A stretch of 64,000 nt of DNA. Source: Hydrogenophaga sp. NFH-34. GTDB taxonomy: Bacteria; Pseudomonadota; Gammaproteobacteria; Burkholderiales; Burkholderiaceae_C. The position numbers and the translations under genes are program-made. The stretch lies in contig NZ_JACBGE010000007.1 in the NCBI RefSeq assembly GCF_021401345.1, forward strand, positions 124,001 through 188,000, read 5' to 3'. This document shows positions 1-64,000 of the stretch, piece after piece. Position 1 is the stretch's first letter. Every line of letters begins with the position of its first letter. The notes beneath the pieces are model-generated. The model saw nothing but the letters and a program-made list of their open reading frames with translations, did no database searches and was not told the origin of the DNA.

Positions 1-190
1 CGAGCCGGTTGAAGCCGGCCTGGGTGGCGCTCATGATCGGCAGGATGTTGCGCGCCTCCTGCGGGCAGTTCATCTTGGCCGACGCTTCGATCATGCGCCA
101 CATCACGCCCAGCTCGTGCAGCGACTGTTCGCAGCGCACGACGTCGCGCATGTACGGCAGAAACGTGTCGGTGTGCAGGGACGGGCTCAT
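1..190 (-). CDS. Unknown protein, N-terminal 63 residues only
   Basis: An ATG at 190 (minus strand) opens a frame that runs off the window edge. The visible part begins MSPSLHTDTFLPYMRDVV and continues as a soluble, probably helical stretch with no signal peptide or membrane segment. I do not recognise the family. The start lies 29 bases from the recG frame on the other strand, so the two genes are divergent and share a very short promoter region. Codon use is like that of neighbouring real genes, which favours a genuine gene. Confidence 0.5.
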   Translation of the reverse strand, partial: MSPSLHTDTFLPYMRDVVRCEQSLHELGVMWRMIEASAKMNCPQEARNILPIMSATQAGFNRL

Positions 191-219
191 GCCAGGGCTT
201 TAGCAAGCGCCGTGCCCCG

Positions 220-2559
220 GTGAGCGGGGTTAAATCGATGGTTCACAATGCCGCCATGCCGGAGACGCCTGCCCCCGCCGAAACCTCCCCAAAGCCCGCT
301 GCAGCGGGCGCGCCGACGCTCTCTGCGCCGCAGAAAGCCCTGCGCAAACTCGGTCTGGTGCGCGACATCGACCTGGCCCTGCACCTGCCCCTGCGCTACG
401 AGGACGAGACCCGGCTGACCACGCTGGCGGCAGCGCGCGACGGCGAGGTGGTGCAGATCGAAGGCACCGTGACCCAGCAGGAAATCAGCTACCGGCCGCG
501 CCGCCAGTTGCTGGTCACGCTCGACGACGGCACCGACACCTGCACCCTGCGCTTTTTCACCTTCTACCCTTCGCACCAGAAGGTCCTGGCGGTGGGCGCG
601 CGGGTGCGCGTGCGGGGCGAACTGCGCGGGGGTTTTCTGGGGCGCAGCATCATGCACCCCACGGTCAAGGCCGCGGGAAGCGAGCTGGCGACGGCGCTCA
701 CCCCGGTCTACCCCACCAGTGCCCAATTGCCCCAGGCCTACCTGCGCAAGGCGGTGGTCAGCGGGCTCCAGCGGGCGGCGCTGGACGAAACCGTGCCGGC
801 CGCACTGCTGCAGCACCTGCGCCAGGCCTTGCCGGGGCTGCGCGGCCCGCTGATGACGCTGCGCGAGGCCCTGCAATTCCTGCACCACCCTGGCCCGGAC
901 GTGTCGCTGGCCGCGCTGGAAGACCGCAGCCACCCGGCCTGGCAGCGACTCAAGGCCGAAGAACTGCTGGCCCAGCAGCTGTCGCAGCTGATGGCCAAAC
1001 GCGAGCGCGATGCCTTGCGCGCGCCGGCCCTGGCGGTGTCGCCGGGGGGCCTGCCGGAGCAGTTGCTGGCGGCGCTGCCGTTTGCGCTGACGGCGGCGCA
1101 GCGCCGCGTCTGCACCGAGATCGCCGCCGACCTGGCCCGCCCGGTGCCCATGCACCGCCTGCTGCAGGGCGACGTGGGCTCGGGCAAGACCGTGGTGGCG
1201 GCCATGGCCGCCACCCTGGCCATCGGCGCCGGCTGGCAGTGCGCGCTGATGGCGCCCACCGAGATCCTGGCCGAACAGCATTTCGCCAAGCTCATCGGCT
1301 GGCTGGAACCGCTGCTGGCACCGCTGGGCAAGCGCGTGGCCTGGCTCACCGGCAGCCAGAAGAAGAAGCAGCGCATCGAGATGCTGGCCCTCATCGCCAG
1401 CGGCGAGGCCGCCTTGGTGGTGGGCACGCACGCGGTGATCCAGGACCAGGTGCAGTTCAAGCAGCTCGCGCTGGCCATCATCGACGAGCAACACCGCTTC
1501 GGTGTGGCGCAGCGGCTGGCGCTGCGGAGCAAGATGGGCGAGGGCATCGCCCCCGGGGCGCATGGGGCGACGGCTTCGGAGCCGCATCTGTTGATGATGA
1601 GTGCGACCCCCATTCCCCGCACGCTGGCCATGAGCTATTACGCCGACCTCGACGTGTCGACCATCGACGAACTGCCGCCCGGGCGCACGCCCATCGTGAC
1701 CCGCGTGCTGTCCGACAGCCGCCGGCAGGAGGTGATCGAGCGCATCCGCGTGCAGGTGGCCGAGGGGCGGCAGGTCTACTGGGTCTGTCCGCTGATCGAA
1801 GAGAGCGAGGTCATCGACCTGTCCAATGCGACGGCCACGCACGCGGAACTCAGCGCCGCGCTCAACCGTGCCCACGGGCCTTTCCGGCCAGACGTGTCGC
1901 TGTCCAAGGCTTCCGAGGGCCCGGCGCTGCCGACCCAAGGGCTTGTTCCTTCTCCCAGTGTCGAAGGCGAGACAGAGCAGGGGGACGTCGCTTCAGCGGC
2001 GCAGGGGGGTGCTCCTGTGCTCGTCGGCCTGCTGCATTCGCGCATGCCGGTGGCCGAAAAAAAGGCGGTGATGAGCCTGTTCAGCGACGGGCACATGGGT
2101 GTGCTCGTCTCGACCACGGTGATCGAGGTGGGGGTCGACGTGCCCAATGCGTCGCTGATGGTGATCGAACACGCCGAACGCTTCGGGCTGTCGCAATTGC
2201 ACCAGTTGCGGGGGCGGGTGGGCCGGGGGGCTGCCGCGTCGGCCTGCGTGCTGATGTACACGCCCAACGAAGGGGGGCGGCTGGGGGAGACGGCACGCGA
2301 ACGCCTGCGGGCGATGGCCGAAACCAGCGATGGCTTCGAGATTGCCCGGCGCGATCTGGAGATCCGGGGGCCGGGGGAATTTCTGGGGGCCCGGCAGTCA
2401 GGCGCGCCGCTGCTGCGCTTTGCCGATCTGGCCACCGACGGCCATTTGCTGGCCTGGGCCCGGGAGGCGGCCCAGTCGATGCTGGACCAGCATCCCGCTC
2501 AGGCCGAGAAGCACGTCGCCCGCTGGCTGGGCACGCGGGCCGAGTACCTCAAGGCCTGA
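220..2559 (+). CDS. recG: ATP-dependent DNA helicase RecG
   Basis: Superfamily 2 DNA translocase that remodels stalled replication forks and branch-migrates Holliday junctions. The N-terminal wedge/OB domain precedes the helicase core. Walker A GDVGSGKT is at residues 317-324, the DEQH box at 422-425, then MSATPIPRT, and a C-terminal part with QLHQLRGRVGRG and DLEIRGPGE. At 779 residues it is much longer than E. coli RecG (693). Most of the excess is an insertion at about residues 549-599, between the two RecA-like lobes' motifs, containing a translated intergenic repeat (see finding). The frame opens with GTG at 220; ATG at 238 or 256 are equally possible starts and no clear ribosome site decides between them. 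Confidence 0.95.
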   Translation: MSGVKSMVHNAAMPETPAPAETSPKPAAAGAPTLSAPQKALRKLGLVRDIDLALHLPLRYEDETRLTTLAAARDGEVVQIEGTVTQQEISYRPRRQLLVTLDDGTDTCTLRFFTFYPSHQKVLAVGARVRVRGELRGGFLGRSIMHPTVKAAGSELATALTPVYPTSAQLPQAYLRKAVVSGLQRAALDETVPAALLQHLRQALPGLRGPLMTLREALQFLHHPGPDVSLAALEDRSHPAWQRLKAEELLAQQLSQLMAKRERDALRAPALAVSPGGLPEQLLAALPFALTAAQRRVCTEIAADLARPVPMHRLLQGDVGSGKTVVAAMAATLAIGAGWQCALMAPTEILAEQHFAKLIGWLEPLLAPLGKRVAWLTGSQKKKQRIEMLALIASGEAALVVGTHAVIQDQVQFKQLALAIIDEQHRFGVAQRLALRSKMGEGIAPGAHGATASEPHLLMMSATPIPRTLAMSYYADLDVSTIDELPPGRTPIVTRVLSDSRRQEVIERIRVQVAEGRQVYWVCPLIEESEVIDLSNATATHAELSAALNRAHGPFRPDVSLSKASEGPALPTQGLVPSPSVEGETEQGDVASAAQGGAPVLVGLLHSRMPVAEKKAVMSLFSDGHMGVLVSTTVIEVGVDVPNASLMVIEHAERFGLSQLHQLRGRVGRGAAASACVLMYTPNEGGRLGETARERLRAMAETSDGFEIARRDLEIRGPGEFLGARQSGAPLLRFADLATDGHLLAWAREAAQSMLDQHPAQAEKHVARWLGTRAEYLKA
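1950..2013 (-). repeat. Copy of the dispersed intergenic repeat inside recG
   Basis: On the minus strand this segment carries the 17-base core CCCCCCTGCGCCGCTGA (1993-2009), identical to the core of the intergenic copy at 32809-32825. A related C-rich and hairpin-like continuation follows. It sits in frame in recG and encodes part of the extra linker. The other copies are all between genes. Confidence 0.7.
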
Positions 2560-2572
2560 ACGGTCCGTTCAG
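2556..2572. other. Small inverted repeat spanning two convergent stop codons
   Basis: CTGAACG-GTC-CGTTCAG is a 7-bp perfect inverted repeat. It contains the recG stop codon on one arm and the stop codon of the convergent lipoprotein gene on the other. It may act as a weak two-way 3' end, but neither side has a T-run, so calling it a terminator is uncertain. Confidence 0.3.
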
Positions 2573-3054
2573 CGGCGAATGCCCTGCACCGTGGCCAGGT
2601 CCAGTTGGGTCGGGTAGCCCTGGCCGTCCAGCGCACTGCCTTCCTGCGAGGCAAACAGGCGGTTGCCGTCGACGTAGAGCAGCTCCTTGCCACTTTCGCC
2701 GAGCGAGGTCTCGGTGACCTTGTCGGCCGTCTTGCCCGAAGCCTGGGTGGTGCCGTCGATGGTGATGTTGGCCGGGAAGTCCTGGCTGGCGACGGGATTG
2801 CCCGAGCAACTGGTGTTGTTGAACACCCGCAGCGTCGAGGTGCCCGAGACGCTGTGGGCACCGCCCTTGGTCAGCACGATGGTGGCGTTGGCGGACAGGC
2901 CGTCTTCGCTGTAGCACGGGGCGTCCCAGGTGCCGACGTACTTGTCGGCCGGTTCTCCGGCGGCCGAGGTGCCGTTGTCGTTGTTGTCTCCGCTACCACC
3001 GCAAGCGGCGAGCATGGCTGTGGCCAGCCAGACGGCCAGCGTTTTCTTGTTCAT
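2569..3054 (-). CDS. Hypothetical lipoprotein
   Basis: 161 residues. A type II signal peptide is clear: lysines at residues 3-4, a hydrophobic stretch, then the lipobox LAAC with the cysteine at about residue 18, followed by a Gly/Asn/Asp-rich flexible linker. The mature part looks beta-rich and has two cysteines that could form a disulfide. No enzyme motif is visible and I do not recognise the family. It is convergent with recG (10 bases apart) and divergent from oxyR. Inferred location: outer or inner membrane, facing the periplasm. Confidence 0.8.
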   Translation of the reverse strand: MNKKTLAVWLATAMLAACGGSGDNNDNGTSAAGEPADKYVGTWDAPCYSEDGLSANATIVLTKGGAHSVSGTSTLRVFNNTSCSGNPVASQDFPANITIDGTTQASGKTADKVTETSLGESGKELLYVDGNRLFASQEGSALDGQGYPTQLDLATVQGIRR

Positions 3055-3112
3055 GTTGTCGATTCCTCCTGATCGTTGATGGATGTGCCACCCGGTGGGC
3101 GACGGGCGGAAT

Positions 3113-3130
3113 CTTAATGTGACTTAATGT
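3113..3130. promoter_or_regulatory. Direct repeat in the oxyR upstream region
   Basis: CTTAATGT occurs twice (3113-3120 and 3123-3130), exactly 10 bp apart, in an AT-rich patch between the divergent lipoprotein gene and oxyR. One-turn spacing is typical of a regulator site or a duplicated promoter element. Which regulator would bind is not visible. Confidence 0.3.
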
Positions 3131-3178
3131 AAAGCGCGCCCGCAACAGTGCGCTGGCGAGAGCGCGCAAAATACGCCC

Positions 3179-4138
3179 ATGACGCTCACCGAACTCAAGT
3201 ACATCGTGGCCGTGGCGCGCGAGAGGCACTTTGGCAAGGCGGCCGAGGCCTGTTTCGTGTCGCAGCCCACGCTTTCCGTGGCGATCAAGAAGCTGGAAGA
3301 GGAGCTGGAGCTCAAGATCTTCGAGCGCAACGCCAGCGAAATCGCCGTCACGCCGCTGGGCGAAGAGATCGTGCGCCAGGCGCAGACGGTGCTGGAGCAG
3401 GCGGCGGCCATCAAGGAGATTGCCAAGCGCGGCAAGGACCCGCTGGCCGGCCCGCTCAAGCTCGGGGTCATCTACACCATCGGCCCCTACCTCCTGCCCA
3501 ACCTGGTGCGCCAGGTCATCGAGCGCACCCCGCAGATGCCGCTGATGCTGCAGGAAAACTTCACCAGCAAGCTGCTGGAGCAGTTGCGCCTGGGCGAGAT
3601 CGATTGCGCCATCCTGGCCGAGCCGTTCCCGGACACCAATCTCGCCATCGCGCCGCTGTACGACGAACCGTTCATGGCGGCGGTGCCGGCCAACCACCCG
3701 CTGGCCCAGCGCAAGACCATCACCACCGAAGTGATCAAGAACGAGACCATGCTGCTGCTCGGTACCGGGCACTGCTTCCGTGATCACGTGCTGGAAGTCT
3801 GCCCGGAGTTCGCCCGCTTTTCCAACGACACCGAGGGCATCCGCAAGAGCTTCGAGGGCTCGTCGCTGGAAACCATCAAGCACATGGTGGCCGCCGGCAT
3901 GGGTGTGACGCTGGTGCCCCGGCTGTCGGTGCCGCGCTCCGCGCTGGAAGGCAACGCCGACGCCACCCAGGACATGGGCGACGCGGCGTTTGTGCACTAC
4001 CTGCCCTTCGAAGGCGACCCGCCCACGCGGCGCGTGGTGCTCGCCTGGCGGCGCAGCTTCACCCGCTACGAGGCGATTGCCGAACTGCGCAACGCCATTT
4101 ATGCCTGCCAGTTGCCCGGGGTCAAACGCCTGTCGTGA
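3179..4138 (+). CDS. oxyR: Hydrogen peroxide-responsive LysR-type activator OxyR
   Basis: 319-residue LysR-family regulator. Winged helix-turn-helix at residues about 1-60 ([20 protein letters not shown]), followed by the substrate-binding-like domain. The redox pair is fully conserved: C199 in GTGHCFRDH and C208 in LEVCPEF, the same numbering as the peroxide-sensing C199/C208 of E. coli OxyR. It should therefore form the regulatory disulfide on peroxide exposure and activate detoxification genes. dps starts 49 bases downstream on the same strand, a classic OxyR target and probably co-transcribed. Confidence 0.95.
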
Positions 4139-4187
4139 GGGCGGCTTATTCTTTTCGTGTGTCCTCAACCTTCAGGAGATGTCTTCC

Positions 4188-4685
4188 ATGGCCAAAAGCA
4201 AACCATCGGCACCGTCCATCCAGATCGGCATTGGTGACAAAGACCGTGCCGCCATCGCCAAAGGCTTGTCCAAGCTGCTGGCCGATACCTACACGCTGTA
4301 CCTGACCACGCACAACTTCCACTGGAACGTGACCGGTCCCATGTTCAATTCGTTGCACACGATGTTCATGGACCAGTACACCGAACTCTGGAATGCCGTC
4401 GACCCGATCGCCGAGCGCATCCGCTCGCTGGGCCACGCGGCCCCGGGCAGCTACGCCCAGTTCGGCAAGCTGAGCTCGGTCCCCGATGCGCCGGCCACGC
4501 CGCCCAAGGCGCTGGAGATGGTGCGCATCCTCGTGCAGGGACACGAGGCGGTCGCGCGCACCGCGCGCGAGCTGTTCCCGGTGGTTGACAAGGCCAGCGA
4601 CGAGCCCACAGCCGATCTGCTGACCCAGCGGCTGACGGTGCACGAGCAGACCGCCTGGATGCTGCGCTCGCTGCTGGAAGAGTGA
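4188..4685 (+). CDS. dps: Dps ferritin-like DNA-protection protein
   Basis: 165 residues, usual Dps length. It forms a 12-subunit shell that oxidises and stores iron and protects DNA during oxidative stress. The ferroxidase-site region is visible: [12 protein letters not shown] (about residues 36-47), followed by the D-x-x-x-E type stretch (FMDQYTELW). ATG 4188 is chosen over ATG 4179 because CAGGAG at 4173-4178 directly abuts the earlier codon but is well spaced from 4188. Lies directly behind oxyR. Confidence 0.93.
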
Positions 4686-4770
4686 AGCCCCACCCCCGCG
4701 CGGAATGAGCCCCACCCCCGCGCCGCGGCTGCGGCGCGTCACCCCCTCAAGGGGGGCGAAGCCGGCCCGC
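4686..4770. repeat. GC-rich intergenic hairpin repeat
   Basis: Between dps and ubiA. A 15-base unit, AGCCCCACCCCCGCG, occurs at 4686-4700 and again at 4708-4722, followed by a GCGCCGCGGCTGCGGCGC-type palindrome and a CCCCCTCAAGGGGGG hairpin. It resembles the family copies at 32807, 37041 and 52380 but is more diverged. It may end dps transcription. Confidence 0.5.
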
Positions 4771-4817
4771 CAGTTTCCTTGCCAGGGTGGAGGGCATGTC
4801 CCAGGTTCTATGTCTCT

Positions 4818-5774
4818 ATGTCCGTTGTCACGCCTGCGCCTTCGCGCCTCTCTCTCTACCTCGATCTGATCCGCTGGAACCGGCCCGCCGGCTGGCTGTT
4901 GTTGCTCTGGCCCACGCTGGCGGCGCTGTGGCTGGCGGCGGACGGGTTTCCCGGCTGGCACCTGGTGGCGGTGTTCACGCTGGGCACCATCCTCATGCGC
5001 AGCGCCGGCTGCTGCATCAACGACGTGGCCGACCGCGACTTCGACCGCCATGTCAAGCGCACCGCGCAGCGCCCCGTCACGAGCGGGCGCATCGGTACGG
5101 CCGAAGCGCTGGGGCTGGGGGCGGGGTTGGCCGTCGTGGCCTTCGTGCTGGTGCTGACCACCAACTTCGCAACCATCGCCTGGTCGTTCATTGGCCTTTT
5201 GCTGACGTTGCTCTACCCCTTTGCCAAGCGGGCGGTCTCCATGCCGCAGGCGGTGCTGGGGGTGGCGTTCAGTTTCGGGATCCCCATGGCGTTTGCTGCG
5301 GTGCAGGCCGGCCCCGCGCTGGAGCTGCTGGTCTCGCCGGGCGGCAGCCTGGAACTGACGCCTGCCGGAATCTGGCGGGGCGTGCAAGCCAGCGTGCCGG
5401 TGTGGGCCTGGGTGCTGCTGCTGGGCAATCTTTTCTGGGTGGTGGCCTACGACACCGAATATGCGATGGTCGATCGGGACGATGACCTCAAGATCGGCAT
5501 GAAGACCTCGGCCATCACTCTGGGGCGCTTCGACGTGGCGGCCGTGACCGGCTGCTACCTGGTGTTTCTGGCCATCTGGACGCTGGCTGTGTGGAGCCGG
5601 GTGCACCCGGGCGTGTGGCTGTCCACCATGGCCTTGGCGCTGGCCCAGGTGGTCTGGCACCACCGCCTGATCCGCGACCGGACCCGTGAAGGCTGCTTCC
5701 AGGCTTTCCGGATCAACCACTGGCTGGGTTTCACCGTGTTTGCCGGCGTGGTGGCCGGGTTGGCGTGGCGCTGA
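4818..5774 (+). CDS. ubiA: 4-hydroxybenzoate polyprenyltransferase UbiA
   Basis: Integral membrane prenyltransferase that attaches the polyprenyl chain to 4-hydroxybenzoate in ubiquinone synthesis. 318 residues with multiple membrane segments. Both aspartate-rich Mg-diphosphate motifs are present: [11 protein letters not shown] from residue 68, and [12 protein letters not shown] from residue 212. ATG 4818 gives a normal-length protein beginning [23 protein letters not shown]; the frame extends to a TTG at 4779 but that adds an atypical N terminus. Convergent with proC, four bases from its stop. Confidence 0.93.
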
Positions 5775-5777
5775 GGT

Positions 5778-6611
5778 TCAGGCGCCGAAGGCCTGTCCCA
5801 ACTCGGCGGCGCGGGTCTGTGCGGCTTTCAAGGCGGTCTCGAACAGCCCTTTGATGTCCGCGGCGTCCATGCTGGTGATGGCCGCGTGCGTGGTACCGCC
5901 CTTGGAGGTCACCCGTTCCCGCAGCACCTGTGGCGGCTCGCCGGAGCGTTGGGCCAGCGTGGCGGCGCCAACAAAGGTGCCCACGGCCAATTGGTAGGCC
6001 ACTTCAGGAGGCAGTCCCATGCGCGCGCCGGCATCCCGCATGGCTTCGAGGAAATAGAAGACATAGGCTGGCCCCGATCCCGACAGGGCGGTGACGGCGT
6101 CGAGATCGGCTTCGGTGGACACCCAGACCAGTTCGCCGATGGTGCGGATGACGCTTTCGGCGAGCGTGCGGTCCTCGGGCGTGACGGCGGTGCGTGCCAC
6201 CAGTCCCGTCATGCCCAGACCGACCAGGGCGGGGGTGTTGGGCATGGCGCGCACGATGCGTTCGCTGCCCAGCCAGCGGGCGATGGAGTCGCTGGTGATG
6301 CCGGCGGCCACGCTCAGGTGCAGGGGATGGCCGAGGAAGTCGGCGGCTGCCGCAGCGGCTTCGCGGAAGGTTTGCGGTTTGATGGCCCAGATCACCAGGT
6401 CGGGCGTGGCCAACTCGGGACCTGCTGCGGCGAGGAGGGTGAGGCCGGGGAACTGTTGGGCCAAGCGTGCGCGCTGCTCGTCCCAGGGTTCGATGACCTG
6501 TATCCGGTCGACGGGATGCCCCTGGCGGACCAGGCCGCCCAGGATGGCACTGGCCATATTGCCGCCGCCGACAAACGTGATCAGGGGGAAACGGGAGGTA
6601 GGGGAGGTCAT
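5778..6611 (-). CDS. proC: Pyrroline-5-carboxylate reductase
   Basis: Last step of proline synthesis, NAD(P)H-dependent reduction of pyrroline-5-carboxylate. 277 residues. N-terminal Rossmann motif FVGGGNMASAILGG, the signature region ALSGSGPAYVFYFLEAM, and the C-terminal helical dimerisation domain ending in VTSKGGTTHAAI. ATG 6611 places the Rossmann motif at residues about 9-22, the usual position. The frame stays open upstream to 6812 but that part has no counterpart in the family. Confidence 0.93.
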   Translation of the reverse strand: MTSPTSRFPLITFVGGGNMASAILGGLVRQGHPVDRIQVIEPWDEQRARLAQQFPGLTLLAAAGPELATPDLVIWAIKPQTFREAAAAAADFLGHPLHLSVAAGITSDSIARWLGSERIVRAMPNTPALVGLGMTGLVARTAVTPEDRTLAESVIRTIGELVWVSTEADLDAVTALSGSGPAYVFYFLEAMRDAGARMGLPPEVAYQLAVGTFVGAATLAQRSGEPPQVLRERVTSKGGTTHAAITSMDAADIKGLFETALKAAQTRAAELGQAFGA

Positions 6612-6679
6612 GTTTCGAGGGCCGAACGGAAAGCCTGCATCTTCGCAGATCGGCGGCGGGGCTCTGGTGCGTGGGATTA

Positions 6680-6695
6680 CCCCTATATAGAGGGG
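6680..6695 (-). promoter_or_regulatory. Possible proC promoter element
   Basis: CCCCTATATAGAGGGG is an inverted repeat 69 bases upstream of the proC start. On the minus strand it contains TATATA, a plausible -10. No convincing -35 is visible, so this is a weak call. Confidence 0.25.
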
Positions 6696-6765
6696 CGCCA
6701 AGCGCCTGGCCTGATCTGTGCTGGGTGGGTTTCGGGGTGTTTCAATCCATGGCACAAAAAGAGTG

Positions 6766-6794
6766 TTGACAGCCAAAGGGTGGTGTGCCACAAT
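6766..6794 (+). promoter_or_regulatory. Promoter of the rplN (spc) operon
   Basis: A perfect TTGACA (6766-6771), a 17-bp spacer and CACAAT (6789-6794). Transcription should start near 6801, giving a leader of about 150 nt before rplN. The leader contains the short hairpins CGCC..GGCG and CCACC-GAAG-GGTGG. The 341-base gap 6612-6952 contains no gene. Its presence shows that rplN begins a separate operon here instead of following rpsQ in a continuous S10-spc operon. Confidence 0.75.
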
Positions 6795-6952
6795 CATGAG
6801 CTTCGCCCTCAAAAGGCGAGGTTTCTGCCCACCGAAGGGTGGTCATTTCGGCAGCCAGCAGGCGGCTTTGAGATGGTCTTCCGACGACGGGCCCAAGACT
6901 GATCGCTCACGGCCGTGGTGGCTGCGAGGATTCAAGTTGGGACTTAAATCAA

Positions 6953-7321
6953 ATGATCCAAACGCAATCTCGACTCGATGTTGCTGACAACACGGGTGCC
7001 AAGTCCGTGATGTGCATCAAGGTGCTGGGTGGTTCCAAGCGCCGTTATGCCAGCGTGGGCGATGTCATCAAGGTCAGCATCAAAGAAGCAGCGCCGCGCG
7101 GCCGCGTCAAAAAAGGCGAGGTCTACAACGCCGTGGTGGTGCGCACCGCCAAGGGTCTCCGTCGTCCGGACGGCGCCCTGATCAAGTTCGACGGCAATGC
7201 CGCCGTGTTGCTCAACGCCAAGCTGGAGCCCATCGGCACCCGCATCTTCGGCCCGGTCACGCGCGAGCTGCGTACCGAGAAGTTCATGAAGATCGTGTCC
7301 CTGGCCCCTGAGGTTCTCTGA
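6953..7321 (+). CDS. rplN: 50S ribosomal protein L14
   Basis: 122 residues, full length. Begins [25 protein letters not shown], the highly conserved L14 N terminus. Binds 23S rRNA at the subunit interface (bridge to 16S rRNA) and contacts L19. First gene of the operon; the gene before it is proC on the opposite strand, not rpsQ. The upstream ribosome site is weak. Confidence 0.97.
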
Positions 7322-7331
7322 GGATTCATCC

Positions 7332-7652
7332 ATGAACAAGATTCGTAAAGGCGACGAGGTCATCGTCATCGCCGGTCGCGACAAGGGCAAGCGTGGCAAG
7401 GTGCTTGAGCGCGCCAGCGACGACCGCGTCGTGGTGGAAGGTGTCAACATCGTCAAGAAGCACGCCAAGCCGAACCCCATGAAGGGTGTGACCGGCGGGA
7501 TCGTGGAGAAGACGATGTCGATCCACCAATCCAACGTGGCCATCTTCAATGCGGCCTCCGGCAAGGCTGACCGCGTGGGCGTCAAGGTCCTGGTTGACGG
7601 CAAGAAAGTGCGCGTCTTCAAGTCCAGCGGCGAAGAAATCAAGGTGGCATGA
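7332..7652 (+). CDS. rplX: 50S ribosomal protein L24
   Basis: 106 residues. Assembly-initiating protein of the large subunit. The KOW motif is seen at the N terminus ([20 protein letters not shown]). The ribosome site GAGG overlaps the rplN stop codon region, indicating tight coupling within the operon. Confidence 0.97.
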
Positions 7653-7654
7653 CC

Positions 7655-8194
7655 ATGGCACGCTTTCAAGACATCTATCGCGACAAGGTCGCGCCCAGCC
7701 TGATCGAAAAGTTCGGCTACAAGTCGGCCATGGAAGTGCCGCGCATCACCAAGATCACGCTGAACATGGGCGTGAGCGAGGCCGTGGCCGACAAGAAGGT
7801 GATGGACCACGCTGTGGGTGATCTGACCAAGATCTCCGGCCAAAAGCCCGTGGTGACCAAGGCCCGCAAGGCCATCGCTGGTTTCAAGATCCGTGAGCAA
7901 CAGGCCATCGGCTGCATGGTGACCCTGCGTGGCGCCCGCATGTACGAATTCCTGGATCGCTTCGTCACGGTGGCCCTGCCGCGCGTGCGGGACTTCCGGG
8001 GTATCTCCGGCAAGTCGTTTGACGGTCGTGGCAACTACAACGTGGGCGTCAAAGAGCAGATCATCTTCCCCGAAATCGAATACGACAAGGTGGATGCTCT
8101 GCGTGGTCTGAACATCAGCATCACGACGACCGCCAAGACCGACGAAGAGTGCAAGGCGCTCCTGGCGGGCTTCCGTTTTCCGTTCAAGAACTGA
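7655..8194 (+). CDS. rplE: 50S ribosomal protein L5
   Basis: 179 residues, identical in length to E. coli L5. Binds 5S rRNA and the P-site tRNA. Conserved [15 protein letters not shown] and the C-terminal [13 protein letters not shown]. An ATG at 7649 overlaps the rplX stop, but AAGGTGG at 7641-7647 is correctly spaced only for ATG 7655, which also gives the family start [12 protein letters not shown]. Confidence 0.97.
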
Positions 8195-8202
8195 GGTGGC
8201 GC

Positions 8203-8508
8203 GTGGCTAAACAAGCATTGCTCCAACGTGAACTCAAGCGCGAAAAGCTCGCCGCCAAGTTCGCCCAGAAATACGCCGATCTGAAGGCGACTGCCAACGA
8301 CGCCAAGCGTTCCGACGAAGAGCGCGACGCTGCCCGTCTGGCGCTGCAAAAGCTGCCCCGCAACGCGAACCCGACCCGCCAGCGCAACCGCTGCGAGATC
8401 ACCGGTCGTCCGCGCGGCACCTTTGCCTACTTCGGCCTGGCTCGCGCCAAGGTGCGTGAAATGGCTTTCGCCGGCGAAATCCCCGGCGTGACCAAGGCCA
8501 GCTGGTAA
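8203..8508 (+). CDS. rpsN: 30S ribosomal protein S14
   Basis: 101 residues, the long zinc-free form of S14. GTG start at 8203 ([11 protein letters not shown]) behind GAGGTGG at 8193-8199. Conserved [21 protein letters not shown]. Functions in 3' domain assembly of the small subunit with S3 and S10. The open frame reaches back into rplE, but this start gives the family length. Confidence 0.95.
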
Positions 8509-8526
8509 GCCCTAGGAGAACCCCAA

Positions 8527-8922
8527 ATGAGCATGAGTGATCCTATCGCTGACATGTTGACCCGCATCCGCAACGCGCAGATGGTCGAGAAGACCACCGT
8601 GTCGATGCCGGCGTCGAAACTCAAAGCCGCGATTGCCCAGGTCCTCAAGGACGAAGGCTATATCGATGGTTTCCAGATCAAGACCGAAGGCGGCAAGAGC
8701 CAGCTCGAAATCGCGCTGAAGTACTACGCCGGCCGTCCGGTGATCGAAAGCATCGAGCGCGTGAGCAAGCCGGGTCTGCGTATCTATCGCGGCCGCAACG
8801 CCCTGCCCCAGGTCCAGAACGGGCTGGGTGTGGCCATCGTCACCACGCCGAAGGGAGTGATGACCGACCGCAAGGCGCGCGCCACCGGTGTCGGCGGCGA
8901 AGTGCTGTGTTACGTCGCCTGA
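8527..8922 (+). CDS. rpsH: 30S ribosomal protein S8
   Basis: 131 residues. Begins [18 protein letters not shown], the family signature. Binds the central domain of 16S rRNA and, in E. coli, also represses the spc operon by binding its mRNA near rplE. AGGAGAA lies at 8515-8521. ATG 8533 is a possible alternative start two residues later. Confidence 0.97.
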
Positions 8923-8946
8923 TGCGGGCATTGAGGAGAAACTGAA

Positions 8947-9480
8947 ATGTCGCGTATTGGTAAGCTGCCGGTCACCATCCCTGCTGGGGTGGAAGTGGCC
9001 GTCAATGACAGCCTGATCAGTGTCAAGGGTGCCCTGGGTGCCCTGTCGCAGGCGCAAAACGCCCTGGTCAAGGTGGAAAACAAGTCGGGTACGCTGGCCT
9101 TCACGCCGGTGGACGAATCGCGTGAAGCCAACGCCATGTCGGGCACCCTGCGTCAGCTGGTGAACAACATGGTCACGGGCGTGAGCAAAGGCTTCGAAAA
9201 GAAGCTGACCCTGATTGGCGTGGGCTACAAAGCCCAGGCTCAAGGCAGCAAGCTCAACCTGAACGTCGGTTACTCGCACCCGGTGGAGATCGAGATGCCT
9301 GCTGGCATCAAGGTGGAAACCCCGACGCCGACCGAAGTCGTCATCAAGGGCGCTGACCGTCAGCGCGTGGGCCAGATCGCTTCCGAAGTGCGCGCCGTGC
9401 GCCCGCCCGAGCCCTACAAGGGCAAGGGCATCCGCTACGCGGATGAGAAGGTCGTGATCAAGGAAACCAAGAAGAAGTAA
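8947..9480 (+). CDS. rplF: 50S ribosomal protein L6
   Basis: 177 residues, standard length, two tandem related folds. N terminus [19 protein letters not shown] and C-terminal [14 protein letters not shown] are diagnostic. Located near the L7/L12 stalk base and the factor-binding site. GAGGAG at 8932-8937 precedes the start. Confidence 0.97.
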
Positions 9481-9491
9481 GGACCAGGATC

Positions 9492-9857
9492 ATGTTGACC
9501 AAAAAAGAGCAACGCCTGCGCCGTGCCCGCCAAACGCGCATCCGTATTGCGCAGCAGGGCGCTGTCCGTCTGACCGTGAATCGCACCAACCTGCACATCT
9601 ACGCCAGCGTCATTTCCGGCGACGGTGCCAAGGTGCTGGCCTCGGCCTCGACCCTGGAAGCGGAAGTGCGTACCCAGCTCGGCGCCGCCGGCAAGGGTGG
9701 CAATGCCGCTGCAGCGGCCCTGATCGGCAAGCGCATTGCCGAAAAGGCCAAGGCTGCTGGTATCGAGAAAGTGGCTTTCGATCGTTCGGGTTTTGCCTAC
9801 CACGGCCGTGTGAAGGCCCTTGCAGATGCGGCTCGTGAAGCTGGCCTGCAGTTCTGA
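9492..9857 (+). CDS. rplR: 50S ribosomal protein L18
   Basis: 121 residues. 5S rRNA-binding protein of the central protuberance. Basic N terminus ([16 protein letters not shown]), conserved [14 protein letters not shown]-like region and C-terminal [23 protein letters not shown]. Eleven bases after rplF, AGGA precedes the ATG. Confidence 0.97.
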
Positions 9858-9874
9858 TCAGAGGGATACACAAA

Positions 9875-10393
9875 ATGGCTAAATTTCAGGCAAACGTGAA
9901 GAACGAAGGCAACGACGACGGCCTGCGCGAGAAGATGATCGCGATCAACCGCGTGACCAAGGTGGTCAAGGGTGGTCGTATCCTCGGTTTCGCCGCCCTG
10001 ACCGTGGTCGGCGATGGCGATGGTCGCGTCGGCATGGGCAAGGGCAAGGCCCGTGAAGTGCCGGTGGCCGTGCAGAAGGCCATGGAACAGGCTCGCCGCA
10101 ACATGGTGAAGGTGTCGCTCAAGAGCGGTTCGCTGCACCATGCTGTGCACGGCGAGCACGGCGCCGCCAACGTGATGATGCTGCCCGCCGTCAAGGGTAC
10201 GGGCATCATTGCCGGTGGTCCGATGCGCGCCGTGTGCGAAGTGATCGGTATCACCGACGTGGTGGCCAAGAGCCATGGCTCGAGCAACCCCTATAACCTG
10301 GTGCGTGCCACGCTGGACGCACTGAAGAATTCCACCACGCCCGCCGAAGTGGCTGCCAAGCGCGGCAAGTCGGTGGAAGAAATTCTGGGCTGA
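9875..10393 (+). CDS. rpsE: 30S ribosomal protein S5
   Basis: 172 residues. Double-stranded RNA-binding N-terminal domain ([21 protein letters not shown]) and the ribosomal S5 C-terminal fold ([15 protein letters not shown]). Involved in decoding fidelity and mRNA entry. The N terminus contains an Asn/Glu-rich extension (residues 6-18) of variable sequence. Confidence 0.97.
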
Positions 10394-10404
10394 TTGGAGC
10401 GACC

Positions 10405-10587
10405 ATGAGCACTGAAAACAACGTCAAGGTCCAACTCGTCCGCAGCCCCATCGGCTGCAAAGAGTCGCACCGCGCCACCGTGCGTGGCCTGGGTCTGCGC
10501 AAGCTCGGCAGTGTCAGCGAACTGCAGGACACCCCGGCCGTGCGCGGCATGATCAACAAGATCGCCTACCTGGTCAAGGTGCTGTAA
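10405..10587 (+). CDS. rpmD: 50S ribosomal protein L30
   Basis: 60 residues. Small L30 with the conserved [23 protein letters not shown] and LVKVL end. Twelve bases after rpsE with GGAGCG as the ribosome site. This gene is missing from some bacterial spc operons but present here. Confidence 0.96.
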
Positions 10588-10615
10588 GCGCAGCATCGAG
10601 AAGGACACATACGTC

Positions 10616-11047
10616 ATGGAACTCAACACCATCAAGCCCGCTGAGGGTGCCAAGCACGCCAAGCGTCGCGTTGGTCGTGGTATCGGCTCGGGCCTGGGTA
10701 AGACCGCCGGTCGTGGTCACAAAGGCCAGAAGTCCCGCTCGGGTGGCTACCACAAGGTCGGCTTCGAAGGCGGCCAGATGCCCCTGCAGCGCCGTCTGCC
10801 CAAGCGCGGCTTCAAGTCGGCTGCCTTGCAGTTCAACGCGGAAGTCACCCTGGCAGACCTGAACACCGTGGACGCCGCCGAAGTCGACGTGCTGGTGCTC
10901 AAGCAAGCTGGCCTGGTGCCGCAGCTGGCCAAGCGTGTCAAGGTCATCAAGACCGGTGAACTGCAACGCGCGGTCACGCTGAAGGGTATCGGTGCCACGG
11001 CGGGAGCCAAGGCAGCGATCGAAGCGGCCGGCGGTTCGCTGGCCTGA
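10616..11047 (+). CDS. rplO: 50S ribosomal protein L15
   Basis: 143 residues. Glycine- and basic-rich N terminus ([23 protein letters not shown]) that threads into 23S rRNA, followed by the globular domain ([17 protein letters not shown]). Late assembly protein. AGAAGGA precedes the ATG. Confidence 0.97.
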
Positions 11048-11074
11048 TCAGGTACCTCGTAAAAAAGGCACTCT

Positions 11075-12385
11075 GTGGCAACCGGATCCACGACTCTCGC
11101 CAAGACGGGCAAGTTCGGCGACCTGCGTCGCCGGCTGGTGTTCCTGCTGCTGGCGCTGGTGGTTTACCGCGTCGGGGCACACATTCCCGTTCCGGGGATC
11201 GACCCTGCCCAGCTGGAGCAGCTGTTCAAGAGCCAGCAGGGCGGCATCCTGAGCCTGTTCAACATGTTCTCGGGTGGCGCGCTCTCGCGCTTCACGGTCT
11301 TTGCGCTGGGGATCATGCCGTACATCTCGGCATCGATCATCATGCAGCTGATGACTTACGTCGTTCCAACGTTCGAGCAGTTGAAGAAGGAAGGGGAGGC
11401 TGGTCGCCGCAAGATCACCGCCTACACGCGCTACGGCACGCTTGGACTGGCGATCTTCCAGGCCATGGGCATTGCCTTGGCGCTGGAAGGGCAGGCTGGT
11501 CTGGTCATCAGCCCCGGCATGGGCTTCCGCATCACTGCGGTTGTCAGCCTGGTCGCAGGGACGATGTTCCTGATGTGGCTGGGTGAACAGATCACCGAGC
11601 GTGGTCTGGGCAACGGCATCTCGATCCTGATCTTCGCCGGGATTGCAGCGGGCTTGCCCAACGCCATCGGTGGTTTGCTGGAGCTGGTGCGCACCGGTGC
11701 CATGAGCATCCTGGTGGCCTTGTTCATCATCGCGCTGGTCATCCTGGTGACCTACTTCGTGGTGTTCGTGGAACGGGGTCAGCGACGGATTCTGGTGAAC
11801 TACGCACGCCGTCAGGTGGGCAACAAGGTGTACGGAGGCCAGTCTTCGCACCTCCCGCTCAAGCTGAACATGGCTGGTGTGATTCCACCGATTTTCGCGT
11901 CGTCGATCATCCTGTTGCCGACCACCATCGTCAGCTGGGTCAGTACCGGGGATTCCACGCGCTGGCTGCGCGACATCGCTTCGGCGCTGTCGCCGGGGCA
12001 GCCGATCTACGTGGCGCTGTACGCTGCGGCCATCGTGTTCTTCTGCTTCTTCTATACGGCTCTCGTGTTCAACAGCCGCGAGACTGCCGACAACCTGAAG
12101 AAGAGTGGGGCTTTCATTCCGGGTATCCGCCCGGGTGACCAGACGGCGCGCTACATCGACAAGATCCTGTTGCGGCTGACCCTGGCGGGCGCTATCTACA
12201 TCACGGCGGTATGCTTGCTGCCGGAGTTCCTGATCCTTGAGTACAACGTGCCGTTCTATTTCGGCGGGACCTCATTGCTGATCATCGTGGTGGTGACCAT
12301 GGATTTCATGGCCCAGGTTCAAAATTACATGATGTCTCAGCAGTATGAGTCGCTACTGAAGAAAGCGAATTTCAAAGCAAGTTGA
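11075..12385 (+). CDS. secY: Preprotein translocase subunit SecY
   Basis: 436 residues, ten membrane segments. Forms the protein-conducting channel of the Sec translocon with SecE and SecG. Conserved HIPVPGID in the plug region, the cytoplasmic loop [21 protein letters not shown], and [23 protein letters not shown] start at 11075; the frame has no better ATG near the N terminus. Standard position between rplO and infA. Confidence 0.96.
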
Positions 12386-12391
12386 GCAGCG

Positions 12392-12610
12392 ATGGCAAAG
12401 GACGATGTCATTGAGATGCAAGGGGAGGTGGTTGAAAACCTCCCCAATGCGACCTTCAGGGTCAAGCTCGAAAACGGGCATGTGGTCCTGGGGCACATTT
12501 CCGGCAAGATGCGTATGCACTACATCCGCATCCTGCCAGGCGACAAGGTCAAAGTGGAGCTCACGCCGTATGACCTGACCCGTGCCCGGATCGTCTTCCG
12601 GGCCAAGTGA
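12392..12610 (+). CDS. infA: Translation initiation factor IF-1
   Basis: 72 residues, a single S1/OB fold. [19 protein letters not shown] and [16 protein letters not shown] are diagnostic. Occupies the ribosomal A site during initiation and assists IF-2 and IF-3. Six bases after secY. The gene is complete; its distance from rpmJ is 44 bases. Confidence 0.97.
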
Positions 12611-12654
12611 CAGGACGGCAGTCCGAACGTAATTGGGAAATTTAGGAGAAGACT

Positions 12655-12768
12655 ATGAGAGTTTCGGCTTCGGTCAAGAAAATGTGCCGCAACTGTAAGA
12701 TCATCCGCCGCAACGGTGTGGTGCGTGTCATCTGCACCGACCCGCGCCACAAGCAACGTCAAGGCTGA
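12655..12768 (+). CDS. rpmJ: 50S ribosomal protein L36
   Basis: Only 37 residues ([20 protein letters not shown]...). Zinc-ribbon form: ligands C11, C14, C27 and H32. Strong ribosome site AGGAGAAG at 12643-12650. Placed between infA and rpsM as in most bacteria. The presence of the zinc-binding form suggests the cell may also have a zinc-free paralogue elsewhere, but none is visible here. Confidence 0.96.
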
Positions 12769-12785
12769 GCGTTTAGAGGACTGAA

Positions 12786-13151
12786 ATGGCTCGTATTGCA
12801 GGTATCAACATTCCGCCGCACAAGCACGCCGAAATCGGCTTGACGGCCATCTTCGGTATCGGTCGCACCCGCGCTCGCAAGATTTGCGAAGCCTGTGGCA
12901 TCGAATACGACAAGAAGATCAAAGACCTCTCGGACGCCGAGCTCGAGAAGGTGCGTGACCAGGTCGGTCAGTTCACCATCGAAGGTGACCTGCGCCGTGA
13001 AGTCACGATGAACATCAAGCGCCTGATGGACATCGGCTGCTACCGCGGTTTCCGTCACCGCCGTGGTCTGCCGGTGCGTGGCCAGCGCACCAAGACCAAT
13101 GCGCGTACGCGCAAGGGTCCGCGCAAGGCCGCCCAGTCGCTCAAGAAATAA
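12786..13151 (+). CDS. rpsM: 30S ribosomal protein S13
   Basis: 121 residues. Head protein of the small subunit that contacts the P-site tRNA and makes the bridge to L5. N terminus [26 protein letters not shown] and the basic tail [20 protein letters not shown] are diagnostic. AGAGGACTG just upstream serves as the ribosome site. Confidence 0.97.
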
Positions 13152-13168
13152 TCGGTTGAAAGAGAAAC

Positions 13169-13573
13169 ATGGCTAAAGCTCCTTCCAGCAACGCCGCCGC
13201 CCGTGTCCGCAAGAAGGTTCGCAAGAACATTGCGGACGGGATTGCCCACGTGCACGCGTCGTTCAACAACACGATCATCACCATCACCGACCGCCAGGGC
13301 AATGCCCTGTCGTGGGCTTCGTCGGGTGGCCAGGGCTTCAAGGGTTCGCGCAAGTCGACCCCCTTTGCTGCCCAGGTGGCTTCCGAAGTGGCTGGTCGCG
13401 CTGCGATCGAACAAGGCATCAAGAACCTGGATGTCGAGATCAAGGGCCCCGGTCCTGGTCGCGAATCGTCCGTGCGTGCCCTCGGCGCCCTGGGTATCCG
13501 CATCACCTCGATCTCCGACGTGACCCCGGTGCCGCACAACGGCTGCCGCCCGCAAAAGCGCCGTCGCATCTGA
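13169..13573 (+). CDS. rpsK: 30S ribosomal protein S11
   Basis: 134 residues. Platform protein lining the mRNA exit channel. Conserved [19 protein letters not shown] and the basic C terminus THNGCRPPKRRRI-type (here [14 protein letters not shown]). Last gene before a 194-base gap that contains a promoter and a terminator hairpin. Confidence 0.97.
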
Positions 13574-13599
13574 TCGTCCCGTTGCCCGGATCGCCCTGC

Positions 13600-13629
13600 T
13601 TGCAGGGGTATTCCTCGGCACGCTACAAT
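13600..13629 (+). promoter_or_regulatory. Probable promoter upstream of rpsD
   Basis: TTGCAG (13600-13605), an 18-bp spacer and TACAAT (13624-13629). Transcription should start near 13636, only about ten bases before a strong terminator-like hairpin. This suggests attenuated expression of rpsD-rpoA-rplQ, or a very short RNA. Confidence 0.5.
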
Positions 13630-13646
13630 CAAAAGCTTTTTCGCTT

Positions 13647-13677
13647 GCCACCGCAGTCCCGCTGCGGTGGCGTTTTT
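13647..13677 (+). terminator. Terminator hairpin between rpsK and rpsD
   Basis: Perfect 10-bp stem GCCACCGCAG / CTGCGGTGGC with a 5-base loop, followed by GTTTTT. A standard intrinsic terminator. It would end the spc transcript after rpsK, or attenuate transcription entering rpsD from the promoter at 13600. Confidence 0.75.
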
Positions 13678-13713
13678 CGCTAAGCCCACCGCCTCCGGCA
13701 CGCTGGAAGGCTC

Positions 13714-13745
13714 CCGCAATCTCGCCCCGCAGCGAGCGATTGCGG
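13714..13745 (+). other. Stem-loop in the rpsD leader
   Basis: CCGCAATCTCG pairs with CGAGCGATTGCGG (two bulged bases), a long stem ending 22 bases before the rpsD GTG. In E. coli, S4 binds structured leader mRNA to repress the alpha operon. This structure is a candidate for the same role, but the E. coli target fold is not recognisably conserved. Confidence 0.4.
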
Positions 13746-13767
13746 CAGATATTTCAAGGAAACCACT

Positions 13768-14391
<624 letters not shown>

Positions 14392-14497
14392 TCCCGTCCC
14401 CGGCCGTTGTGGCGCTCCCTCGCGGCACTGGCTGGGTCATTCCATGCTCCGTCTGCCTTATCGGTGTAACGAGCCGAGGGAACTGAAGGAAGTCTGA

Positions 14498-15481
14498 ATG
14501 CTGAACAACCTGCTCAAGCCCAAGTCCATCAACGTCGAGCAAGTCTCGGCCAATCGCGCCAAGGTCACTCTCGAGCCTTTCGAGCGCGGCTACGGGCACA
14601 CCCTGGGCAATGCCCTGCGCCGCGTGCTGCTGTCGTCCATGGTGGGGCATGCTCCCACCGAAGTGACCATCGCCGGCGTGGTCCATGAGTATTCCTCCAT
14701 CGATGGCGTCCAGGAGGATGTCGTCAACCTGCTGCTCAACCTCAAGGGCGTGGTGTTCAAGCTCCACAACCGCGACGAGGTCACCCTGAGCCTGCGCAAG
14801 GAAGGTGAAGGCGTCGTCACTGCTGCCGACATCCAGACCCCGCACGATGTCGAGATCGTCAACCCCTCGCACGTGATCGCCACGCTGTCGCAGGGTGCGA
14901 AGCTGGACATGCAGATCAAGGTCGAAAAGGGCCGTGGTTATGTGCCGGGCAGCCTGCGCCGCAACGACGACGCGTCGCGTTCGCTGGGCCGCATCGTGCT
15001 GGACGCTTCGTTTTCCCCGATCAAGCGCGTGAGCTACACCGTCGAAAGCGCTCGCGTCGAGCAGCGTACCGATCTGGACAAGCTGGTCCTCGAGATCGAG
15101 ACCAACGGCTCCATCGGACCGGAAGAAGCGGTGCGCGCTTCGGCCAAGATCCTGGTTGAACAACTGGCGGTCTTTGCTCAGCTTGAAGGGGCTGAAATCT
15201 TCGCCGATGCGCCGCAAACGCGCAGCTCGCAGCAGTTCGACCCGATCCTGCTGCGCCCGGTCGACGAACTCGAACTCACCGTGCGTTCGGCCAACTGCCT
15301 GAAGGCCGAGAACATCTACTACATCGGTGACCTGATCCAGCGCACCGAGAATGAGTTGCTCAAGACCCCCAACCTGGGTCGCAAGTCGCTCAATGAAATC
15401 AAGGAAGTGCTCGCCTCGCGCGGCTTGACCCTGGGCATGAAGCTGGAAAACTGGCCGCCCGCCGGTCTCGACAAGCACTGA
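14498..15481 (+). CDS. rpoA: RNA polymerase subunit alpha
   Basis: 327 residues. N-terminal domain (dimerisation, beta/beta' assembly) with [20 protein letters not shown], and C-terminal domain (UP-element DNA and activator contact) with [22 protein letters not shown] and [31 protein letters not shown] lies upstream of the ATG. The alpha C-terminal domain is the usual contact for AraC-type activators such as the one encoded at 27371. Confidence 0.97.
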
Positions 15482-15516
15482 TCTGCAAGAACCCGTCAAC
15501 GACGTCTGACGACCCC

Positions 15517-15542
15517 CTCCCAGTACCTGATCCGGCTGGGAG
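15517..15542 (+). other. Stem-loop between rpoA and rplQ
   Basis: CTCCCAG / CTGGGAG, a 7-bp perfect stem with a 12-base loop, followed by CAAAAC and not by a T-run. It may be an RNA-processing or stability element that sets the ratio of rpoA and rplQ. It is unlikely to be a full terminator. Confidence 0.35.
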
Positions 15543-15565
15543 CAAAACACTGAAAGGAAACTGAA

Positions 15566-15961
15566 ATGCGTCACGGACACGGCCTCCGCAAACTGAACCG
15601 CACCAGCGAGCACCGCCAGGCGATGCTGCGCAACATGATGAACTCGCTGCTCACGCACGAAGTCATCAAGACCACCCTGCCCAAGGCCAAGGAACTGCGC
15701 CGTGTGGTGGAACCCATGATCACGCTGGCCAAGGAAGCCACCGTGGCCAACCGCCGTCTGGCCTTCAACCGCCTGCGCGACCGCGACGTTGTGGTGAAAC
15801 TGTTCGACGAACTCGGCCCGCGCTTCAAGGCGCGTCCGGGCGGCTACACCCGCATCCTGAAGATGGGTTTCCGCGTTGGCGACAACGCCCCCATGGCCCT
15901 GGTGGAACTGGTGGATCGCGCTGAAGACGCTCCGGCCAGCGAAGATAAAGCCGGTGAATAA
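15566..15961 (+). CDS. rplQ: 50S ribosomal protein L17
   Basis: 131 residues. [24 protein letters not shown] is the family N terminus. Located near the peptide exit tunnel. A short acidic C-terminal tail ([12 protein letters not shown]) extends beyond the E. coli protein core. GAAAGGAAAC serves as ribosome site. Last gene of the ribosomal block. Confidence 0.97.
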
Positions 15962-15971
15962 AAAACAGTGC

Positions 15972-15977
15972 TATAAT
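15972..15977 (+). promoter_or_regulatory. -10 element of the tRNA gene
   Basis: Perfect TATAAT overlapping the end of rplQ by a few bases' distance, 11 bases before the tRNA. No convincing -35 at 17 bp upstream. Fits a short-leader tRNA promoter. Confidence 0.45.
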
Positions 15978-15988
15978 TGAAGTCTTGA

Positions 15989-16065
<77 letters not shown>

Positions 16066-16092
16066 AACAAATCAAGTCGACAGGCTTGTTTC

Positions 16093-16122
16093 AAAAGCCC
16101 ACCACCCGGTGGGCTTTTTTGT
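16093..16122 (+). terminator. Intrinsic terminator after the tRNA gene
   Basis: Perfect 11-bp stem AAAAGCCCACC / GGTGGGCTTTT, loop ACCC, followed by T-rich sequence. It ends the tRNA transcript and insulates it from the convergent ligase gene. Confidence 0.85.
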
Positions 16123-16170
16123 TTCTGCCGCATGCCTTCTCGCCCGATGCCTTCGGGCCGTCATCCGCCT

Positions 16171-17832
16171 TCAGGCCGCCGCAAGCAGTTCCTGCGCGCG
16201 GGCCAGCAGGCGCTTGAAATCGATCTTGCCTTCGGGCGAGACCGGCCACTCGCCCTCCCAGGGCAGGAAGTCGCGCGGCACTTCGTAGATGGCCATCCGT
16301 CCCTTGCAGGCTTCGCGCAGTTCCGCATTGCCCGGCAGGGGCTGGGCGTTGCGCATGCGCACGAAGCTCACGACCTTGGTGCCCCAGTAGGGGTCGTCGA
16401 CACCGAGTGTCTTCACGTCGTCGAAGCGGTCGCCGAAGATGTCGAGCAGCTGGGTCGTGACGCGGGTGGTGGACACGTTCTCGCCCCCCGACTTGATGAC
16501 GCCGCCGAGCCGTCCGAGGTAGGTGACGTAGCCGTTGTCGAAGTGCCCGTAGTCGCCGCTGTGAAAGTAGCCCTCGCTGTCGAAGGCCTTGCGGGTTTCT
16601 TCGGGTTGCTGGTGGTAGCCGCGGAAGAGGTAGGGGCTGCGGTAGCAGATTTCCCCGGCCTCACCCTGGCGCGCCCGTTCACCGGTCTCCAGGTCCTTGA
16701 TGACCACCTCCACACCGGGCAGTGGGCGCCCGTGCGTGTGCTTGTTGATGCTGTCGTTGACGCAGTCGTGATCGGCGAGCGAGACCAGGGGGCCGTTTTC
16801 GGTCTGCGCATAGAGGTTGTTGATGGTGGCGCCGGGCGGGCACATGCTGCGGACCAGGTCGTAGGTGCGCGGCTCACCGGCGAGGATCGCCTTGGCGATG
16901 CTGAATCGGTACCGTTCGAAATCCGGCACGCGGCGCATGCCTTGCCAGTGCGCATCAAAACCGAAGGTGCTGGTGCAGCCATAGCGGTCGATGAGGCGCA
17001 GGGCTTCGACCGGGTGGAACCCGTCCATGAGGACCACGGTCGTGCCGCAGTAGGCCAGGTTCATGGTGAGCGCGAAGATGCCGCTGTTGTGATAGAAGGG
17101 CGCGAGATTGATGTAGCGGTCGTCTTCGGTGATGCGCAGATTGCGCGCGCCGAAATGGGCGGTGGCCAGGGGGGGGCGGTGGTCCCACAGCGCGCTCTTG
17201 GACAGCGACGTGGTGCCCGAGGTCTGGCACATGAACTGGATGTCGGTGGCCTGCCCGGCGTCGACCAGCGCCTGCAGCTGTTCGGGCTTCACGGCAATGG
17301 CCGGGTCGCGCAAGCGCTGAAAGTCGATGTAGCCGGCGGGGACCGGAGCGGTCCGGCCGACGCAGACGACGTGCTGCAACGAAGGCAGCAGCGCCGAGCG
17401 CGCGCGGCCGTCCTCGCGCACGAGATCGGGCAAGGCGCCTTGCAGCAGCGCCAGCACATCGCGCGGGCCTTGCGCGTCGACGGTCACGATCAGTTTGGGC
17501 GCGTTGCGCTGGAGCACCCCTTGGAGCTCCTGGGTGCCCCAGAGCAGGTTGAGCGGGTTGACGATCGCGCCCACCTGCAGGGTCGCGAAGTACAGGGCCG
17601 CGAACTCGGGCGTCGGGCTGGGCAGCGTGGACACCACATCGCCACGGCCGATGCCCAGGTCCAGCAGGCTCTGGGCCAGGCGCTGCACCTCTGTGTGCAG
17701 TTCGTGGTAGCGGATCTCGCGGCCTTCGAACACCAGCGCCACATGGTCGGCGCGCCGGGCGCAGGTCTGGGCGAAAAACTGCGAAATGGTGCGGTGGTAC
17801 CAGTCTTGCGAAAGCAGGCGGGAGGACAGCAT
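16171..17832 (-). CDS. AMP-forming acyl-CoA ligase, divergent
   Basis: 553 residues, ANL-superfamily enzyme that would activate a carboxylic acid with ATP and CoA. The AMP-binding loop is degenerate: TSGTTSLSKSAL where the family has TSGTTGxPKG. The motif YAQTENG replaces the usual YGxTE. The hinge region YLGRLGGVIKSGGENV and the C-terminal SPEGKIDFKRL, with the catalytic lysine position kept, are present. ATG 17832 follows AGGAG. Last gene of a minus-strand operon (crotonase, isomerase, TRAP binding protein, ligase) driven by the box at 20783-20824. The odd loop makes its activity uncertain. Confidence 0.8.
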   Translation of the reverse strand: MLSSRLLSQDWYHRTISQFFAQTCARRADHVALVFEGREIRYHELHTEVQRLAQSLLDLGIGRGDVVSTLPSPTPEFAALYFATLQVGAIVNPLNLLWGTQELQGVLQRNAPKLIVTVDAQGPRDVLALLQGALPDLVREDGRARSALLPSLQHVVCVGRTAPVPAGYIDFQRLRDPAIAVKPEQLQALVDAGQATDIQFMCQTSGTTSLSKSALWDHRPPLATAHFGARNLRITEDDRYINLAPFYHNSGIFALTMNLAYCGTTVVLMDGFHPVEALRLIDRYGCTSTFGFDAHWQGMRRVPDFERYRFSIAKAILAGEPRTYDLVRSMCPPGATINNLYAQTENGPLVSLADHDCVNDSINKHTHGRPLPGVEVVIKDLETGERARQGEAGEICYRSPYLFRGYHQQPEETRKAFDSEGYFHSGDYGHFDNGYVTYLGRLGGVIKSGGENVSTTRVTTQLLDIFGDRFDDVKTLGVDDPYWGTKVVSFVRMRNAQPLPGNAELREACKGRMAIYEVPRDFLPWEGEWPVSPEGKIDFKRLLARAQELLAAA

Positions 17833-17867
17833 GGGGGCTCCTGGGGGGTGCGGGCACTGCCGCTGGC

Positions 17868-17894
17868 GGGTGGCAGGCGCCGCGCCTGCCACCC
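17868..17894 (-). other. Stem-loop behind the TRAP binding-protein gene
   Basis: Perfect 12-bp stem GGGTGGCAGGCG / CGCCTGCCACCC with a 3-base loop, between the TRAP binding-protein stop and the ligase start, with no T-run. Such 3' hairpins behind binding-protein genes usually protect the upstream message, so the binding protein is made in excess. Confidence 0.5.
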
Positions 17895-17902
17895 GAGGGC
17901 GC

Positions 17903-19051
17903 TTATTGCAGGCCGTGGACCTTGACGTCGACCTTGGAATAGACCTCGTTCCAGTAGAGGTCGGCCAGGGCTTCGGCGCTGTTGATCGGGGCCACGAGCT
18001 GGGTCCACTTGGTCAGCAGCGGGCGCATGGCGGCGATCAGCTCATCGCCGCGCTTGACGTTGTGCTGCTTGGCGTAGGTGGCGGCCAGGTTCGGCGCGTC
18101 GGCCTCGATGGCGGCGCGCGAGACCTTCAGCATTTCGGCATCGGGCTGGTGCAGCTTGGCCCCCTTGGCCACGGCCTGCTCGACGTCGCGCTTGGCGTAG
18201 ACGTAGTAGCGGTAGGTGACCTGGGCGCCCATGACGGTGCCGGCACGCAGCATGCCGCGGCGCTGGTCTTCGGTGAGCTTGCGCCAGACGTCGCGGTTGA
18301 TGTTGGTGGTGGCGCCCGAGAAGGTGCCGCCCGGTACGCCAGGGGTGATGTCGGTGGTGACTTCCTTGAGGTTCAGGCCACTGAGTTCGGGCGCCGACTG
18401 GATGCTGCATTCGACGACCTTCTGCTTCATGGCCTCGAAGATCTCGTTGCCGGGCATCGACACCGGGGTCGCACCCACCTGGCGTGCCCAGCGCGCCCAG
18501 GCGGCACCGCCGGCGCGCAGCCGCGCGCCCTTGAGGTCGGCCGCGGTGCTGATGGGCTTGGTGCACAGCAGCATGTAGGGCGAGCTGCCACCGGTGCTGG
18601 TGAAGACCTGGTTCTGGCGCGCGAAATCGGCGTTGCACTCGGGGCACTTGGTGAAGATGAATTCGGCCAGGGCCCCGCCGAAGGCCATGCCGGCCTTGCC
18701 GCTCGTGTCGTTCTCCAGCGCCAGCAGCATGGACAGCTCGGACGCCATGTTCAGGTGCGGGTATTCGGCCGGCGTGTAGGGCGTGAGCACGTAGCCGATG
18801 TCGGCCAGGCCCTGCTTGAGGCCGGAGGACATCTCGGCCAGGTTGAGCAGCGACAGGTCGTACACGCGCAGGTTGACGGTGTTGTTGGTGTACTGCTTGA
18901 CCGCGTCGGCATAAATCTTGGCCGATTCGGGCGCGGCTCCGGTCGGGAAGCCCACGGCGTAGCGCAGCGTGGTCTGGGCGCTGGCCAGGGTGCTGACGAG
19001 GGCGCCGGCGGCCAGGGCCACGGCGGTGATCAGGTTGCGGGTTGAGGGCAT
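17903..19051 (-). CDS. TRAP transporter solute-binding protein, DctP family (paralogue 1)
   Basis: 382 residues. Signal peptide with cleavage at about ASA-Q (residue 26); periplasmic. Family regions LRYAVGFPTGA, SGLKQGLADIGYVLTPYTPAEYPH and the C-terminal DLYWNEVYSKVDVKVHGL. Unusual CxxC motif FTKCPEC with C136 and C139, shared with the two paralogues at 35866 and 56801, plus extra cysteines in LLCTKP and VVECS. There are no adjacent DctQ or DctM genes, so it probably delivers to the membrane pair at 58031-59896. Third gene of its operon. Confidence 0.88.
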   Translation of the reverse strand: MPSTRNLITAVALAAGALVSTLASAQTTLRYAVGFPTGAAPESAKIYADAVKQYTNNTVNLRVYDLSLLNLAEMSSGLKQGLADIGYVLTPYTPAEYPHLNMASELSMLLALENDTSGKAGMAFGGALAEFIFTKCPECNADFARQNQVFTSTGGSSPYMLLCTKPISTAADLKGARLRAGGAAWARWARQVGATPVSMPGNEIFEAMKQKVVECSIQSAPELSGLNLKEVTTDITPGVPGGTFSGATTNINRDVWRKLTEDQRRGMLRAGTVMGAQVTYRYYVYAKRDVEQAVAKGAKLHQPDAEMLKVSRAAIEADAPNLAATYAKQHNVKRGDELIAAMRPLLTKWTQLVAPINSAEALADLYWNEVYSKVDVKVHGLQ

Positions 19052-19108
19052 GGTGGTGTCTCCTGTGGGAATTCCCCGGATCGGGGCGGGTGGGAAGCGG
19101 GAAGCTGT

Positions 19109-19930
19109 TCAGTCGCGGAAAACGGGGGGCCGCCGTTCGCGGGCTGCGGCACCGGCTTCGGCCAGGTCTTGCGAATACAGCATGGCGGCGTTCCAGGTGG
19201 CCACGTGGTCGAGCCCGTCGGCGATGCGGTGATCGCGAGCGTGGTTGAGCATGTGCTTGGTGCCGCGCAGTGCCAGCGGCGACTTGGCCGCGAGCGTGCG
19301 GGCCACGTCGTGCACGCCGGCCTGCAAGGCCTCGTCGCTGGCGAAGCACCGATTGACCAGGCGCAGCGAAGCCGCTTCGTCCGCCTCGACGCGCCGGCCG
19401 GTGTAGGTCATCTCGCGCGCCGTGCCTTCGCCCACCAGGCGCGGCAGGCGCTGCAGGGTGCCCACGTCGGCCACCAGGCCGACATCGATTTCCTTCACGC
19501 AGAACCAGGCGTTGACGCTGGCGTAGCGCAGATCGCAGGCGGCGATGATGTCGATGCCGCCCCCCACGCAGGCCGCGTGCACCGAAGCGATCACCGGCTT
19601 GGCACAGCGCTCGATGGCGGTGACGGTGTCCTGGATGTCGAGGATGTGTTCACGCAGGCGTTCGCGGGCGCGGCCTTCGCAGCGGTCCTGCGTGAGCTTC
19701 TGCAGCTCGGCAAAGGTCGCGAGGTCGAGGCCGGCACAGAAGTGGCGCCCGCGCGCTTCCAGAATGCCCACCCGCGCCGCGTCGGTGCGGCCGAGCCAGC
19801 GCATGGCCTCGCGCAGTTCGTCCCACATGCGCAGGTTGATGGCGTTGGCCTTGGCGGGGCGGTTGAGCGCGATGCGCGCGATGCCGGCGTCCAGGCTGAC
19901 GGCCAGGGTCTCGAAGTCGGGGGGGGACAT
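19109..19930 (-). CDS. Crotonase-fold protein, ECH1-like dienoyl-CoA isomerase
   Basis: 273 residues. Oxyanion-hole motifs are present (GRHFCAGLDL; ACVGGGIDIIAACDLRYAS). The stretch KEIDVGLVADVGTLQRLP places acidic residues where the ECH1 family has its two catalytic acids, matching delta3,5-delta2,4-dienoyl-CoA isomerase and not a plain hydratase. Such an enzyme handles acyl chains with double bonds at odd positions. It is followed by the TRAP binding protein and preceded (3-base gap) by another crotonase. Confidence 0.75.
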   Translation of the reverse strand: MSPPDFETLAVSLDAGIARIALNRPAKANAINLRMWDELREAMRWLGRTDAARVGILEARGRHFCAGLDLATFAELQKLTQDRCEGRARERLREHILDIQDTVTAIERCAKPVIASVHAACVGGGIDIIAACDLRYASVNAWFCVKEIDVGLVADVGTLQRLPRLVGEGTAREMTYTGRRVEADEAASLRLVNRCFASDEALQAGVHDVARTLAAKSPLALRGTKHMLNHARDHRIADGLDHVATWNAAMLYSQDLAEAGAAARERRPPVFRD

Positions 19931-19933
19931 GGC

Positions 19934-20734
19934 TCAGGTCTCCGGCACGAAGCGCGGGGCGCGTTTTTCCAGGAAGGCGCGCACGCCTTCGCGCGCGTCG
20001 GCGCTGGCCCCGCTGGCCACCATGCCCAGGTGCTCCATCGCCAGTTGCTGGTGCAGCGTGTGGTGTGCGGCCTGGTCCACCAGGGTCTTGATGCGGGCGA
20101 GCGATCCGCCCGCGCCCTGGGCCAGCGCGCGCACCAGCGCCTGCGCGGCGGGCAGCAGCGCGTCGTCAGCGTGCACCTCGGCCACCAGGCCAGCGGCCAG
20201 GCACTGGGCGGCGTCCAGCGGCTGGTTGGTGAACAGGATGTGTTTGGCACGCATCGGGCCGACCAGGCGGGTGAGCGCCCAGGACACGCCCACGTCGGGA
20301 CTGAGGCCGATGGCCGAGTAGCCGCCGCGCAGCTTCATGGAGCGCGCCGCGAGCACGATGTCGGCGCACAGCGCCACACCGATGCCCCCGCCGCCGAGCG
20401 AACCCTGCACGGCGCTGACCACGGGGGCGGGCAGGTGGCTCAGGGTGTGGATGGCTGCGTGCAGCGGGGGAATGCCCTGGTCGAGCAGGGCGGCCATGTC
20501 GGCGGCGGCGGCGAAGCCGCGGATGTCGCCGCCGGCACAGAAGTGCGGCCCTTGCGCGGTCAGGAGCACGGCGCGCACGGTGCCACGCTGCTGTGCGGCG
20601 GCGACTTCGCCGACCGCCTCGACGAAGGCAGCGCCGGTGGCGTCGTCGAGCACGTTGGCCTGTTCGGGCCGGTTGAGGGTGAGGGTGGCGACGTGGTCGC
20701 GGATGTCCAGCAGGATGGGGGGCGTCATGGTCAT
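19934..20734 (-). CDS. Enoyl-CoA hydratase/isomerase family protein
   Basis: 266 residues. Crotonase motifs: PHFCAGGDIRGF and SLGGGGIGVALCADIVLA. The second catalytic region reads GLSPDVGVSW, with an aspartate as in PaaG-type isomerases and no glutamate, so isomerase activity is more likely than hydration. ATG 20734 is chosen; the frame stays open to a TTG at 20755. First gene of the minus-strand operon, with a predicted transcription start near 20776 from the conserved regulon promoter, leaving a 40-base leader. Confidence 0.8.
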   Translation of the reverse strand: MTMTPPILLDIRDHVATLTLNRPEQANVLDDATGAAFVEAVGEVAAAQQRGTVRAVLLTAQGPHFCAGGDIRGFAAAADMAALLDQGIPPLHAAIHTLSHLPAPVVSAVQGSLGGGGIGVALCADIVLAARSMKLRGGYSAIGLSPDVGVSWALTRLVGPMRAKHILFTNQPLDAAQCLAAGLVAEVHADDALLPAAQALVRALAQGAGGSLARIKTLVDQAAHHTLHQQLAMEHLGMVASGASADAREGVRAFLEKRAPRFVPET

Positions 20735-20782
20735 TTCGGGCCGGGGCGCGCGCAAGGAGGAACGTCACGCCGATGGCGGGAC

Positions 20783-20824
20783 AGTGTGGAAGCGCGCGGG
20801 GTGGGCGTCTTGCGTCGACTGGCT
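20783..20824 (-). promoter_or_regulatory. Regulon promoter module, site 1 (minus-strand crotonase operon)
   Basis: Box AGCCAGTCGACGCAAGAC (20807-20824), 18-bp gap, -10-like CACACT (20783-20788), read on the minus strand. Drives the genes from 20734 down to 16171. Back to back with site 2, 37 bp away. Confidence 0.8.
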
Positions 20825-20861
20825 GGAAGCCGGGCAGGGTTTGTGCGGATAGGGGCGGCGC

Positions 20862-20903
20862 AGCCATTGGGCGCAAGACGGTCGGGCGCGTGGTGGGCAC
20901 ACT
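20862..20903 (+). promoter_or_regulatory. Regulon promoter module, site 2 (DUF2889 gene)
   Basis: Box AGCCATTGGGCGCAAGAC (20862-20879), 18-bp gap, CACACT (20898-20903). Predicted start near 20910, 47 bases before the DUF2889 gene. Confidence 0.8.
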
Positions 20904-20956
20904 GGTGAGCCACCGGGCGCGTGCTGCGCGCCGTTTCCTGCCGAGGAGTTTTTCGC

Positions 20957-21514
20957 ATGCCCCTGCCGCCGCCCGACTGCCCGCGAGAACCCAGCCAGCA
21001 GCGCCAGATCCGCATCGAGGGTTTCCGGCGCGCGGACGGTCTCTGGGACGTGGAAGGGCATCTGTTGGACACGCTGCCGCACGACGTGCAGGTCGGGGGT
21101 GGTCTGCGGCGCGCGGGCGAGCCGATGCATGCCATGGCACTGCGCCTGACGGTGGACCTGCAGGCCAGCATCCGGGCGGCGGTGGCGGTGTCCGATGCGC
21201 ACCCCTTTGCCGGGGTGTGCGGGCGCATCACGCCGGCCTACGAACAACTGGTGGGTTTGCGCGTGGGGCCGGGGTTTCGGCGCCAGGTGCGCGCGCTGTT
21301 CCCGCCTTCTGCGGGCTGCACGCACCTGAGCGAGCTGGTGCTGGCGCTGGGCACGGGCGTGCTGCAGACGCTGGCCACCGCGCTGCACCGCGACCCGGCG
21401 GTCAAACCGTTCAGCCTGGATGGCTGCCACGCGCTGATGACCGACGGGCCCGTGGTGCGGCAGTTCCATCCCCGCTGGTACCGCGGGGTGGACGCGCTGC
21501 CGCCTGCGGCCTGA
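20957..21514 (+). CDS. DUF2889 domain protein
   Basis: 185 residues, unknown function. It matches the DUF2889 pattern from memory of the family: an N-terminal RQIRIEGFRRADGLWDVEGHLLDT, a central HAMALRLTVD, and a conserved GxAGCTHLSEL-type region (here SAGCTHLSELVLALG). No signal peptide or membrane segment. ATG 20957 has GAGGAG at 20943-20948. It is controlled by its own copy of the regulon promoter, so a role in the acyl-CoA pathway is likely, but the chemistry is unknown. Confidence 0.8.
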   Translation: MPLPPPDCPREPSQQRQIRIEGFRRADGLWDVEGHLLDTLPHDVQVGGGLRRAGEPMHAMALRLTVDLQASIRAAVAVSDAHPFAGVCGRITPAYEQLVGLRVGPGFRRQVRALFPPSAGCTHLSELVLALGTGVLQTLATALHRDPAVKPFSLDGCHALMTDGPVVRQFHPRWYRGVDALPPAA

Positions 21515-21529
21515 GCGGAAGCGGCGGCT

Positions 21530-22354
21530 TCAGGCGCTCCCTGCCGGCGGGGGCGCCACGCCGTAGCTGCGGGCCATGCCGGCGCGCACGTCCATCTGTA
21601 CGCCGTAGGGCGGGATGGGGTAGCGCAGGCCGTTGGCCGCCAGCCGCTCGACCCCCGCGATCGCCTGGGCCAACTGGGCCGGCCGCAGCGCCAGCAGCAG
21701 TTCGTCGTCGGGCACGCCGCCGTAGCGCCGTTCGGGAAAACACGGCAGCGCGAGGCTGGGTTCGCCCGTGGCCAGGGCCCGCCCCCACGAATCGGCGCAG
21801 GCCGATTCCCCCACCGCGCCCCATTCGAGGCGGCGGTAGCCGGCCCATTGCAGACCGTTGATCAGCAGGATCATCTGCGCCGGGTTGGCGTAGACCAGTG
21901 CGATGTCGGGATCGGGCAGGCGGCCCGCGTTCAGCGGCGACACGGCCATGGCGGCGTAGCGACCGTGCGGCGCGCAGTGCATGGCGCGCTGGTGGGCGGC
22001 GGCGTCGGCGGGCGTGGCGAACCACACGCCCACGAAGGGCGTGCCTTGTTCGAAAGCCTCGTCGCGTGGTGACAGGCCCAGCACGGCGCTGCACTGCGGC
22101 CCGACCAGATCGGCGGCGGTGATGCCGACGGTCTGGCCGAGCCGGGCCGCCTGGCCGACGATCTGGTCGGCGGTGTGGATGCCGGTCGGGCGGCGCAGGC
22201 GGGGCACGCTCTGCAGATCGGCCTCGTGTGGAAACAGCTTCATCGCCACGGGCGTGGTCTTGAGGCGCAGCAGGCGAAACAGCGCTTCGGTCAGTACGGC
22301 GCCGTCGGGTGGGGTGGTCTCGGGCGGGGCGGGGTGGGGCGTGGGGTCGGTCAT
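21530..22354 (-). CDS. DUF169 family protein
   Basis: 274 residues, unknown function. DUF169-type features: LKTTPVAMKLF near the N terminus, GPQCSAVLGLSP with a conserved cysteine, and PDIALVYANPAQMILLINGLQW. A second cysteine pair lies around GESACADSWG and LALPCFPERRYGG. Cytoplasmic. The start codon coincides with the predicted transcription start from the promoter module at 22361-22402, so the message is probably leaderless. Convergent with the DUF2889 gene and divergent from the ligase gene. Confidence 0.78.
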   Translation of the reverse strand: MTDPTPHPAPPETTPPDGAVLTEALFRLLRLKTTPVAMKLFPHEADLQSVPRLRRPTGIHTADQIVGQAARLGQTVGITAADLVGPQCSAVLGLSPRDEAFEQGTPFVGVWFATPADAAAHQRAMHCAPHGRYAAMAVSPLNAGRLPDPDIALVYANPAQMILLINGLQWAGYRRLEWGAVGESACADSWGRALATGEPSLALPCFPERRYGGVPDDELLLALRPAQLAQAIAGVERLAANGLRYPIPPYGVQMDVRAGMARSYGVAPPPAGSA

Positions 22355-22360
22355 GGGCGC

Positions 22361-22402
22361 AGTGTCTGGCGCGGGGCGGGCCAGGTCTTGTGCCCAGTGG
22401 CT
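22361..22402 (-). promoter_or_regulatory. Regulon promoter module, site 3 (DUF169 gene)
   Basis: Box AGCCACTGGGCACAAGAC (22385-22402), 18-bp gap, GACACT (22361-22366), minus strand. A start seven bases downstream of the hexamer falls on the A of the DUF169 ATG at 22354. Confidence 0.8.
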
Positions 22403-22482
22403 GCGCGGGGGCGCTGACCGCGTTCACCCCGGAGCGGTGGTGATGCGCAGGTGACGGGGGCGACCAAGCCCCGCGGTCCGGT

Positions 22483-22524
22483 AGCCAGTTGGCACAAGAC
22501 CGCGCTGATCCCCTTGCCTAGGAT
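22483..22524 (+). promoter_or_regulatory. Regulon promoter module, site 4 (ligase-SDR-SDR-ACAD operon)
   Basis: Box AGCCAGTTGGCACAAGAC (22483-22500), 18-bp gap, TAGGAT (22519-22524). Predicted start near 22531, 57 bases before the ligase gene. Divergent from site 3. Confidence 0.82.
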
Positions 22525-22587
22525 GGCCCGCACGCTGGCTGGACGGTGGTCGTTCACGCCGGTGACCAACACGGAGACAGCCGCCTC

Positions 22588-24195
22588 ATGAGCGCCACCG
22601 CCACCCCTTCCGACCTCCACGCCCCGTCGGCCCTCGACATGAACCTGATCGAACGGGTCTGCGTGGGCGACATCATCCAGCGTTCCGCCGACGTCTACCC
22701 CGACCGGATCGCGCTCGTGGACGGCGAGCGCCGGCTCAGCTATGCCGAATTCAATGCCCGGGTCGACCAGCTCGGCCACGCCCTGCTGGGCCTGGGCCTG
22801 CAGCACCAGGACATCGTGGCCCTGGCCGCGCGCAACCGGCTGGAAATGCTGATCACCTATTTCGCCTGCGCCCGCGCCGGCCTGATCTGCATGCCGATCA
22901 ACCTCGGCCTGCGCGCAAGCGAGATCGCGTTCTGCCTGCGCGATGCGCGGGCGCGCGTGCTGATCGCCGAACACGCGCTGCGCGACGTGGTCGAGGCGGC
23001 CCGGCAGGAAGCGCCGCCGGAGCTGGCGCACGTGTTCTGGTTCGGCGGCGGGTCGCCCGCGCCGGCCGAAGACTTCGATGCGCTGCTGGCCTCGGGCCAG
23101 ACCGGACCGCTGGAAGTGCTGGTGCGCGACCGCGACGTGGTGCAACTGCTCTACACCAGCGGCACCACGGCCAACCCCAAGGGCGTGCTCACCAGCCACG
23201 TGGCGGTGACCATCGCCGGCCTGTCCAACGCCATCGTGCACCAGTGCACGCCCGACATGTCGGCGCTGGTCGGTCTGCCGCTGTTCCACTGCGCGATGCT
23301 CAATTCCGTGGCGATGCCGTTCCTGACGGTGGGTGGCAAGCTGGTGCTGACTCAGGGCTTCGATCCGGCCGACAGCGCACGCCTGATCGACGAACACCAG
23401 ATCAACGTGATGGTGCTGCTGCCCATGATGTACGGCGTCTGGCTCAGCGACCCGGCCTACCGGGGCCGCACCTTCCCGTCGATGAAGCGCGCCATGTACG
23501 CCATGGCGCCCATGCCGCCGGAGCGGCTGGAGGCGATCCACGGCATGTTCCCCAACGCCGACGTGGTGCTGGGGTCGGGCCAGACCGAGTTCACGCCGGC
23601 CACCTGCGTGCAGCGGCCCGAACACCAGTGGTCCAAGGCGGCGACCTGGGGCACGGCCACGGTGATGACGCGCGTGGCCATCATGGACGAGGACGGCCGG
23701 CTGCTGCCGCGCGGCGAGACCGGCGAGATCGTCTACCGCGGCCCGCAGGGCATGCAGGGCTACCTGAACCTGCCGGCGGAAAACCACAAGAGCTTCCGCC
23801 ACGGCTGGTTCCACAGCGGCGACGTGGCCCACATCGACGAGGACGGCGCCATCTGGTTCAAGGACCGCTACAAGGACGTGATCAAGTCCGGAGGTGAGAA
23901 CGTGGCCAGCATCGAGGTCGAGCGCTGCCTGCTGCAGCACCCGGCCGTGGCCGACGTGGCGGTGATCGGCGCGCCGCACGAACGCTGGGGCGAGGCGGTG
24001 GTGGCCAGCGTGGTGCTGGCGCCCGGGCAGCAGGCCGACGAGGCCGCGCTGATCGCGCATTGCCGCGAACACCTGGGCGGCTTCAAGGTGCCCAAGGCGG
24101 TGGTGATCGTCAGCGAGTTTCCGCGCACCGGCACCGGCAAGATCCAGAAGCACCTGATCCGTGCCGAACTGAAGGGCCTGTTCGATGCCGCCTGA
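22588..24195 (+). CDS. AMP-forming acyl-CoA ligase
   Basis: 535 residues. Activates a carboxylic acid to its CoA thioester. AMP-binding loop YTSGTTANPKG at residues 189-199, then GSGQTEFTP, WFHSGDVAHIDEDGAIWFKDR, KSGGENVASIEVE and the C-terminal TGTGKIQKHL with the catalytic lysine. ATG 22588 is chosen over an upstream GTG at 22546 because GGAGAC sits at 22573-22578. First gene of a four-gene operon; its end overlaps the next gene by 11 bases. Confidence 0.88.
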   Translation: MSATATPSDLHAPSALDMNLIERVCVGDIIQRSADVYPDRIALVDGERRLSYAEFNARVDQLGHALLGLGLQHQDIVALAARNRLEMLITYFACARAGLICMPINLGLRASEIAFCLRDARARVLIAEHALRDVVEAARQEAPPELAHVFWFGGGSPAPAEDFDALLASGQTGPLEVLVRDRDVVQLLYTSGTTANPKGVLTSHVAVTIAGLSNAIVHQCTPDMSALVGLPLFHCAMLNSVAMPFLTVGGKLVLTQGFDPADSARLIDEHQINVMVLLPMMYGVWLSDPAYRGRTFPSMKRAMYAMAPMPPERLEAIHGMFPNADVVLGSGQTEFTPATCVQRPEHQWSKAATWGTATVMTRVAIMDEDGRLLPRGETGEIVYRGPQGMQGYLNLPAENHKSFRHGWFHSGDVAHIDEDGAIWFKDRYKDVIKSGGENVASIEVERCLLQHPAVADVAVIGAPHERWGEAVVASVVLAPGQQADEAALIAHCREHLGGFKVPKAVVIVSEFPRTGTGKIQKHLIRAELKGLFDAA

Positions 24196-24991
24196 GTCGC
24201 CCCCCGATCTGGGGCCGCTGGACTTTGGCGCCCTGTTTCACCTGCGCGGCAAGACCGCGCTGATCACCGGCGCTTCCAGCGGCATCGGCTTGCACGTGGC
24301 GCAGCTGTATGCCCGTGCCGGCGCGGCGGTGGCCCTGGCCGCCCGCCGGGTCGACCGCATCGAGGCCGCCGCGCAGGCGCTGCGCGCGGCGGGCCACCGC
24401 GCCTGCGCCGTGCCGATGGACCTGCTCGACGACGCCAGCATCGTGGCCGCCTTCGACAGCGCCGAGGCGCAACTGGGCGCGCCGCTGAACCTGTTGTTCA
24501 ACAACGCCGGCGTGTTGTATGCCGCCCGCTTCGTCGACCAGGACATGGCCGAGGTGGACAGGGTGCTGGACACCAACCTGCGGGGCAATTTCCGCGTGGC
24601 GCAGGAAGCGGCGCGGCGCATGGGCGCGCGGCGTGACGGCGTCATCGTCAACGTCGCGTCCACCGCCGCCTTCGGCACCGGCGCCCAGCTGTCGAGCTAC
24701 TGCGCGTCCAAGGCGGGGCTGGCGCACCTCACCCGCATCCTGGCGCTGGAACTGGCTTCGCGCGGCATCCGGGTCAACGCCCTGTGCCCGGGCAACTTCG
24801 ACACCGACATGGCCGAGACTTTCCGCGACAAGGGCTTCGACCAGAACCTGATCGCGCGCACGCCGCTGCGCCGCTTCGGCCAGTTGCCCGACCTGGACGG
24901 CGCGGCGCTGCTGCTGGCGTCCGACGCCGGGCGCTACATGACCGGTGTGGCCCTTCCCGTCGACGGCGGGCAACTGCTGAGCTGGATGTGA
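24185..24991 (+). CDS. Short-chain dehydrogenase/reductase
   Basis: 268 residues, classical SDR. Cofactor motif TGASSGIG (about residues 31-38), NNAG, catalytic serine in NVASTAAFG, and the YCASK active-site motif. The C terminus GVALPVDGGQLLSWM is typical. Likely oxidises or reduces a hydroxy/keto group of an acyl-CoA. The N-terminal 20 residues are proline-rich and lie within the overlap with the ligase gene. Translationally coupled to it. Confidence 0.85.
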   Translation: MPPESPPDLGPLDFGALFHLRGKTALITGASSGIGLHVAQLYARAGAAVALAARRVDRIEAAAQALRAAGHRACAVPMDLLDDASIVAAFDSAEAQLGAPLNLLFNNAGVLYAARFVDQDMAEVDRVLDTNLRGNFRVAQEAARRMGARRDGVIVNVASTAAFGTGAQLSSYCASKAGLAHLTRILALELASRGIRVNALCPGNFDTDMAETFRDKGFDQNLIARTPLRRFGQLPDLDGAALLLASDAGRYMTGVALPVDGGQLLSWM

Positions 24992-24995
24992 CCCC

Positions 24996-25862
24996 ATGCC
25001 GACCGCTTTCGATCCTTCCCTGGCCCTGAAACCCGGCGGCATCGCAGTCATCACCGGCGCGGCCAGTGGCTTCGGCCGCGAACTGGCGCTGCTGTGCGCA
25101 GCCGCCGGCCTGCAACTGGTGCTGGCCGATGTCGACGAAGCCGGGCTGGCGCAGACCGTGGCCCTGACCGGCCTGCCGCCTGCGGCGGTGCTGGCGCAGC
25201 CCTGCAACGTGGCCGACGCCGGCGAGGTGGACCGCCTGGCAGCGCGGGCGCACGAACGCTTCGGCGCGGTGCACCTGCTGTTCAACAACGCCGGCGTGAT
25301 CGCCGCCGGCCCGTCGTGGAAGGCCACGCCGCAGGACTGGCAGTGGGTGTTCGGCGTCAACGTCATGGGCGTGGCCCACGGCATCCGCAGCTTCGTGCCG
25401 GGCATGCTGGCGCAGGGCGAGCCGGCCTGGGTGGTCAACACCGCCTCGGTGGCGGGCCTGGTGTGCCCGCCCGAGCTCGGCGTCTACGCGGCCAGCAAGC
25501 ACGCGGTGGTGGCGCTGTCCGAATGCCTGCACCACGAGCTGGCCGGCAGCGGCCAGCCGGTGGGCGTGTCGGTGCTCTGCCCCGCCTACGTCGACACCGG
25601 CATCGCCGACGCCTTTCGCCACCGGCCGGCCGAGCTGGCCGAGCGCAACCCCGACGACGCGGCCTTCCTGGCGCGCACCAAGGTGGCCATGCAGGCGGGT
25701 CGCCTGAGCGCCCGCGACGTCGCCCAGCGCACGCTGGACGGGGTGCGCGAGGGGCGCTTCTACATCCTTTCACACCGCAGCGCGGCCGCCGGGGTGGAAA
25801 GCCGCCTGCGCGCCTTCCTGGCGGGGGGCGCTCCCGACAACCCGCTGGCGGGCGTGGGCTGA
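24996..25862 (+). CDS. Short-chain dehydrogenase/reductase
   Basis: 288 residues. TGAASGFG cofactor motif, [10 protein letters not shown], and active-site YAASK. The C-terminal extension ([30 protein letters not shown]) is characteristic of SDRs found in acyl-CoA and steroid-like catabolic clusters and resembles that of the SDR at 34025. Starts four bases after the previous SDR gene. Substrate unknown. Confidence 0.83.
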
Positions 25863-25914
25863 GCCCGCCGCACCGCACCGGCCTTCTTTTCCCCACCGAA
25901 CCCCGGATCCTCCC

Positions 25915-27135
<1,221 letters not shown>

Positions 27136-27240
27136 GGTCCCGGCGCCTGGCCGGGCGGGCCGCAGCGCAGTGTTCGGACCTGGGGTTAACCCTCGATCTG
27201 CCCGCCTGCCGGAACGCTGTCACCCAGGTGCGTATCCGAT

Positions 27241-27282
27241 AGCCATTTGACACAAGACAATGACCAGGGGGGTGCCTACACT
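27241..27282 (+). promoter_or_regulatory. Regulon promoter module, site 5 (araC-type gene)
   Basis: Box AGCCATTTGACACAAGAC (27241-27258), 18-bp gap, TACACT (27277-27282). It lies in the gap 27136-27370 ahead of the regulator gene; predicted start near 27289. Implies autoregulation. Confidence 0.82.
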
Positions 27283-27370
27283 GGAAGCCAGACCGGGATA
27301 ACCCGGCTGGTGGCAGACAACGAGCCGTCAGGCAGGCCCCGAGCGTGCCGACGGCCACCAGGAGACAACG

Positions 27371-28210
27371 ATGCGTATTGACCAGGATCGTCCGTACGCG
27401 ATCAGTGCGCGGGGCATCACCAGCGCCGAACGTGTGATGTGGATCACCCCTGATCGCGTGTTTTATGCCGGGCTGCTCGGCACGCCCACCACCCGCAACT
27501 ACGGGGCGCTGTTCGTTTACGTGGCGCTCGACAGCGAGGTGAAGCTGAGCATCGACGGGCAGGCGTGGCAGAGCGGCAATGTCGCGGTGCTGCAGCCTTA
27601 CACCAGCCACCGCGTTGCCTGCGACGCGCGCCACGTGGTCACGGTCATGATGGAGCCCGAATCGGTCGACATGGCGCGCCTGCCCGGGTGGCTGCGCGAC
27701 AACCAGGGCGTGATCGAGGCCGAAGAATTCCGCCGCCGCGTGCTGCGGGCGCACCAGGAAATCTTGCGCAACGGCCACCAGGCCGACGCCCCGATGTTCG
27801 ATTTCGACGAACTGGTGTTCGGCACCCGCCTGCCGGCGCGCTCGGTGGACCCGCGCATTGCCCAGGTGCTGGAGCGTATCCGCACCGACCCGTCGAGCCA
27901 GGCGCTGGCCCAGGACTGTGCCGAACAGGTGCACCTGTCGTTCTCCCGATTCCTGCACCTCTTCAAAAGCGAGGTGGGGGCATCGTTCCGGAGCTTCCGC
28001 ACCTGGAAGCGCGCGCGCAGCCTGCTGCACTACGTGGTGGACCAGCGCTCCACCCTCACCGACGTGGCGCTGGGCGCGGGCTATCCCGATTCCACCCACT
28101 TCAGCCACTCCATCCGGCAGGTCTACGGGCTCAAGCCCAAGGACATCTTTGCCGGTTCGCGCAAGCTGCGCGTGATCGGCCCGGGCCAGCCCCAGGGCCA
28201 GTACGCCTGA
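27371..28210 (+). CDS. AraC-family transcriptional regulator (candidate regulon activator)
   Basis: 279 residues. The N-terminal part (to about 160) looks like a cupin-type ligand-binding domain: LSIDGQAWQSGNVAVLQPYTSH. The C-terminal AraC DNA-binding domain has two helix-turn-helix units: about 179-200 (ALAQDCAEQVHLSFSRFLHLF) and about 228-251 (LTDVALGAGYPDSTHFSHSI), followed by GLKPKDIF. It is the only regulator in the catabolic island and carries the conserved box in its own promoter, so it is the leading candidate to bind all thirteen boxes. The inducer is unknown; an acyl-CoA or the growth substrate is a guess. AGGAGAC precedes the ATG. Confidence 0.9.
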   Translation: MRIDQDRPYAISARGITSAERVMWITPDRVFYAGLLGTPTTRNYGALFVYVALDSEVKLSIDGQAWQSGNVAVLQPYTSHRVACDARHVVTVMMEPESVDMARLPGWLRDNQGVIEAEEFRRRVLRAHQEILRNGHQADAPMFDFDELVFGTRLPARSVDPRIAQVLERIRTDPSSQALAQDCAEQVHLSFSRFLHLFKSEVGASFRSFRTWKRARSLLHYVVDQRSTLTDVALGAGYPDSTHFSHSIRQVYGLKPKDIFAGSRKLRVIGPGQPQGQYA

Positions 28211-28371
28211 TCCGCCCAGGCGGTGCGGGGGACGCCCCGCCCATGGTCCGGCGCAGCCGGCCCCGTTCAGTCTGACCACGGACCCGCGCCCCCACCGGCA
28301 GCGGGCCGGGCGGGTGCGTGCCCGAGCGGCGTCCCCGGCCGGATGTTTTTCCATCCCTGTTGAGGGCCGCC

Positions 28372-29579
<1,208 letters not shown>

Positions 29580-29583
<4 letters not shown>

Positions 29584-30665
29584 GCGGCGCCACCGCAACC
29601 CGCCCGGGCGAAGGAACGCCCGCGCCCACGGTGGTCAGCGCCCCGCCGCTGGACCTGCCACGGCTGGAGCGCCACTTCGCCCGGCACGTGCCCGGCGTGG
29701 GGTGCCTGTACGAGGCGCGGCGCATCGTCGGTGGCAACTCCAACCCGATCTGGCGCCTGCGCGCCGACGGCGGTGCGTACATCCTGCGCACCCAGCCGGC
29801 GGGCGCGCTGCTCAAGTCGGCGCACGCGCTGGACCGCGAGGTGCGTGTCATTCAGGCGCTGGACGGCACCCCGGTGCCGGTGGCGCGCATCCACCACCTG
29901 TGCAACGACCCCGACGTGATCGGCGTGCAGTTCTACCTGATGGACTGCATCGACGGCGAGGTGCACCGCGAAGTGGCCATGCCCGGCCTGTCGCGCGAGC
30001 GCCGCACCCACCTCTACCGGGCCGCCCTGGACACGCTGGTGGCCATCCACCGCACCGACCTGCAGGCCACCGGGCTGGCCGACTTCGGTCGCCCGGGCAA
30101 TTACTTTCAGCGCCAGCTGCACCGCTGGACGCAGCAATACCGCACGGCCCTGCCGGAAGGCCTGCCCGCGGTGGACGCGCTGATCGATGCGCTGGTGCCC
30201 CAGGTGCCGCAGGCGGAGGCGCCCACGGTGCTGCTGCACGGCGACTGCCGGCTCGACAACCTGATGTTTCAGCGGGGCACACACCGCGTGCTCGCCGTGC
30301 TCGACTGGGAGCTGTCCACGCTGGGCCATCCGCTGGCCGACCTGGGGCAGTTCCTGGGCGTGCAGGAGCTGGCGCCCGATTACCTGCTGCCCGGCCTGGC
30401 CGGCATGGACCGCGCGGCGCTGGGCATCCCGTCGCAGCGCGAGATGGCGCGCTACTACCTGGGCCGCATGGGGCTGGCGCCCGACACCGACCTGCGCTTC
30501 TACAAGGCCTTTGCGCTGTTCCGCCAGGCGGCCATGTCGGCCGGCCTGCTGCGGCGCGCGCGCGAGGGCACGGCGGTGGCCGAAAGCGCGCTGGCCTTTG
30601 GTGAGAGCACCGAGGTCTTCGCCGAAACCGGGCTGGCCGTTCTGGACCGCCCCGACGTGGCCTGA
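29580..30665 (+). CDS. Aminoglycoside-phosphotransferase-like kinase (ACAD10/11/LvaA type)
   Basis: 361 residues, APH/choline-kinase fold. Nucleotide loop region [13 protein letters not shown], the Brenner catalytic motif [13 protein letters not shown], and the metal-binding [15 protein letters not shown]. Proteins of this subgroup next to ACAD10/11-type dehydrogenases phosphorylate the 4-hydroxyl of 4-hydroxyacyl-CoA, and the ACAD partner then eliminates phosphate. That activity is inferred from family and context. Antibiotic resistance is unlikely in this setting. Confidence 0.83.
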
Positions 30666-30679
30666 CCCGGCAACCGACC

Positions 30680-32011
30680 ATGGCCCGCGATTTCACGGAT
30701 CCCCAGTTGCAGCAGATCGCGCGCCCGCCCGAAGCGCTGGCGCTGACCGCACTGCAACAAGGCGACACCGACACCCTGCACCGCGCGCTGGACGAGATGG
30801 CGGCGGGGCATGCCGGGCTCGACGCGCTGTCCCTGCACGCGCTGGCACGCAAGGCCGGCAAGCTGCACCAGGACTTTGGCGAAGACCGCGCGCGCGAAGC
30901 GCTGGAGCGCATCGGCCGCCAGCTCATGGCCACCTGGGTCGCGCAGTGGCAGGCCGGCGGGGTGGACGACGTGCGCGGCGCCATCGCCGACCTGGTCGCC
31001 ATCTTCCGCCACCAGGTGGGGGCCGATCTGGCCCCGCTGGAAGAAGACGGCACGCACGTCACGCTGCACCTGCGGGCCTGCGGCAGCGGTGGCCGCATCG
31101 ACCGCCAGCGCCTGGCCGAGCGGCACCCGCAGGCCTACGGCCCCTGGCGCGATGGCGTCAACAGTTTCTGCCAGGGTTGCCAGGCGCAGCAGCGTGCGCT
31201 CAACGGGGCGCTGGGCTTCGACGCCTGGACGGCCGACAAGCAGCCCGGGGGTGCCTGCGTGCTGCGCTTTCACAAAGGCGCGCAGGCGGGCCGTGTGCTG
31301 TTCAGCGACGCCGAGCGCCTGGCCCTGACACGCACCCGGGTCGACCAGGCGCGCGACCGGCTGGCGCAGGGCGACACCGCCATCGAATCCCTGCTCGACG
31401 GCCAGCGCAAGGAGTGGATGCCCTGGCACGACTTCGGTGTGGTCTGGCTGGCGCACTTCTACGCGATCGCGCTGGAGCTGGGCGGCCCCGACTATCTGGA
31501 CGAGCTGCTGGCCCAGACCTACGAGCCGGCCTTTGTGGCGGGCTTTCCGCGCTACGCCGCGCTCGACGACGAGGCGCTGGTGCGCGAGATCGCGCGCACC
31601 TGGAACTACCACTGCGCCGATTTCCACCTGCACGAGGAAGACGACCGCTTCGTCTTCACGCTCGACCCCTGCGGCAGCGGTGGGCGCCTGCTGCGCGCGC
31701 AGATGTGGCGTGGCCTGTTCCGCTACGGCGCGCCGCTCTCGCCGCGCATGCCCGAGGCGCACCCGATCAATTTCCTGCGGCGCGACGCGCCCACCTACTG
31801 CACGCATTGCGCGGCCTCCAACCGTGCGCAACTGGGCCGGGCCAGCGACCCCGCCGTGCCGCTGTTCTTCGTCATCGACGGCCATGCGCAGCGCGCGCCC
31901 GGCATGCCGTGCCGCACCTTTGTCTACAAGCGCCAGGCCGACCGTTCGCGGGTCGACCCCGCGCTGTTCCACCAGGTGGGCTTGCCTGCGCCCGCCGCTT
32001 CCCATCCTTGA
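30680..32011 (+). CDS. Unknown protein with duplicated CGSGGR...CxxC unit
   Basis: 443 residues, no family recognised. It contains two copies of one unit. Copy one has LRACGSGGRI (C134) and NSFCQGCQAQQRAL (C164, C167). Copy two has LDPCGSGGRLL (C331) and PTYCTHCAASNRAQL (C374, C377). Between them a conserved MPWHDFGVVWLAHFYAIALELGG joins the halves. The three cysteines per unit suggest a metal site or Fe-S cluster. No signal peptide or membrane segment. Lies 14 bases after the kinase gene and upstream of an SDR gene, so it probably acts in the same pathway. Confidence 0.8.
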   Translation: MARDFTDPQLQQIARPPEALALTALQQGDTDTLHRALDEMAAGHAGLDALSLHALARKAGKLHQDFGEDRAREALERIGRQLMATWVAQWQAGGVDDVRGAIADLVAIFRHQVGADLAPLEEDGTHVTLHLRACGSGGRIDRQRLAERHPQAYGPWRDGVNSFCQGCQAQQRALNGALGFDAWTADKQPGGACVLRFHKGAQAGRVLFSDAERLALTRTRVDQARDRLAQGDTAIESLLDGQRKEWMPWHDFGVVWLAHFYAIALELGGPDYLDELLAQTYEPAFVAGFPRYAALDDEALVREIARTWNYHCADFHLHEEDDRFVFTLDPCGSGGRLLRAQMWRGLFRYGAPLSPRMPEAHPINFLRRDAPTYCTHCAASNRAQLGRASDPAVPLFFVIDGHAQRAPGMPCRTFVYKRQADRSRVDPALFHQVGLPAPAASHP

Positions 32012-32022
32012 GGAGTCCCACC

Positions 32023-32805
32023 ATGAGTTCCCCCGCCGGCGCCCCGCGCCACCCCTTCGACCTGTCCGGGCGGATCGCCCTGGTCACCGGCTCCACCATG
32101 GGCATCGGCGAGGCCACGGCGCGTGTGCTGGCGCAGGCCGGCGCGCACGTGATCATCAGCAGCCGCAAGCCCGAAGATTGCGAGCGTGTGGCCGGTGAGC
32201 TGCGCGCCGACGGTCTGAGCGCCGAAGGCCGCGCCTGCCACATCGGCCGCATGGAAGACATCGCCGCCATGGGCGAGCACCTGCAGGCCACGCACGGCGG
32301 GCTGGACATCCTGGTCAACAACGCGGTGCTCAGCCCGCTGCGTAGCATCGACGACACCGAACCCGGCCTGTTCGCCAAGACGGTGGAGGTCAACCTGCGC
32401 GGCTACTGGTATCTCTCGCTCGAAGCCACCCGGCGCATGAAGCCGCGCGGCGGCGGCAGCATCGTCAACATCGCCTCCATCGCGGCGCTGCACCCCGACC
32501 GCGGCCTGGGCCTGTACTCCACGCTCAAGACCGCGCTGATCGGCATGAGCCGCAGCTTCGCGCTGGAATACGGCGAACACGGCATCCGCGTCAACACCGT
32601 GATGCCGGGCCTGATCAAGACCAAGCTGGCCAACGCCTACGACCCCGAGCAGCAGGCCCGCACCATCGCGCGCACGCCGGTGGGCCGCCTGGGCGAGGGC
32701 GAAGACATCGGCCACGCCGTGCTCTACCTGAGCAGCCCGGGCGCGGCCTTCGTGACGGGGGCGAGCCTGGTGGTGGACGGGGGGCTGACGATAGCGTCGC
32801 TGTGA
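32023..32805 (+). CDS. Short-chain dehydrogenase/reductase
   Basis: 260 residues. TGSTMGIG cofactor motif, NNAVLSPL where most SDRs have NNAG, catalytic region NIASIAALHPDRGLGLYSTLK (Y-S-T-L-K rather than Y-x-A-S-K) and the C-terminal GASLVVDGGLTIASL. ATG 32023 with GAGGAG upstream. It could interconvert hydroxy and keto acyl intermediates, the LvaD-like step, but the substrate is not visible. Followed by an intergenic repeat. Confidence 0.85.
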   Translation: MSSPAGAPRHPFDLSGRIALVTGSTMGIGEATARVLAQAGAHVIISSRKPEDCERVAGELRADGLSAEGRACHIGRMEDIAAMGEHLQATHGGLDILVNNAVLSPLRSIDDTEPGLFAKTVEVNLRGYWYLSLEATRRMKPRGGGSIVNIASIAALHPDRGLGLYSTLKTALIGMSRSFALEYGEHGIRVNTVMPGLIKTKLANAYDPEQQARTIARTPVGRLGEGEDIGHAVLYLSSPGAAFVTGASLVVDGGLTIASL

Positions 32806-32806
32806 G

Positions 32807-32878
32807 CTCCCCCCTGCGCCGCTGACGCGGCTTCCCCCCTCTCTGGCGCACCGCTGCGCGGTGCTGGGAGGGGGGACG
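32807..32878. repeat. Dispersed GC-rich hairpin repeat, intergenic copy
   Basis: Core CCCCCCTGCGCCGCTGA (32809-32825), then a nested hairpin: TCCCCCCTC pairs with GAGGGGGGA around an inner GCGCACCG/CGGTGC stem. The 221-base gap 32806-33026 holds this element plus GC-rich sequence and no gene. Related copies: 37041, 52380, 43331 and inside recG. Confidence 0.6.
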
Positions 32879-33026
32879 CACCCTACGGCCCGGCAAAGCC
32901 GGTTCCGTGGGTGCCTGGGGCCTGAACTTCCCCGCATTCGTCGCCTGTCTTTCGCCTTGCCTTTGCCGCCCCTCGCGGGAACGGGGGCCGAGAAGGCAAC
33001 ACGCACATTCACCTTGGAGAACCCAC

Positions 33027-34028
33027 ATGAAAGCTGTGCTCTGCAAACAATACGGACCGCCCGCGTCGCTGGTGGTGGAGGCGGTGCCATCGCCGCAGCC
33101 CGGGCCGGGGGAGGTGGTGGTGGCGGTGCATGCCGCGTCGGTGAATTTTCCCGACGGGCTGATCATCGAGAACAAGTACCAGTTCAAGCCCGAGCTGCCG
33201 TTTTCGCCCGGCGGCGAGGTGGCGGGCACCCTCAGCGCCATCGGGCCCGGGGTCAGCGGCTGGGCCGTGGGCGACCGGGTGATCGCGGTCTGCGGCTGGG
33301 GCGGCTTCGCCGACGAGGTGAAGGTGGCGGCGGGCAAGCTCATCCGCCTGCCCGAGGGCATTGGCATGGACGCGGCGTCGGCGCTGGTCATCACCCACGG
33401 CACCACGCATTACGCGCTGCAGGTGCGCGGACAACTGCAACCGGGCGAGACCCTGCTGGTGCTCGGCGCTGCGGGCGGCACCGGCCTGTCGGCGGTGGAG
33501 TTGGGCAAGCTCATGGGCGCGCGCGTGATCGCGGCGGCCTCCAGCGACGAGAAGCTCGCGCTGTGCCGCGCGGCCGGCGCCGACGAGGTGATCAACTACG
33601 CCACCGAAGACCTGCGCGAGGCGCTCAAGCGGCTGACGGGCGGGCGCGGCGTGGACGTGGTCTACGACCCGGTGGGGGGCGACTACACCGAAGCCGCGCT
33701 GCGGTCCATGGCCTGGGGAGGGCGGCTGCTGGTCATCGGCTTCACCGCCGGCACCATCCCGCGCCCGCCGCTGAACCTGCCGCTGCTCAAGGGCTGTTCG
33801 CTGGTCGGCGTGTTCTACGGCGGCTTCACCGAACGCGAGCCCGACCGTGCCGATGCGCTGATGCAGCAGTTGCTGGGCTGGCTGCGCGAAGGCCGGGTGC
33901 GCCCGGTGATCAGCGAATACCTGCCGATCGAGCAGGCCGCACAGGCGCTCGACACCGTGGGCCAGCGGCGCGCGCGCGGCAAGATCGTGCTGACCACGGC
34001 GCTGGGCCGTTCGGCGGGGCTGCCATGA
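33027..34028 (+). CDS. NADPH:quinone oxidoreductase-like MDR protein
   Basis: 333 residues, zinc-free medium-chain dehydrogenase/reductase. MKAVLCKQYGPPASLVVEAVP, the HAASVNFPDGLI substrate region, NADPH-binding VLGAAGGTGLSAVELGKLMGARVIAAASS, and the C-terminal ARGKIVLT. No zinc-ligand cysteines in the catalytic position. Probably reduces an enoyl/keto intermediate. ATG 33027 follows TTGGAGAA; the frame extends 40 residues upstream into the repeat, which is not real. Stop overlaps the next start. Confidence 0.85.
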   Translation: MKAVLCKQYGPPASLVVEAVPSPQPGPGEVVVAVHAASVNFPDGLIIENKYQFKPELPFSPGGEVAGTLSAIGPGVSGWAVGDRVIAVCGWGGFADEVKVAAGKLIRLPEGIGMDAASALVITHGTTHYALQVRGQLQPGETLLVLGAAGGTGLSAVELGKLMGARVIAAASSDEKLALCRAAGADEVINYATEDLREALKRLTGGRGVDVVYDPVGGDYTEAALRSMAWGGRLLVIGFTAGTIPRPPLNLPLLKGCSLVGVFYGGFTEREPDRADALMQQLLGWLREGRVRPVISEYLPIEQAAQALDTVGQRRARGKIVLTTALGRSAGLP

Positions 34029-34795
34029 AGGTGCAAGACACGGTGGTGGTGGTCACCGGGGGCGGCAGCGGCATCGGCGCCGCGCTGGCGCGCGCCTGCG
34101 CCCAGGCCGGTGCGGCGCAGGTGGTGGTGAGCGATCGCGATGCGGCCGCGGCCGAGACGGTGGCGCGCGCCATCGGCGGTCATGCGATGGCCGCCGACGT
34201 GGCCGACGAAGCGCAGACGGTGGCGCTGATCGACGAGACCGAGCGCCGCTTCGGCCCCATCGGCCTGTTCTGCGCCAACGCCGGCGTATCGGTGCAGGGC
34301 GGGGTGGAGCGACCCGATGCCGACTGGCAGCGGCTGTGGCAGATCAACGTGATGGCGCACGTGCACGCGGCGCGGGCGCTGGTGCCGCGCATGCTGGCGC
34401 GCGGCGGCGGGCACCTGCTGTTCACGGCGTCGGCCGCCGGCCTGCTGTCGCAGTTCGACGCGCCGTACGCGGTCACCAAACACGCGGCGGTGGCGCACGC
34501 CGAGTGGCTGGCCATCACGCACGGTGGCGAGGGCCTGGGCGTGAGTTGCCTGTGTCCGCTGGGTGTGGACACGCCGATGCTGCAGGCCGAAGCCGGGGCG
34601 CGGCGCGAACTGATGTCGGCCGGCCTGCTCAGCGCCGAGGCGGTGGCGCAGGCCACGCTCGACGGCCTGGCGGCGGACGAGTTCCTGATCCTGCCGCACC
34701 CGCAGGTGCGCGAGTACATGCGGCGCCGGGGCGACGACCACGCCCGCTGGTTGCAGGCCATGCGGCAGTTTCACGCGCAGGCCCGCGGTGGCTGA
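34025..34795 (+). CDS. Short-chain dehydrogenase/reductase
   Basis: 256 residues. TGGGSGIG motif, CANAGVSVQGG, catalytic TASAAGLLSQFDAPYAVTKHA and the C-terminal HPQVREYMRRRGDDHARWLQAM typical of the same SDR subgroup as the gene at 24996. ATG overlaps the preceding stop (ATGA), so translation is coupled. Confidence 0.83.
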   Translation: MKVQDTVVVVTGGGSGIGAALARACAQAGAAQVVVSDRDAAAAETVARAIGGHAMAADVADEAQTVALIDETERRFGPIGLFCANAGVSVQGGVERPDADWQRLWQINVMAHVHAARALVPRMLARGGGHLLFTASAAGLLSQFDAPYAVTKHAAVAHAEWLAITHGGEGLGVSCLCPLGVDTPMLQAEAGARRELMSAGLLSAEAVAQATLDGLAADEFLILPHPQVREYMRRRGDDHARWLQAMRQFHAQARGG

Positions 34796-35702
34796 AGCCG
34801 CCGCGCGGGTGCGCGCCATGCTGCTGATCACCACCTTGCTGTGGGGGGTGAACCTGACCGCCATCAAGTGGCTGACCGGTCTGTTCGATCCGGTGCTGCT
34901 GTCGGGCGTGCGCATGCTGGCCGCGCTGCTGCCCATGCTGGTGCTGCTGCGCCTGCGGCGCTGCTGGCAGACGCCTTCGCGCGCGCAGTGGCGGCAACTG
35001 GCTGCCTGCGGCGTGCTCATGGTCTACCTCAACCAGTGGTGGCTGGCCGAAGGGCTGGCGCGCAGCAGCGCCACCCACGGCGCGCTGATCACGGCGCTCA
35101 ACCCGCTGCTGTCGGCCATGCTCGCGCTGTGGCTGCTGCGCGAGGCGCTCAGCGGCCGGCGCCTGTGCGGCGTGGGATTGGGGTTGGCGGGGGTGGCGCT
35201 GGTCATCCTCAACCGGCCCGGCGCCGAGCTGGCGCAGGGGGGGCTGGGCGACGGGCTGGTGGTGCTGGCGGTGCTGGTGTTCACGCTGGGCGCGGTGCTG
35301 ATCCAGCGCCTGGCCGCCGACCTCAACGCGGTGGTGATCGGGGTTGGCGTGCACGCGGTCGGGGCTGCCTGCCTGCTGGTGCACGCGGTGGTGCAGGGGG
35401 CCTGGAACGGGTGGCCCGCCATGCCGGCGCCAGGCAGTGGCTGGTGGGCCATCGCGGTGCTGTCGGGGGCGCTGTCGACGGGCCTGGGCAACCTGATGTG
35501 GAACCGCGCCATCGGTCTGGTGGGCATGGCCCGTGCAGCGGTCTGGCTGTACTGGGTGCCGCTGTTCGGGGTGGCGTCGGCGGTGGTCCTGCTGGGCGAG
35601 CCGCTGACCGTCTGGCACGCGCTGGGCCTGGGGCTGGTGTTCATCGGTACCCACCTGGGCACGCATGTGGCGCGGGTACCACGCGCCACCGGTCCGGTCT
35701 AG
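34788..35702 (+). CDS. EamA/DMT-family permease
   Basis: 304 residues with about ten hydrophobic segments and the internal two-fold repeat of the drug/metabolite transporter superfamily (first half TLLWGVNLTAIKWLTGLFDPVLLSGVRM; second half VLAVLVFTLGAVLIQRLAADLN). GTG start at 34788, overlapping the SDR gene by eight bases; ATG 34818 is an alternative. May export a metabolite or pathway by-product; the substrate is unknown. Last gene before a regulon promoter. Confidence 0.8.
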   Translation: MAEAAARVRAMLLITTLLWGVNLTAIKWLTGLFDPVLLSGVRMLAALLPMLVLLRLRRCWQTPSRAQWRQLAACGVLMVYLNQWWLAEGLARSSATHGALITALNPLLSAMLALWLLREALSGRRLCGVGLGLAGVALVILNRPGAELAQGGLGDGLVVLAVLVFTLGAVLIQRLAADLNAVVIGVGVHAVGAACLLVHAVVQGAWNGWPAMPAPGSGWWAIAVLSGALSTGLGNLMWNRAIGLVGMARAAVWLYWVPLFGVASAVVLLGEPLTVWHALGLGLVFIGTHLGTHVARVPRATGPV

Positions 35703-35721
35703 GGAAAACCCCTTCGGCCGC

Positions 35722-35763
35722 AGCCAGTGGGCACAAGCGGGCAGGGGCGGGCGTTCCTAGCAT
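35722..35763 (+). promoter_or_regulatory. Regulon promoter module, site 6 (TRAP binding protein 2)
   Basis: Box AGCCAGTGGGCACAAGCG (35722-35739), 18-bp gap, TAGCAT (35758-35763). The last two box bases deviate. Start predicted near 35770, 96 bases before the gene. Confidence 0.75.
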
Positions 35764-35865
35764 GAAGGCGGCCGAGGTCCTGGCGTGAGCCCTGTGGTGT
35801 CCGTGGCTTCGGTGCGTTGCATTCAATGACCAACCGGGCCCACCGATGGCCCAAGGAGACAAGGC

Positions 35866-37029
35866 ATGACCCCCTGGATTCGCCGAGCAATCGGCCTGAC
35901 CGCCGTTGTGGCCGCCGCCACATCCCTGGTGCTGCCCGCACAGGCGCAGAACCGCGAACTGCGTTACGCCATCGGCCAGCCGCCGAGTGCCCTGCCCGTC
36001 ATCGGCGGGCAGGCGTTCGCCAAGGCGGTGGCCCAGGCCACCGAGGGCAAGCTCACCGTCAAGGTGTACGCGATGTCGCTGCTGAACATGGCCGAGACCT
36101 CGGCGGGCCTGCGCGACGGCCTGGCCGACATCGGCTTCGTGCTGACGCCGTACTTCCCGGCCGAGTACCCGCACACCAACGTGATCTCCGAGGCCTCGAT
36201 GATGCTGCGCCTCATGGGCGACAAGGTGCGCGGCAAGGAGGGCCTGGCCTACATCCCGGCCATGACCGAATTCATCTTCACCAAGTGCCCCGAGTGCCAT
36301 GAAGAGTTCGCCAAGCAGAACCAGGTCTACACCGGCCACGTGGGCGGCTCCAGCTACGGCCTGATCTGCAACAAGCCCGTGAAGTCCGAAGCCGACATGA
36401 AGGGCAAGCGCTTCCGCGTGGGCGCGGCCAACTGGGCGCGCTGGGTCACGGCCATGGGCGGTTCGCCCGTGACCATGTCGGCCAACGAAATGCTCGAAGC
36501 GCTCAAGCAGGGCGTGGTGGACTGCATCGTGCTGTCGTCACCGGAGATCCGCAACTTCGGCCTGACCGAGGTGGTGACCGACATCGCCATGGCCGCACCC
36601 GGGGGCATCTTCTCCACCGCCGGTTCCAACGTGAACATGCGCGTCTGGCGCAGCCTCACGAACGAGCAGCGCGCAGCCTTGCTGCGCGGCGCGTCCGTGG
36701 CCGCGGCCAACGTGCCGTTCGCCTACCACCGGGTGGAAAACGAGGTGCTGGACCAGATGAAGAAACGCGGCGCGCGCATCCACGAGACCGACCCGGCCCT
36801 GGTGCAGAAGTCGCAGGTCTTCATCGAGCAGGACATGAAGACCATCGCGGACTACTTCGCGTCCAAACACGGGGTCAAGCGCAGCGCCCAGATGCTGGCC
36901 GAGTTCCGGCCCATCCTGAGCAAGTGGGTCGACCTGGTCCAGACCGTGAGTACCGAAGAACAGTACGCCGACCTGTACTGGCGCGAGGTGTTTTCCAAGG
37001 TGGACACCGCCACCTACGGCATGAAGTGA
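35866..37029 (+). CDS. TRAP transporter solute-binding protein, DctP family (paralogue 2)
   Basis: 387 residues, periplasmic. Signal peptide ending AQA-Q at about residue 28. Family regions [33 protein letters not shown] and YWREVFSKVDTATYGM. CPEC motif with C141 and C144, plus cysteines in LICNKP and VVDCIVLS, as in paralogues 1 and 3. A single-gene transcription unit: its own regulon promoter upstream and a strong terminator downstream. No membrane subunits adjacent. Confidence 0.88.
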   Translation: MTPWIRRAIGLTAVVAAATSLVLPAQAQNRELRYAIGQPPSALPVIGGQAFAKAVAQATEGKLTVKVYAMSLLNMAETSAGLRDGLADIGFVLTPYFPAEYPHTNVISEASMMLRLMGDKVRGKEGLAYIPAMTEFIFTKCPECHEEFAKQNQVYTGHVGGSSYGLICNKPVKSEADMKGKRFRVGAANWARWVTAMGGSPVTMSANEMLEALKQGVVDCIVLSSPEIRNFGLTEVVTDIAMAAPGGIFSTAGSNVNMRVWRSLTNEQRAALLRGASVAAANVPFAYHRVENEVLDQMKKRGARIHETDPALVQKSQVFIEQDMKTIADYFASKHGVKRSAQMLAEFRPILSKWVDLVQTVSTEEQYADLYWREVFSKVDTATYGMK

Positions 37030-37040
37030 AGGATCGTTCA

Positions 37041-37107
37041 CCTCTGCGCCGCTGACGCGGCTTCTCCCTCCATGGCACGGCTGCGACGCTGCGCTGGGAG
37101 GGGGTGG
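37041..37107. repeat. Dispersed GC-rich hairpin repeat, intergenic copy
   Basis: CTGCGCCGCTGACGCGGCTT core shared with 32807 and 52380, followed by CTCCCTCC.....GGGAGGGGG arms. Sits between the TRAP gene and its terminator. Confidence 0.55.
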
Positions 37108-37162
37108 CGTGGGGCTTTTCCGTGAAGGAGGGCCCAAGGGCGCGGAGGCCGGCGCCGGACGC

Positions 37163-37198
37163 AAAGAAGAAGCCCGCCAATGGCGGGCTTCTTCTTTT
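37163..37198. terminator. Strong bidirectional terminator
   Basis: Perfect 16-bp stem AAAGAAGAAGCCCGCC / GGCGGGCTTCTTCTTT with loop AAT. It works for both the TRAP gene (plus) and the convergent AtuA-family gene (minus), having T-rich and A-rich flanks. Confidence 0.88.
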
Positions 37199-37210
37199 CG
37201 GGGGGTGTGT

Positions 37211-39016
37211 TCAGCCCAGTTGTCGGGCCAGTGCCTTCGGCACCGCGATGGGCAGGTCCAGCAGCATCTGGCCCATGCCCTTGCCCAGCGGGTCCATGCG
37301 GGCGGAGGCGGGGCCGCCGCCGTCCAGCGCCTGTTCCATGGTGATGTTCATGGCGTGGATGCCGGGCAGGTAGAAGCGCCGGACCTCGCCCTTGACCAGG
37401 TGGGCGAAGTAGGCCTTGACCACCTCGGGCGTGAGCCGGGCCCAGATCAGCGGCATCCAGGCCGGGTCGCGGGCGATCAGGCCGATGTTGGAGATGTCGC
37501 CCTTGTCACCGCTGCGGGCCCAGGCCAGACGCACCAGGGGCACGTCCACCGTCTCGGTGTCGGCGGAGCCCCATTCGGCGGGTGCCAGTGCTGCGGGGGC
37601 GGTGGCGTCGCCCGTACCGGGCGCGATGGCGGCAGGCTGGGCCTGGCCGTCGACCACCACGGTCACCGGCACCTCGGTCTTTTTCACCAGCAGCGACAGC
37701 GGCTTGATGTTGGGCGAAGCGCTGGGCCGGCCGGTGCTGGGGCCGGTGGTGCCGGGCGACCACGAGGTGCCCGAGGGCGCGATCTCGCGCGCGAAGATCT
37801 CCAGCGCCTGCTTCATCGGGTGCGTGACCGCGATGCGCACCATCACCTCGCGCGAAGCGCCGGTGCGCGCGTGCGGCCCGTACAGCGTCTCGGCGCCGAG
37901 CAGGGCCACGTTCGCGCTGGTGTAGCCGGGCAGGCCCAGGCTTTTCAGCAGGGCGCTGGTGCGGGCGATCACCGCCTCGCCCGTGCGCTGGGCCTTGGCG
38001 GCGGCGTCGATGCCGATGATGACCATGGTGCCCGCGCAGCGCCAGCCGTCGAGCTGGGTGGCCGAGACTTTGTAGCTGTCGGTCGGTGCGCGCCCCAGGG
38101 CGCCGCTGACACGCACGCGCTCGGGCGACAGCTGCTCGATCACCACCTGGCGGAAGTCGCAGGTCACGTCGGGCAGCAGGTAGGCGCCCGGGTCGCCGAT
38201 TTCGTAGAGCAGCTGTTCGGCCACCGCGGCGCGGGCGATGAGGCCGCCGGTGCCGGCAGGTTTGGTCACCTCGAAGCTGCCGTCGGCGTGGCATTCGATG
38301 ATGGGGTAGCCGATGTTCGGCCAGTCTTCCACGCGTTCCCAGTCGGTGTGCAGGCCGCCGGTGGCCTGGCAGCCGCATTCGACGATGTGGCCCGCCAGGC
38401 TGCCCCCGGCGAGTGGGTGCCAGTCGTCCGGCGTCCAGCCGAATTCGTGGATCAGCGGGCCCAGCGTGGCGGCGCTGTCCACGCCGCGGCCGGTGATGAC
38501 GATGTCGGCCCCGGCCGCCAGCGCCTGCGCCACCGGGAAGGCGCCCAGGTAGGCGTTGGCGCTCAGGATCTTTTCGGGCAGCGCCTCGCCGCTGAACATG
38601 TCGCGCACGCCGGCTTCGCGCAGGCGCGGCATCTGGGCGCTGATGTCGTCGCCCGTGACCACCGCGATGCGCGGCTTCAGCCCCAGCGTGTCGGCCAGCG
38701 CCCGCAGCGCGTCGGCGCAGCCCTGCGGGTGGATGCCGCCGGCGTTGGCCACCACCTTGATGCCGCGGCGCATCACCTCGGGCAGCACCGCCTTCATGGC
38801 GATGTCGACGAAGTCGGTGGCGTAGCCCATCTCGGGCTTCTTGGCACGGGCGGCGGCGAGGATCGCCATGGTGGTCTCGGCCAGGTAGTCGAACACCAGG
38901 TAGTCGATCTGCCCGCTGTTCACCAGTTGCGGGGCCCCCACCATGCTGTCGCCCCAGAAGCCCGAAGCGCCGCCGATGCGGACGGTCTTGTTTGCGGTTG
39001 TCTCTTGTGTCGCCAT
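37211..39016 (-). CDS. AtuA-family (acyclic terpene utilization) protein
   Basis: 601 residues. N-terminal DUF1446/AtuA domain: RIGGASGFWGDSMVGAPQLV, DYLAETTMAIL, NAGGIHPQGCADAL and the conserved GRGVDSAATLGPLIHEFGW. The C-terminal about 110 residues (LVRLAWARSGDKGDISNIGLIAR..) form the AtuA-like ferredoxin-fold domain, here fused. AtuA is required for citronellol/geraniol growth in Pseudomonas but its reaction is unknown. ATG 39016 is set by homology and by the regulon promoter 29 bases upstream; the frame stays open far beyond, antisense to other genes. Confidence 0.88.
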   Translation of the reverse strand: MATQETTANKTVRIGGASGFWGDSMVGAPQLVNSGQIDYLVFDYLAETTMAILAAARAKKPEMGYATDFVDIAMKAVLPEVMRRGIKVVANAGGIHPQGCADALRALADTLGLKPRIAVVTGDDISAQMPRLREAGVRDMFSGEALPEKILSANAYLGAFPVAQALAAGADIVITGRGVDSAATLGPLIHEFGWTPDDWHPLAGGSLAGHIVECGCQATGGLHTDWERVEDWPNIGYPIIECHADGSFEVTKPAGTGGLIARAAVAEQLLYEIGDPGAYLLPDVTCDFRQVVIEQLSPERVRVSGALGRAPTDSYKVSATQLDGWRCAGTMVIIGIDAAAKAQRTGEAVIARTSALLKSLGLPGYTSANVALLGAETLYGPHARTGASREVMVRIAVTHPMKQALEIFAREIAPSGTSWSPGTTGPSTGRPSASPNIKPLSLLVKKTEVPVTVVVDGQAQPAAIAPGTGDATAPAALAPAEWGSADTETVDVPLVRLAWARSGDKGDISNIGLIARDPAWMPLIWARLTPEVVKAYFAHLVKGEVRRFYLPGIHAMNITMEQALDGGGPASARMDPLGKGMGQMLLDLPIAVPKALARQLG

Positions 39017-39044
39017 GTCGGTCGCTCTCCTTGGTTGCGCCGTC

Positions 39045-39086
39045 AGCGTAGCAGGGCCGGCGCCGGCTGGCTTGCGGCCAGTGGCT
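39045..39086 (-). promoter_or_regulatory. Regulon promoter module, site 7 (AtuA-family gene)
   Basis: Box AGCCACTGGCCGCAAGCC (39069-39086), 18-bp gap, TACGCT (39045-39050), minus strand. One box base deviates. Start predicted near 39038. Confidence 0.72.
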
Positions 39087-39127
39087 GGCCGGCACTGTGG
39101 TGCCGGTGCCGACGAAAGGGGTAATGT

Positions 39128-39169
39128 GACCAATTGACGCAAGACGGGGGCGGGTGTGTCGCCCACACT
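39128..39169 (+). promoter_or_regulatory. Regulon promoter module, site 8 (BioD-like gene)
   Basis: Box GACCAATTGACGCAAGAC (39128-39145), 18-bp gap, CACACT (39164-39169). Back to back with site 7, 41 bp away. Start predicted near 39176. Confidence 0.77.
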
Positions 39170-39217
39170 GGTTTCCGGCCATGTGGCCTGCCCGACACCC
39201 TTGCCCAGGAAAACCAC

Positions 39218-39904
39218 TTGGCCTTCCATCCTGCCCGCCAGACGGTTGCTGAACCGGCTCCCGCCTCGTTCTGTGTGCTGGGCATGGCCGAGAGCGTGCA
39301 CTGGGTGTCGCTCGCGCTCATGCGGGCGGTGCGGGCCCAGGGGTTTCGCACCACCGGCCTGATGCCGGTGGCGCGCGACGCGCAGTGGCGCCATGGCCGC
39401 TGGCACAGCGCGCGCGTGGCGCGCCTGCAGGCGGCCAGCTCGTTCGACTTCCCGGCCAGTGCGCTGTGCACCGCGCCCGTGCCCGATCCGGCGGTCACGG
39501 CCGCGCCACCCCGGTTCGACCCGGAGGCGGTGGCCGAGAGCTACGCCGCACTGGCCACCTGGACCGACGTGGTGGTGGTTGACGGCGTGGGCGACCCCGA
39601 CGCGGCGCTGGCGCCGGGCTTCACGCTGGCAGATCTGGCGCAGTCGCTGGGGCTGCCGGTGATCGTGGTGTGCGAGGACGACGCCGCGGCGCTGCAGGCG
39701 TCGTGCGCGCTGGTCAAACGCTGCCGCGCCCGCGGCCTGCGCGTGGCGGGCTGGGTGCAGGTGGGGCAGCACCCGCAGGCCTGCGCGGCCGGCATCCCCC
39801 GGCTCGGGGTGCTGCCGCGCGATGACCTGCAGCAGCCCGGGGTCGCCGCCTGCCACGTCGATGCGGCCCGGCTGATCGAGGCGCTGGGGCCCGCCACCCC
39901 CTGA
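39218..39904 (+). CDS. BioD-like protein, probable pseudoenzyme
   Basis: 228 residues, resembling dethiobiotin synthetase along its whole length: SLALMRAVRAQGFRTTGLMPVARD corresponds to the BioD alpha1-beta2 region, and VVVVDGVGD to the VEGAGG loop. The P-loop is gone: GMAESVHWV (22-30) where BioD has GTDTEVGKT. The BioD lysine in GYKPVASG is M49. ATP-dependent ureido-ring closure is therefore unlikely. TTG 39218 is chosen because CCAGGA lies at 39205-39210 and the start lies after the predicted transcription start. Its own regulon promoter and the nearby biotin-dependent carboxylase genes make a regulatory or biotin-related role possible. Confidence 0.75.
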   Translation: MAFHPARQTVAEPAPASFCVLGMAESVHWVSLALMRAVRAQGFRTTGLMPVARDAQWRHGRWHSARVARLQAASSFDFPASALCTAPVPDPAVTAAPPRFDPEAVAESYAALATWTDVVVVDGVGDPDAALAPGFTLADLAQSLGLPVIVVCEDDAAALQASCALVKRCRARGLRVAGWVQVGQHPQACAAGIPRLGVLPRDDLQQPGVAACHVDAARLIEALGPATP

Positions 39905-39916
39905 GCCTGCCGCGGC

Positions 39917-39958
39917 AGCCAGTCCGCGCAAGACAGCCCGCAGCCATCGCCGAACAAT
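39917..39958 (+). promoter_or_regulatory. Regulon promoter module, site 9 (large ACAD gene)
   Basis: Box AGCCAGTCCGCGCAAGAC (39917-39934), 18-bp gap, AACAAT (39953-39958). Start predicted near 39965. Confidence 0.8.
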
Positions 39959-40003
39959 GCCGGCAACGGACCCCTTTCGGGTCTGTCCCTGTTGCTGACT
40001 GCC

Positions 40004-41845
40004 ATGACCTTTCGTGCCACCCTGGACCTGCTGCTGCTCGACTGGCTGCAGGCCGCCGCGCTGACGGCGCGCCCCCGCTTCGCCGACCACTCTGCGGACA
40101 CCTTCGCCGCGGTGCTCGACCTCAGCGAACGCCTGGCACAGGACAAGTTCGCGCCCCACAACCGGCGCGCCGACACCGAAGAGCCGCACTTCGACGGCGA
40201 GCGCGTGCACCTGCCCGAAGCCACGCGCGAGGCGGTGCAGGCCCATGCCGAAGCCGGCCTGCGCGCGGCGGGGCAGGACGCCGAATGCGGCGGCATGCAA
40301 CTGCCCTACGTGGTGGAAGCGGCCTCGCGCAGCTTCTTCATGAAAGCCAGCATCGGCATCGACGCCTACGCCATGCTCACCACGGCCAACGCCAACCTGC
40401 TCATGGCGCATGGCACGCCGGCGCAGCGCGCCGCGTTTGCCGTGCCCGAACTCGATGGCCGCTACACCGGCACCATGTGCCTGAGCGAGCCGCAGGCCGG
40501 CTCCAGCCTGGGGGACATCCTCACGCGCGCGGTGCCGGACGGCGCCGGCAGCGACGCCGATCCGCTCGGCCCGCGCTACCGCCTGCAAGGCCACAAGATG
40601 TGGATCTCCGGGGGCGAACACGAGCTGGCCGACAACATCGTGCACCTGGTGCTGGCCAAGGTGCCCGGTGCCGACGGCCGCCTGCCGCCGGGCGTCAAGG
40701 GGATTTCGCTGTTCATCGTGCCGCGCTGGCTGGTGAATGCCGACGGCCGCCTCACCGGCACGCGCAACGACGTGGCGCTCGCCGGGCTCAACCACAAGCT
40801 GGGCTACCGCGGCACGGTCAACACCCTGCTCAATTTCGGGGAAGGCCGGTACCCGGTGGCCGGGCGCGCGGGTGCCGTCGGCTACCGCGTCGGGGCCGAA
40901 GGCGACGGCCTGCGCTGCATGTTCCACATGATGAACGAGGCGCGCATCCAGGTGGGGCTGGGGGCCACCATGCTCGGGTGGGCGGGCTACGAGGCCGCGC
41001 TCGACTACGCACGCCAGCGCCCCCAGGGCCGGCCCGCCGGCCCGGCCGGGCGGGACCCCGCCACACCGCCGCGGCCCATCATCGAACATCCCGATGTGCG
41101 CCGCATGCTGCTGGCGCAGAAGGCCTATGCCGAAGGCGGCCTGGCCCTGGGGCTGTACTGCGCGCGGCTGGTGGACGACAAGGCCACGGGCGACGCCGCG
41201 CTGGCCAGCGAAGCCGGTGCCTTGCTGGAGCTGCTGACCCCCGTGGCCAAAAGCTGGCCCAGCGAGTGGTGCCAGGAAGCCAACAGCCTGGCGATCCAGG
41301 TGCACGGCGGCTACGGCTACACGCGCGATTTCGCGGTGGAACAGCACTGGCGCGACAACCGGCTCAACATGATCCACGAAGGCACGCACGGCATCCAGGC
41401 GCAAGACCTTCTGGGTCGCAAGGTGCGCGCCGAGGGCGGCCGGGCGCTGGCCCTGTGGCAGGCCCGGCTGCAGGACACGGCGCGCCGCGCGCGCGCGGTG
41501 GTGGCCCTGCAGCCGATGGCCGATGCGCTGGAGGACGCGGCCGCGCTCGTCACCGCCGCCACCCAGGCCGCCTGGCGCGGCGACCGGCCCGACGTGGCCA
41601 CCCACAACGCCATGGGCTATCTGCGCGGCTTCGGCCACACCGTGGTGGCCTGGCTCTGGCTCGACCTGGCGACGCTGGCGTCACAGCGCCTGGAGGCTGG
41701 CGCGGGCGATGCCCAGCTGCTGCAGGGCCAACTGGCGGCGGCGCGCTACTTCTTCGTGCGCGAGCTGCCCCAGGTGGGGGCCTGGCTGGCGCCGGTGATC
41801 GACGGCGACGACCAGCTGGCCACGCTCGACACGGACGTGCTCTGA
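40004..41845 (+). CDS. Acyl-CoA dehydrogenase with extra C-terminal domain
   Basis: 613 residues, long FadE-like type with an N-terminal extension and an additional C-terminal domain. CLSEPQAGSSLGDI, GHKMWISGGEHELADNIVHLVLAK, QVHGGYGYTRDFAVEQHWRDNRLNMIHEGTHGIQAQDL: the catalytic Glu in HEGT is present. Dimeric ACADs of this size usually use large or branched substrates. An upstream TTG at 39992 is in frame, but ATG 40004 matches the family better. No strong ribosome site is visible. Confidence 0.87.
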   Translation: MTFRATLDLLLLDWLQAAALTARPRFADHSADTFAAVLDLSERLAQDKFAPHNRRADTEEPHFDGERVHLPEATREAVQAHAEAGLRAAGQDAECGGMQLPYVVEAASRSFFMKASIGIDAYAMLTTANANLLMAHGTPAQRAAFAVPELDGRYTGTMCLSEPQAGSSLGDILTRAVPDGAGSDADPLGPRYRLQGHKMWISGGEHELADNIVHLVLAKVPGADGRLPPGVKGISLFIVPRWLVNADGRLTGTRNDVALAGLNHKLGYRGTVNTLLNFGEGRYPVAGRAGAVGYRVGAEGDGLRCMFHMMNEARIQVGLGATMLGWAGYEAALDYARQRPQGRPAGPAGRDPATPPRPIIEHPDVRRMLLAQKAYAEGGLALGLYCARLVDDKATGDAALASEAGALLELLTPVAKSWPSEWCQEANSLAIQVHGGYGYTRDFAVEQHWRDNRLNMIHEGTHGIQAQDLLGRKVRAEGGRALALWQARLQDTARRARAVVALQPMADALEDAAALVTAATQAAWRGDRPDVATHNAMGYLRGFGHTVVAWLWLDLATLASQRLEAGAGDAQLLQGQLAAARYFFVRELPQVGAWLAPVIDGDDQLATLDTDVL

Positions 41846-41849
41846 GGTC

Positions 41850-41891
41850 AGCCACTGCGCGCAAGTCGCGGCGGGGGCCGGTTCCTAGAAT
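41850..41891 (+). promoter_or_regulatory. Regulon promoter module, site 10 (ACAD gene)
   Basis: Box AGCCACTGCGCGCAAGTC (41850-41867), starting five bases after the preceding stop codon; 18-bp gap; TAGAAT (41886-41891), the best -10 of the set (5 of 6). Confidence 0.8.
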
Positions 41892-41945
41892 GAAAAACGC
41901 GGCCCGCAGCCACCCCGGCTGCGGGGCTTTCCCCCTCTCAGCCCC

Positions 41946-43115
41946 ATGTTCGACTTTCCTTCCGCGCCCCATTACTTCACCGCCGAACACGACGCCTTCC
42001 GCGAAGCGCTGCGCGACTTCGTGGCGCGCGAGATCACCCCGTTCGCGGCCGACTGGGACGAGGCCGAAGGCTTTCCGCGCGAGCTCTACCGCAAAGCCGC
42101 CGATCTGGGCGTGCTGGGCGTGGGCTACGACGAAGCCTATGGCGGCACACCGGCCGACGTGTTCTACCACCTCATCGTTTCGGAAGAGATTGCGCGCTGC
42201 GGCGCCGGTGGGGTGGGGGCGTCGCTGCTCTCGCACACCATCGGGCTGCCGCCCGTGGCCCGTTTCGGCAGCGAGGCGCTGAAGCAGCGCATCATTCCCG
42301 AGGTGCTGCGCGGCGAAAAGATCGCCGCGCTGGCCGTGACCGAGCCCTCGGGCGGCTCCGACGTGGCGGCGCTCAAGACCACCGCCGTGCGCGATGGCGA
42401 CCACTACGTCGTCAACGGCGAAAAGGTCTTCATCACCTCGGGCATGCGGGCCGACTACTTCACGGTCGCGGTGCGCACCGATCCGGCCAGCAAGGGCGCC
42501 TCGGGCATTTCGGCGTTGCTGATCGAAGGCGACGCGGCGGGCCTCTCGCGCACCGCGCTCAAGAAGATGGGCTGGTGGGCGTCGGACACGGCGCACCTGC
42601 GCTTCGACAACGTGCGCGTGCCGGCGAGTCAGTTGCTGGGCGTGGAGCACCAGGGCTTCAAGGTGTTCATGAACAACTTCAACAGCGAGCGCCTGGGCAT
42701 GTCGGCGCAGGCCTGCGCCTACGCGCAGGTCTGTCTGGAAGAGGCGCTGGACTGGGCGCGCGAACGCAAGACCTTCGGCATGAGCCTGTCCGAGCGGCAG
42801 GTGATCCGCCACAAGCTGGTCGACATGTACGCCCGCATCGACGCCGCGCGCAGCCTGATCTACGACCTGGCCTGGCGCCTGCGCGAAGGGGTGGGCGACG
42901 CCAACGAGCTGGTCGCCCGCACCTGCATGGCCAAGATCCTGTCGACGCAGGCCATGCAGTTCTGCGCCGACCAGGCGGTGCAGATCCTGGGCGGCATGGG
43001 GTTCATGCGCGGTACGCGCAGCGAACGCATCTACCGCGAGGTCAAGGTGATGATGATCGGCGGCGGTTCCGAAGAAATCATGAAAGACCTGTCGGCGCGC
43101 CAGCTCGGTTTCTGA
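41946..43115 (+). CDS. Acyl-CoA dehydrogenase
   Basis: 389 residues. VTEPSGGSDVAALKTTAVRDGDHYVVNGEKVFITSG is the FAD/substrate region; the catalytic Glu is likely the one in NNFNSERLGMSAQ, as in the isovaleryl/long-chain group, because the C-terminal position reads IGGGSEEIM. Single-gene unit between two regulon promoters, preceded by the box at 41850. Substrate unknown, possibly a branched or citronellyl-like acyl-CoA. Confidence 0.87.
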   Translation: MFDFPSAPHYFTAEHDAFREALRDFVAREITPFAADWDEAEGFPRELYRKAADLGVLGVGYDEAYGGTPADVFYHLIVSEEIARCGAGGVGASLLSHTIGLPPVARFGSEALKQRIIPEVLRGEKIAALAVTEPSGGSDVAALKTTAVRDGDHYVVNGEKVFITSGMRADYFTVAVRTDPASKGASGISALLIEGDAAGLSRTALKKMGWWASDTAHLRFDNVRVPASQLLGVEHQGFKVFMNNFNSERLGMSAQACAYAQVCLEEALDWARERKTFGMSLSERQVIRHKLVDMYARIDAARSLIYDLAWRLREGVGDANELVARTCMAKILSTQAMQFCADQAVQILGGMGFMRGTRSERIYREVKVMMIGGGSEEIMKDLSARQLGF

Positions 43116-43167
43116 GCGGGCGTTCGGGGGCGCCCTGCTGGAGGCGGCCCTGTGCCTGGGCTGCCTG

Positions 43168-43195
43168 TGGATTCCCGCGTGCGCGGGAATGACGG
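43168..43195. repeat. Palindromic repeat ATTCCCGCG-TG-CGCGGGAAT, copy 1
   Basis: A 28-base sequence, identical to 43275-43302. The core 43171-43190 is an inverted repeat with 9-bp arms. Similar elements (ATTCCCGC..GCGGGAATGACG) are common small intergenic repeats in proteobacteria. Part of the 463-base gap 43116-43578 that contains no gene. Confidence 0.75.
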
Positions 43196-43274
43196 GTGCT
43201 GGGTGCCCGGGACCCGCGCCAAGGGCGAAGCGTTGGGGGGCAGGTGATTCGCCGCCGGGCCGCTGTGAGGTGGC

Positions 43275-43302
43275 TGGATTCCCGCGTGCGCGGGAATGAC
43301 GG
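43275..43302. repeat. Palindromic repeat ATTCCCGCG-TG-CGCGGGAAT, copy 2
   Basis: Second identical copy in the same orientation, 107 bases from the first; core palindrome 43278-43297. The 79 bases between the copies are GC-rich, with no gene. Confidence 0.75.
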
Positions 43303-43330
43303 TTTCCCTGGGGACATCGACTCGTGCAGT

Positions 43331-43440
43331 GGCGGAGCGTGGGGGCACCGGGCCAGCCGTCGGGCCGCCCCAAGGTTGGCCCAGCCCCCTCGGGGGGCAG
43401 CGACCCGCGTCAGCGGCGGAGCGTGGGGGTCACGATCCGG
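43331..43440. repeat. GC-rich hairpin repeat cluster
   Basis: GGCGGAGCGTGGGGG occurs at 43331-43345 and 43416-43430, flanking a CCCCCTCGGGGGG hairpin and a CGCGTCAGCGGCGG segment that is the inverse of the core in the 32807/37041/52380 family. It lies just before the regulon promoter at 43476. Confidence 0.5.
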
Positions 43441-43475
43441 CGCCGGGCCACCCCGGGACAACCCGGGCCGCAGGC

Positions 43476-43517
43476 AGCCAATTCTCGCAAGACACTGTGT
43501 CGCGGCACTCCTACGAT
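43476..43517 (+). promoter_or_regulatory. Regulon promoter module, site 11 (carboxylase operon)
   Basis: Box AGCCAATTCTCGCAAGAC (43476-43493), 18-bp gap, TACGAT (43512-43517). Start predicted near 43524, 55 bases before the carboxyltransferase gene. Drives six genes to 52376. Confidence 0.82.
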
Positions 43518-43578
43518 GACTTCCACACCGTCGCCAGGCCTTCGGCCCCGCGGCACCGAGCGCAATCTTCCGATTCCT

Positions 43579-45198
43579 ATGGCACACATCGAGTCCCAAC
43601 TGTCCGTCACCAGTGACACCTACCAGGCCAACCGCGAAGGCATGCAGGCGCTGCTTGAGCGTGTGCGTCTGTACGAAGCCCGCGCGCGCCAGAAATCGGC
43701 CGCCTCGCGCGAGCGGTTTGAAAAGCGCGGGCAGATGCTGCCGCGCGACCGCCTTGCGCTGTTGCTCGACCCGGGTGCGCCCTTTCTCGAAATCGCCTCG
43801 CTCGCGGGCCTGGGCATGGACCAGGCCGACCTCGACCGCAGCGTGCCCGGCGGTGGCGTGATCGCCGGCATCGGCTTCGTTTCGGGCATCCGCTGCATGG
43901 TGATGGCGTCCGACTCCGGCATCGACGCCGGCGCGCTCCAGCCCATGGGGCTGGACAAGATCCTGCGCGTGCAGGAGCTGGCGCTGGAAAACAAGCTGCC
44001 CTATGTGCAACTCGTCGAAAGCGCGGGCGCCAACCTCATGGCCTACCGGGTCGAAGACTTCATCCACGGTGGCAGTTCCTTCCGCAACCTGGCGCGCCTG
44101 TCGGCCGCGGGCTTGCCGGTGGTGACGGTGACGCACGGCTCGTCCACCGCCGGCGGCGCCTACCAGACCGGCCTGTCCGACTACATCATCCTGGTGCGGG
44201 GGCGCTCCAGGGCCTTTCTGGCCGGCCCGCCGCTGCTCAAGGCCGCCACGGGCGAAATCGCCACCGAGGAAGAACTCGGCGGCGCGGTGATGCACACCAG
44301 CATCTCGGGCCTGGGCGACTACCTCGCCGAGGACGACCGCGACGCGCTGCGCATCGCCCGCGAGGTGCTGGGCCAGATCGACTGGAACCGCGACACGCCC
44401 GCCGATGCGCCGCGCGCCTTCAAGCCGCCCCGCTACGACACCGAGGAGCTGCTGGGCATCATGCCGATGGACCACAAGCGGCCGGTGGACATGAAGGAGG
44501 TGATCGCGCGCATCGCCGACGACTCCGAGTTCCTGGAGTTCGGCGAGAACTACGGCAGCGCCACCGTCTGCGGCCACCTCAAGATCGAAGGCTGGCCGCT
44601 GGGCGTGATCACCAACAACGGCCCCATCGACCCGGCCGGCGCCACCAAGGCCACGCACTTCATCCAGGCCTGCTGCCAGTCGAAGACGCCCATCCTCTAC
44701 CTCAACAACACGACCGGCTTCATGGTCGGCCGCGCCTACGAGGAGGGCGGCATCATCAAGCACGGCTCCAAGATGATCCAGGCCGTGACCAACGCCACCG
44801 TGCCGCAGATCACCATCTACTGCGGCGCCTCGTTCGGCGCTGGCAACTACGGCATGTGCGGCCGCGGCTTCCATCCGCGCTTCTGCTTCTCGTGGCCCAA
44901 CGCCAAGACGGCGGTCATGGGCGGCGAGCAGGCGGCGCAGACCATGGCCATCGTCACCGAGGCGGCGATGCGCCGCAAAGGTGAGGTGGACCACGCCAAG
45001 ATCGAAGCGCTCAAGCAGGGCATCGTCGAACGGTTCGACCGCCAGATGAGCGTGTTCACCACCAGCGCGCGCCTGCTCGATGACGGCGTCATCGACCCGC
45101 GCGACACCCGCGCCGTGCTGGCCAACGTGCTGGCCCTGTGCCGCGAAGCCGCCGCCCGCGAACCCCAGGCCATGCAGTTCTCCGTGGCCCGCCCCTGA
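43579..45198 (+). CDS. Acyl-CoA carboxylase carboxyltransferase (beta) subunit, AtuC/MCC-like
   Basis: 539 residues. Transfers CO2 from carboxybiotin to an acyl-Co[22 protein letters not shown] and FLAGPPLLKAATGEIATEEELGG form the acyl-CoA site; TNNGPIDPAGATKATHFIQ and YCGASFGAGNYGMCGRGF the carboxybiotin side. SGLGDYLAEDD replaces the SGVADHYA-type stretch of methylcrotonyl-CoA carboxylase, and HGGSSFRNLARLS lacks the bulky F-Y region of that enzyme. This favours a larger substrate such as geranyl-CoA, by comparison from memory. ATG 43579 fits the promoter. Its alpha partner is at 46391. Confidence 0.87.
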   Translation: MAHIESQLSVTSDTYQANREGMQALLERVRLYEARARQKSAASRERFEKRGQMLPRDRLALLLDPGAPFLEIASLAGLGMDQADLDRSVPGGGVIAGIGFVSGIRCMVMASDSGIDAGALQPMGLDKILRVQELALENKLPYVQLVESAGANLMAYRVEDFIHGGSSFRNLARLSAAGLPVVTVTHGSSTAGGAYQTGLSDYIILVRGRSRAFLAGPPLLKAATGEIATEEELGGAVMHTSISGLGDYLAEDDRDALRIAREVLGQIDWNRDTPADAPRAFKPPRYDTEELLGIMPMDHKRPVDMKEVIARIADDSEFLEFGENYGSATVCGHLKIEGWPLGVITNNGPIDPAGATKATHFIQACCQSKTPILYLNNTTGFMVGRAYEEGGIIKHGSKMIQAVTNATVPQITIYCGASFGAGNYGMCGRGFHPRFCFSWPNAKTAVMGGEQAAQTMAIVTEAAMRRKGEVDHAKIEALKQGIVERFDRQMSVFTTSARLLDDGVIDPRDTRAVLANVLALCREAAAREPQAMQFSVARP

Positions 45199-45218
45199 AT
45201 CTTTCGCCCAACCCCGCC

Positions 45219-46376
45219 ATGCAACTCACCCCCGAACACGAACAGATCCGTGACACCATCCGCCGCTGGATTGCCGAGAAGGTCAATCCCCATGTGGACG
45301 CCTGGGAGGAGGCCGAAATCTTCCCCGCCCACCAGGTGTTCCGCCAGATGGGCGAACTGGGCCTGCTGGGCCTGAACAAGCCGGTCGAAAACGGTGGCAT
45401 GGGGCTGGACTATTCCTACGCCGCCGTGCTGGCCGAAGAGCTGGCGCAGATCAACTGCGGCGGCATTCCCATGGCCATCGGCGTGCAGACCGACATGTGC
45501 ACGCCGGCGCTGGCCCACCGCGGCAGTGCGGAGCTGCGGGCCGAGTTCCTGGCGCCCGCCATCTCGGGCGAATACGTCGGCTGCCTGGGCGTGTCCGAAG
45601 TGGGCAGCGGCTCCGACGTGGCGTCCATCAAGACCACCGCGCGCAAGGACGGGGACGACTACATCATCAACGGCGGCAAGATGTGGACCACCAACGGCAC
45701 GCAGGCCGACTTCTGCTGCGTGCTGGCCAACACCTCCGACGGCCCGGTGCACAAGAACAAGTCGCTCATCATCGTGCCGATGAAGACCAAGGGCGTCGAG
45801 GTTGCCAAGAAGATCCGCAAGATCGGCATGGACGCCTCCGACACCGCGCAACTGTTCTTCGACGACGTGCGCGTGCCGCAGCGCTACCGCGTGGGCGAGG
45901 AGGGGCAGGGCTTCATCTACCAGATGGAGCAGTTCCAGGTCGAGCGCCTGTGGGGCGCGCTCAACACCTGCGCCTTCGCACAGCGCGCCATCGACATCAC
46001 CATCGAATACACACGCGATCGCCAGGTGTTCGGCAAGCCGCTGCTGGACAACCAGGTCGTGTACTTCAAGCTGGCCGAACTGCAGGCCGAGGTGGAGGCC
46101 GTGCGCGCGCTGAACTGGCGTGGCGTGGAAATGATCGTGCGCGGCGAAGACGCCACCCACGTGGCCACCATGGCCAAGTTCAAGGTGGGCCGCCTGGTGC
46201 GCCAGGTGACCGACAGCTGCCTGCAGTACTGGGGCGGCATGGGCTTCGTCAAAGAGAGCCTCATCTCGCGCTTCTACCGCGACTTCCGCCTCAGCTCCAT
46301 CGGCGGTGGCGCCGACGAGGTGATGCTGCAGATTCTGTCCAAGAACATGGGCATCTTCCCCAAGAAAGCCGCCTGA
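45219..46376 (+). CDS. Acyl-CoA dehydrogenase, AtuD-like
   Basis: 385 residues. Resembles citronellyl-CoA dehydrogenase (AtuD) and long-chain ACADs: VSEVGSGSDVASIKTTARKDGDDYIING, MWTTNGTQADFCCVLANTSDG, and FQVERLWGALNTCAF with the probable catalytic Glu. The C terminus SSIGGGADEVMLQILSKNMG lacks YEGT. It sits between the two carboxylase subunit genes, as atuD does relative to atuC in Pseudomonas. Start ATG 45219; the upstream part of the frame overlaps the carboxyltransferase gene. Confidence 0.85.
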   Translation: MQLTPEHEQIRDTIRRWIAEKVNPHVDAWEEAEIFPAHQVFRQMGELGLLGLNKPVENGGMGLDYSYAAVLAEELAQINCGGIPMAIGVQTDMCTPALAHRGSAELRAEFLAPAISGEYVGCLGVSEVGSGSDVASIKTTARKDGDDYIINGGKMWTTNGTQADFCCVLANTSDGPVHKNKSLIIVPMKTKGVEVAKKIRKIGMDASDTAQLFFDDVRVPQRYRVGEEGQGFIYQMEQFQVERLWGALNTCAFAQRAIDITIEYTRDRQVFGKPLLDNQVVYFKLAELQAEVEAVRALNWRGVEMIVRGEDATHVATMAKFKVGRLVRQVTDSCLQYWGGMGFVKESLISRFYRDFRLSSIGGGADEVMLQILSKNMGIFPKKAA

Positions 46377-46390
46377 GCGCCCTGCCCACC

Positions 46391-48379
46391 ATGACCACTG
46401 CGACCCCTTTCCACAAGATCCTGATCGCCAACCGGGGCGAGATCGCGCTGCGCGTGATCCGCTCCGCCCGTGCCATGGGCTACCAGACCGTGGCCGTCTA
46501 CTCCACCGCCGACGCCGGTTCGCGCCACGTGCTCGAGGCCGACCAGGCGGTGTGCATCGGCGAGCCGCTGCCGGCGCAGAGCTACCTGCGCATCGACGCC
46601 ATCGTCGAGGCCGCGCGCCGCACCGGCGCCGACGCGGTGCACCCCGGCTACGGCTTCCTGGCCGAGAACGAAGACTTCGCGCGCGCCTGCCGCGACGCCG
46701 GCCTGGTCTTCATCGGTCCGTCGCCCGAAGCCATCATCGCCATGGGCCACAAGGCCGGTGCCAAGCAGATCATGATGGACGCGGGCGTGCCCTGCATCCC
46801 CGGTTACCAGGGCGAGGACCAGAGCGAGGCGCGCCTGGCGGCCGAGGCCGAACGCATCGGCTTTCCGGTGATGATCAAGGCCACCGCCGGCGGTGGCGGG
46901 CGCGGCATGCGCCTGGTCGAAAGCGCCAAGGCGTTTCCCGAGCTGCTGCGCAGCGCGCAGTCCGAAGCGCTGAACGCCTTCGGCGACGCCGAGGTGATCC
47001 TGGAGCGCGCCATCATCGAGCCGCGCCACATCGAGATCCAGATCTTCGCCGACCGCCACGGCAACGCCATCCACCTGGGCGAGCGCGACTGTTCGGTGCA
47101 GCGTCGCCACCAGAAGGTGGTGGAAGAGGCGCCGTCGCCCGCTGTGGATGCGGCCCTGCGCGAACGCATGGGCGCCACCGCGGTGGCCGCGGTCAAGGCC
47201 ATCCGCTACGAAGGCGCGGGCACGCTGGAGTTCCTGCTCGACCAGCAGGGCCAGTTCTATTTCATGGAGATGAACACCCGGCTGCAGGTGGAGCACCCGG
47301 TCACCGAAGCCATCACCGGCCTCGACCTGGTGGAACTGCAACTGCGGGTCGCCGCGGGCGAGGCCTTGCCGCTGCGCCAGGAAGACGTGCGCTTCCAGGG
47401 CCACGCCATCGAGGTGCGCCTGTGCGCCGAAGACGTGGACCGCGGCTTCATGCCCCAGAGCGGCACGCTGCGCCTGTGGCAGCCCGCGCAGACCCTGCGC
47501 GTGGAGCAGGCGCTGCGCAGCGGCGCCGAGATTCCGCCGTTCTACGACTCCATGATCGCCAAGGTGATCGCCCACGGCGCCACGCGCGACGAAGCGCGCC
47601 GCCGCCTGCTGCAGGGCCTGCACCAGACCGTGGCGCTGGGCGTGACCACCAACCAGGTGTTCCTGGGCGCCTGCCTGCGCCACCCGGTGTTCGCCGAAGG
47701 CGGCGCCACCACGGCCTTCATCGCCCGCCACCAGGATGCCCTGCTGCAGCCCGACGCCGCCGTGCGCGAGCGGGCGCTGGTGCTGGCGGCCGCACTGCTG
47801 TTCGAAACCGCGGGCGGCGCGCCGGCGCGGCCCCTGCTGCGCCGCCTCGCCCACCGCCTGCCCGTGGGCCTGCTGCTGGAAGTCAACGGCGCGCGCCACA
47901 GCGTGCACGTGGCGCAGACCGGTCCCGAGCACTTCCTGGTCACGATCGGGGAAACCGAGCACGGCGTGGCGCTGGTGGCCACCGACACCCAGGGCGACGC
48001 CGGTCGGGTGCGCGTGGTGCTCGACGGGGTCATGGAAAGCGCCGATTTCGTGCGCGACGGTGCCCAGCTCTGGCTGCATTACGCTGGCCAGCCCGTGACC
48101 GTGACCGACCTGACCCGCAGCGCCGCACAGCGCGCCAGCGACAGCGGTGGCGACGGCAAGGTGCGGGCCTCCATGAACGGCCGCGTGGTCGCGGTGCTGG
48201 TGGCCGAAGGCGACCAGGTCGAGGCCGGTCAACCCGTGGTCACGCTCGAAGCCATGAAGATGGAGCACGTGCACCTGGCCCCGGTGGCCGGCCGCGTGCT
48301 CGGCCTGAGCGTGGGCGTGGGTGAACAGGTCACGGCACGCCGCGTGCTCGCTGAGATCGAGGCGCCGGTGGCGGCCTGA
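46391..48379 (+). CDS. Acyl-CoA carboxylase biotin-carboxylase/BCCP (alpha) subunit, AtuF/MCC-like
   Basis: 662 residues. Biotin carboxylase domain (about 1-450): KILIANRGEIALRVIRSARAMG, the ATP loop KATAGGGGRGM, HIEIQIFADRHGN and FMEMNTRLQVEHPVTE. A linking region follows, and then the biotinyl domain with EAMKMEH, biotin on K623. Carboxylates biotin using ATP and bicarbonate for the beta subunit at 43579. Located 14 bases after the ACAD gene. Confidence 0.93.
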   Translation: MTTATPFHKILIANRGEIALRVIRSARAMGYQTVAVYSTADAGSRHVLEADQAVCIGEPLPAQSYLRIDAIVEAARRTGADAVHPGYGFLAENEDFARACRDAGLVFIGPSPEAIIAMGHKAGAKQIMMDAGVPCIPGYQGEDQSEARLAAEAERIGFPVMIKATAGGGGRGMRLVESAKAFPELLRSAQSEALNAFGDAEVILERAIIEPRHIEIQIFADRHGNAIHLGERDCSVQRRHQKVVEEAPSPAVDAALRERMGATAVAAVKAIRYEGAGTLEFLLDQQGQFYFMEMNTRLQVEHPVTEAITGLDLVELQLRVAAGEALPLRQEDVRFQGHAIEVRLCAEDVDRGFMPQSGTLRLWQPAQTLRVEQALRSGAEIPPFYDSMIAKVIAHGATRDEARRRLLQGLHQTVALGVTTNQVFLGACLRHPVFAEGGATTAFIARHQDALLQPDAAVRERALVLAAALLFETAGGAPARPLLRRLAHRLPVGLLLEVNGARHSVHVAQTGPEHFLVTIGETEHGVALVATDTQGDAGRVRVVLDGVMESADFVRDGAQLWLHYAGQPVTVTDLTRSAAQRASDSGGDGKVRASMNGRVVAVLVAEGDQVEAGQPVVTLEAMKMEHVHLAPVAGRVLGLSVGVGEQVTARRVLAEIEAPVAA

Positions 48380-48405
48380 AGACCCGGACCCAAGGAGACA
48401 AGACC

Positions 48406-49185
48406 ATGAGTGAAGCGCCCGAAGTCCTGCTGGAAAAACGCGGCCAGGCTTTCTGGATCACCATCAACCGGCCCGAGAAGCGCAATGCCCTGCACGCGGG
48501 CGTGATCGCGCTCATGCGCGAAGGCCTGCGCCAGGCGCACGCCGATCCCGAGGTGCGCGCCATCGTGCTCACAGGCAGTGGCGACAAGGCCTTCTGCGCC
48601 GGTGGCGACCTGCAGCCGGGCAAGGGCTTCGCGTTCGACTTCTCCAAGCCCAGCGTCGACTACGCCGACCTGCTGCGCGAGGCACAGAACGCCACGCTGC
48701 CCCTCATCGCCCGCGTCAACGGCACCTGCATGGCCGGCGGCATGGGCCTGCTGTGCATGGTGGACCTGGCCGTGGCGGCCGACCACGCGCTGTTCGGCCT
48801 GCCCGAGGTCAAGGTCGGTGTGTTCCCGATGCAGGTGCTCAGCCTGCTGCAGGACCTGGTGCCGCGCCGCACCGTGCGCGAATGGGCGCTGACCGGCGAG
48901 CCCCTGAGCGCGGCCGATGCGCTCGACGCCGGCCTGCTCAACCACGTGGTGCCGGCCGCCGACCTGGACGCCAAGGTCGACTGGCTGCTGGGCCGGCTGG
49001 TGGACAAGTCGCCCACCGCCATCCGGCGCGGCAAGTACGCCATGCGCGCCATCGAGGCGATGTCGTTCGACCAGGCCATCGCCTACACCGAGAGCCAGAT
49101 CGCGCTGCTGGCCATGACCGAAGACGCCCGGGAAGGCCTGGCTGCCTTCAACGAGCGGCGCAAACCCGTGTGGACCGGCCGATGA
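48406..49185 (+). CDS. Enoyl-CoA hydratase family protein (AtuE/LiuC position)
   Basis: 259 residues. FCAGGDLQPG and GTCMAGGMGLLCMVDLAVAAD form the oxyanion hole; FGLPEVKVGVFPMQVLSLL keeps one catalytic Glu and lacks the second. In carboxylase operons the equivalent enzyme hydrates the glutaconyl-CoA product (AtuE or LiuC). AAGGAGAC precedes the ATG. Its stop overlaps the next ATG (ATGA). Confidence 0.84.
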   Translation: MSEAPEVLLEKRGQAFWITINRPEKRNALHAGVIALMREGLRQAHADPEVRAIVLTGSGDKAFCAGGDLQPGKGFAFDFSKPSVDYADLLREAQNATLPLIARVNGTCMAGGMGLLCMVDLAVAADHALFGLPEVKVGVFPMQVLSLLQDLVPRRTVREWALTGEPLSAADALDAGLLNHVVPAADLDAKVDWLLGRLVDKSPTAIRRGKYAMRAIEAMSFDQAIAYTESQIALLAMTEDAREGLAAFNERRKPVWTGR

Positions 49186-50765
49186 ACGCTGGCGCGCCTG
49201 CGGTGTCCCTGCCGGACTGGCCCGGTTCCCGCGCCGGTTTGACCACGCCCGTGCTCGGCCTGGCGACCTGGCTGCGCCGCGTGGCCGAACGCCACCCGCA
49301 CCGGCCGGCGATCACCTGCGACGAGCGCACCTGGACCTATGCCGAGCTGCAGCAGCGCGTGGAGGCCATGGCCGCCGTGCTCGCGGCGCAGGGCCTGCAA
49401 GCGGGTGACCGCGTCGGTTACCTGGGGTTCAATCACCCGCTGTTCCTGGTCGCGCTGCACGCGTGCGCGCGCCTCAACGCCATCTTCGTGCCGCTGAACT
49501 TCCGCCTCTCCGGGCCGGAGATCGCCTTCATCGCCGAAGACGCGGGCCTGCGCGTGCTGCTGGCCGATGCGGCGCACCGGCCGGTGGTCGATGGCATCCG
49601 CGACGGGCTGCGCTGCCCGTGTTACCTCGCGCTCGATGGCGAAGCCCCTGGCTGGGCAACGCTGCCGGCGCTGGACCGCCCGGCCGCCGCGGTGCCGGCC
49701 GAGCAACCCACCGCGCCCGACGACGTGGCGCTGATCATGTACACCTCGGGCACCACCGGTCACCCCAAGGGCGCCATGCTCACGCACGGCAACTTCTGGA
49801 CCAACAACCTCAACGGCATCCTGAGCAACGGCCTGCGCTGCGAGGACGTGGTGCTCAACTTCGCGCCGCTGTTCCACGTCGGTGGCCTGTGTTCGGTCTC
49901 GATGCCGGCCATGCAGGCCGGCGCCCACCTGGTGCTGCACCGGGCCTGGGACGCCGAGGCCGTGATGCACGACATCGCCCGCCACCGGGTGAGCGTCACC
50001 TTTGCGGTGCCGTCGATGCTGCTGTTCATGAGCCAGCACCCCGGTTTCGGAGCCGCCGACCTGTCCAGCCTGCGCACCATCGCCGTGGGCGGTGCGCCCA
50101 TGCCGCTGCCGCTGCTGCAGCGCTACGCCGAGCGTGGCATTCCGGTCAACCAGGGTTTCGGCATGACCGAAACCACCGCCACCGTCAGCCTGCTCATCCC
50201 CGAGCGAAGCATCGACAAGCTCGGTTCCTGCGGCACGCCGGCGCTGCTGACCGAGGTCTGCCTCAAGGACTATGAGGGCCGCCTGATCACCGAACCCCAC
50301 CAGCGCGGCGAGCTGTGCATCCGCGGGGGCAACGTGATGCGGGGCTACTGGAATCGCCCCGACGCCACGGCAGCGGCCTTCGACGACGAGGGCTGGTTCC
50401 ACAGCGGCGACGTGGCCTACGTCGACGAAGACGGCTTCTATTTCATCTGCGACCGCCTCAAGGACATGGTCATCAGCGGTGGCGAAAACGTCTACCCGGC
50501 CGAGGTCGAGAGCGTGCTCTACCGCCATCCCGCCGTGGCCGAGGTGGCCGTGATCGGCGCGCCCGACGAGCGCTGGGGCGAACGCGTGGTGGCCGTGGCC
50601 GCGCTGAAGCCGGGCGAGCAGCTCACGCTGGAAGCCTTGCAGGCCTTTGCGCGGCAGGAATTGGCCGGCTACAAGCTGCCGCGCGAGCTGCGTATCGTCG
50701 ATGCGCTGCCGCGCAACCCCACCGGCAAGGTGCTCAAGGCGCGCCTGCGGCAACCTGCCCCCTGA
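49182..50765 (+). CDS. AMP-forming acyl-CoA ligase
   Basis: 527 residues. YTSGTTGHPKGAML, GFGMTETTATVS, WFHSGDVAYVDEDGFYFICDRLKDMVISGGENVYPAEVE and NPTGKVLK, all canonical. Tandem paralogue of the next gene: the block GYLGFNHP..FVPLNFRL..MYTSGTTG is nearly the same in both. Likely activates the growth substrate or a chain-shortened acid. Translationally coupled to the hydratase gene. Confidence 0.9.
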   Translation: MNAGAPAVSLPDWPGSRAGLTTPVLGLATWLRRVAERHPHRPAITCDERTWTYAELQQRVEAMAAVLAAQGLQAGDRVGYLGFNHPLFLVALHACARLNAIFVPLNFRLSGPEIAFIAEDAGLRVLLADAAHRPVVDGIRDGLRCPCYLALDGEAPGWATLPALDRPAAAVPAEQPTAPDDVALIMYTSGTTGHPKGAMLTHGNFWTNNLNGILSNGLRCEDVVLNFAPLFHVGGLCSVSMPAMQAGAHLVLHRAWDAEAVMHDIARHRVSVTFAVPSMLLFMSQHPGFGAADLSSLRTIAVGGAPMPLPLLQRYAERGIPVNQGFGMTETTATVSLLIPERSIDKLGSCGTPALLTEVCLKDYEGRLITEPHQRGELCIRGGNVMRGYWNRPDATAAAFDDEGWFHSGDVAYVDEDGFYFICDRLKDMVISGGENVYPAEVESVLYRHPAVAEVAVIGAPDERWGERVVAVAALKPGEQLTLEALQAFARQELAGYKLPRELRIVDALPRNPTGKVLKARLRQPAP

Positions 50766-50798
50766 GTTTCATCCCCCAGAAAAAACGGAGACAAGCGC

Positions 50799-52376
50799 AT
50801 GAGCCCGATTCCATCCCTGCCCGCCGACGGCTTCGGCGGCGTGCCCGCGCCCTGGCCCAAGATCGCCATGGGCCAGTGGTTCACCGAACGCGCGCGGCGC
50901 GACGGTGGCCGCCAGGCCCTGACCTTCGAGGGCCGCACCTGGACCTATGCCGAGATGCTGGCCGACATCGACCGCCTGGCCGGCGCCCTGCGCGCCGGCG
51001 GCATCGAGCCGGGCACCCGCGTCGGCTACCTCGGGTTCAACCACCCGATGTTCTTCGTCGCGTTGTTCGCGTGTTCCAAGATCGGCGCCATCTTCGTGCC
51101 GCTGAACTTCCGCCTGGCCGGGCCCGAGTTCGAATACATCATCAACGACGCGGGCGTGCACACGCTGCTGGTCGACACCGACCACATCGCGGTCATCGAA
51201 TCGGTGCGCGAGCGGCTGCACTGCCAGCGCTACCTGTGCGCCCACGGCCAGCCGGCCGACCCAGCGCGCTGGCCCGGTGCGGCCGAGGCGATGGCGGCGG
51301 CCACGCCCGTGAGCGAGGCGCACCAGCCGCACCAGGACGACGTGGCGGTGATCATGTACACCTCCGGCACCACCGGCCGGCCCAAGGGCGCGATGCTGAC
51401 CGTGGGCAACTTCTGGTGGAACCACGTCAACGAGCTGGTGATGCTCGACATGCGTCCCGACGACGTGCTGCTGACCTTCGCGCCCGTGTTCCACATCGGC
51501 GCGCTCAACGTGCTCACGCTCACCAACTTCCTCAAGGGCGCGCACATGGTGCTGCACCGGGGCTTCGACCCCGGCCTGGCGCTGCGCGACATCGCGGCCT
51601 ACCGGGTGACCACCATCTTCGCGGTGCCGGCGATGCTGCTGTTCATCAGCCAGCATCCGGACTTCGCCAGCGCCGACACGTCCACCGTGCGCACCGTGAT
51701 GTGCGGTGGCGCGCCGTGTCCCGAGCCGCTGCTGCACCTGCTGGACCAGCGCGGCATCCTCGTCCAACAGGGCTACGGCCTGACCGAGACGGCTGCCATG
51801 GCGACCGCGCTGTCGAGCGAATGGGCCACGGCCAAGATCGGTTCGGTGGGGGTGTCGCCCCTGTTGACCGACGTGTGCATCATGACCGCCGATGGCCAGA
51901 AAGTGACCGAGCCGCACGCGCGCGGTGAGGTCTGCGTGCGGGGCATGAACGTCACCCGCGGCTACTGGAACCAGCCCGAAGCCACGCGCAACGCGATCGA
52001 CACCGAGCACTGGTTCCGCACCGGCGACGTGGGCTACTTCGACGAGCAGGGCTTCTATTACATCTGCGACCGGGTCAAAGACATGATCATCACCGGCGGC
52101 GAAAACGTCTACCCGGCAGAGGTCGAGAGCGTGCTGTTCGGGCACCCCGCCGTGGCCGAGGTCGCCGTGATCGGTGTGCCCGATGCGCAGTGGGGCGAAG
52201 CGGTGGTGGCGGTGGTGGCACTCAAGCCGGGCAGCCAGCTCACGCTGGACGAGCTGCGCGATTTCGCCACCGAGCGCCTGGCGCGCTACAAGGTGCCCAA
52301 GCAGATGCGCCTCGTCGATGCCCTGCCGCGCAACCCGACCGGCAAGGTGCTCAAGTACAAGCTGCGGGAGACCTGA
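50799..52376 (+). CDS. AMP-forming acyl-CoA ligase, paralogue of the upstream gene
   Basis: 525 residues. MYTSGTTGRPKGAMLTVGNFWWN, GYGLTETAAMATAL, KDMIITGGENVYPAEVESVLFGHPAVAEVAVIG, NPTGKVLKYKLRET. CGGAGAC precedes the ATG. Last gene of the carboxylase operon, followed by an intergenic hairpin repeat. Why two similar ligases stand in tandem is not clear: different chain lengths or stereoisomers are possible. Confidence 0.9.
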   Translation: MSPIPSLPADGFGGVPAPWPKIAMGQWFTERARRDGGRQALTFEGRTWTYAEMLADIDRLAGALRAGGIEPGTRVGYLGFNHPMFFVALFACSKIGAIFVPLNFRLAGPEFEYIINDAGVHTLLVDTDHIAVIESVRERLHCQRYLCAHGQPADPARWPGAAEAMAAATPVSEAHQPHQDDVAVIMYTSGTTGRPKGAMLTVGNFWWNHVNELVMLDMRPDDVLLTFAPVFHIGALNVLTLTNFLKGAHMVLHRGFDPGLALRDIAAYRVTTIFAVPAMLLFISQHPDFASADTSTVRTVMCGGAPCPEPLLHLLDQRGILVQQGYGLTETAAMATALSSEWATAKIGSVGVSPLLTDVCIMTADGQKVTEPHARGEVCVRGMNVTRGYWNQPEATRNAIDTEHWFRTGDVGYFDEQGFYYICDRVKDMIITGGENVYPAEVESVLFGHPAVAEVAVIGVPDAQWGEAVVAVVALKPGSQLTLDELRDFATERLARYKVPKQMRLVDALPRNPTGKVLKYKLRET

Positions 52377-52379
52377 AGC

Positions 52380-52443
52380 ACCCCCTGCGCCGCTGACGCG
52401 GCTTCCCCCTGCGTGGAGCGCCGGTGGCGCTTCGCGGGGGGCT
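52380..52443. repeat. Dispersed GC-rich hairpin repeat, intergenic copy
   Basis: CCCCCTGCGCCGCTGACGCG core at the start, then CCCCCTGCG...CGCGGGGGG arms around an inner GAGCGCC-GGT-GGCGCTT hairpin. Lies exactly between the convergent ligase and crotonase genes and may serve as a two-way terminator. Confidence 0.6.
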
Positions 52444-52447
52444 GCCT

Positions 52448-53212
52448 CTAACGACCGCGCCAGACCGGCGCGCGCTTCTCGGCAAAGGCGCGCGCACCTT
52501 CGAGCGCGTCTGCCGAGTGGCCGATCGGGTCGGCCAGCGGGGCCTGGCGGGCGAACATCTCGTCGGCCGGCCAGGTGGCCGACTCGATCACGATGCGTTT
52601 GCTGGCGCGCACCGCCAGCGGGGCCTGTTCGGCAATGCGTGCGGCGAGTTGCAGCGCCTGCGCCAGGGCCTCCCCGGGCGCCGCGAGCCGGTTCACCAGG
52701 CCCTGCGACCAGGCGCGCTCGGCGGACAGCAGGTCGCCCGTGAGCGCCATTTCCATGGCCAGGAAGTAGGGCAGGCGGCGCGGCAGCCGCATCAGCCCGC
52801 CGGCCGACGCCACCAGGCCTCGGCGTACCTCGGGCAGGCCGAACTGGGCGTTGTCGGCGGCGACGATCAGGTCACAGGCCAGCGCCAGCTCGAAGCCACC
52901 GGCCACCGCATACCCTTCCACGGCGGCGATGATGGGCTTGGCCGGCGGGCGCTCGGTCAGGCCGCCGAAGCCGCGCACCGGGTCCCAGGGCAGTTCGCCC
53001 TGGGTGAAGGCCTTGAGGTCCATGCCGGCGCAGAAGTGCCCGCCGTCGCCGGTGATCACCGCCACGCGGCAGGTGTCGTCGGCCTCCAGCGCGTCGATGG
53101 CGGCGGCGATGCGCCGCGCCAGCGTGCCGGTCATGGCGTTGCGCGCCTGCGGGCGGCTGATGCGCAGCACGCGCACCGGCCCGTGCGGCTCGATCTGCAG
53201 CTCGTCGCTCAT
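52448..53212 (-). CDS. Enoyl-CoA hydratase family protein
   Basis: 254 residues. [58 protein letters not shown]. One Glu in the active-site region, the second replaced by Ser/Ala. The C-terminal [17 protein letters not shown] is typical. ATG 53212 overlaps the thiolase stop (ATGA), so it is the third gene of the fadB-like/thiolase/crotonase operon under the box at 56584-56625. Confidence 0.85.
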
Positions 53213-54393
53213 GCCACCTCGAACAGGCCGGCCGCGCCCATGCCGCCGCCCACGCACATGGTGACCACCACGTACTTCACGCCGCGGCGTTTGCCTTCGA
53301 TCAGCGCGTGGCCGACCAGGCGGGCGCCGGTCATGCCATAGGGGTGGCCGATGGAGATGCCGCCGCCGTCGACGTTGTAGCGCTCCGGGTCGATGCCCAG
53401 GTGGTCGCGGCAGTACAGCGCCTGGCACGCGAAGGCTTCGTTCAGTTCCCACAGGCCGATGTCGTCGACCTTCAGGCCGTGGCGCTGCAGCAGCTTGGGG
53501 ATGGCGTAGATCGGGCCGATGCCCATTTCTTCGGGGGCGCAGCCGGCCACGGCCATGCCGCGGTAGAGGCCCAGCGGGGCCAGGCCGCGCTTTTCGGCCA
53601 GGGCGCGGTCCATCACCACGCAGGCCGACGCACCGTCGGAGAGCTGGCTGGCATTGCCCGCGGTGATCACGCCGCCTTCGAGCACGGGCTTGAGCGACTG
53701 CAGGCTTTCGAGCGTGGTCTCGGGGCGGTTGCCCTCGTCGCGTGCGAGCGTGATGTCGCGGTAGCTGACCTGTTCGGTGGCCTTGTCGACCACCGCCATC
53801 TGTGTGGCGATGGGCACGATCTCGGCGTCGAGCCGGCCGGCCTGCTGGGCGGCGGCGGTGCGCTGCTGCGACTGCAGCGCATAGGCGTCCTGCGCGTCGC
53901 GGCCGATGCCGTACTTCTTCGCCACGAACTCGGCCGTCTGCAGCATCGGCATGTAGGCATGCGCGGCGCGTGCGATGACGGCCGGGTCGGCCTCGGCCGC
54001 GACCCACTTCATGTAGGCGTTCTGCACCGCCGAGATGTTCTCCTGCCCACCGGCCACGACCACGTCCATGCCGTCGGCGGTGACCTGCTTGGCGGCGGTG
54101 GCAATGGCCATCAGGCCCGACGCGCACTGGCGGTCCATGGTCTGGCCGGCCACGCTCAGCGGCAGGCCGGCGGCCAGCAGCGCGTTGCGGGCGAGGTTCA
54201 TGCCGGCGGTGCCGGCGCTGAGCACGGTGCCGATCACCACGTCCTCGATCTCGCCGCCCTCGATGCCGGCGCGTTCGACCGCGTGGCGGATGGCGTGCGC
54301 CATCAGCGTGGGCGACTTGGTGTGGTTGAACGCCCCTTTGAAGGCCCGCCCGATGGGGGTGCGGGCGGTGGACACGATGACAGCTTCTCTCAT
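53209..54393 (-). CDS. Acetyl-CoA C-acyltransferase (thiolase)
   Basis: 394 residues. Catalytic nucleophile C90 in MDRQCASGL, the NEAFA loop, [14 protein letters not shown] histidine region and [14 protein letters not shown] with the second cysteine. Cleaves 3-ketoacyl-CoA in the last step of beta-oxidation. ATG 54393 is the family start [22 protein letters not shown]. Middle gene of the operon, 53 bases after the fadB-like gene. Confidence 0.93.
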
Positions 54394-54446
54394 GGAATGG
54401 CTCCGTAGACAGGTGAGGGATCGGGCGCCGCTGGCGGCGCAGGGGG

Positions 54447-56552
54447 TCAGGACCGGGACAGGCGGCCGCCTTCGGCGGCCAGGCGCCGCAGCAGCGGGCT
54501 CACGCTCCAGTAGCCGAAGGGGTTGCCGCGCACGGCGGCGTAGTGGTCCAGACGCTGCACCAGCAGCGGCAGGCCGGTTTGGTCGGCCAGGAACATCGGG
54601 CCGCCCTGGTGGACCGGGAAGCCGTAGCCGGCGGTCCAGACCACGTCGATGTCGCTGCCGCGGTAGGCGATGCCTTCTTCCAGGATGCGCGCGCCTTCGT
54701 TGACCATGCTGTAGATCAGGCGTTCGATGATCTCGGTGTCGGTGATGTCGCTGCGGCGGGCGATGCCGTGCTGCTGCGCCAGCGCCTCGCACACGGCCTG
54801 CGTCTCGGGGTTGGCCAGCGGCGTGCGGCCTTCGTAGCGGTAGTAGCCGGCGCCGGTCTTCTGGCCGAAGTGGCCCAGTTCGAACAGCTTGCGCACGACC
54901 ACGCGGTAGGTCGGGTCGGGCGGCAGGCCACCGGCCTTCTCGTACTCGATCACGGTCTTGGCGCCGACGTCGATGCCGGCCATGTCGAGCATGCGGCACG
55001 GCCCCATGGCCAGGCCCAGGCTTTCGATGGCGCCGTCGATCTGTGTCGGTGTCGCGCCTTCGAGCAGCAGGAATTCGGCTTCGCGCATGTAGACCTCGGC
55101 CATGCGGTTGCCGATGAAGCCGTAGCACACGCCCGAGACGGCCGCGACCTTGCCGATGCGCTTGGCCAGCTGCATCACGGTGGCCAGGGCGTCGGGCGCG
55201 GTCTGCGCGCCGCGCACCACTTCCAGCAGGCGCATCACGTTGGCCGGGCTGAAGAAGTGCGTGCCCAGCACGTCGGCCGCGCGCCCGGAGGCGGCAGCGA
55301 TCTGGTCCACGTCCAGCGTCGAGGTGTTGGTGGCGATGATGGCGCCGGGCTTGCAAATGGCGCCCAGGCGCTGGGCGATCTGCTGCTTGAGCGCCATGTT
55401 CTCGAACACGGCTTCGATGACGATGTCGCAGTCGGCAAAGTCGGTGTCGTTGAGCGAGGGCGTCAACCGGGCCAGGCGGCGGTCGCGCTCCTCGGCGGCC
55501 AGCCGGCCCTTGCTGACGGTGGCGTCGTAGTTCTTGCGGATCGTGGCCAGGCCGCGCTCCAGCGCTTCGGAACTGGCCTCGACCAGCACGGTGTCGTAGC
55601 CGGCGTTGATGAAGCACATGGCGATGCCGCCCCCCATGGTGCCCGCGCCGAGCACGCCCACCTTGCGGATGGGGCGCAGCGCAACGTCTTTGGGCAGGCC
55701 GGGGATTTTTTCGGCCGCACGCTCGGCGAAGAACAGGTGGCGCATGGCCTGCGAGGTGCCCGATCGCAGCACGCGGGCGAACCACTCGGCTTCCACCTGT
55801 TCGCCTTGCGGGAAGGGCAGGGTGGCGGCGGCGCGCACGCTCTCGACGATGGCTTCGTGGGCCGGGTACTGGGGTTGCGAACGCGCCTTGGCCAGCGCCT
55901 GGTCGAGCAGCCCGTCGGGCAGCGAGGCCGGGTCCACCGTGAGCGCGCTGGTGCGGCGCGGCGTGCCGCCCGCCAGGGCGAGGGCCTGGGCCCGGGCCAG
56001 CGCGGCCTGCAGCGGCGGGGCATCGCTGATCTCGTCGATGATGCCGGCGGCCTGCGCTTCGGCGGCACCGACCATGCGGCCGCTGAGCATCATGTCCAGC
56101 GCGCGCTGCGCGCCCGCCAGGCGCGGCAGGCGCTGCGTGCCCAGCGAGCCGGGGATCAGGCCGAGCTTGACCTCGGGCAGGCCGACGCGGGTGGTGGGCG
56201 CGGCCACGCGCCAGTGGCATGCCATGGCCAGTTCCAGGCCGCCACCCAGGGCCGTGCCGTGCAGGGCCGCCACCACGGGGCGGTGGCTGGCTTCGAGCCG
56301 GCCCAGGAACTGGTTGTACGGCGCGGCGCTGAAGGCCGGGTCTTCGAATGCCGCGATGTCGCCGCCGGCGACGAAGGTGCGGCCTTCGCAATGCAGCACC
56401 AGGGCCTGCAGTTCGGGGCGGGCTTCGAAGGCGGCGAGGCCCTCGATCAGGCCCTGCACGGTGGCGGGGGAGAGGGCGTTGACGGGCGGGTTCTGGATGA
56501 CCAGTACGCCAATGGCGCCTTCGGTCTTCAGGGTCACGGGGGTGGTCGACAT
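54447..56552 (-). CDS. FadB-like bifunctional enoyl-CoA hydratase / 3-hydroxyacyl-CoA dehydrogenase
   Basis: 701 residues. N-terminal crotonase domain (about 1-200): [55 protein letters not shown]. Then the NAD-binding domain [29 protein letters not shown] and the C-terminal 3HCDH domains with [19 protein letters not shown]. Performs hydration and NAD-dependent oxidation. ATG 56552 (MSTTPVTL) is preferred to an in-frame TTG at 56558. First gene of its operon. Confidence 0.92.
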
Positions 56553-56583
56553 GGGCAATTCCGATCAGCGAAGGGACTGGGGG

Positions 56584-56625
56584 ACTGTAGGAGGGCCGCC
56601 CGCGCCTGTCTTGCGCCGACTGGTT
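56584..56625 (-). promoter_or_regulatory. Regulon promoter module, site 12 (fadB-like operon)
   Basis: Box AACCAGTCGGCGCAAGAC (56608-56625), 18-bp gap, TACAGT (56584-56589), minus strand. Start predicted near 56577, 25 bases before the gene. Confidence 0.8.
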
Positions 56626-56668
56626 GGTGCCGCGTGCAGCCGCCCCCGGTAAAACCCGGCCCCGGTCC

Positions 56669-56710
56669 AGCCAATGGACGCAAGACGGACACGGGGGGTG
56701 TCCCCACCAT
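56669..56710 (+). promoter_or_regulatory. Regulon promoter module, site 13 (TRAP-QM operon)
   Basis: Box AGCCAATGGACGCAAGAC (56669-56686), 18-bp gap, CACCAT (56705-56710). Back to back with site 12, 43 bp away. Start predicted near 56717. Confidence 0.8.
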
Positions 56711-56800
56711 TGCGGGGTGTCTGGCGCAGGCCTCTGCCGGGGGCCGGCGCTTCGAATTTTCGGGTGGTCTGGGCACCGCCACACCGCTTCAAGGACTCCT

Positions 56801-57964
56801 ATGCGACTGATGAAAAAATGGTTGGGAACGCTGGCTGGCGCCGGCATGGCCGCAGCGTTGGCCCTCGGGGCCGCCAGCGCGCAGGCGCGCGACCTGCGCT
56901 ACGCGATGGGTTTTCCCCCGGGCTCGGACTCCGACAAGGCCGGCCAGGCCTACGCGGCCGAGGTGAAGAAGCTCACCAACGGCCAGCTCAACGTGCGGGT
57001 GTTCCCGCTGTCGCTGCTGAACTTTGCCGAAACCTCGGCCGGGCTGCGCGATGGTCTCGCCGACATCGGCTACCTGCTGGCCCCGTACTTCCCGGCCGAG
57101 TACCCGCACTTCAACCTGCTGGCCGAATCGTCGATGCAGCTGCTCACCATGGACGACCGGGTGCGTGGGCGCGAAGGCATGGCTTACGTGGGCGCGCTGT
57201 CCGAATTCGTGTTCACCAAGTGCCCGGAATGCCAGGCCGAGTTCGCCAAGCAGAACCAGGTGTTCACCGGGCCGGCCGCCAGCTCGCCCTACTACCTCAA
57301 CTGCAACAAGCCGGTGCGCAACGAAGCCGAACTCAAGGGCAAGCGCCTGCGCGTGGCGGGCTCGCACTGGTCGCGCTGGGCGCGTGCCATGGGCGCGCAG
57401 CCGGTGACCATGTCGTCCAACGAAGCGCTCGAAGCGCTCAAACAGGGCGTGGTGGACTGCGTGGTGGTGTCGATCCCCGAACTCACCAACCTGGGCCTGC
57501 TGGAAGCCGTGAGCGACGTCACCGTGCAGGTGCCTGGTGGCATCTTTGCCGGCACCGGCGTGACCCAGGTCAACAGCCGCGTCTGGAAGAGCCTGACCAA
57601 GGAACAGCGCCAGGCCCTGCTGCGCGCGGGCACGGTGATGCCGGCCTACATTCCCTACGTCTACCACCAGCGTGAAAAGGACGTGCTGAACCTGGTGACC
57701 CAGCGCGGTGGGCGCGTGCACCAGCCCGACCCGGCGCTGCTGCAGAAGACCCGCGATTTCGCCGCGCAGGACATGAAGACCATCGTCGAGTTCTTCGCCA
57801 AGACACACGGCGTCAAGCGGGGCGAGGAAATGCTGGCGCAGTTCCGCCCGGTGCTGGAAAAGTGGGTGGGCCTGGTGCAGGGCGTCGACAGCCGTGAAAA
57901 GCTGGCCGACCTGTACTGGACCGAGGTGTTCTCGAAGGTGGATGCCGGCGCCTACGGCCTCTGA
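56801..57964 (+). CDS. TRAP transporter solute-binding protein, DctP family (paralogue 3)
   Basis: 387 residues, periplasmic. Signal peptide ending at about AQA-R (residue 29). [55 protein letters not shown] motif with C141 and C144, plus cysteines in LNCNKP and [14 protein letters not shown] precedes ATG 56801; ATG 56810 is a possible alternative. It is the only one of the three binding proteins with its membrane subunits directly downstream. Confidence 0.9.
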
Positions 57965-57975
57965 TGCCTGCCGGA

Positions 57976-57998
57976 GGGCCGCCGTCGCTGGCGGTCCC
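57976..57998 (+). other. Stem-loop behind the TRAP binding-protein gene
   Basis: GGGCCGCC / GGCGGTCCC with one bulge and a 6-base loop, between the binding-protein stop and the small membrane subunit, matching the position of the hairpin behind paralogue 1. Probably lowers expression of the membrane subunits relative to the binding protein. Confidence 0.45.
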
Positions 57999-58030
57999 CT
58001 GGCCTTTTCCATTCCCTCTAAGGTGTCGCC

Positions 58031-58564
58031 ATGCACGCCATCGGCAAATTCCTCTCCAGACTGATCGACTCGGTGACGGTCATCTCAGGCCTGGCCATCG
58101 CGCTGATGATGGTCCACATCACGCTGGACGTGGTCTCGCGCAATGTCTTCAACTACCCCCTGCCGGGCACCATCACCATCGTCTCGTATTACTACATGGC
58201 GATCGCGGCCTTCATGCCGCTGGCCTTTGCCGAGCAGAAGTCGGCCCACATCTCGGTGGAGGTGATCACCGAGCGCCTGCCCAAGGGCGTGCAGAAACAC
58301 CTGGCGGGCTGGATGCTGCTGTTTTCCGCCGTGGTGTTCGCGCTGATGACGCTGCGCTCCTGGGAGGAGGCCCTGAGCAAGTACGGCATCAAGGCGTCCA
58401 TCGTGCAGGGCGAAGACAGCCTGCCCGTCTGGCCCACCTATTTCTTTCTGCCGCTGGGCTGCCTGCTGATGTTCCTGGTGGTGGTCTACAAGTTCATCGT
58501 TTACCTCACCAACCGGCCCTCCGGGCTCGATGTCGAGCGTGCCCGGGCCGACAGCGACGACTGA
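58031..58564 (+). CDS. TRAP transporter small membrane subunit, DctQ family
   Basis: 177 residues with four hydrophobic segments (about 17-40, 54-77, 93-115, 138-162). DVVSRNVFNYPLPGTITI and YYYMAIAAFMPLAFAEQKSAHISVEVI are DctQ-like. With DctM forms the sodium-coupled uptake system. ATG 58031 is 66 bases after the binding-protein gene. Confidence 0.9.
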   Translation: MHAIGKFLSRLIDSVTVISGLAIALMMVHITLDVVSRNVFNYPLPGTITIVSYYYMAIAAFMPLAFAEQKSAHISVEVITERLPKGVQKHLAGWMLLFSAVVFALMTLRSWEEALSKYGIKASIVQGEDSLPVWPTYFFLPLGCLLMFLVVVYKFIVYLTNRPSGLDVERARADSDD

Positions 58565-58588
58565 CCCTTTCCCAAGGACGTTTCCCCA

Positions 58589-59896
58589 ATGACAGACGTA
58601 CAAGTCGGCCTGGTCGGCATCGGCCTGCTGCTCACCCTCATCGCGCTGCGGGTGCCCATCGGCATCTGCATGATCACCGTGTCGTTCTCCGGCATCTGGT
58701 ACCTCATGGGCTGGAACGTGGCCTGGGGCTCGCTCGGCGTGATCCCCTACCAGTTCTCCACCAACTGGGTGCTCAGTTCGGTGCCCATGTTCCTGCTGCT
58801 GGGCTTCGTGTGTTACCACGCGCGCCTGACCGAGGGGCTGTTCCGCGCGGCGCGCATGTGGCTGTCGGGCGTGCCGGGTGGCCTGGCGATCTCGGGCATC
58901 CTGGGCTGCGCGGGCTTCGCCTCGGTGTGCGGATCGTCGGTCGCCTGTTCGGCCGCCATGGGCCGCATCGCCGTGCCCGAAATGATGAAGCAGCGCTACA
59001 GCGCCGAGCTGGCCACCGGCACGGTGGCCGCCGGCGGCACCATCGGCGCGCTGATCCCGCCGTCGATCATCATGATCCTCTACGGGATCATCGCGCAGAC
59101 GTCCATCACCGAGCTGTTCCTGGGCGGCGTGACCATCGGTCTGCTGACCATGTTCAGCTACATCCTGGTGATCCTGATCCGCGTCAAGCTGAACCCGGCA
59201 CTCGCCCCCTCGGTCAAGGAAGCCATTCCCATGGCCGAGAAGATGCGTGCGCTCAAGGACGTGTGGCCCATCGTGCTCGTGATGCTGGGGATCTTCGGCG
59301 GCCTGTTCAGCGGCATCTTCACGCCCACCGAAGCCGGTGCCATCGGCGCGCTGCTGTCCTGCGTGGTCGCGCTGATCGCCCGCTCGCTGAGCTGGGAGCG
59401 TTTCAAGAACGCGATTCTCGAAACCCTGCTGACCACCACCGCGCTGCTCATCATCGGCATCGGCGCCAGCCTGCTGCAGCGCTTCCTGGCGCTGTCGGGG
59501 GCGGGCACCTACATCTCCGAACTGATCATCGGCCAGAACGCCGACATCGTCTGGGTGTTGCTGGGCATCGTGATGATCTACCTGCTGCTGGGCATGTTCC
59601 TCGAACCCATCGGCGCCATGCTGCTGACGCTGCCCATCGTGCTGCCCATCATCAACTCGGCCGAACTCAGCCTGGTGTGGTTCGGCGTGGTGCTGACCAA
59701 GCTGCTGGAGATCGGGATGATCACGCCGCCGGTGGGCATGAACGTCTTCGTCATCAAGGGCGTGGTCGGCAACCTCATATCGACCACCGGCATCTTCAAG
59801 GGCATCTTCTGGTTCCTGGTCGCGGACTTCGTCGTGCTGCTGCTCATGATGTGCTTCCCCGATCTGGTGCTGTTCCTGCCGAACTGGGGCAAGTGA
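58589..59896 (+). CDS. TRAP transporter large membrane subunit, DctM family
   Basis: 435 residues, about twelve membrane segments. Family motifs VPMFLLLGFVCYHA, GFASVCGSSVACSAAMGRIAVPEM, AAGGTIGALIPPSIIMILYGI and GIFTPTEAGAIGALLSC. It is the translocation subunit; the only DctM in the window, so probably serves all three DctP paralogues. AAGGACG precedes the ATG, 24 bases after dctQ. Confidence 0.93.
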   Translation: MTDVQVGLVGIGLLLTLIALRVPIGICMITVSFSGIWYLMGWNVAWGSLGVIPYQFSTNWVLSSVPMFLLLGFVCYHARLTEGLFRAARMWLSGVPGGLAISGILGCAGFASVCGSSVACSAAMGRIAVPEMMKQRYSAELATGTVAAGGTIGALIPPSIIMILYGIIAQTSITELFLGGVTIGLLTMFSYILVILIRVKLNPALAPSVKEAIPMAEKMRALKDVWPIVLVMLGIFGGLFSGIFTPTEAGAIGALLSCVVALIARSLSWERFKNAILETLLTTTALLIIGIGASLLQRFLALSGAGTYISELIIGQNADIVWVLLGIVMIYLLLGMFLEPIGAMLLTLPIVLPIINSAELSLVWFGVVLTKLLEIGMITPPVGMNVFVIKGVVGNLISTTGIFKGIFWFLVADFVVLLLMMCFPDLVLFLPNWGK

Positions 59897-59965
59897 GGCG
59901 GGTGCCGAACCGGCGGCCCCGGGCCGGGATAATCCCGGTCCCCTCACGCTCCAGGAGATTTCCGC

Positions 59966-60724
59966 ATGCCCGACGTCCTCTTGCAGACCCAGGGGCCGGT
60001 CAGCCTCGTCACGCTGAACCGCCCGCACCGGCTCAACGCCATCGGCGGCAGCCTGCTGGCCGACCTGCACGACACCCTGCAGCGCGCCCAGCGCGATCCC
60101 GATACCCGCGTCATCGTGTTCACCGGCGCCGGCCGCGCGTTCTGTGCGGGCGACGACCTCAAGGAGTTCGATCAGCAGGCGCAGTCGCCCGAGCGCATGG
60201 CGCGCATGTGCGACGACATCCAGGTCATCACGCGCGACCTGCTGTTCGGACCCAAGCTGGTGGTCGGTGCCGTGCATGGCTACGCGGTCGGTGGTGGGCT
60301 GGAATGGGTGCTCAACTGCGACCTGGTGGTGGCGGCCGACGACCTCGTGGGCTTCTTCCCCGAAATGCAGCTGGGCCACTTCGTCACCGGGGGCGTCACC
60401 CACCTGCTGCCGCAAGCCCTGGGGCACCAGCGTGCGATGGAACTGCTTGTGCTCGGTGAGCGCCTGGACGCGCAGCGCCTGCACGCCCTGGGCCTGATCA
60501 ACCGGGTCGTGCCGCGCGATCACATGCTGCCCACCGCGCTGGCCCTGGCCCACCAGGTGGCCGAACGCTCGCCGCTGGCCACCCGCCTGCTCAAGAAAGC
60601 GCTGGTGCGCGATCTGAGCGCCCTGCCCGCCGCGCTGGAAGGGGAAAGGCGGGCGGCGCTGGCCTGCTTCGCCGACCCCGAAACAGCCCGGCGCATCCAT
60701 TCCCTTGGAGAACAAACCCCGTGA
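59966..60724 (+). CDS. Enoyl-CoA hydratase family protein
   Basis: 252 residues. GRAFCAGDDLKEFDQ, GYAVGGGLEWVLNCDLVVAADD, FFPEMQLGHFVTGGVTHLL. GGGL and a single Glu, the second catalytic position replaced by Thr/Gly. Start ATG 59966 with AGGAGA. Fourth gene of the TRAP operon, 69 bases after dctM with a small GC-rich hairpin in the gap. Confidence 0.84.
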   Translation: MPDVLLQTQGPVSLVTLNRPHRLNAIGGSLLADLHDTLQRAQRDPDTRVIVFTGAGRAFCAGDDLKEFDQQAQSPERMARMCDDIQVITRDLLFGPKLVVGAVHGYAVGGGLEWVLNCDLVVAADDLVGFFPEMQLGHFVTGGVTHLLPQALGHQRAMELLVLGERLDAQRLHALGLINRVVPRDHMLPTALALAHQVAERSPLATRLLKKALVRDLSALPAALEGERRAALACFADPETARRIHSLGEQTP

Positions 60725-61404
60725 ACACCGCATCGGCACCCCTGGTGCTCTACCACTGCCTGGACGCCCGTTCTTTCCGCCCGCTCTGGGCGCTGGAAGA
60801 ACTGGGCTTGCCTTACGAACTGCGCGTGCTGCCGTTCCCGCCGCGCTACGCGGCGCGGCACTACCTGGAAGAAAACCCGCTGGGCACCATTCCGCTGTTC
60901 GTGCACGGCGCCGTGCGCATGACCGAGTCGGCCGGCATCTGCCAGTACCTGGCCGCGCTGAACGATCCCGGCGGACTCGACGTGCAACCCACCGAAGCCG
61001 CGTACGGCGCCTACCTGAACTGGCTGCACATGAGCGATGCCACGCTCACCTTCCCGCAGACGCTGGTGCTGCGCTACCGCTATTTCGAAACCCCCGAACG
61101 GCGCCAGCCCCAGGTGGCCGAGGACTACGCCAAGTGGTTCCTGGCGCGCCTGCGTGCGGTCGACGCGGCGCTGGCAAACGACCCGCAGCACCTGTGCGCG
61201 GGCCGCTTCACCGCCGCCGACATCGCCGTCAGCTACGCGCTGCAGCTGGCCTGCCAGATCGGTCTCGACAGCGAGTTCCCCGAGCGCGTGCAGCGCTACT
61301 GGGCGGGCCTGCAGACGCGCCCAGGCTTCTTGCGCGCCAAACAGTCCCAGGCCGCGGCCGCGCAGGCCCAGGGGGTGAAGGCCCCCAGCCCCCTGCAGGC
61401 CTGA
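60721..61404 (+). CDS. Glutathione S-transferase family protein
   Basis: 227 residues. N-terminal thioredoxin-like domain: CLDARSFRPLWALEELGLPYELRVLPFPP, cis-proline region LGTIPLFVHGAVRMTESAGICQYL; all-helical C-terminal domain with CAGRFTAADIAVSYALQLA. GTG start at 60721 overlapping the preceding stop (GTGA). A GST in a TRAP/beta-oxidation operon could conjugate or isomerise a reactive unsaturated intermediate; the substrate is unknown. Confidence 0.85.
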   Translation: MNTASAPLVLYHCLDARSFRPLWALEELGLPYELRVLPFPPRYAARHYLEENPLGTIPLFVHGAVRMTESAGICQYLAALNDPGGLDVQPTEAAYGAYLNWLHMSDATLTFPQTLVLRYRYFETPERRQPQVAEDYAKWFLARLRAVDAALANDPQHLCAGRFTAADIAVSYALQLACQIGLDSEFPERVQRYWAGLQTRPGFLRAKQSQAAAAQAQGVKAPSPLQA

Positions 61405-61413
61405 GCGCGGGGC

Positions 61414-62484
61414 TCAGAGCCAGGGCACGGCCAAGCCGACCATGAGCGCCAGGAAAGCGGTCTCGCCCAGCAGCATGAGCACCGGGCGCCAGCCCAGCTG
61501 ACCGAGCTCGGCCAGGCTGGTCTTGACCGCCACCGCCGCGATGGCGATCACCAGCAGCGTGCGCGAGAGACCGCTGGCCGCCGCCACGCCCCAGGTGGGC
61601 AGCACCCCGGCGGTGTTCAGCAGCATCAGCACCACAAAACCCAGCAGGAAGGTCGGCACCAGCGGCACCTCGGCGCGCGGCGGACCGTCCTCGTCCACCG
61701 CCACGGCCGCCGGCGCCTGACCGCGGCGCACCCAGGTCGCCACCGCCAGCACCACCGGCAGCAGTAGCATCACCCGCATCAGCTTGACGATGGTGGCGTT
61801 GTCGGCCGCCGCCGTGTCGCCCGCCTGCGTCAGCAGCATGCCCGCGGCCACCACCTGCGCCACATCGTGGATCGTGGCGCCAAAGAAGATGCCCGCCTGG
61901 TGCGTGCTGAACCCCAGCACCTGCACCAGCAGCGGGTACAGCAGCATGGCCAGGGTGGAAAGCACCGTCACCCCCACCACCGCCAGCAGCGTGAAACGCT
62001 CGTTCTCGCGCGTGGGCGGCAGCACCGAGGCCACGGCCAGCGCGGCCGAAGCGCCGCAGATGCCCACCGCGCAGCCCGAGACCAGGCCCTCGTCGCGGCG
62101 GCAGCCCAGCCAGCGGGCCAGCAGCAGACCGCAGGTGATGGTCAGCGTCACGCCGGCGGCCACCAGCAGCGCGGTGCGCCAGCCCAGGGCCAGGACCTGG
62201 CTGAAGCCGATGCGCGCGCCCAGCAGGGCCACACCGATGCGCAGCACCGTGCGGCTGCAGAAGTCGATGCCCGGGCGCAGGCGCGGATCGGGCGAGAGGA
62301 AGTGAAAGGCCAGGCCGATCAGCAGCGCGTAGAGCAGGGCGGGGCCGCCGTGGTGTTCGCTGACGAACAGGGCCGAAAGGCCGACCACGGTGCTGAGCAG
62401 CGCCCCGCCGGCCAGCCGGCGCACACGGCCGGCGGCGGCGCGCACGGCCGTGTGCAGCGCGGCCGGATCAGCCGGCACGGACAC
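61414..62484 (-). CDS. YeiH/UPF0324 family putative membrane exporter
   Basis: 356 residues with about ten hydrophobic segments. Family regions RPGIDFCSRTVLRIGVALLGARIGFSQV, GCAVGICGASAALAVASVLP and GIFFGATIHDVAQVVAAGMLL. Usually described as a putative sulfate exporter, but the transported ion is not established. GTG start at 62484, overlapping the carboxyltransferase gene by 17 bases, so translation is coupled. Convergent with the GST gene. Confidence 0.85.
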   Translation of the reverse strand: MSVPADPAALHTAVRAAAGRVRRLAGGALLSTVVGLSALFVSEHHGGPALLYALLIGLAFHFLSPDPRLRPGIDFCSRTVLRIGVALLGARIGFSQVLALGWRTALLVAAGVTLTITCGLLLARWLGCRRDEGLVSGCAVGICGASAALAVASVLPPTRENERFTLLAVVGVTVLSTLAMLLYPLLVQVLGFSTHQAGIFFGATIHDVAQVVAAGMLLTQAGDTAAADNATIVKLMRVMLLLPVVLAVATWVRRGQAPAAVAVDEDGPPRAEVPLVPTFLLGFVVLMLLNTAGVLPTWGVAAASGLSRTLLVIAIAAVAVKTSLAELGQLGWRPVLMLLGETAFLALMVGLAVPWL

Positions 62485-64000
62485 GGTCGGTCTTCACGCG
62501 CTCCCAGGCGTCTTCGACCCAGTCGCACAGCAGGCTGCGCGTTTCGCGCGGGTCGATGATGTCGAGGATGCCGAACTTCTCGGCCGTGCGGAACGGCGAG
62601 GTCATGTTCAGGTAGAACGCCTCCAGCTCGGCCCGCTTGGCGGCCGGGTCGGCCGCGGCTTCGATCTCGGCCTTGTGCGCGGCCATCACGCCGCCTTCGA
62701 TGGGGATCGAGCCCCAGCGTGCCGAGGGCCAGGCCACGCGGAAATTGAGCGACTCGCCGTACTTGGGCGCGTGCAGCGCGCCGGCCATGCCGAAGCAGCG
62801 CCGCACGATGACCGAGGCCCAGGGCGAGCGGCAGGCGTGCAGCGCCTCGCCCACGCGGGTGGCGCCCAGCAGGGTGCCGCCCAGCTCCGCGTCCAGCCCG
62901 GTCTGGTTGCCCGGCTGGTCGACGAAGTTGACCACGGGCAGGCCGAACTGGCTGCACAGCCTGATGTGGCGCTCCATCTTGTAGGCGGCCTGGATGGTCA
63001 TCGCGCCGCCCTGCACCTTGGGGTCGTTGGCGATCACGCCGACCGGGATGCCGTTCAGCCGCGCCAGCGCGGTGATGACCGAGCCGCCCTGCCAGCGCCC
63101 GATCTCGAAGATCGAGCCGCGGTCGAGCACCGCGTCGAGGATCTTGCGCGGGTCGTAGATTTTGCGGCGGTCGCGCGGGATCGCGTCTTTCAGCCAGTCG
63201 TCGGCGCGCTCCGGGTCGTCGGTCGGCGCCACGGCCGGCGGCAGGTGGAACACGCTGCGTGGCAGGTAGCTCAGGAAGTGCCGCACCTGGGCCAGCGCGT
63301 CGGCTTCGTCCACCGCCTCGTTGTGCACCAGCGCGCTTTTGCGGTGAACCTTGTAGCCGCCCAGGTCGTTCTTGTCGATGCTCTGGCCGTAGGCCTGCTG
63401 CACCACGTGCGGGCCGGCGGCCATCACCTGGGCCTGTTCGCGCACCATCACGCTGAAGTGCGAGGACAGCACCTTCACCGCGCCCTGGCCCACGCAGGCG
63501 CCCAGCGCCACCGCCGCCACCGGCACGGTGTCGAGCAGGGCGTTGGCCGGCCAGGTGGGGTATTCGGGGATCTTGGTGCCGCCCAGTTGCATCAGCAGCT
63601 TGACGCTGCCGCCGGCCGAATCGACCAGCCGGATCAGCGGCAGGCGCAGCTGGTGCGCCATGCGCTCGATGTAGATCCACTTGTCCGCAATCGTGGCTTC
63701 GGACGAGCCCGCGCGGATGGTGAAGTCGTCCACGTGCAGCGCGACCTTGCGGCCTTCGATGCGGCCCGTGCCGGTGATGGCGTTGGTCGGGTCCAGCCGC
63801 TCGAAAGCGCCTTCCCGCGTGTAGTGGCCCTTGCCGGCGATCTGGCCGAATTCGCGGAACGTGCCGCCGTCCAGCAACTGCGCAATACGTTCACGCGCGT
63901 TCAGGCGGCCGCTGGCCTTGAATTTGGCCAGCGCCTCGGGCCCGCCCATGGCGCGCACCTGCTCGCGGCGGGTCTGCAGCTCGGTCAGTTCGGCGGCCCA
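62468..64000 (-). CDS. Acyl-CoA carboxylase carboxyltransferase subunit, partial
   Basis: At least 511 residues; the frame is open to the window edge, so only a short N-terminal part is missing. Carboxyltransferase family: RLNARERIAQLLDGGTFREFGQIAGKGHY, RLVDSAGGSVKLLMQLGG, NDPKVQGGAMTIQAAYKMERHI, VNFVDQPGNQTG and a C-terminal IDPRETRSLLCDWVEDAWERV. A different subfamily from the subunit at 43579 (closer to the propionyl/methylmalonyl type), and no biotin-carrier gene is adjacent in view. Could also be a decarboxylase subunit. Followed by yeiH-like gene. Confidence 0.87.
   Translation of the reverse strand, partial: WAAELTELQTRREQVRAMGGPEALAKFKASGRLNARERIAQLLDGGTFREFGQIAGKGHYTREGAFERLDPTNAITGTGRIEGRKVALHVDDFTIRAGSSEATIADKWIYIERMAHQLRLPLIRLVDSAGGSVKLLMQLGGTKIPEYPTWPANALLDTVPVAAVALGACVGQGAVKVLSSHFSVMVREQAQVMAAGPHVVQQAYGQSIDKNDLGGYKVHRKSALVHNEAVDEADALAQVRHFLSYLPRSVFHLPPAVAPTDDPERADDWLKDAIPRDRRKIYDPRKILDAVLDRGSIFEIGRWQGGSVITALARLNGIPVGVIANDPKVQGGAMTIQAAYKMERHIRLCSQFGLPVVNFVDQPGNQTGLDAELGGTLLGATRVGEALHACRSPWASVIVRRCFGMAGALHAPKYGESLNFRVAWPSARWGSIPIEGGVMAAHKAEIEAAADPAAKRAELEAFYLNMTSPFRTAEKFGILDIIDPRETRSLLCDWVEDAWERVKTDRVRAG

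Follow-up and report, generated by a model that had tools for sequence, protein, structure and literature searches.

A candidate AraC-family activator and its 18-bp promoter box in a putative acyclic-isoprenoid catabolic island

The gene at 27371-28210 of the window (the whole 64,000-nucleotide stretch of DNA analysed here) can be read with good confidence as a local AraC-family activator of an acyclic-isoprenoid (atu-like) regulon, whose binding, activation, inducer and feedback we infer. Judging from sequence, this gene very probably turns on the thirteen boxed units of the island around it. On this reading, a large regulon for terpene degradation can be assigned a protein, a precise recognition sequence and a promoter of fixed layout; its members become predictable by sequence, and the promoter could possibly be used as a portable inducible one.

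The regulator gene and its island

The regulator and its own promoter are made up of three features:
27241-27258, + strand: 18-bp regulon box AGCCATTTGACACAAGAC in the regulator's own promoter (sequence match; held-out matrix score 35.6)
27277-27282, + strand: -10 element TACACT, 18 nt 3' of the box (spacing rule)
27371-28210, + strand: AraC-family regulator of 279 aa (Pfam, AlphaFold2 model and fold matches)

The protein matches PF12833 (HTH_18; 52 bits, E 7e-14) and PF00165 (34 bits, E 2e-8), and an AraC-family gene with the box in its own promoter is indeed found where the preliminary description placed it, except that the 113 bp given there from box to start is 112 nt to the ATG on recounting. 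With a matrix built from the other 12 window sites and the own-gene site excluded, that site scores above all 12 training sites (28.7-35.1).

The island begins at about 16.2 kb, to the right of ribosomal protein and rpoA genes and a tRNA-Met gene. It holds acyl-CoA ligases, dehydrogenases, hydratases, SDRs, a thiolase and a FadB-type protein, as well as three TRAP solute-binding proteins with DctQM, an AtuA-family protein and a biotin-dependent carboxylase. The tRNA-Met gene (15989-16065) sits at the left edge of the island, just past rpoA and the L17 gene, and is a possible integration point. Two genes at the window's right end are boxless: a Cons_hypoth698 gene (61414-62484) and a second gene with a carboxyltransferase domain (PF01039, 62468-63958). 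A Pfam DNA-binding domain is present in 1 of the 37 gene models between 16171 and 61404, which bears out the claim that this is the sole recognisable DNA-binding regulator of the island; a LysR-type gene at 3179-4138 lies inside the window and outside the island. The regulator had also been described as near the centre, a placement that has to be corrected to about one quarter of the island's length from its left edge.

The island looks like an acyclic-isoprenoid (atu-like, acyclic-terpene) catabolic cluster, a putative substrate class suggested by its gene content because it encodes an AtuA-family protein and a carboxylase closer to geranyl-CoA carboxylase:
37211-39016, - strand: AtuA-family protein (PF07287, 471 bits; the sole match in the genome)
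43579-45198, + strand: geranyl-CoA carboxylase beta subunit, AtuC-like, the target of the comparative test below (651 bits to geranyl-CoA carboxylase 5ikl versus 471 to methylcrotonyl-CoA carboxylase 3u9r)

The count of thirteen boxed units stands, with 13 boxes preceding 13 units, the regulator's own included. The other boxes are as follows:
20807-20824, - strand: before the enoyl-CoA hydratase gene 19934-20734 and those downstream of it
20862-20879, + strand: before the DUF2889 gene 20957-21514
22385-22402, - strand: before the DUF169 gene 21530-22354
22483-22500, + strand: before the acyl-CoA ligase gene 22588-24195 and those downstream of it (to 27135)
35722-35739, + strand: before the TRAP solute-binding protein gene 35866-37029
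39069-39086, - strand: before the atuA-like gene 37211-39016
39128-39145, + strand: before the AAA_26 gene 39275-39904 (weaker, two core mismatches)
39917-39934, + strand: before the acyl-CoA dehydrogenase gene 40004-41845
41850-41867, + strand: before the acyl-CoA dehydrogenase gene 41946-43115
43476-43493, + strand: before the geranyl-CoA carboxylase beta gene 43579-45198 and those downstream of it (to 52376)
56608-56625, - strand: before the FadB-type gene 54447-56552, with thiolase and hydratase genes downstream of it
56669-56686, + strand: before the TRAP transporter genes 56846-59896

At the DUF169 promoter (window 22354-22402), the -10 element (GACACT) ends 6 nt before the predicted ATG, and the mRNA may therefore be leaderless.

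Promoter layout and proposed mode of action

In the 13 window sites, as in 80 sites from relatives and the window, the conserved site reads YAGCCA-N-T-N3-CRCAAGMC, with nothing strong after it until TANNNT(G). The AraC geometry proposed in the preliminary description, two short blocks one helical turn apart, fits this alignment, as the 80 sites show blocks of the AGCCA/CAAGAC type. The distance to the -10 can be taken from 49 perfect boxes selected blind to it, where TANNNT stands at spacer 18 in 26 and at spacer 19 in 6, all remaining offsets between 0 and 39 being empty, with about 0.2 expected per offset; the stretches searched include L100, L109, L110 and L111, which had been chosen for a strict match. 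TANNNT is missing at 18-19 in 17 of the 49, and NANNNT is present at 18 in 40 of the 49. Because TANNNT sits only 18-19 nt after perfect boxes, CAAGAC occupies the -35 position. A search allowing up to two mismatches found 138 boxes, and the 80 with NANNNT at 18 were used for the column profile, in which the -10 is circular by selection and the flanks are not. No column of these 80 aligned sites exceeds 0.25 bits between -90 and -2, which argues against a fixed second half-site, direct or inverted, upstream.

How rare the box is depends strongly on how much of it is demanded. The 18-mer with at most three mismatches occurs six times in the window (0.02 expected), and the core AGCCA-N7-CAAGAC with at most two mismatches occurs 27 times (16.9 expected), only a mild enrichment. 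Thirteen of these 27 cores, those with NANNNT at 18 nt, were kept and 14 were dropped, and the A and T found in 13 of 13 -10 elements are circular because the sites were picked for NANNNT; the 49 perfect boxes above and the genome-wide module count below are fairer tests. The 5.18-Mb genome has 12 exact cores, of which 8 fall inside the window, as compared with 3 for the backward control. When the box is joined to N18 and TANNNT (14 fixed bases) and at most one mismatch is allowed, the genome holds 11 sites (3 perfect, 8 with one mismatch), all inside the island at C70:144783-180710, or window 20783-56710. Sites with two mismatches number 20 genome-wide and 1 in the window, and matches with up to three mismatches are mostly noise, because the genome gives 226 of them versus 172 for the backward control.

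In the mechanism proposed here, each target promoter would carry one 18-bp site, AGCCANTNNNCRCAAGMC, with its downstream block CAAGMC at the -35 position and a -10 of TANNNT 18 nt (sometimes 19) downstream. The inducer-bound protein on this site would recruit or hold the housekeeping sigma-70 polymerase, that is, class II activation from one monomer-sized site. Overlap of the site with the -35 position at a fixed distance to the -10, a class II feature, is seen in 32 of the 49 perfect boxes. The -35 position of the sites reads AAGMCN, with 2-3 of 6 fixed matches to TTGACA; for the site at 27241 the hexamer is AAGACA, a 4/6 match 17 nt before TACACT. As a good -35 hexamer is absent, these promoters are expected to be weak in the absence of bound protein.

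A box over the -35 position is also where a bound protein could block polymerase, and the known atu regulator is a repressor (PMC9973270), which together raise the possibility that the AraC protein binds the box as a repressor and is released by inducer, like AtuR in Pseudomonas. We consider this unlikely, since with such poor matches at -35 the promoters would be weak unaided, and since a fixed spacing of 18-19 nt is needed by an activator but not by a repressor. AraC-family proteins with this layout are mostly activators.

Several boxes lie back to back in divergent pairs, which are found both in the window and in relatives:
Window: 20824/20862, 22402/22483, 39086/39128, 56625/56669
Relatives: L016, L019, L056, L057, L062, L066, L074, L076, L095, L099, L109, L111

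In 8 of 16 pairs the starts are 38-44 bp apart, the rest being separated by 7, 7, 14, 35, 49, 60, 61 and 81 bp. A spacing of about four helical turns is thus favoured between divergent boxes, among pairs that are not independent because some are orthologous. The two pairs with starts 7 bp apart overlap (L095 19801/19808 and L111 13377/13384), an arrangement that might mean mutual exclusion or joint reading.

Co-occurrence of regulator and box across genomes

Of the 399 family genomes, 25 (counting that of the window itself) have a relative of the regulator at E<=1e-30, and these 25 belong to 14 genera of the one family. The regulator of Lampropedia aestuarii is 72% identical. A further relative (48%) of this betaproteobacterial regulator turns up in L020, from a MAG labelled Desulfovibrionaceae, which suggests misbinning or transfer. 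The strict module (spacer 17-18) is present in 20 of the 399 genomes, namely 16 of the 25 with a regulator relative and 4 of the 374 without one, where 'without' refers to a first-pass search scoring at most six candidates per genome; the Fisher value for this co-occurrence is 6e-19, a figure that is only a guide as the genomes are related. Two of the 399 genomes have the backward pattern. Three of the exceptions with module and no regulator (G110, G254 and G325) look like chance matches; in the fourth, G317, the box looks plausible but the 15 kb read contain no homologue of the island. Nine of the 25 regulator-bearing genomes have no strict module. In six of these the carboxylase gene is preceded by a relaxed form, and in G132 the carboxylase gene (69%) is boxless. 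The other two, G241 and G368, share a near-box with CAAGCC just behind the regulator and lack any match to the carboxylase at E<=1e-200.

Matrix hits in the 26 neighbourhoods of regulator relatives number 62, versus about 6 for column-permuted matrices, and are unevenly spread, with none in 4 neighbourhoods and only one in 11. This total includes L100 of G129 and excludes seven stretches that had been chosen because of a strict hit (G296x, G011x, G071x, G317, G325, G110 and G254; 9 hits). Across relatives of 35-72% identity the two recognition helices hardly vary, which parallels the conservation of the box. Variants of the box, AGCTA/AGCAG with CAAGCC or CAAGCG, occur in G215, G285, G122, G255 and G378; when the alignment was inspected by eye for covariation between recognition helices and box variants, no residue stood out as a partner.

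The geranyl-CoA carboxylase beta gene allows one target to be followed with and without the regulator. A match at E<=1e-200 is present in 117 of the 399 genomes, 23 with the regulator and 94 without. Where this gene is at least 70% identical, a box precedes it in 21 of 22 genomes with the regulator, at a distance of 33-155 nt, versus 0 of 4 without (G273, G098, G046 and G162, at 70-79%). The figure of 21 of 22 combines 18 of 19 by matrix (lowest score 15.8) with G318, G376 and G175 by strict-pattern coordinates, and the sole miss is G011. Lowering the cut-off to 68%, with G132 counted, gives 21 of 23 versus 0 of 5 (Fisher 2e-4), the close-identity control being small at 4 or 5 genomes. At lower identity, regulator-free genes are boxless as well (0 of 1 at 68%, G093; 0 of 6 scored at 64-67%, best score 4.6), 11 of the 94 having been matrix-scored. 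The strict module stands right before the carboxylase gene in 15 of 23 genomes with the regulator versus 0 of 94 without. No box with at most two mismatches is found in the 20 kb around each of four regulator-free genes. Extra copies of the carboxylase gene in regulator-bearing genomes are boxless as well: the second copy of G378 and those of G255 (58%) and G272 (65%). One AraC-type gene does lie beside a regulator-free carboxylase gene, in G098; it belongs to another clade, scoring 16 bits to the regulator family profile (built without L024, which has a broken frame), and has no box in 20 kb.

Both comparisons, by genome and by target gene, support the earlier proposal that the AraC protein is the reader of the box. 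Part of the co-occurrence could reflect shared descent, because the regulator and the pathway genes travel together. Linkage alone is insufficient, however, because boxed gene and regulator lie apart in several genomes: in G296 the boxed carboxylase gene is about 180 kb from the regulator, and in G071 it is on another contig, as expected of a site read in trans.

The conserved blocks with a -10 at fixed spacing could also be taken for the promoter of an alternative sigma factor, or for the site of an unlinked chromosomal regulator, the AraC gene being a mere target that is boxed like every other unit. This is improbable, since the module tracks the AraC gene over the 399 genomes, the same target gene is boxless where the AraC gene is missing, and four other genomes of the same genus have neither the regulator (E<=1e-30) nor the strict module. 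In addition, the -10 is sigma-70-like, and the 18-bp upstream part is too long for the usual -35 element. The clustering of eleven similar short sequences in a single island might suggest a mobile or repeated sequence spread by the island with no regulatory role, a highly improbable explanation given that conservation is limited to the 18-bp site and the -10 and leaves out spacer and flanks, that window sites share the strand of the gene that follows and lie 30-159 nt ahead of its predicted start, and that the position before the same gene is conserved across many genomes.

The four same-genus genomes without the regulator (G114, G208, G280 and G341) have a carboxylase beta gene that is 65-66% identical, and that of G208, the only one checked, is boxless. 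At E<=1e-200 the window's genome has only its own version of the carboxylase, which gives the impression that one set of genes took the place of the other.

Returning to the AraC-family activator, the proposal that it regulates its own gene is supported for this gene and some relatives and not as a general rule. A box within 350 bp upstream is found above a shuffle-based threshold in 11 of 36 relatives, or 12 of 37 with the window. For this survey, start codons were chosen manually, L026, L027, L028, L031 and L054 were dropped as duplicates, L023 was dropped for missing upstream sequence, and L022 had too little sequence. The own-promoter box is present in near relatives (Hydrogenophaga MAG L013, Lampropedia L014 and Ramlibacter MAG L016) and absent from L015, at 59% identity. 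Behind the regulator lie seven boxless genes in the same direction:
28423-35702, + strand: ACAD, APH-type kinase, 443-aa unknown, SDR, Zn-ADH, SDR, EamA

These genes are, from their arrangement, probably co-transcribed from the regulator's promoter. The 443-aa gene (30680-32011) in this probable operon has no Pfam or NCBIfam match. A terminator scan of 27000-28700 found none, a weak test as shuffles give 0.8, and a consensus promoter scan of the same interval also found none, which says little because only 0.2 are expected by chance. With seven boxless genes in the same direction and no terminator found, the box may act for the operon no less than for the regulator. Through the box at 27241 the regulator would come under the control that governs the other units, as probably would the seven following genes, resulting in positive feedback in this lineage.

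The regulator protein and its relation to known systems

The AlphaFold2 model, made with 12 sequences, has a mean pLDDT of 77.8 (lower, about 62-76, from residue 211 on) and shows an N-terminal cupin-like domain at about 20-135 and a C-terminal double helix-turn-helix at about 160-262, with helices 191-202 and 241-252 in its two motifs. The AraC DNA-binding domain 2k9s is matched by sequence (E 3.5e-5), and the protein has only AraC-type domains, with the TetR N-terminal DNA-binding domain absent. The N-terminal domain has no Pfam match; the model has strands at 21-94, and at the fold level the domain matches the regulatory domains of AraC, RhaR and BgaR, of the cupin/jelly-roll type, with middling Z scores of 6.1-8.6. 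The best full-length folds are ToxT, Rns and CsvR (VIA Z 8.7-10.8 over 195-226 residues; Foldseek E from 6e-8), a likeness of shared fold only because identity is 8-12% and the rmsd 4.6-5.2 Å. These three are virulence regulators, not catabolic ones, and in the ToxT/Rns subgroup the ligand carboxylate is held by basic residues between the domains. Several of these structures have fatty acids bound, and their PDB titles name an unsaturated fatty acid and decanoic acid as ligands, which are chemically near an isoprenoid acid. As the best fold matches include fatty-acid-bound structures, an isoprenoid acid is a reasonable guess for the inducer, and the N-terminal cupin-like domain would probably sense such an acid or its CoA ester.

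The predicted system shares features with several groups of activators. Like the class II catabolic activators of the AraC/XylS family, it combines a double helix-turn-helix with two blocks one helical turn apart and a fixed -10 distance. XylS- and AraC-type promoters usually carry two half-sites, unlike the single 18-bp site seen here, which has no second half-site in the 90 bp upstream (80 sites). The single-site layout is instead like that of MarA and SoxS, monomeric activators that use one asymmetric site of about 20 bp per promoter, and the DNA-binding domain can be aligned with theirs (1bl0, Z 7.4; SoxS complex 7w5w, Z 6.6). MarA and SoxS are not known to have an N-terminal sensor domain, whereas the island regulator has one.

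In Pseudomonas, the atu cluster is under AtuR, and a close relative, RdmA, controls the dmg cluster; according to PMC9973270, both are TetR-family repressors with an operator of two 13-bp inverted repeats, AGCAAGCGCTTGG / CCAAGCGCTTGCT. As described there, the regulator gene adjoins a cluster with atuA and geranyl-CoA carboxylase genes, which is also the case here. Unlike those TetR repressors, the regulator here is of the AraC family and is paired with an asymmetric 18-bp box at thirteen promoters. For Thauera, PMC4847356 mentions a TetR-type gene whose role is unclear. A search of open-access literature by title and start of abstract gave no AraC-type atu regulator among the matches listed, and in the passages seen of open-access texts naming both AraC and geranyl-CoA carboxylase, the carboxylase appears in reference lists only and the AraC contexts are unrelated. 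We regard this as a new regulon of a known regulatory kind, the AraC family. It raises the question of how one pathway comes to have two unrelated regulators, AraC-type here and TetR in Pseudomonas.

A wider picture can be drawn, which we offer tentatively as possible rather than probable. A distinct lineage of AraC-family isoprenoid-acid sensors would occupy the place of AtuR as acyclic-terpene master regulator in this Burkholderiales family, with the single monomer-sized site serving as a -35 substitute. The resulting 42-bp cassette could be placed before any operon and would now stand at thirteen units of one island, and at divergent promoters, where cassettes are about four helical turns apart, two bound molecules could come into contact.

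Compared with its nearest relatives (L013 and L014), the regulator shows 71-73% identity, while matched neighbouring enzymes are 75-94% identical and the AAA_26 protein 57%. Because the DNA-binding part is conserved, it is the sensor part that changes faster.
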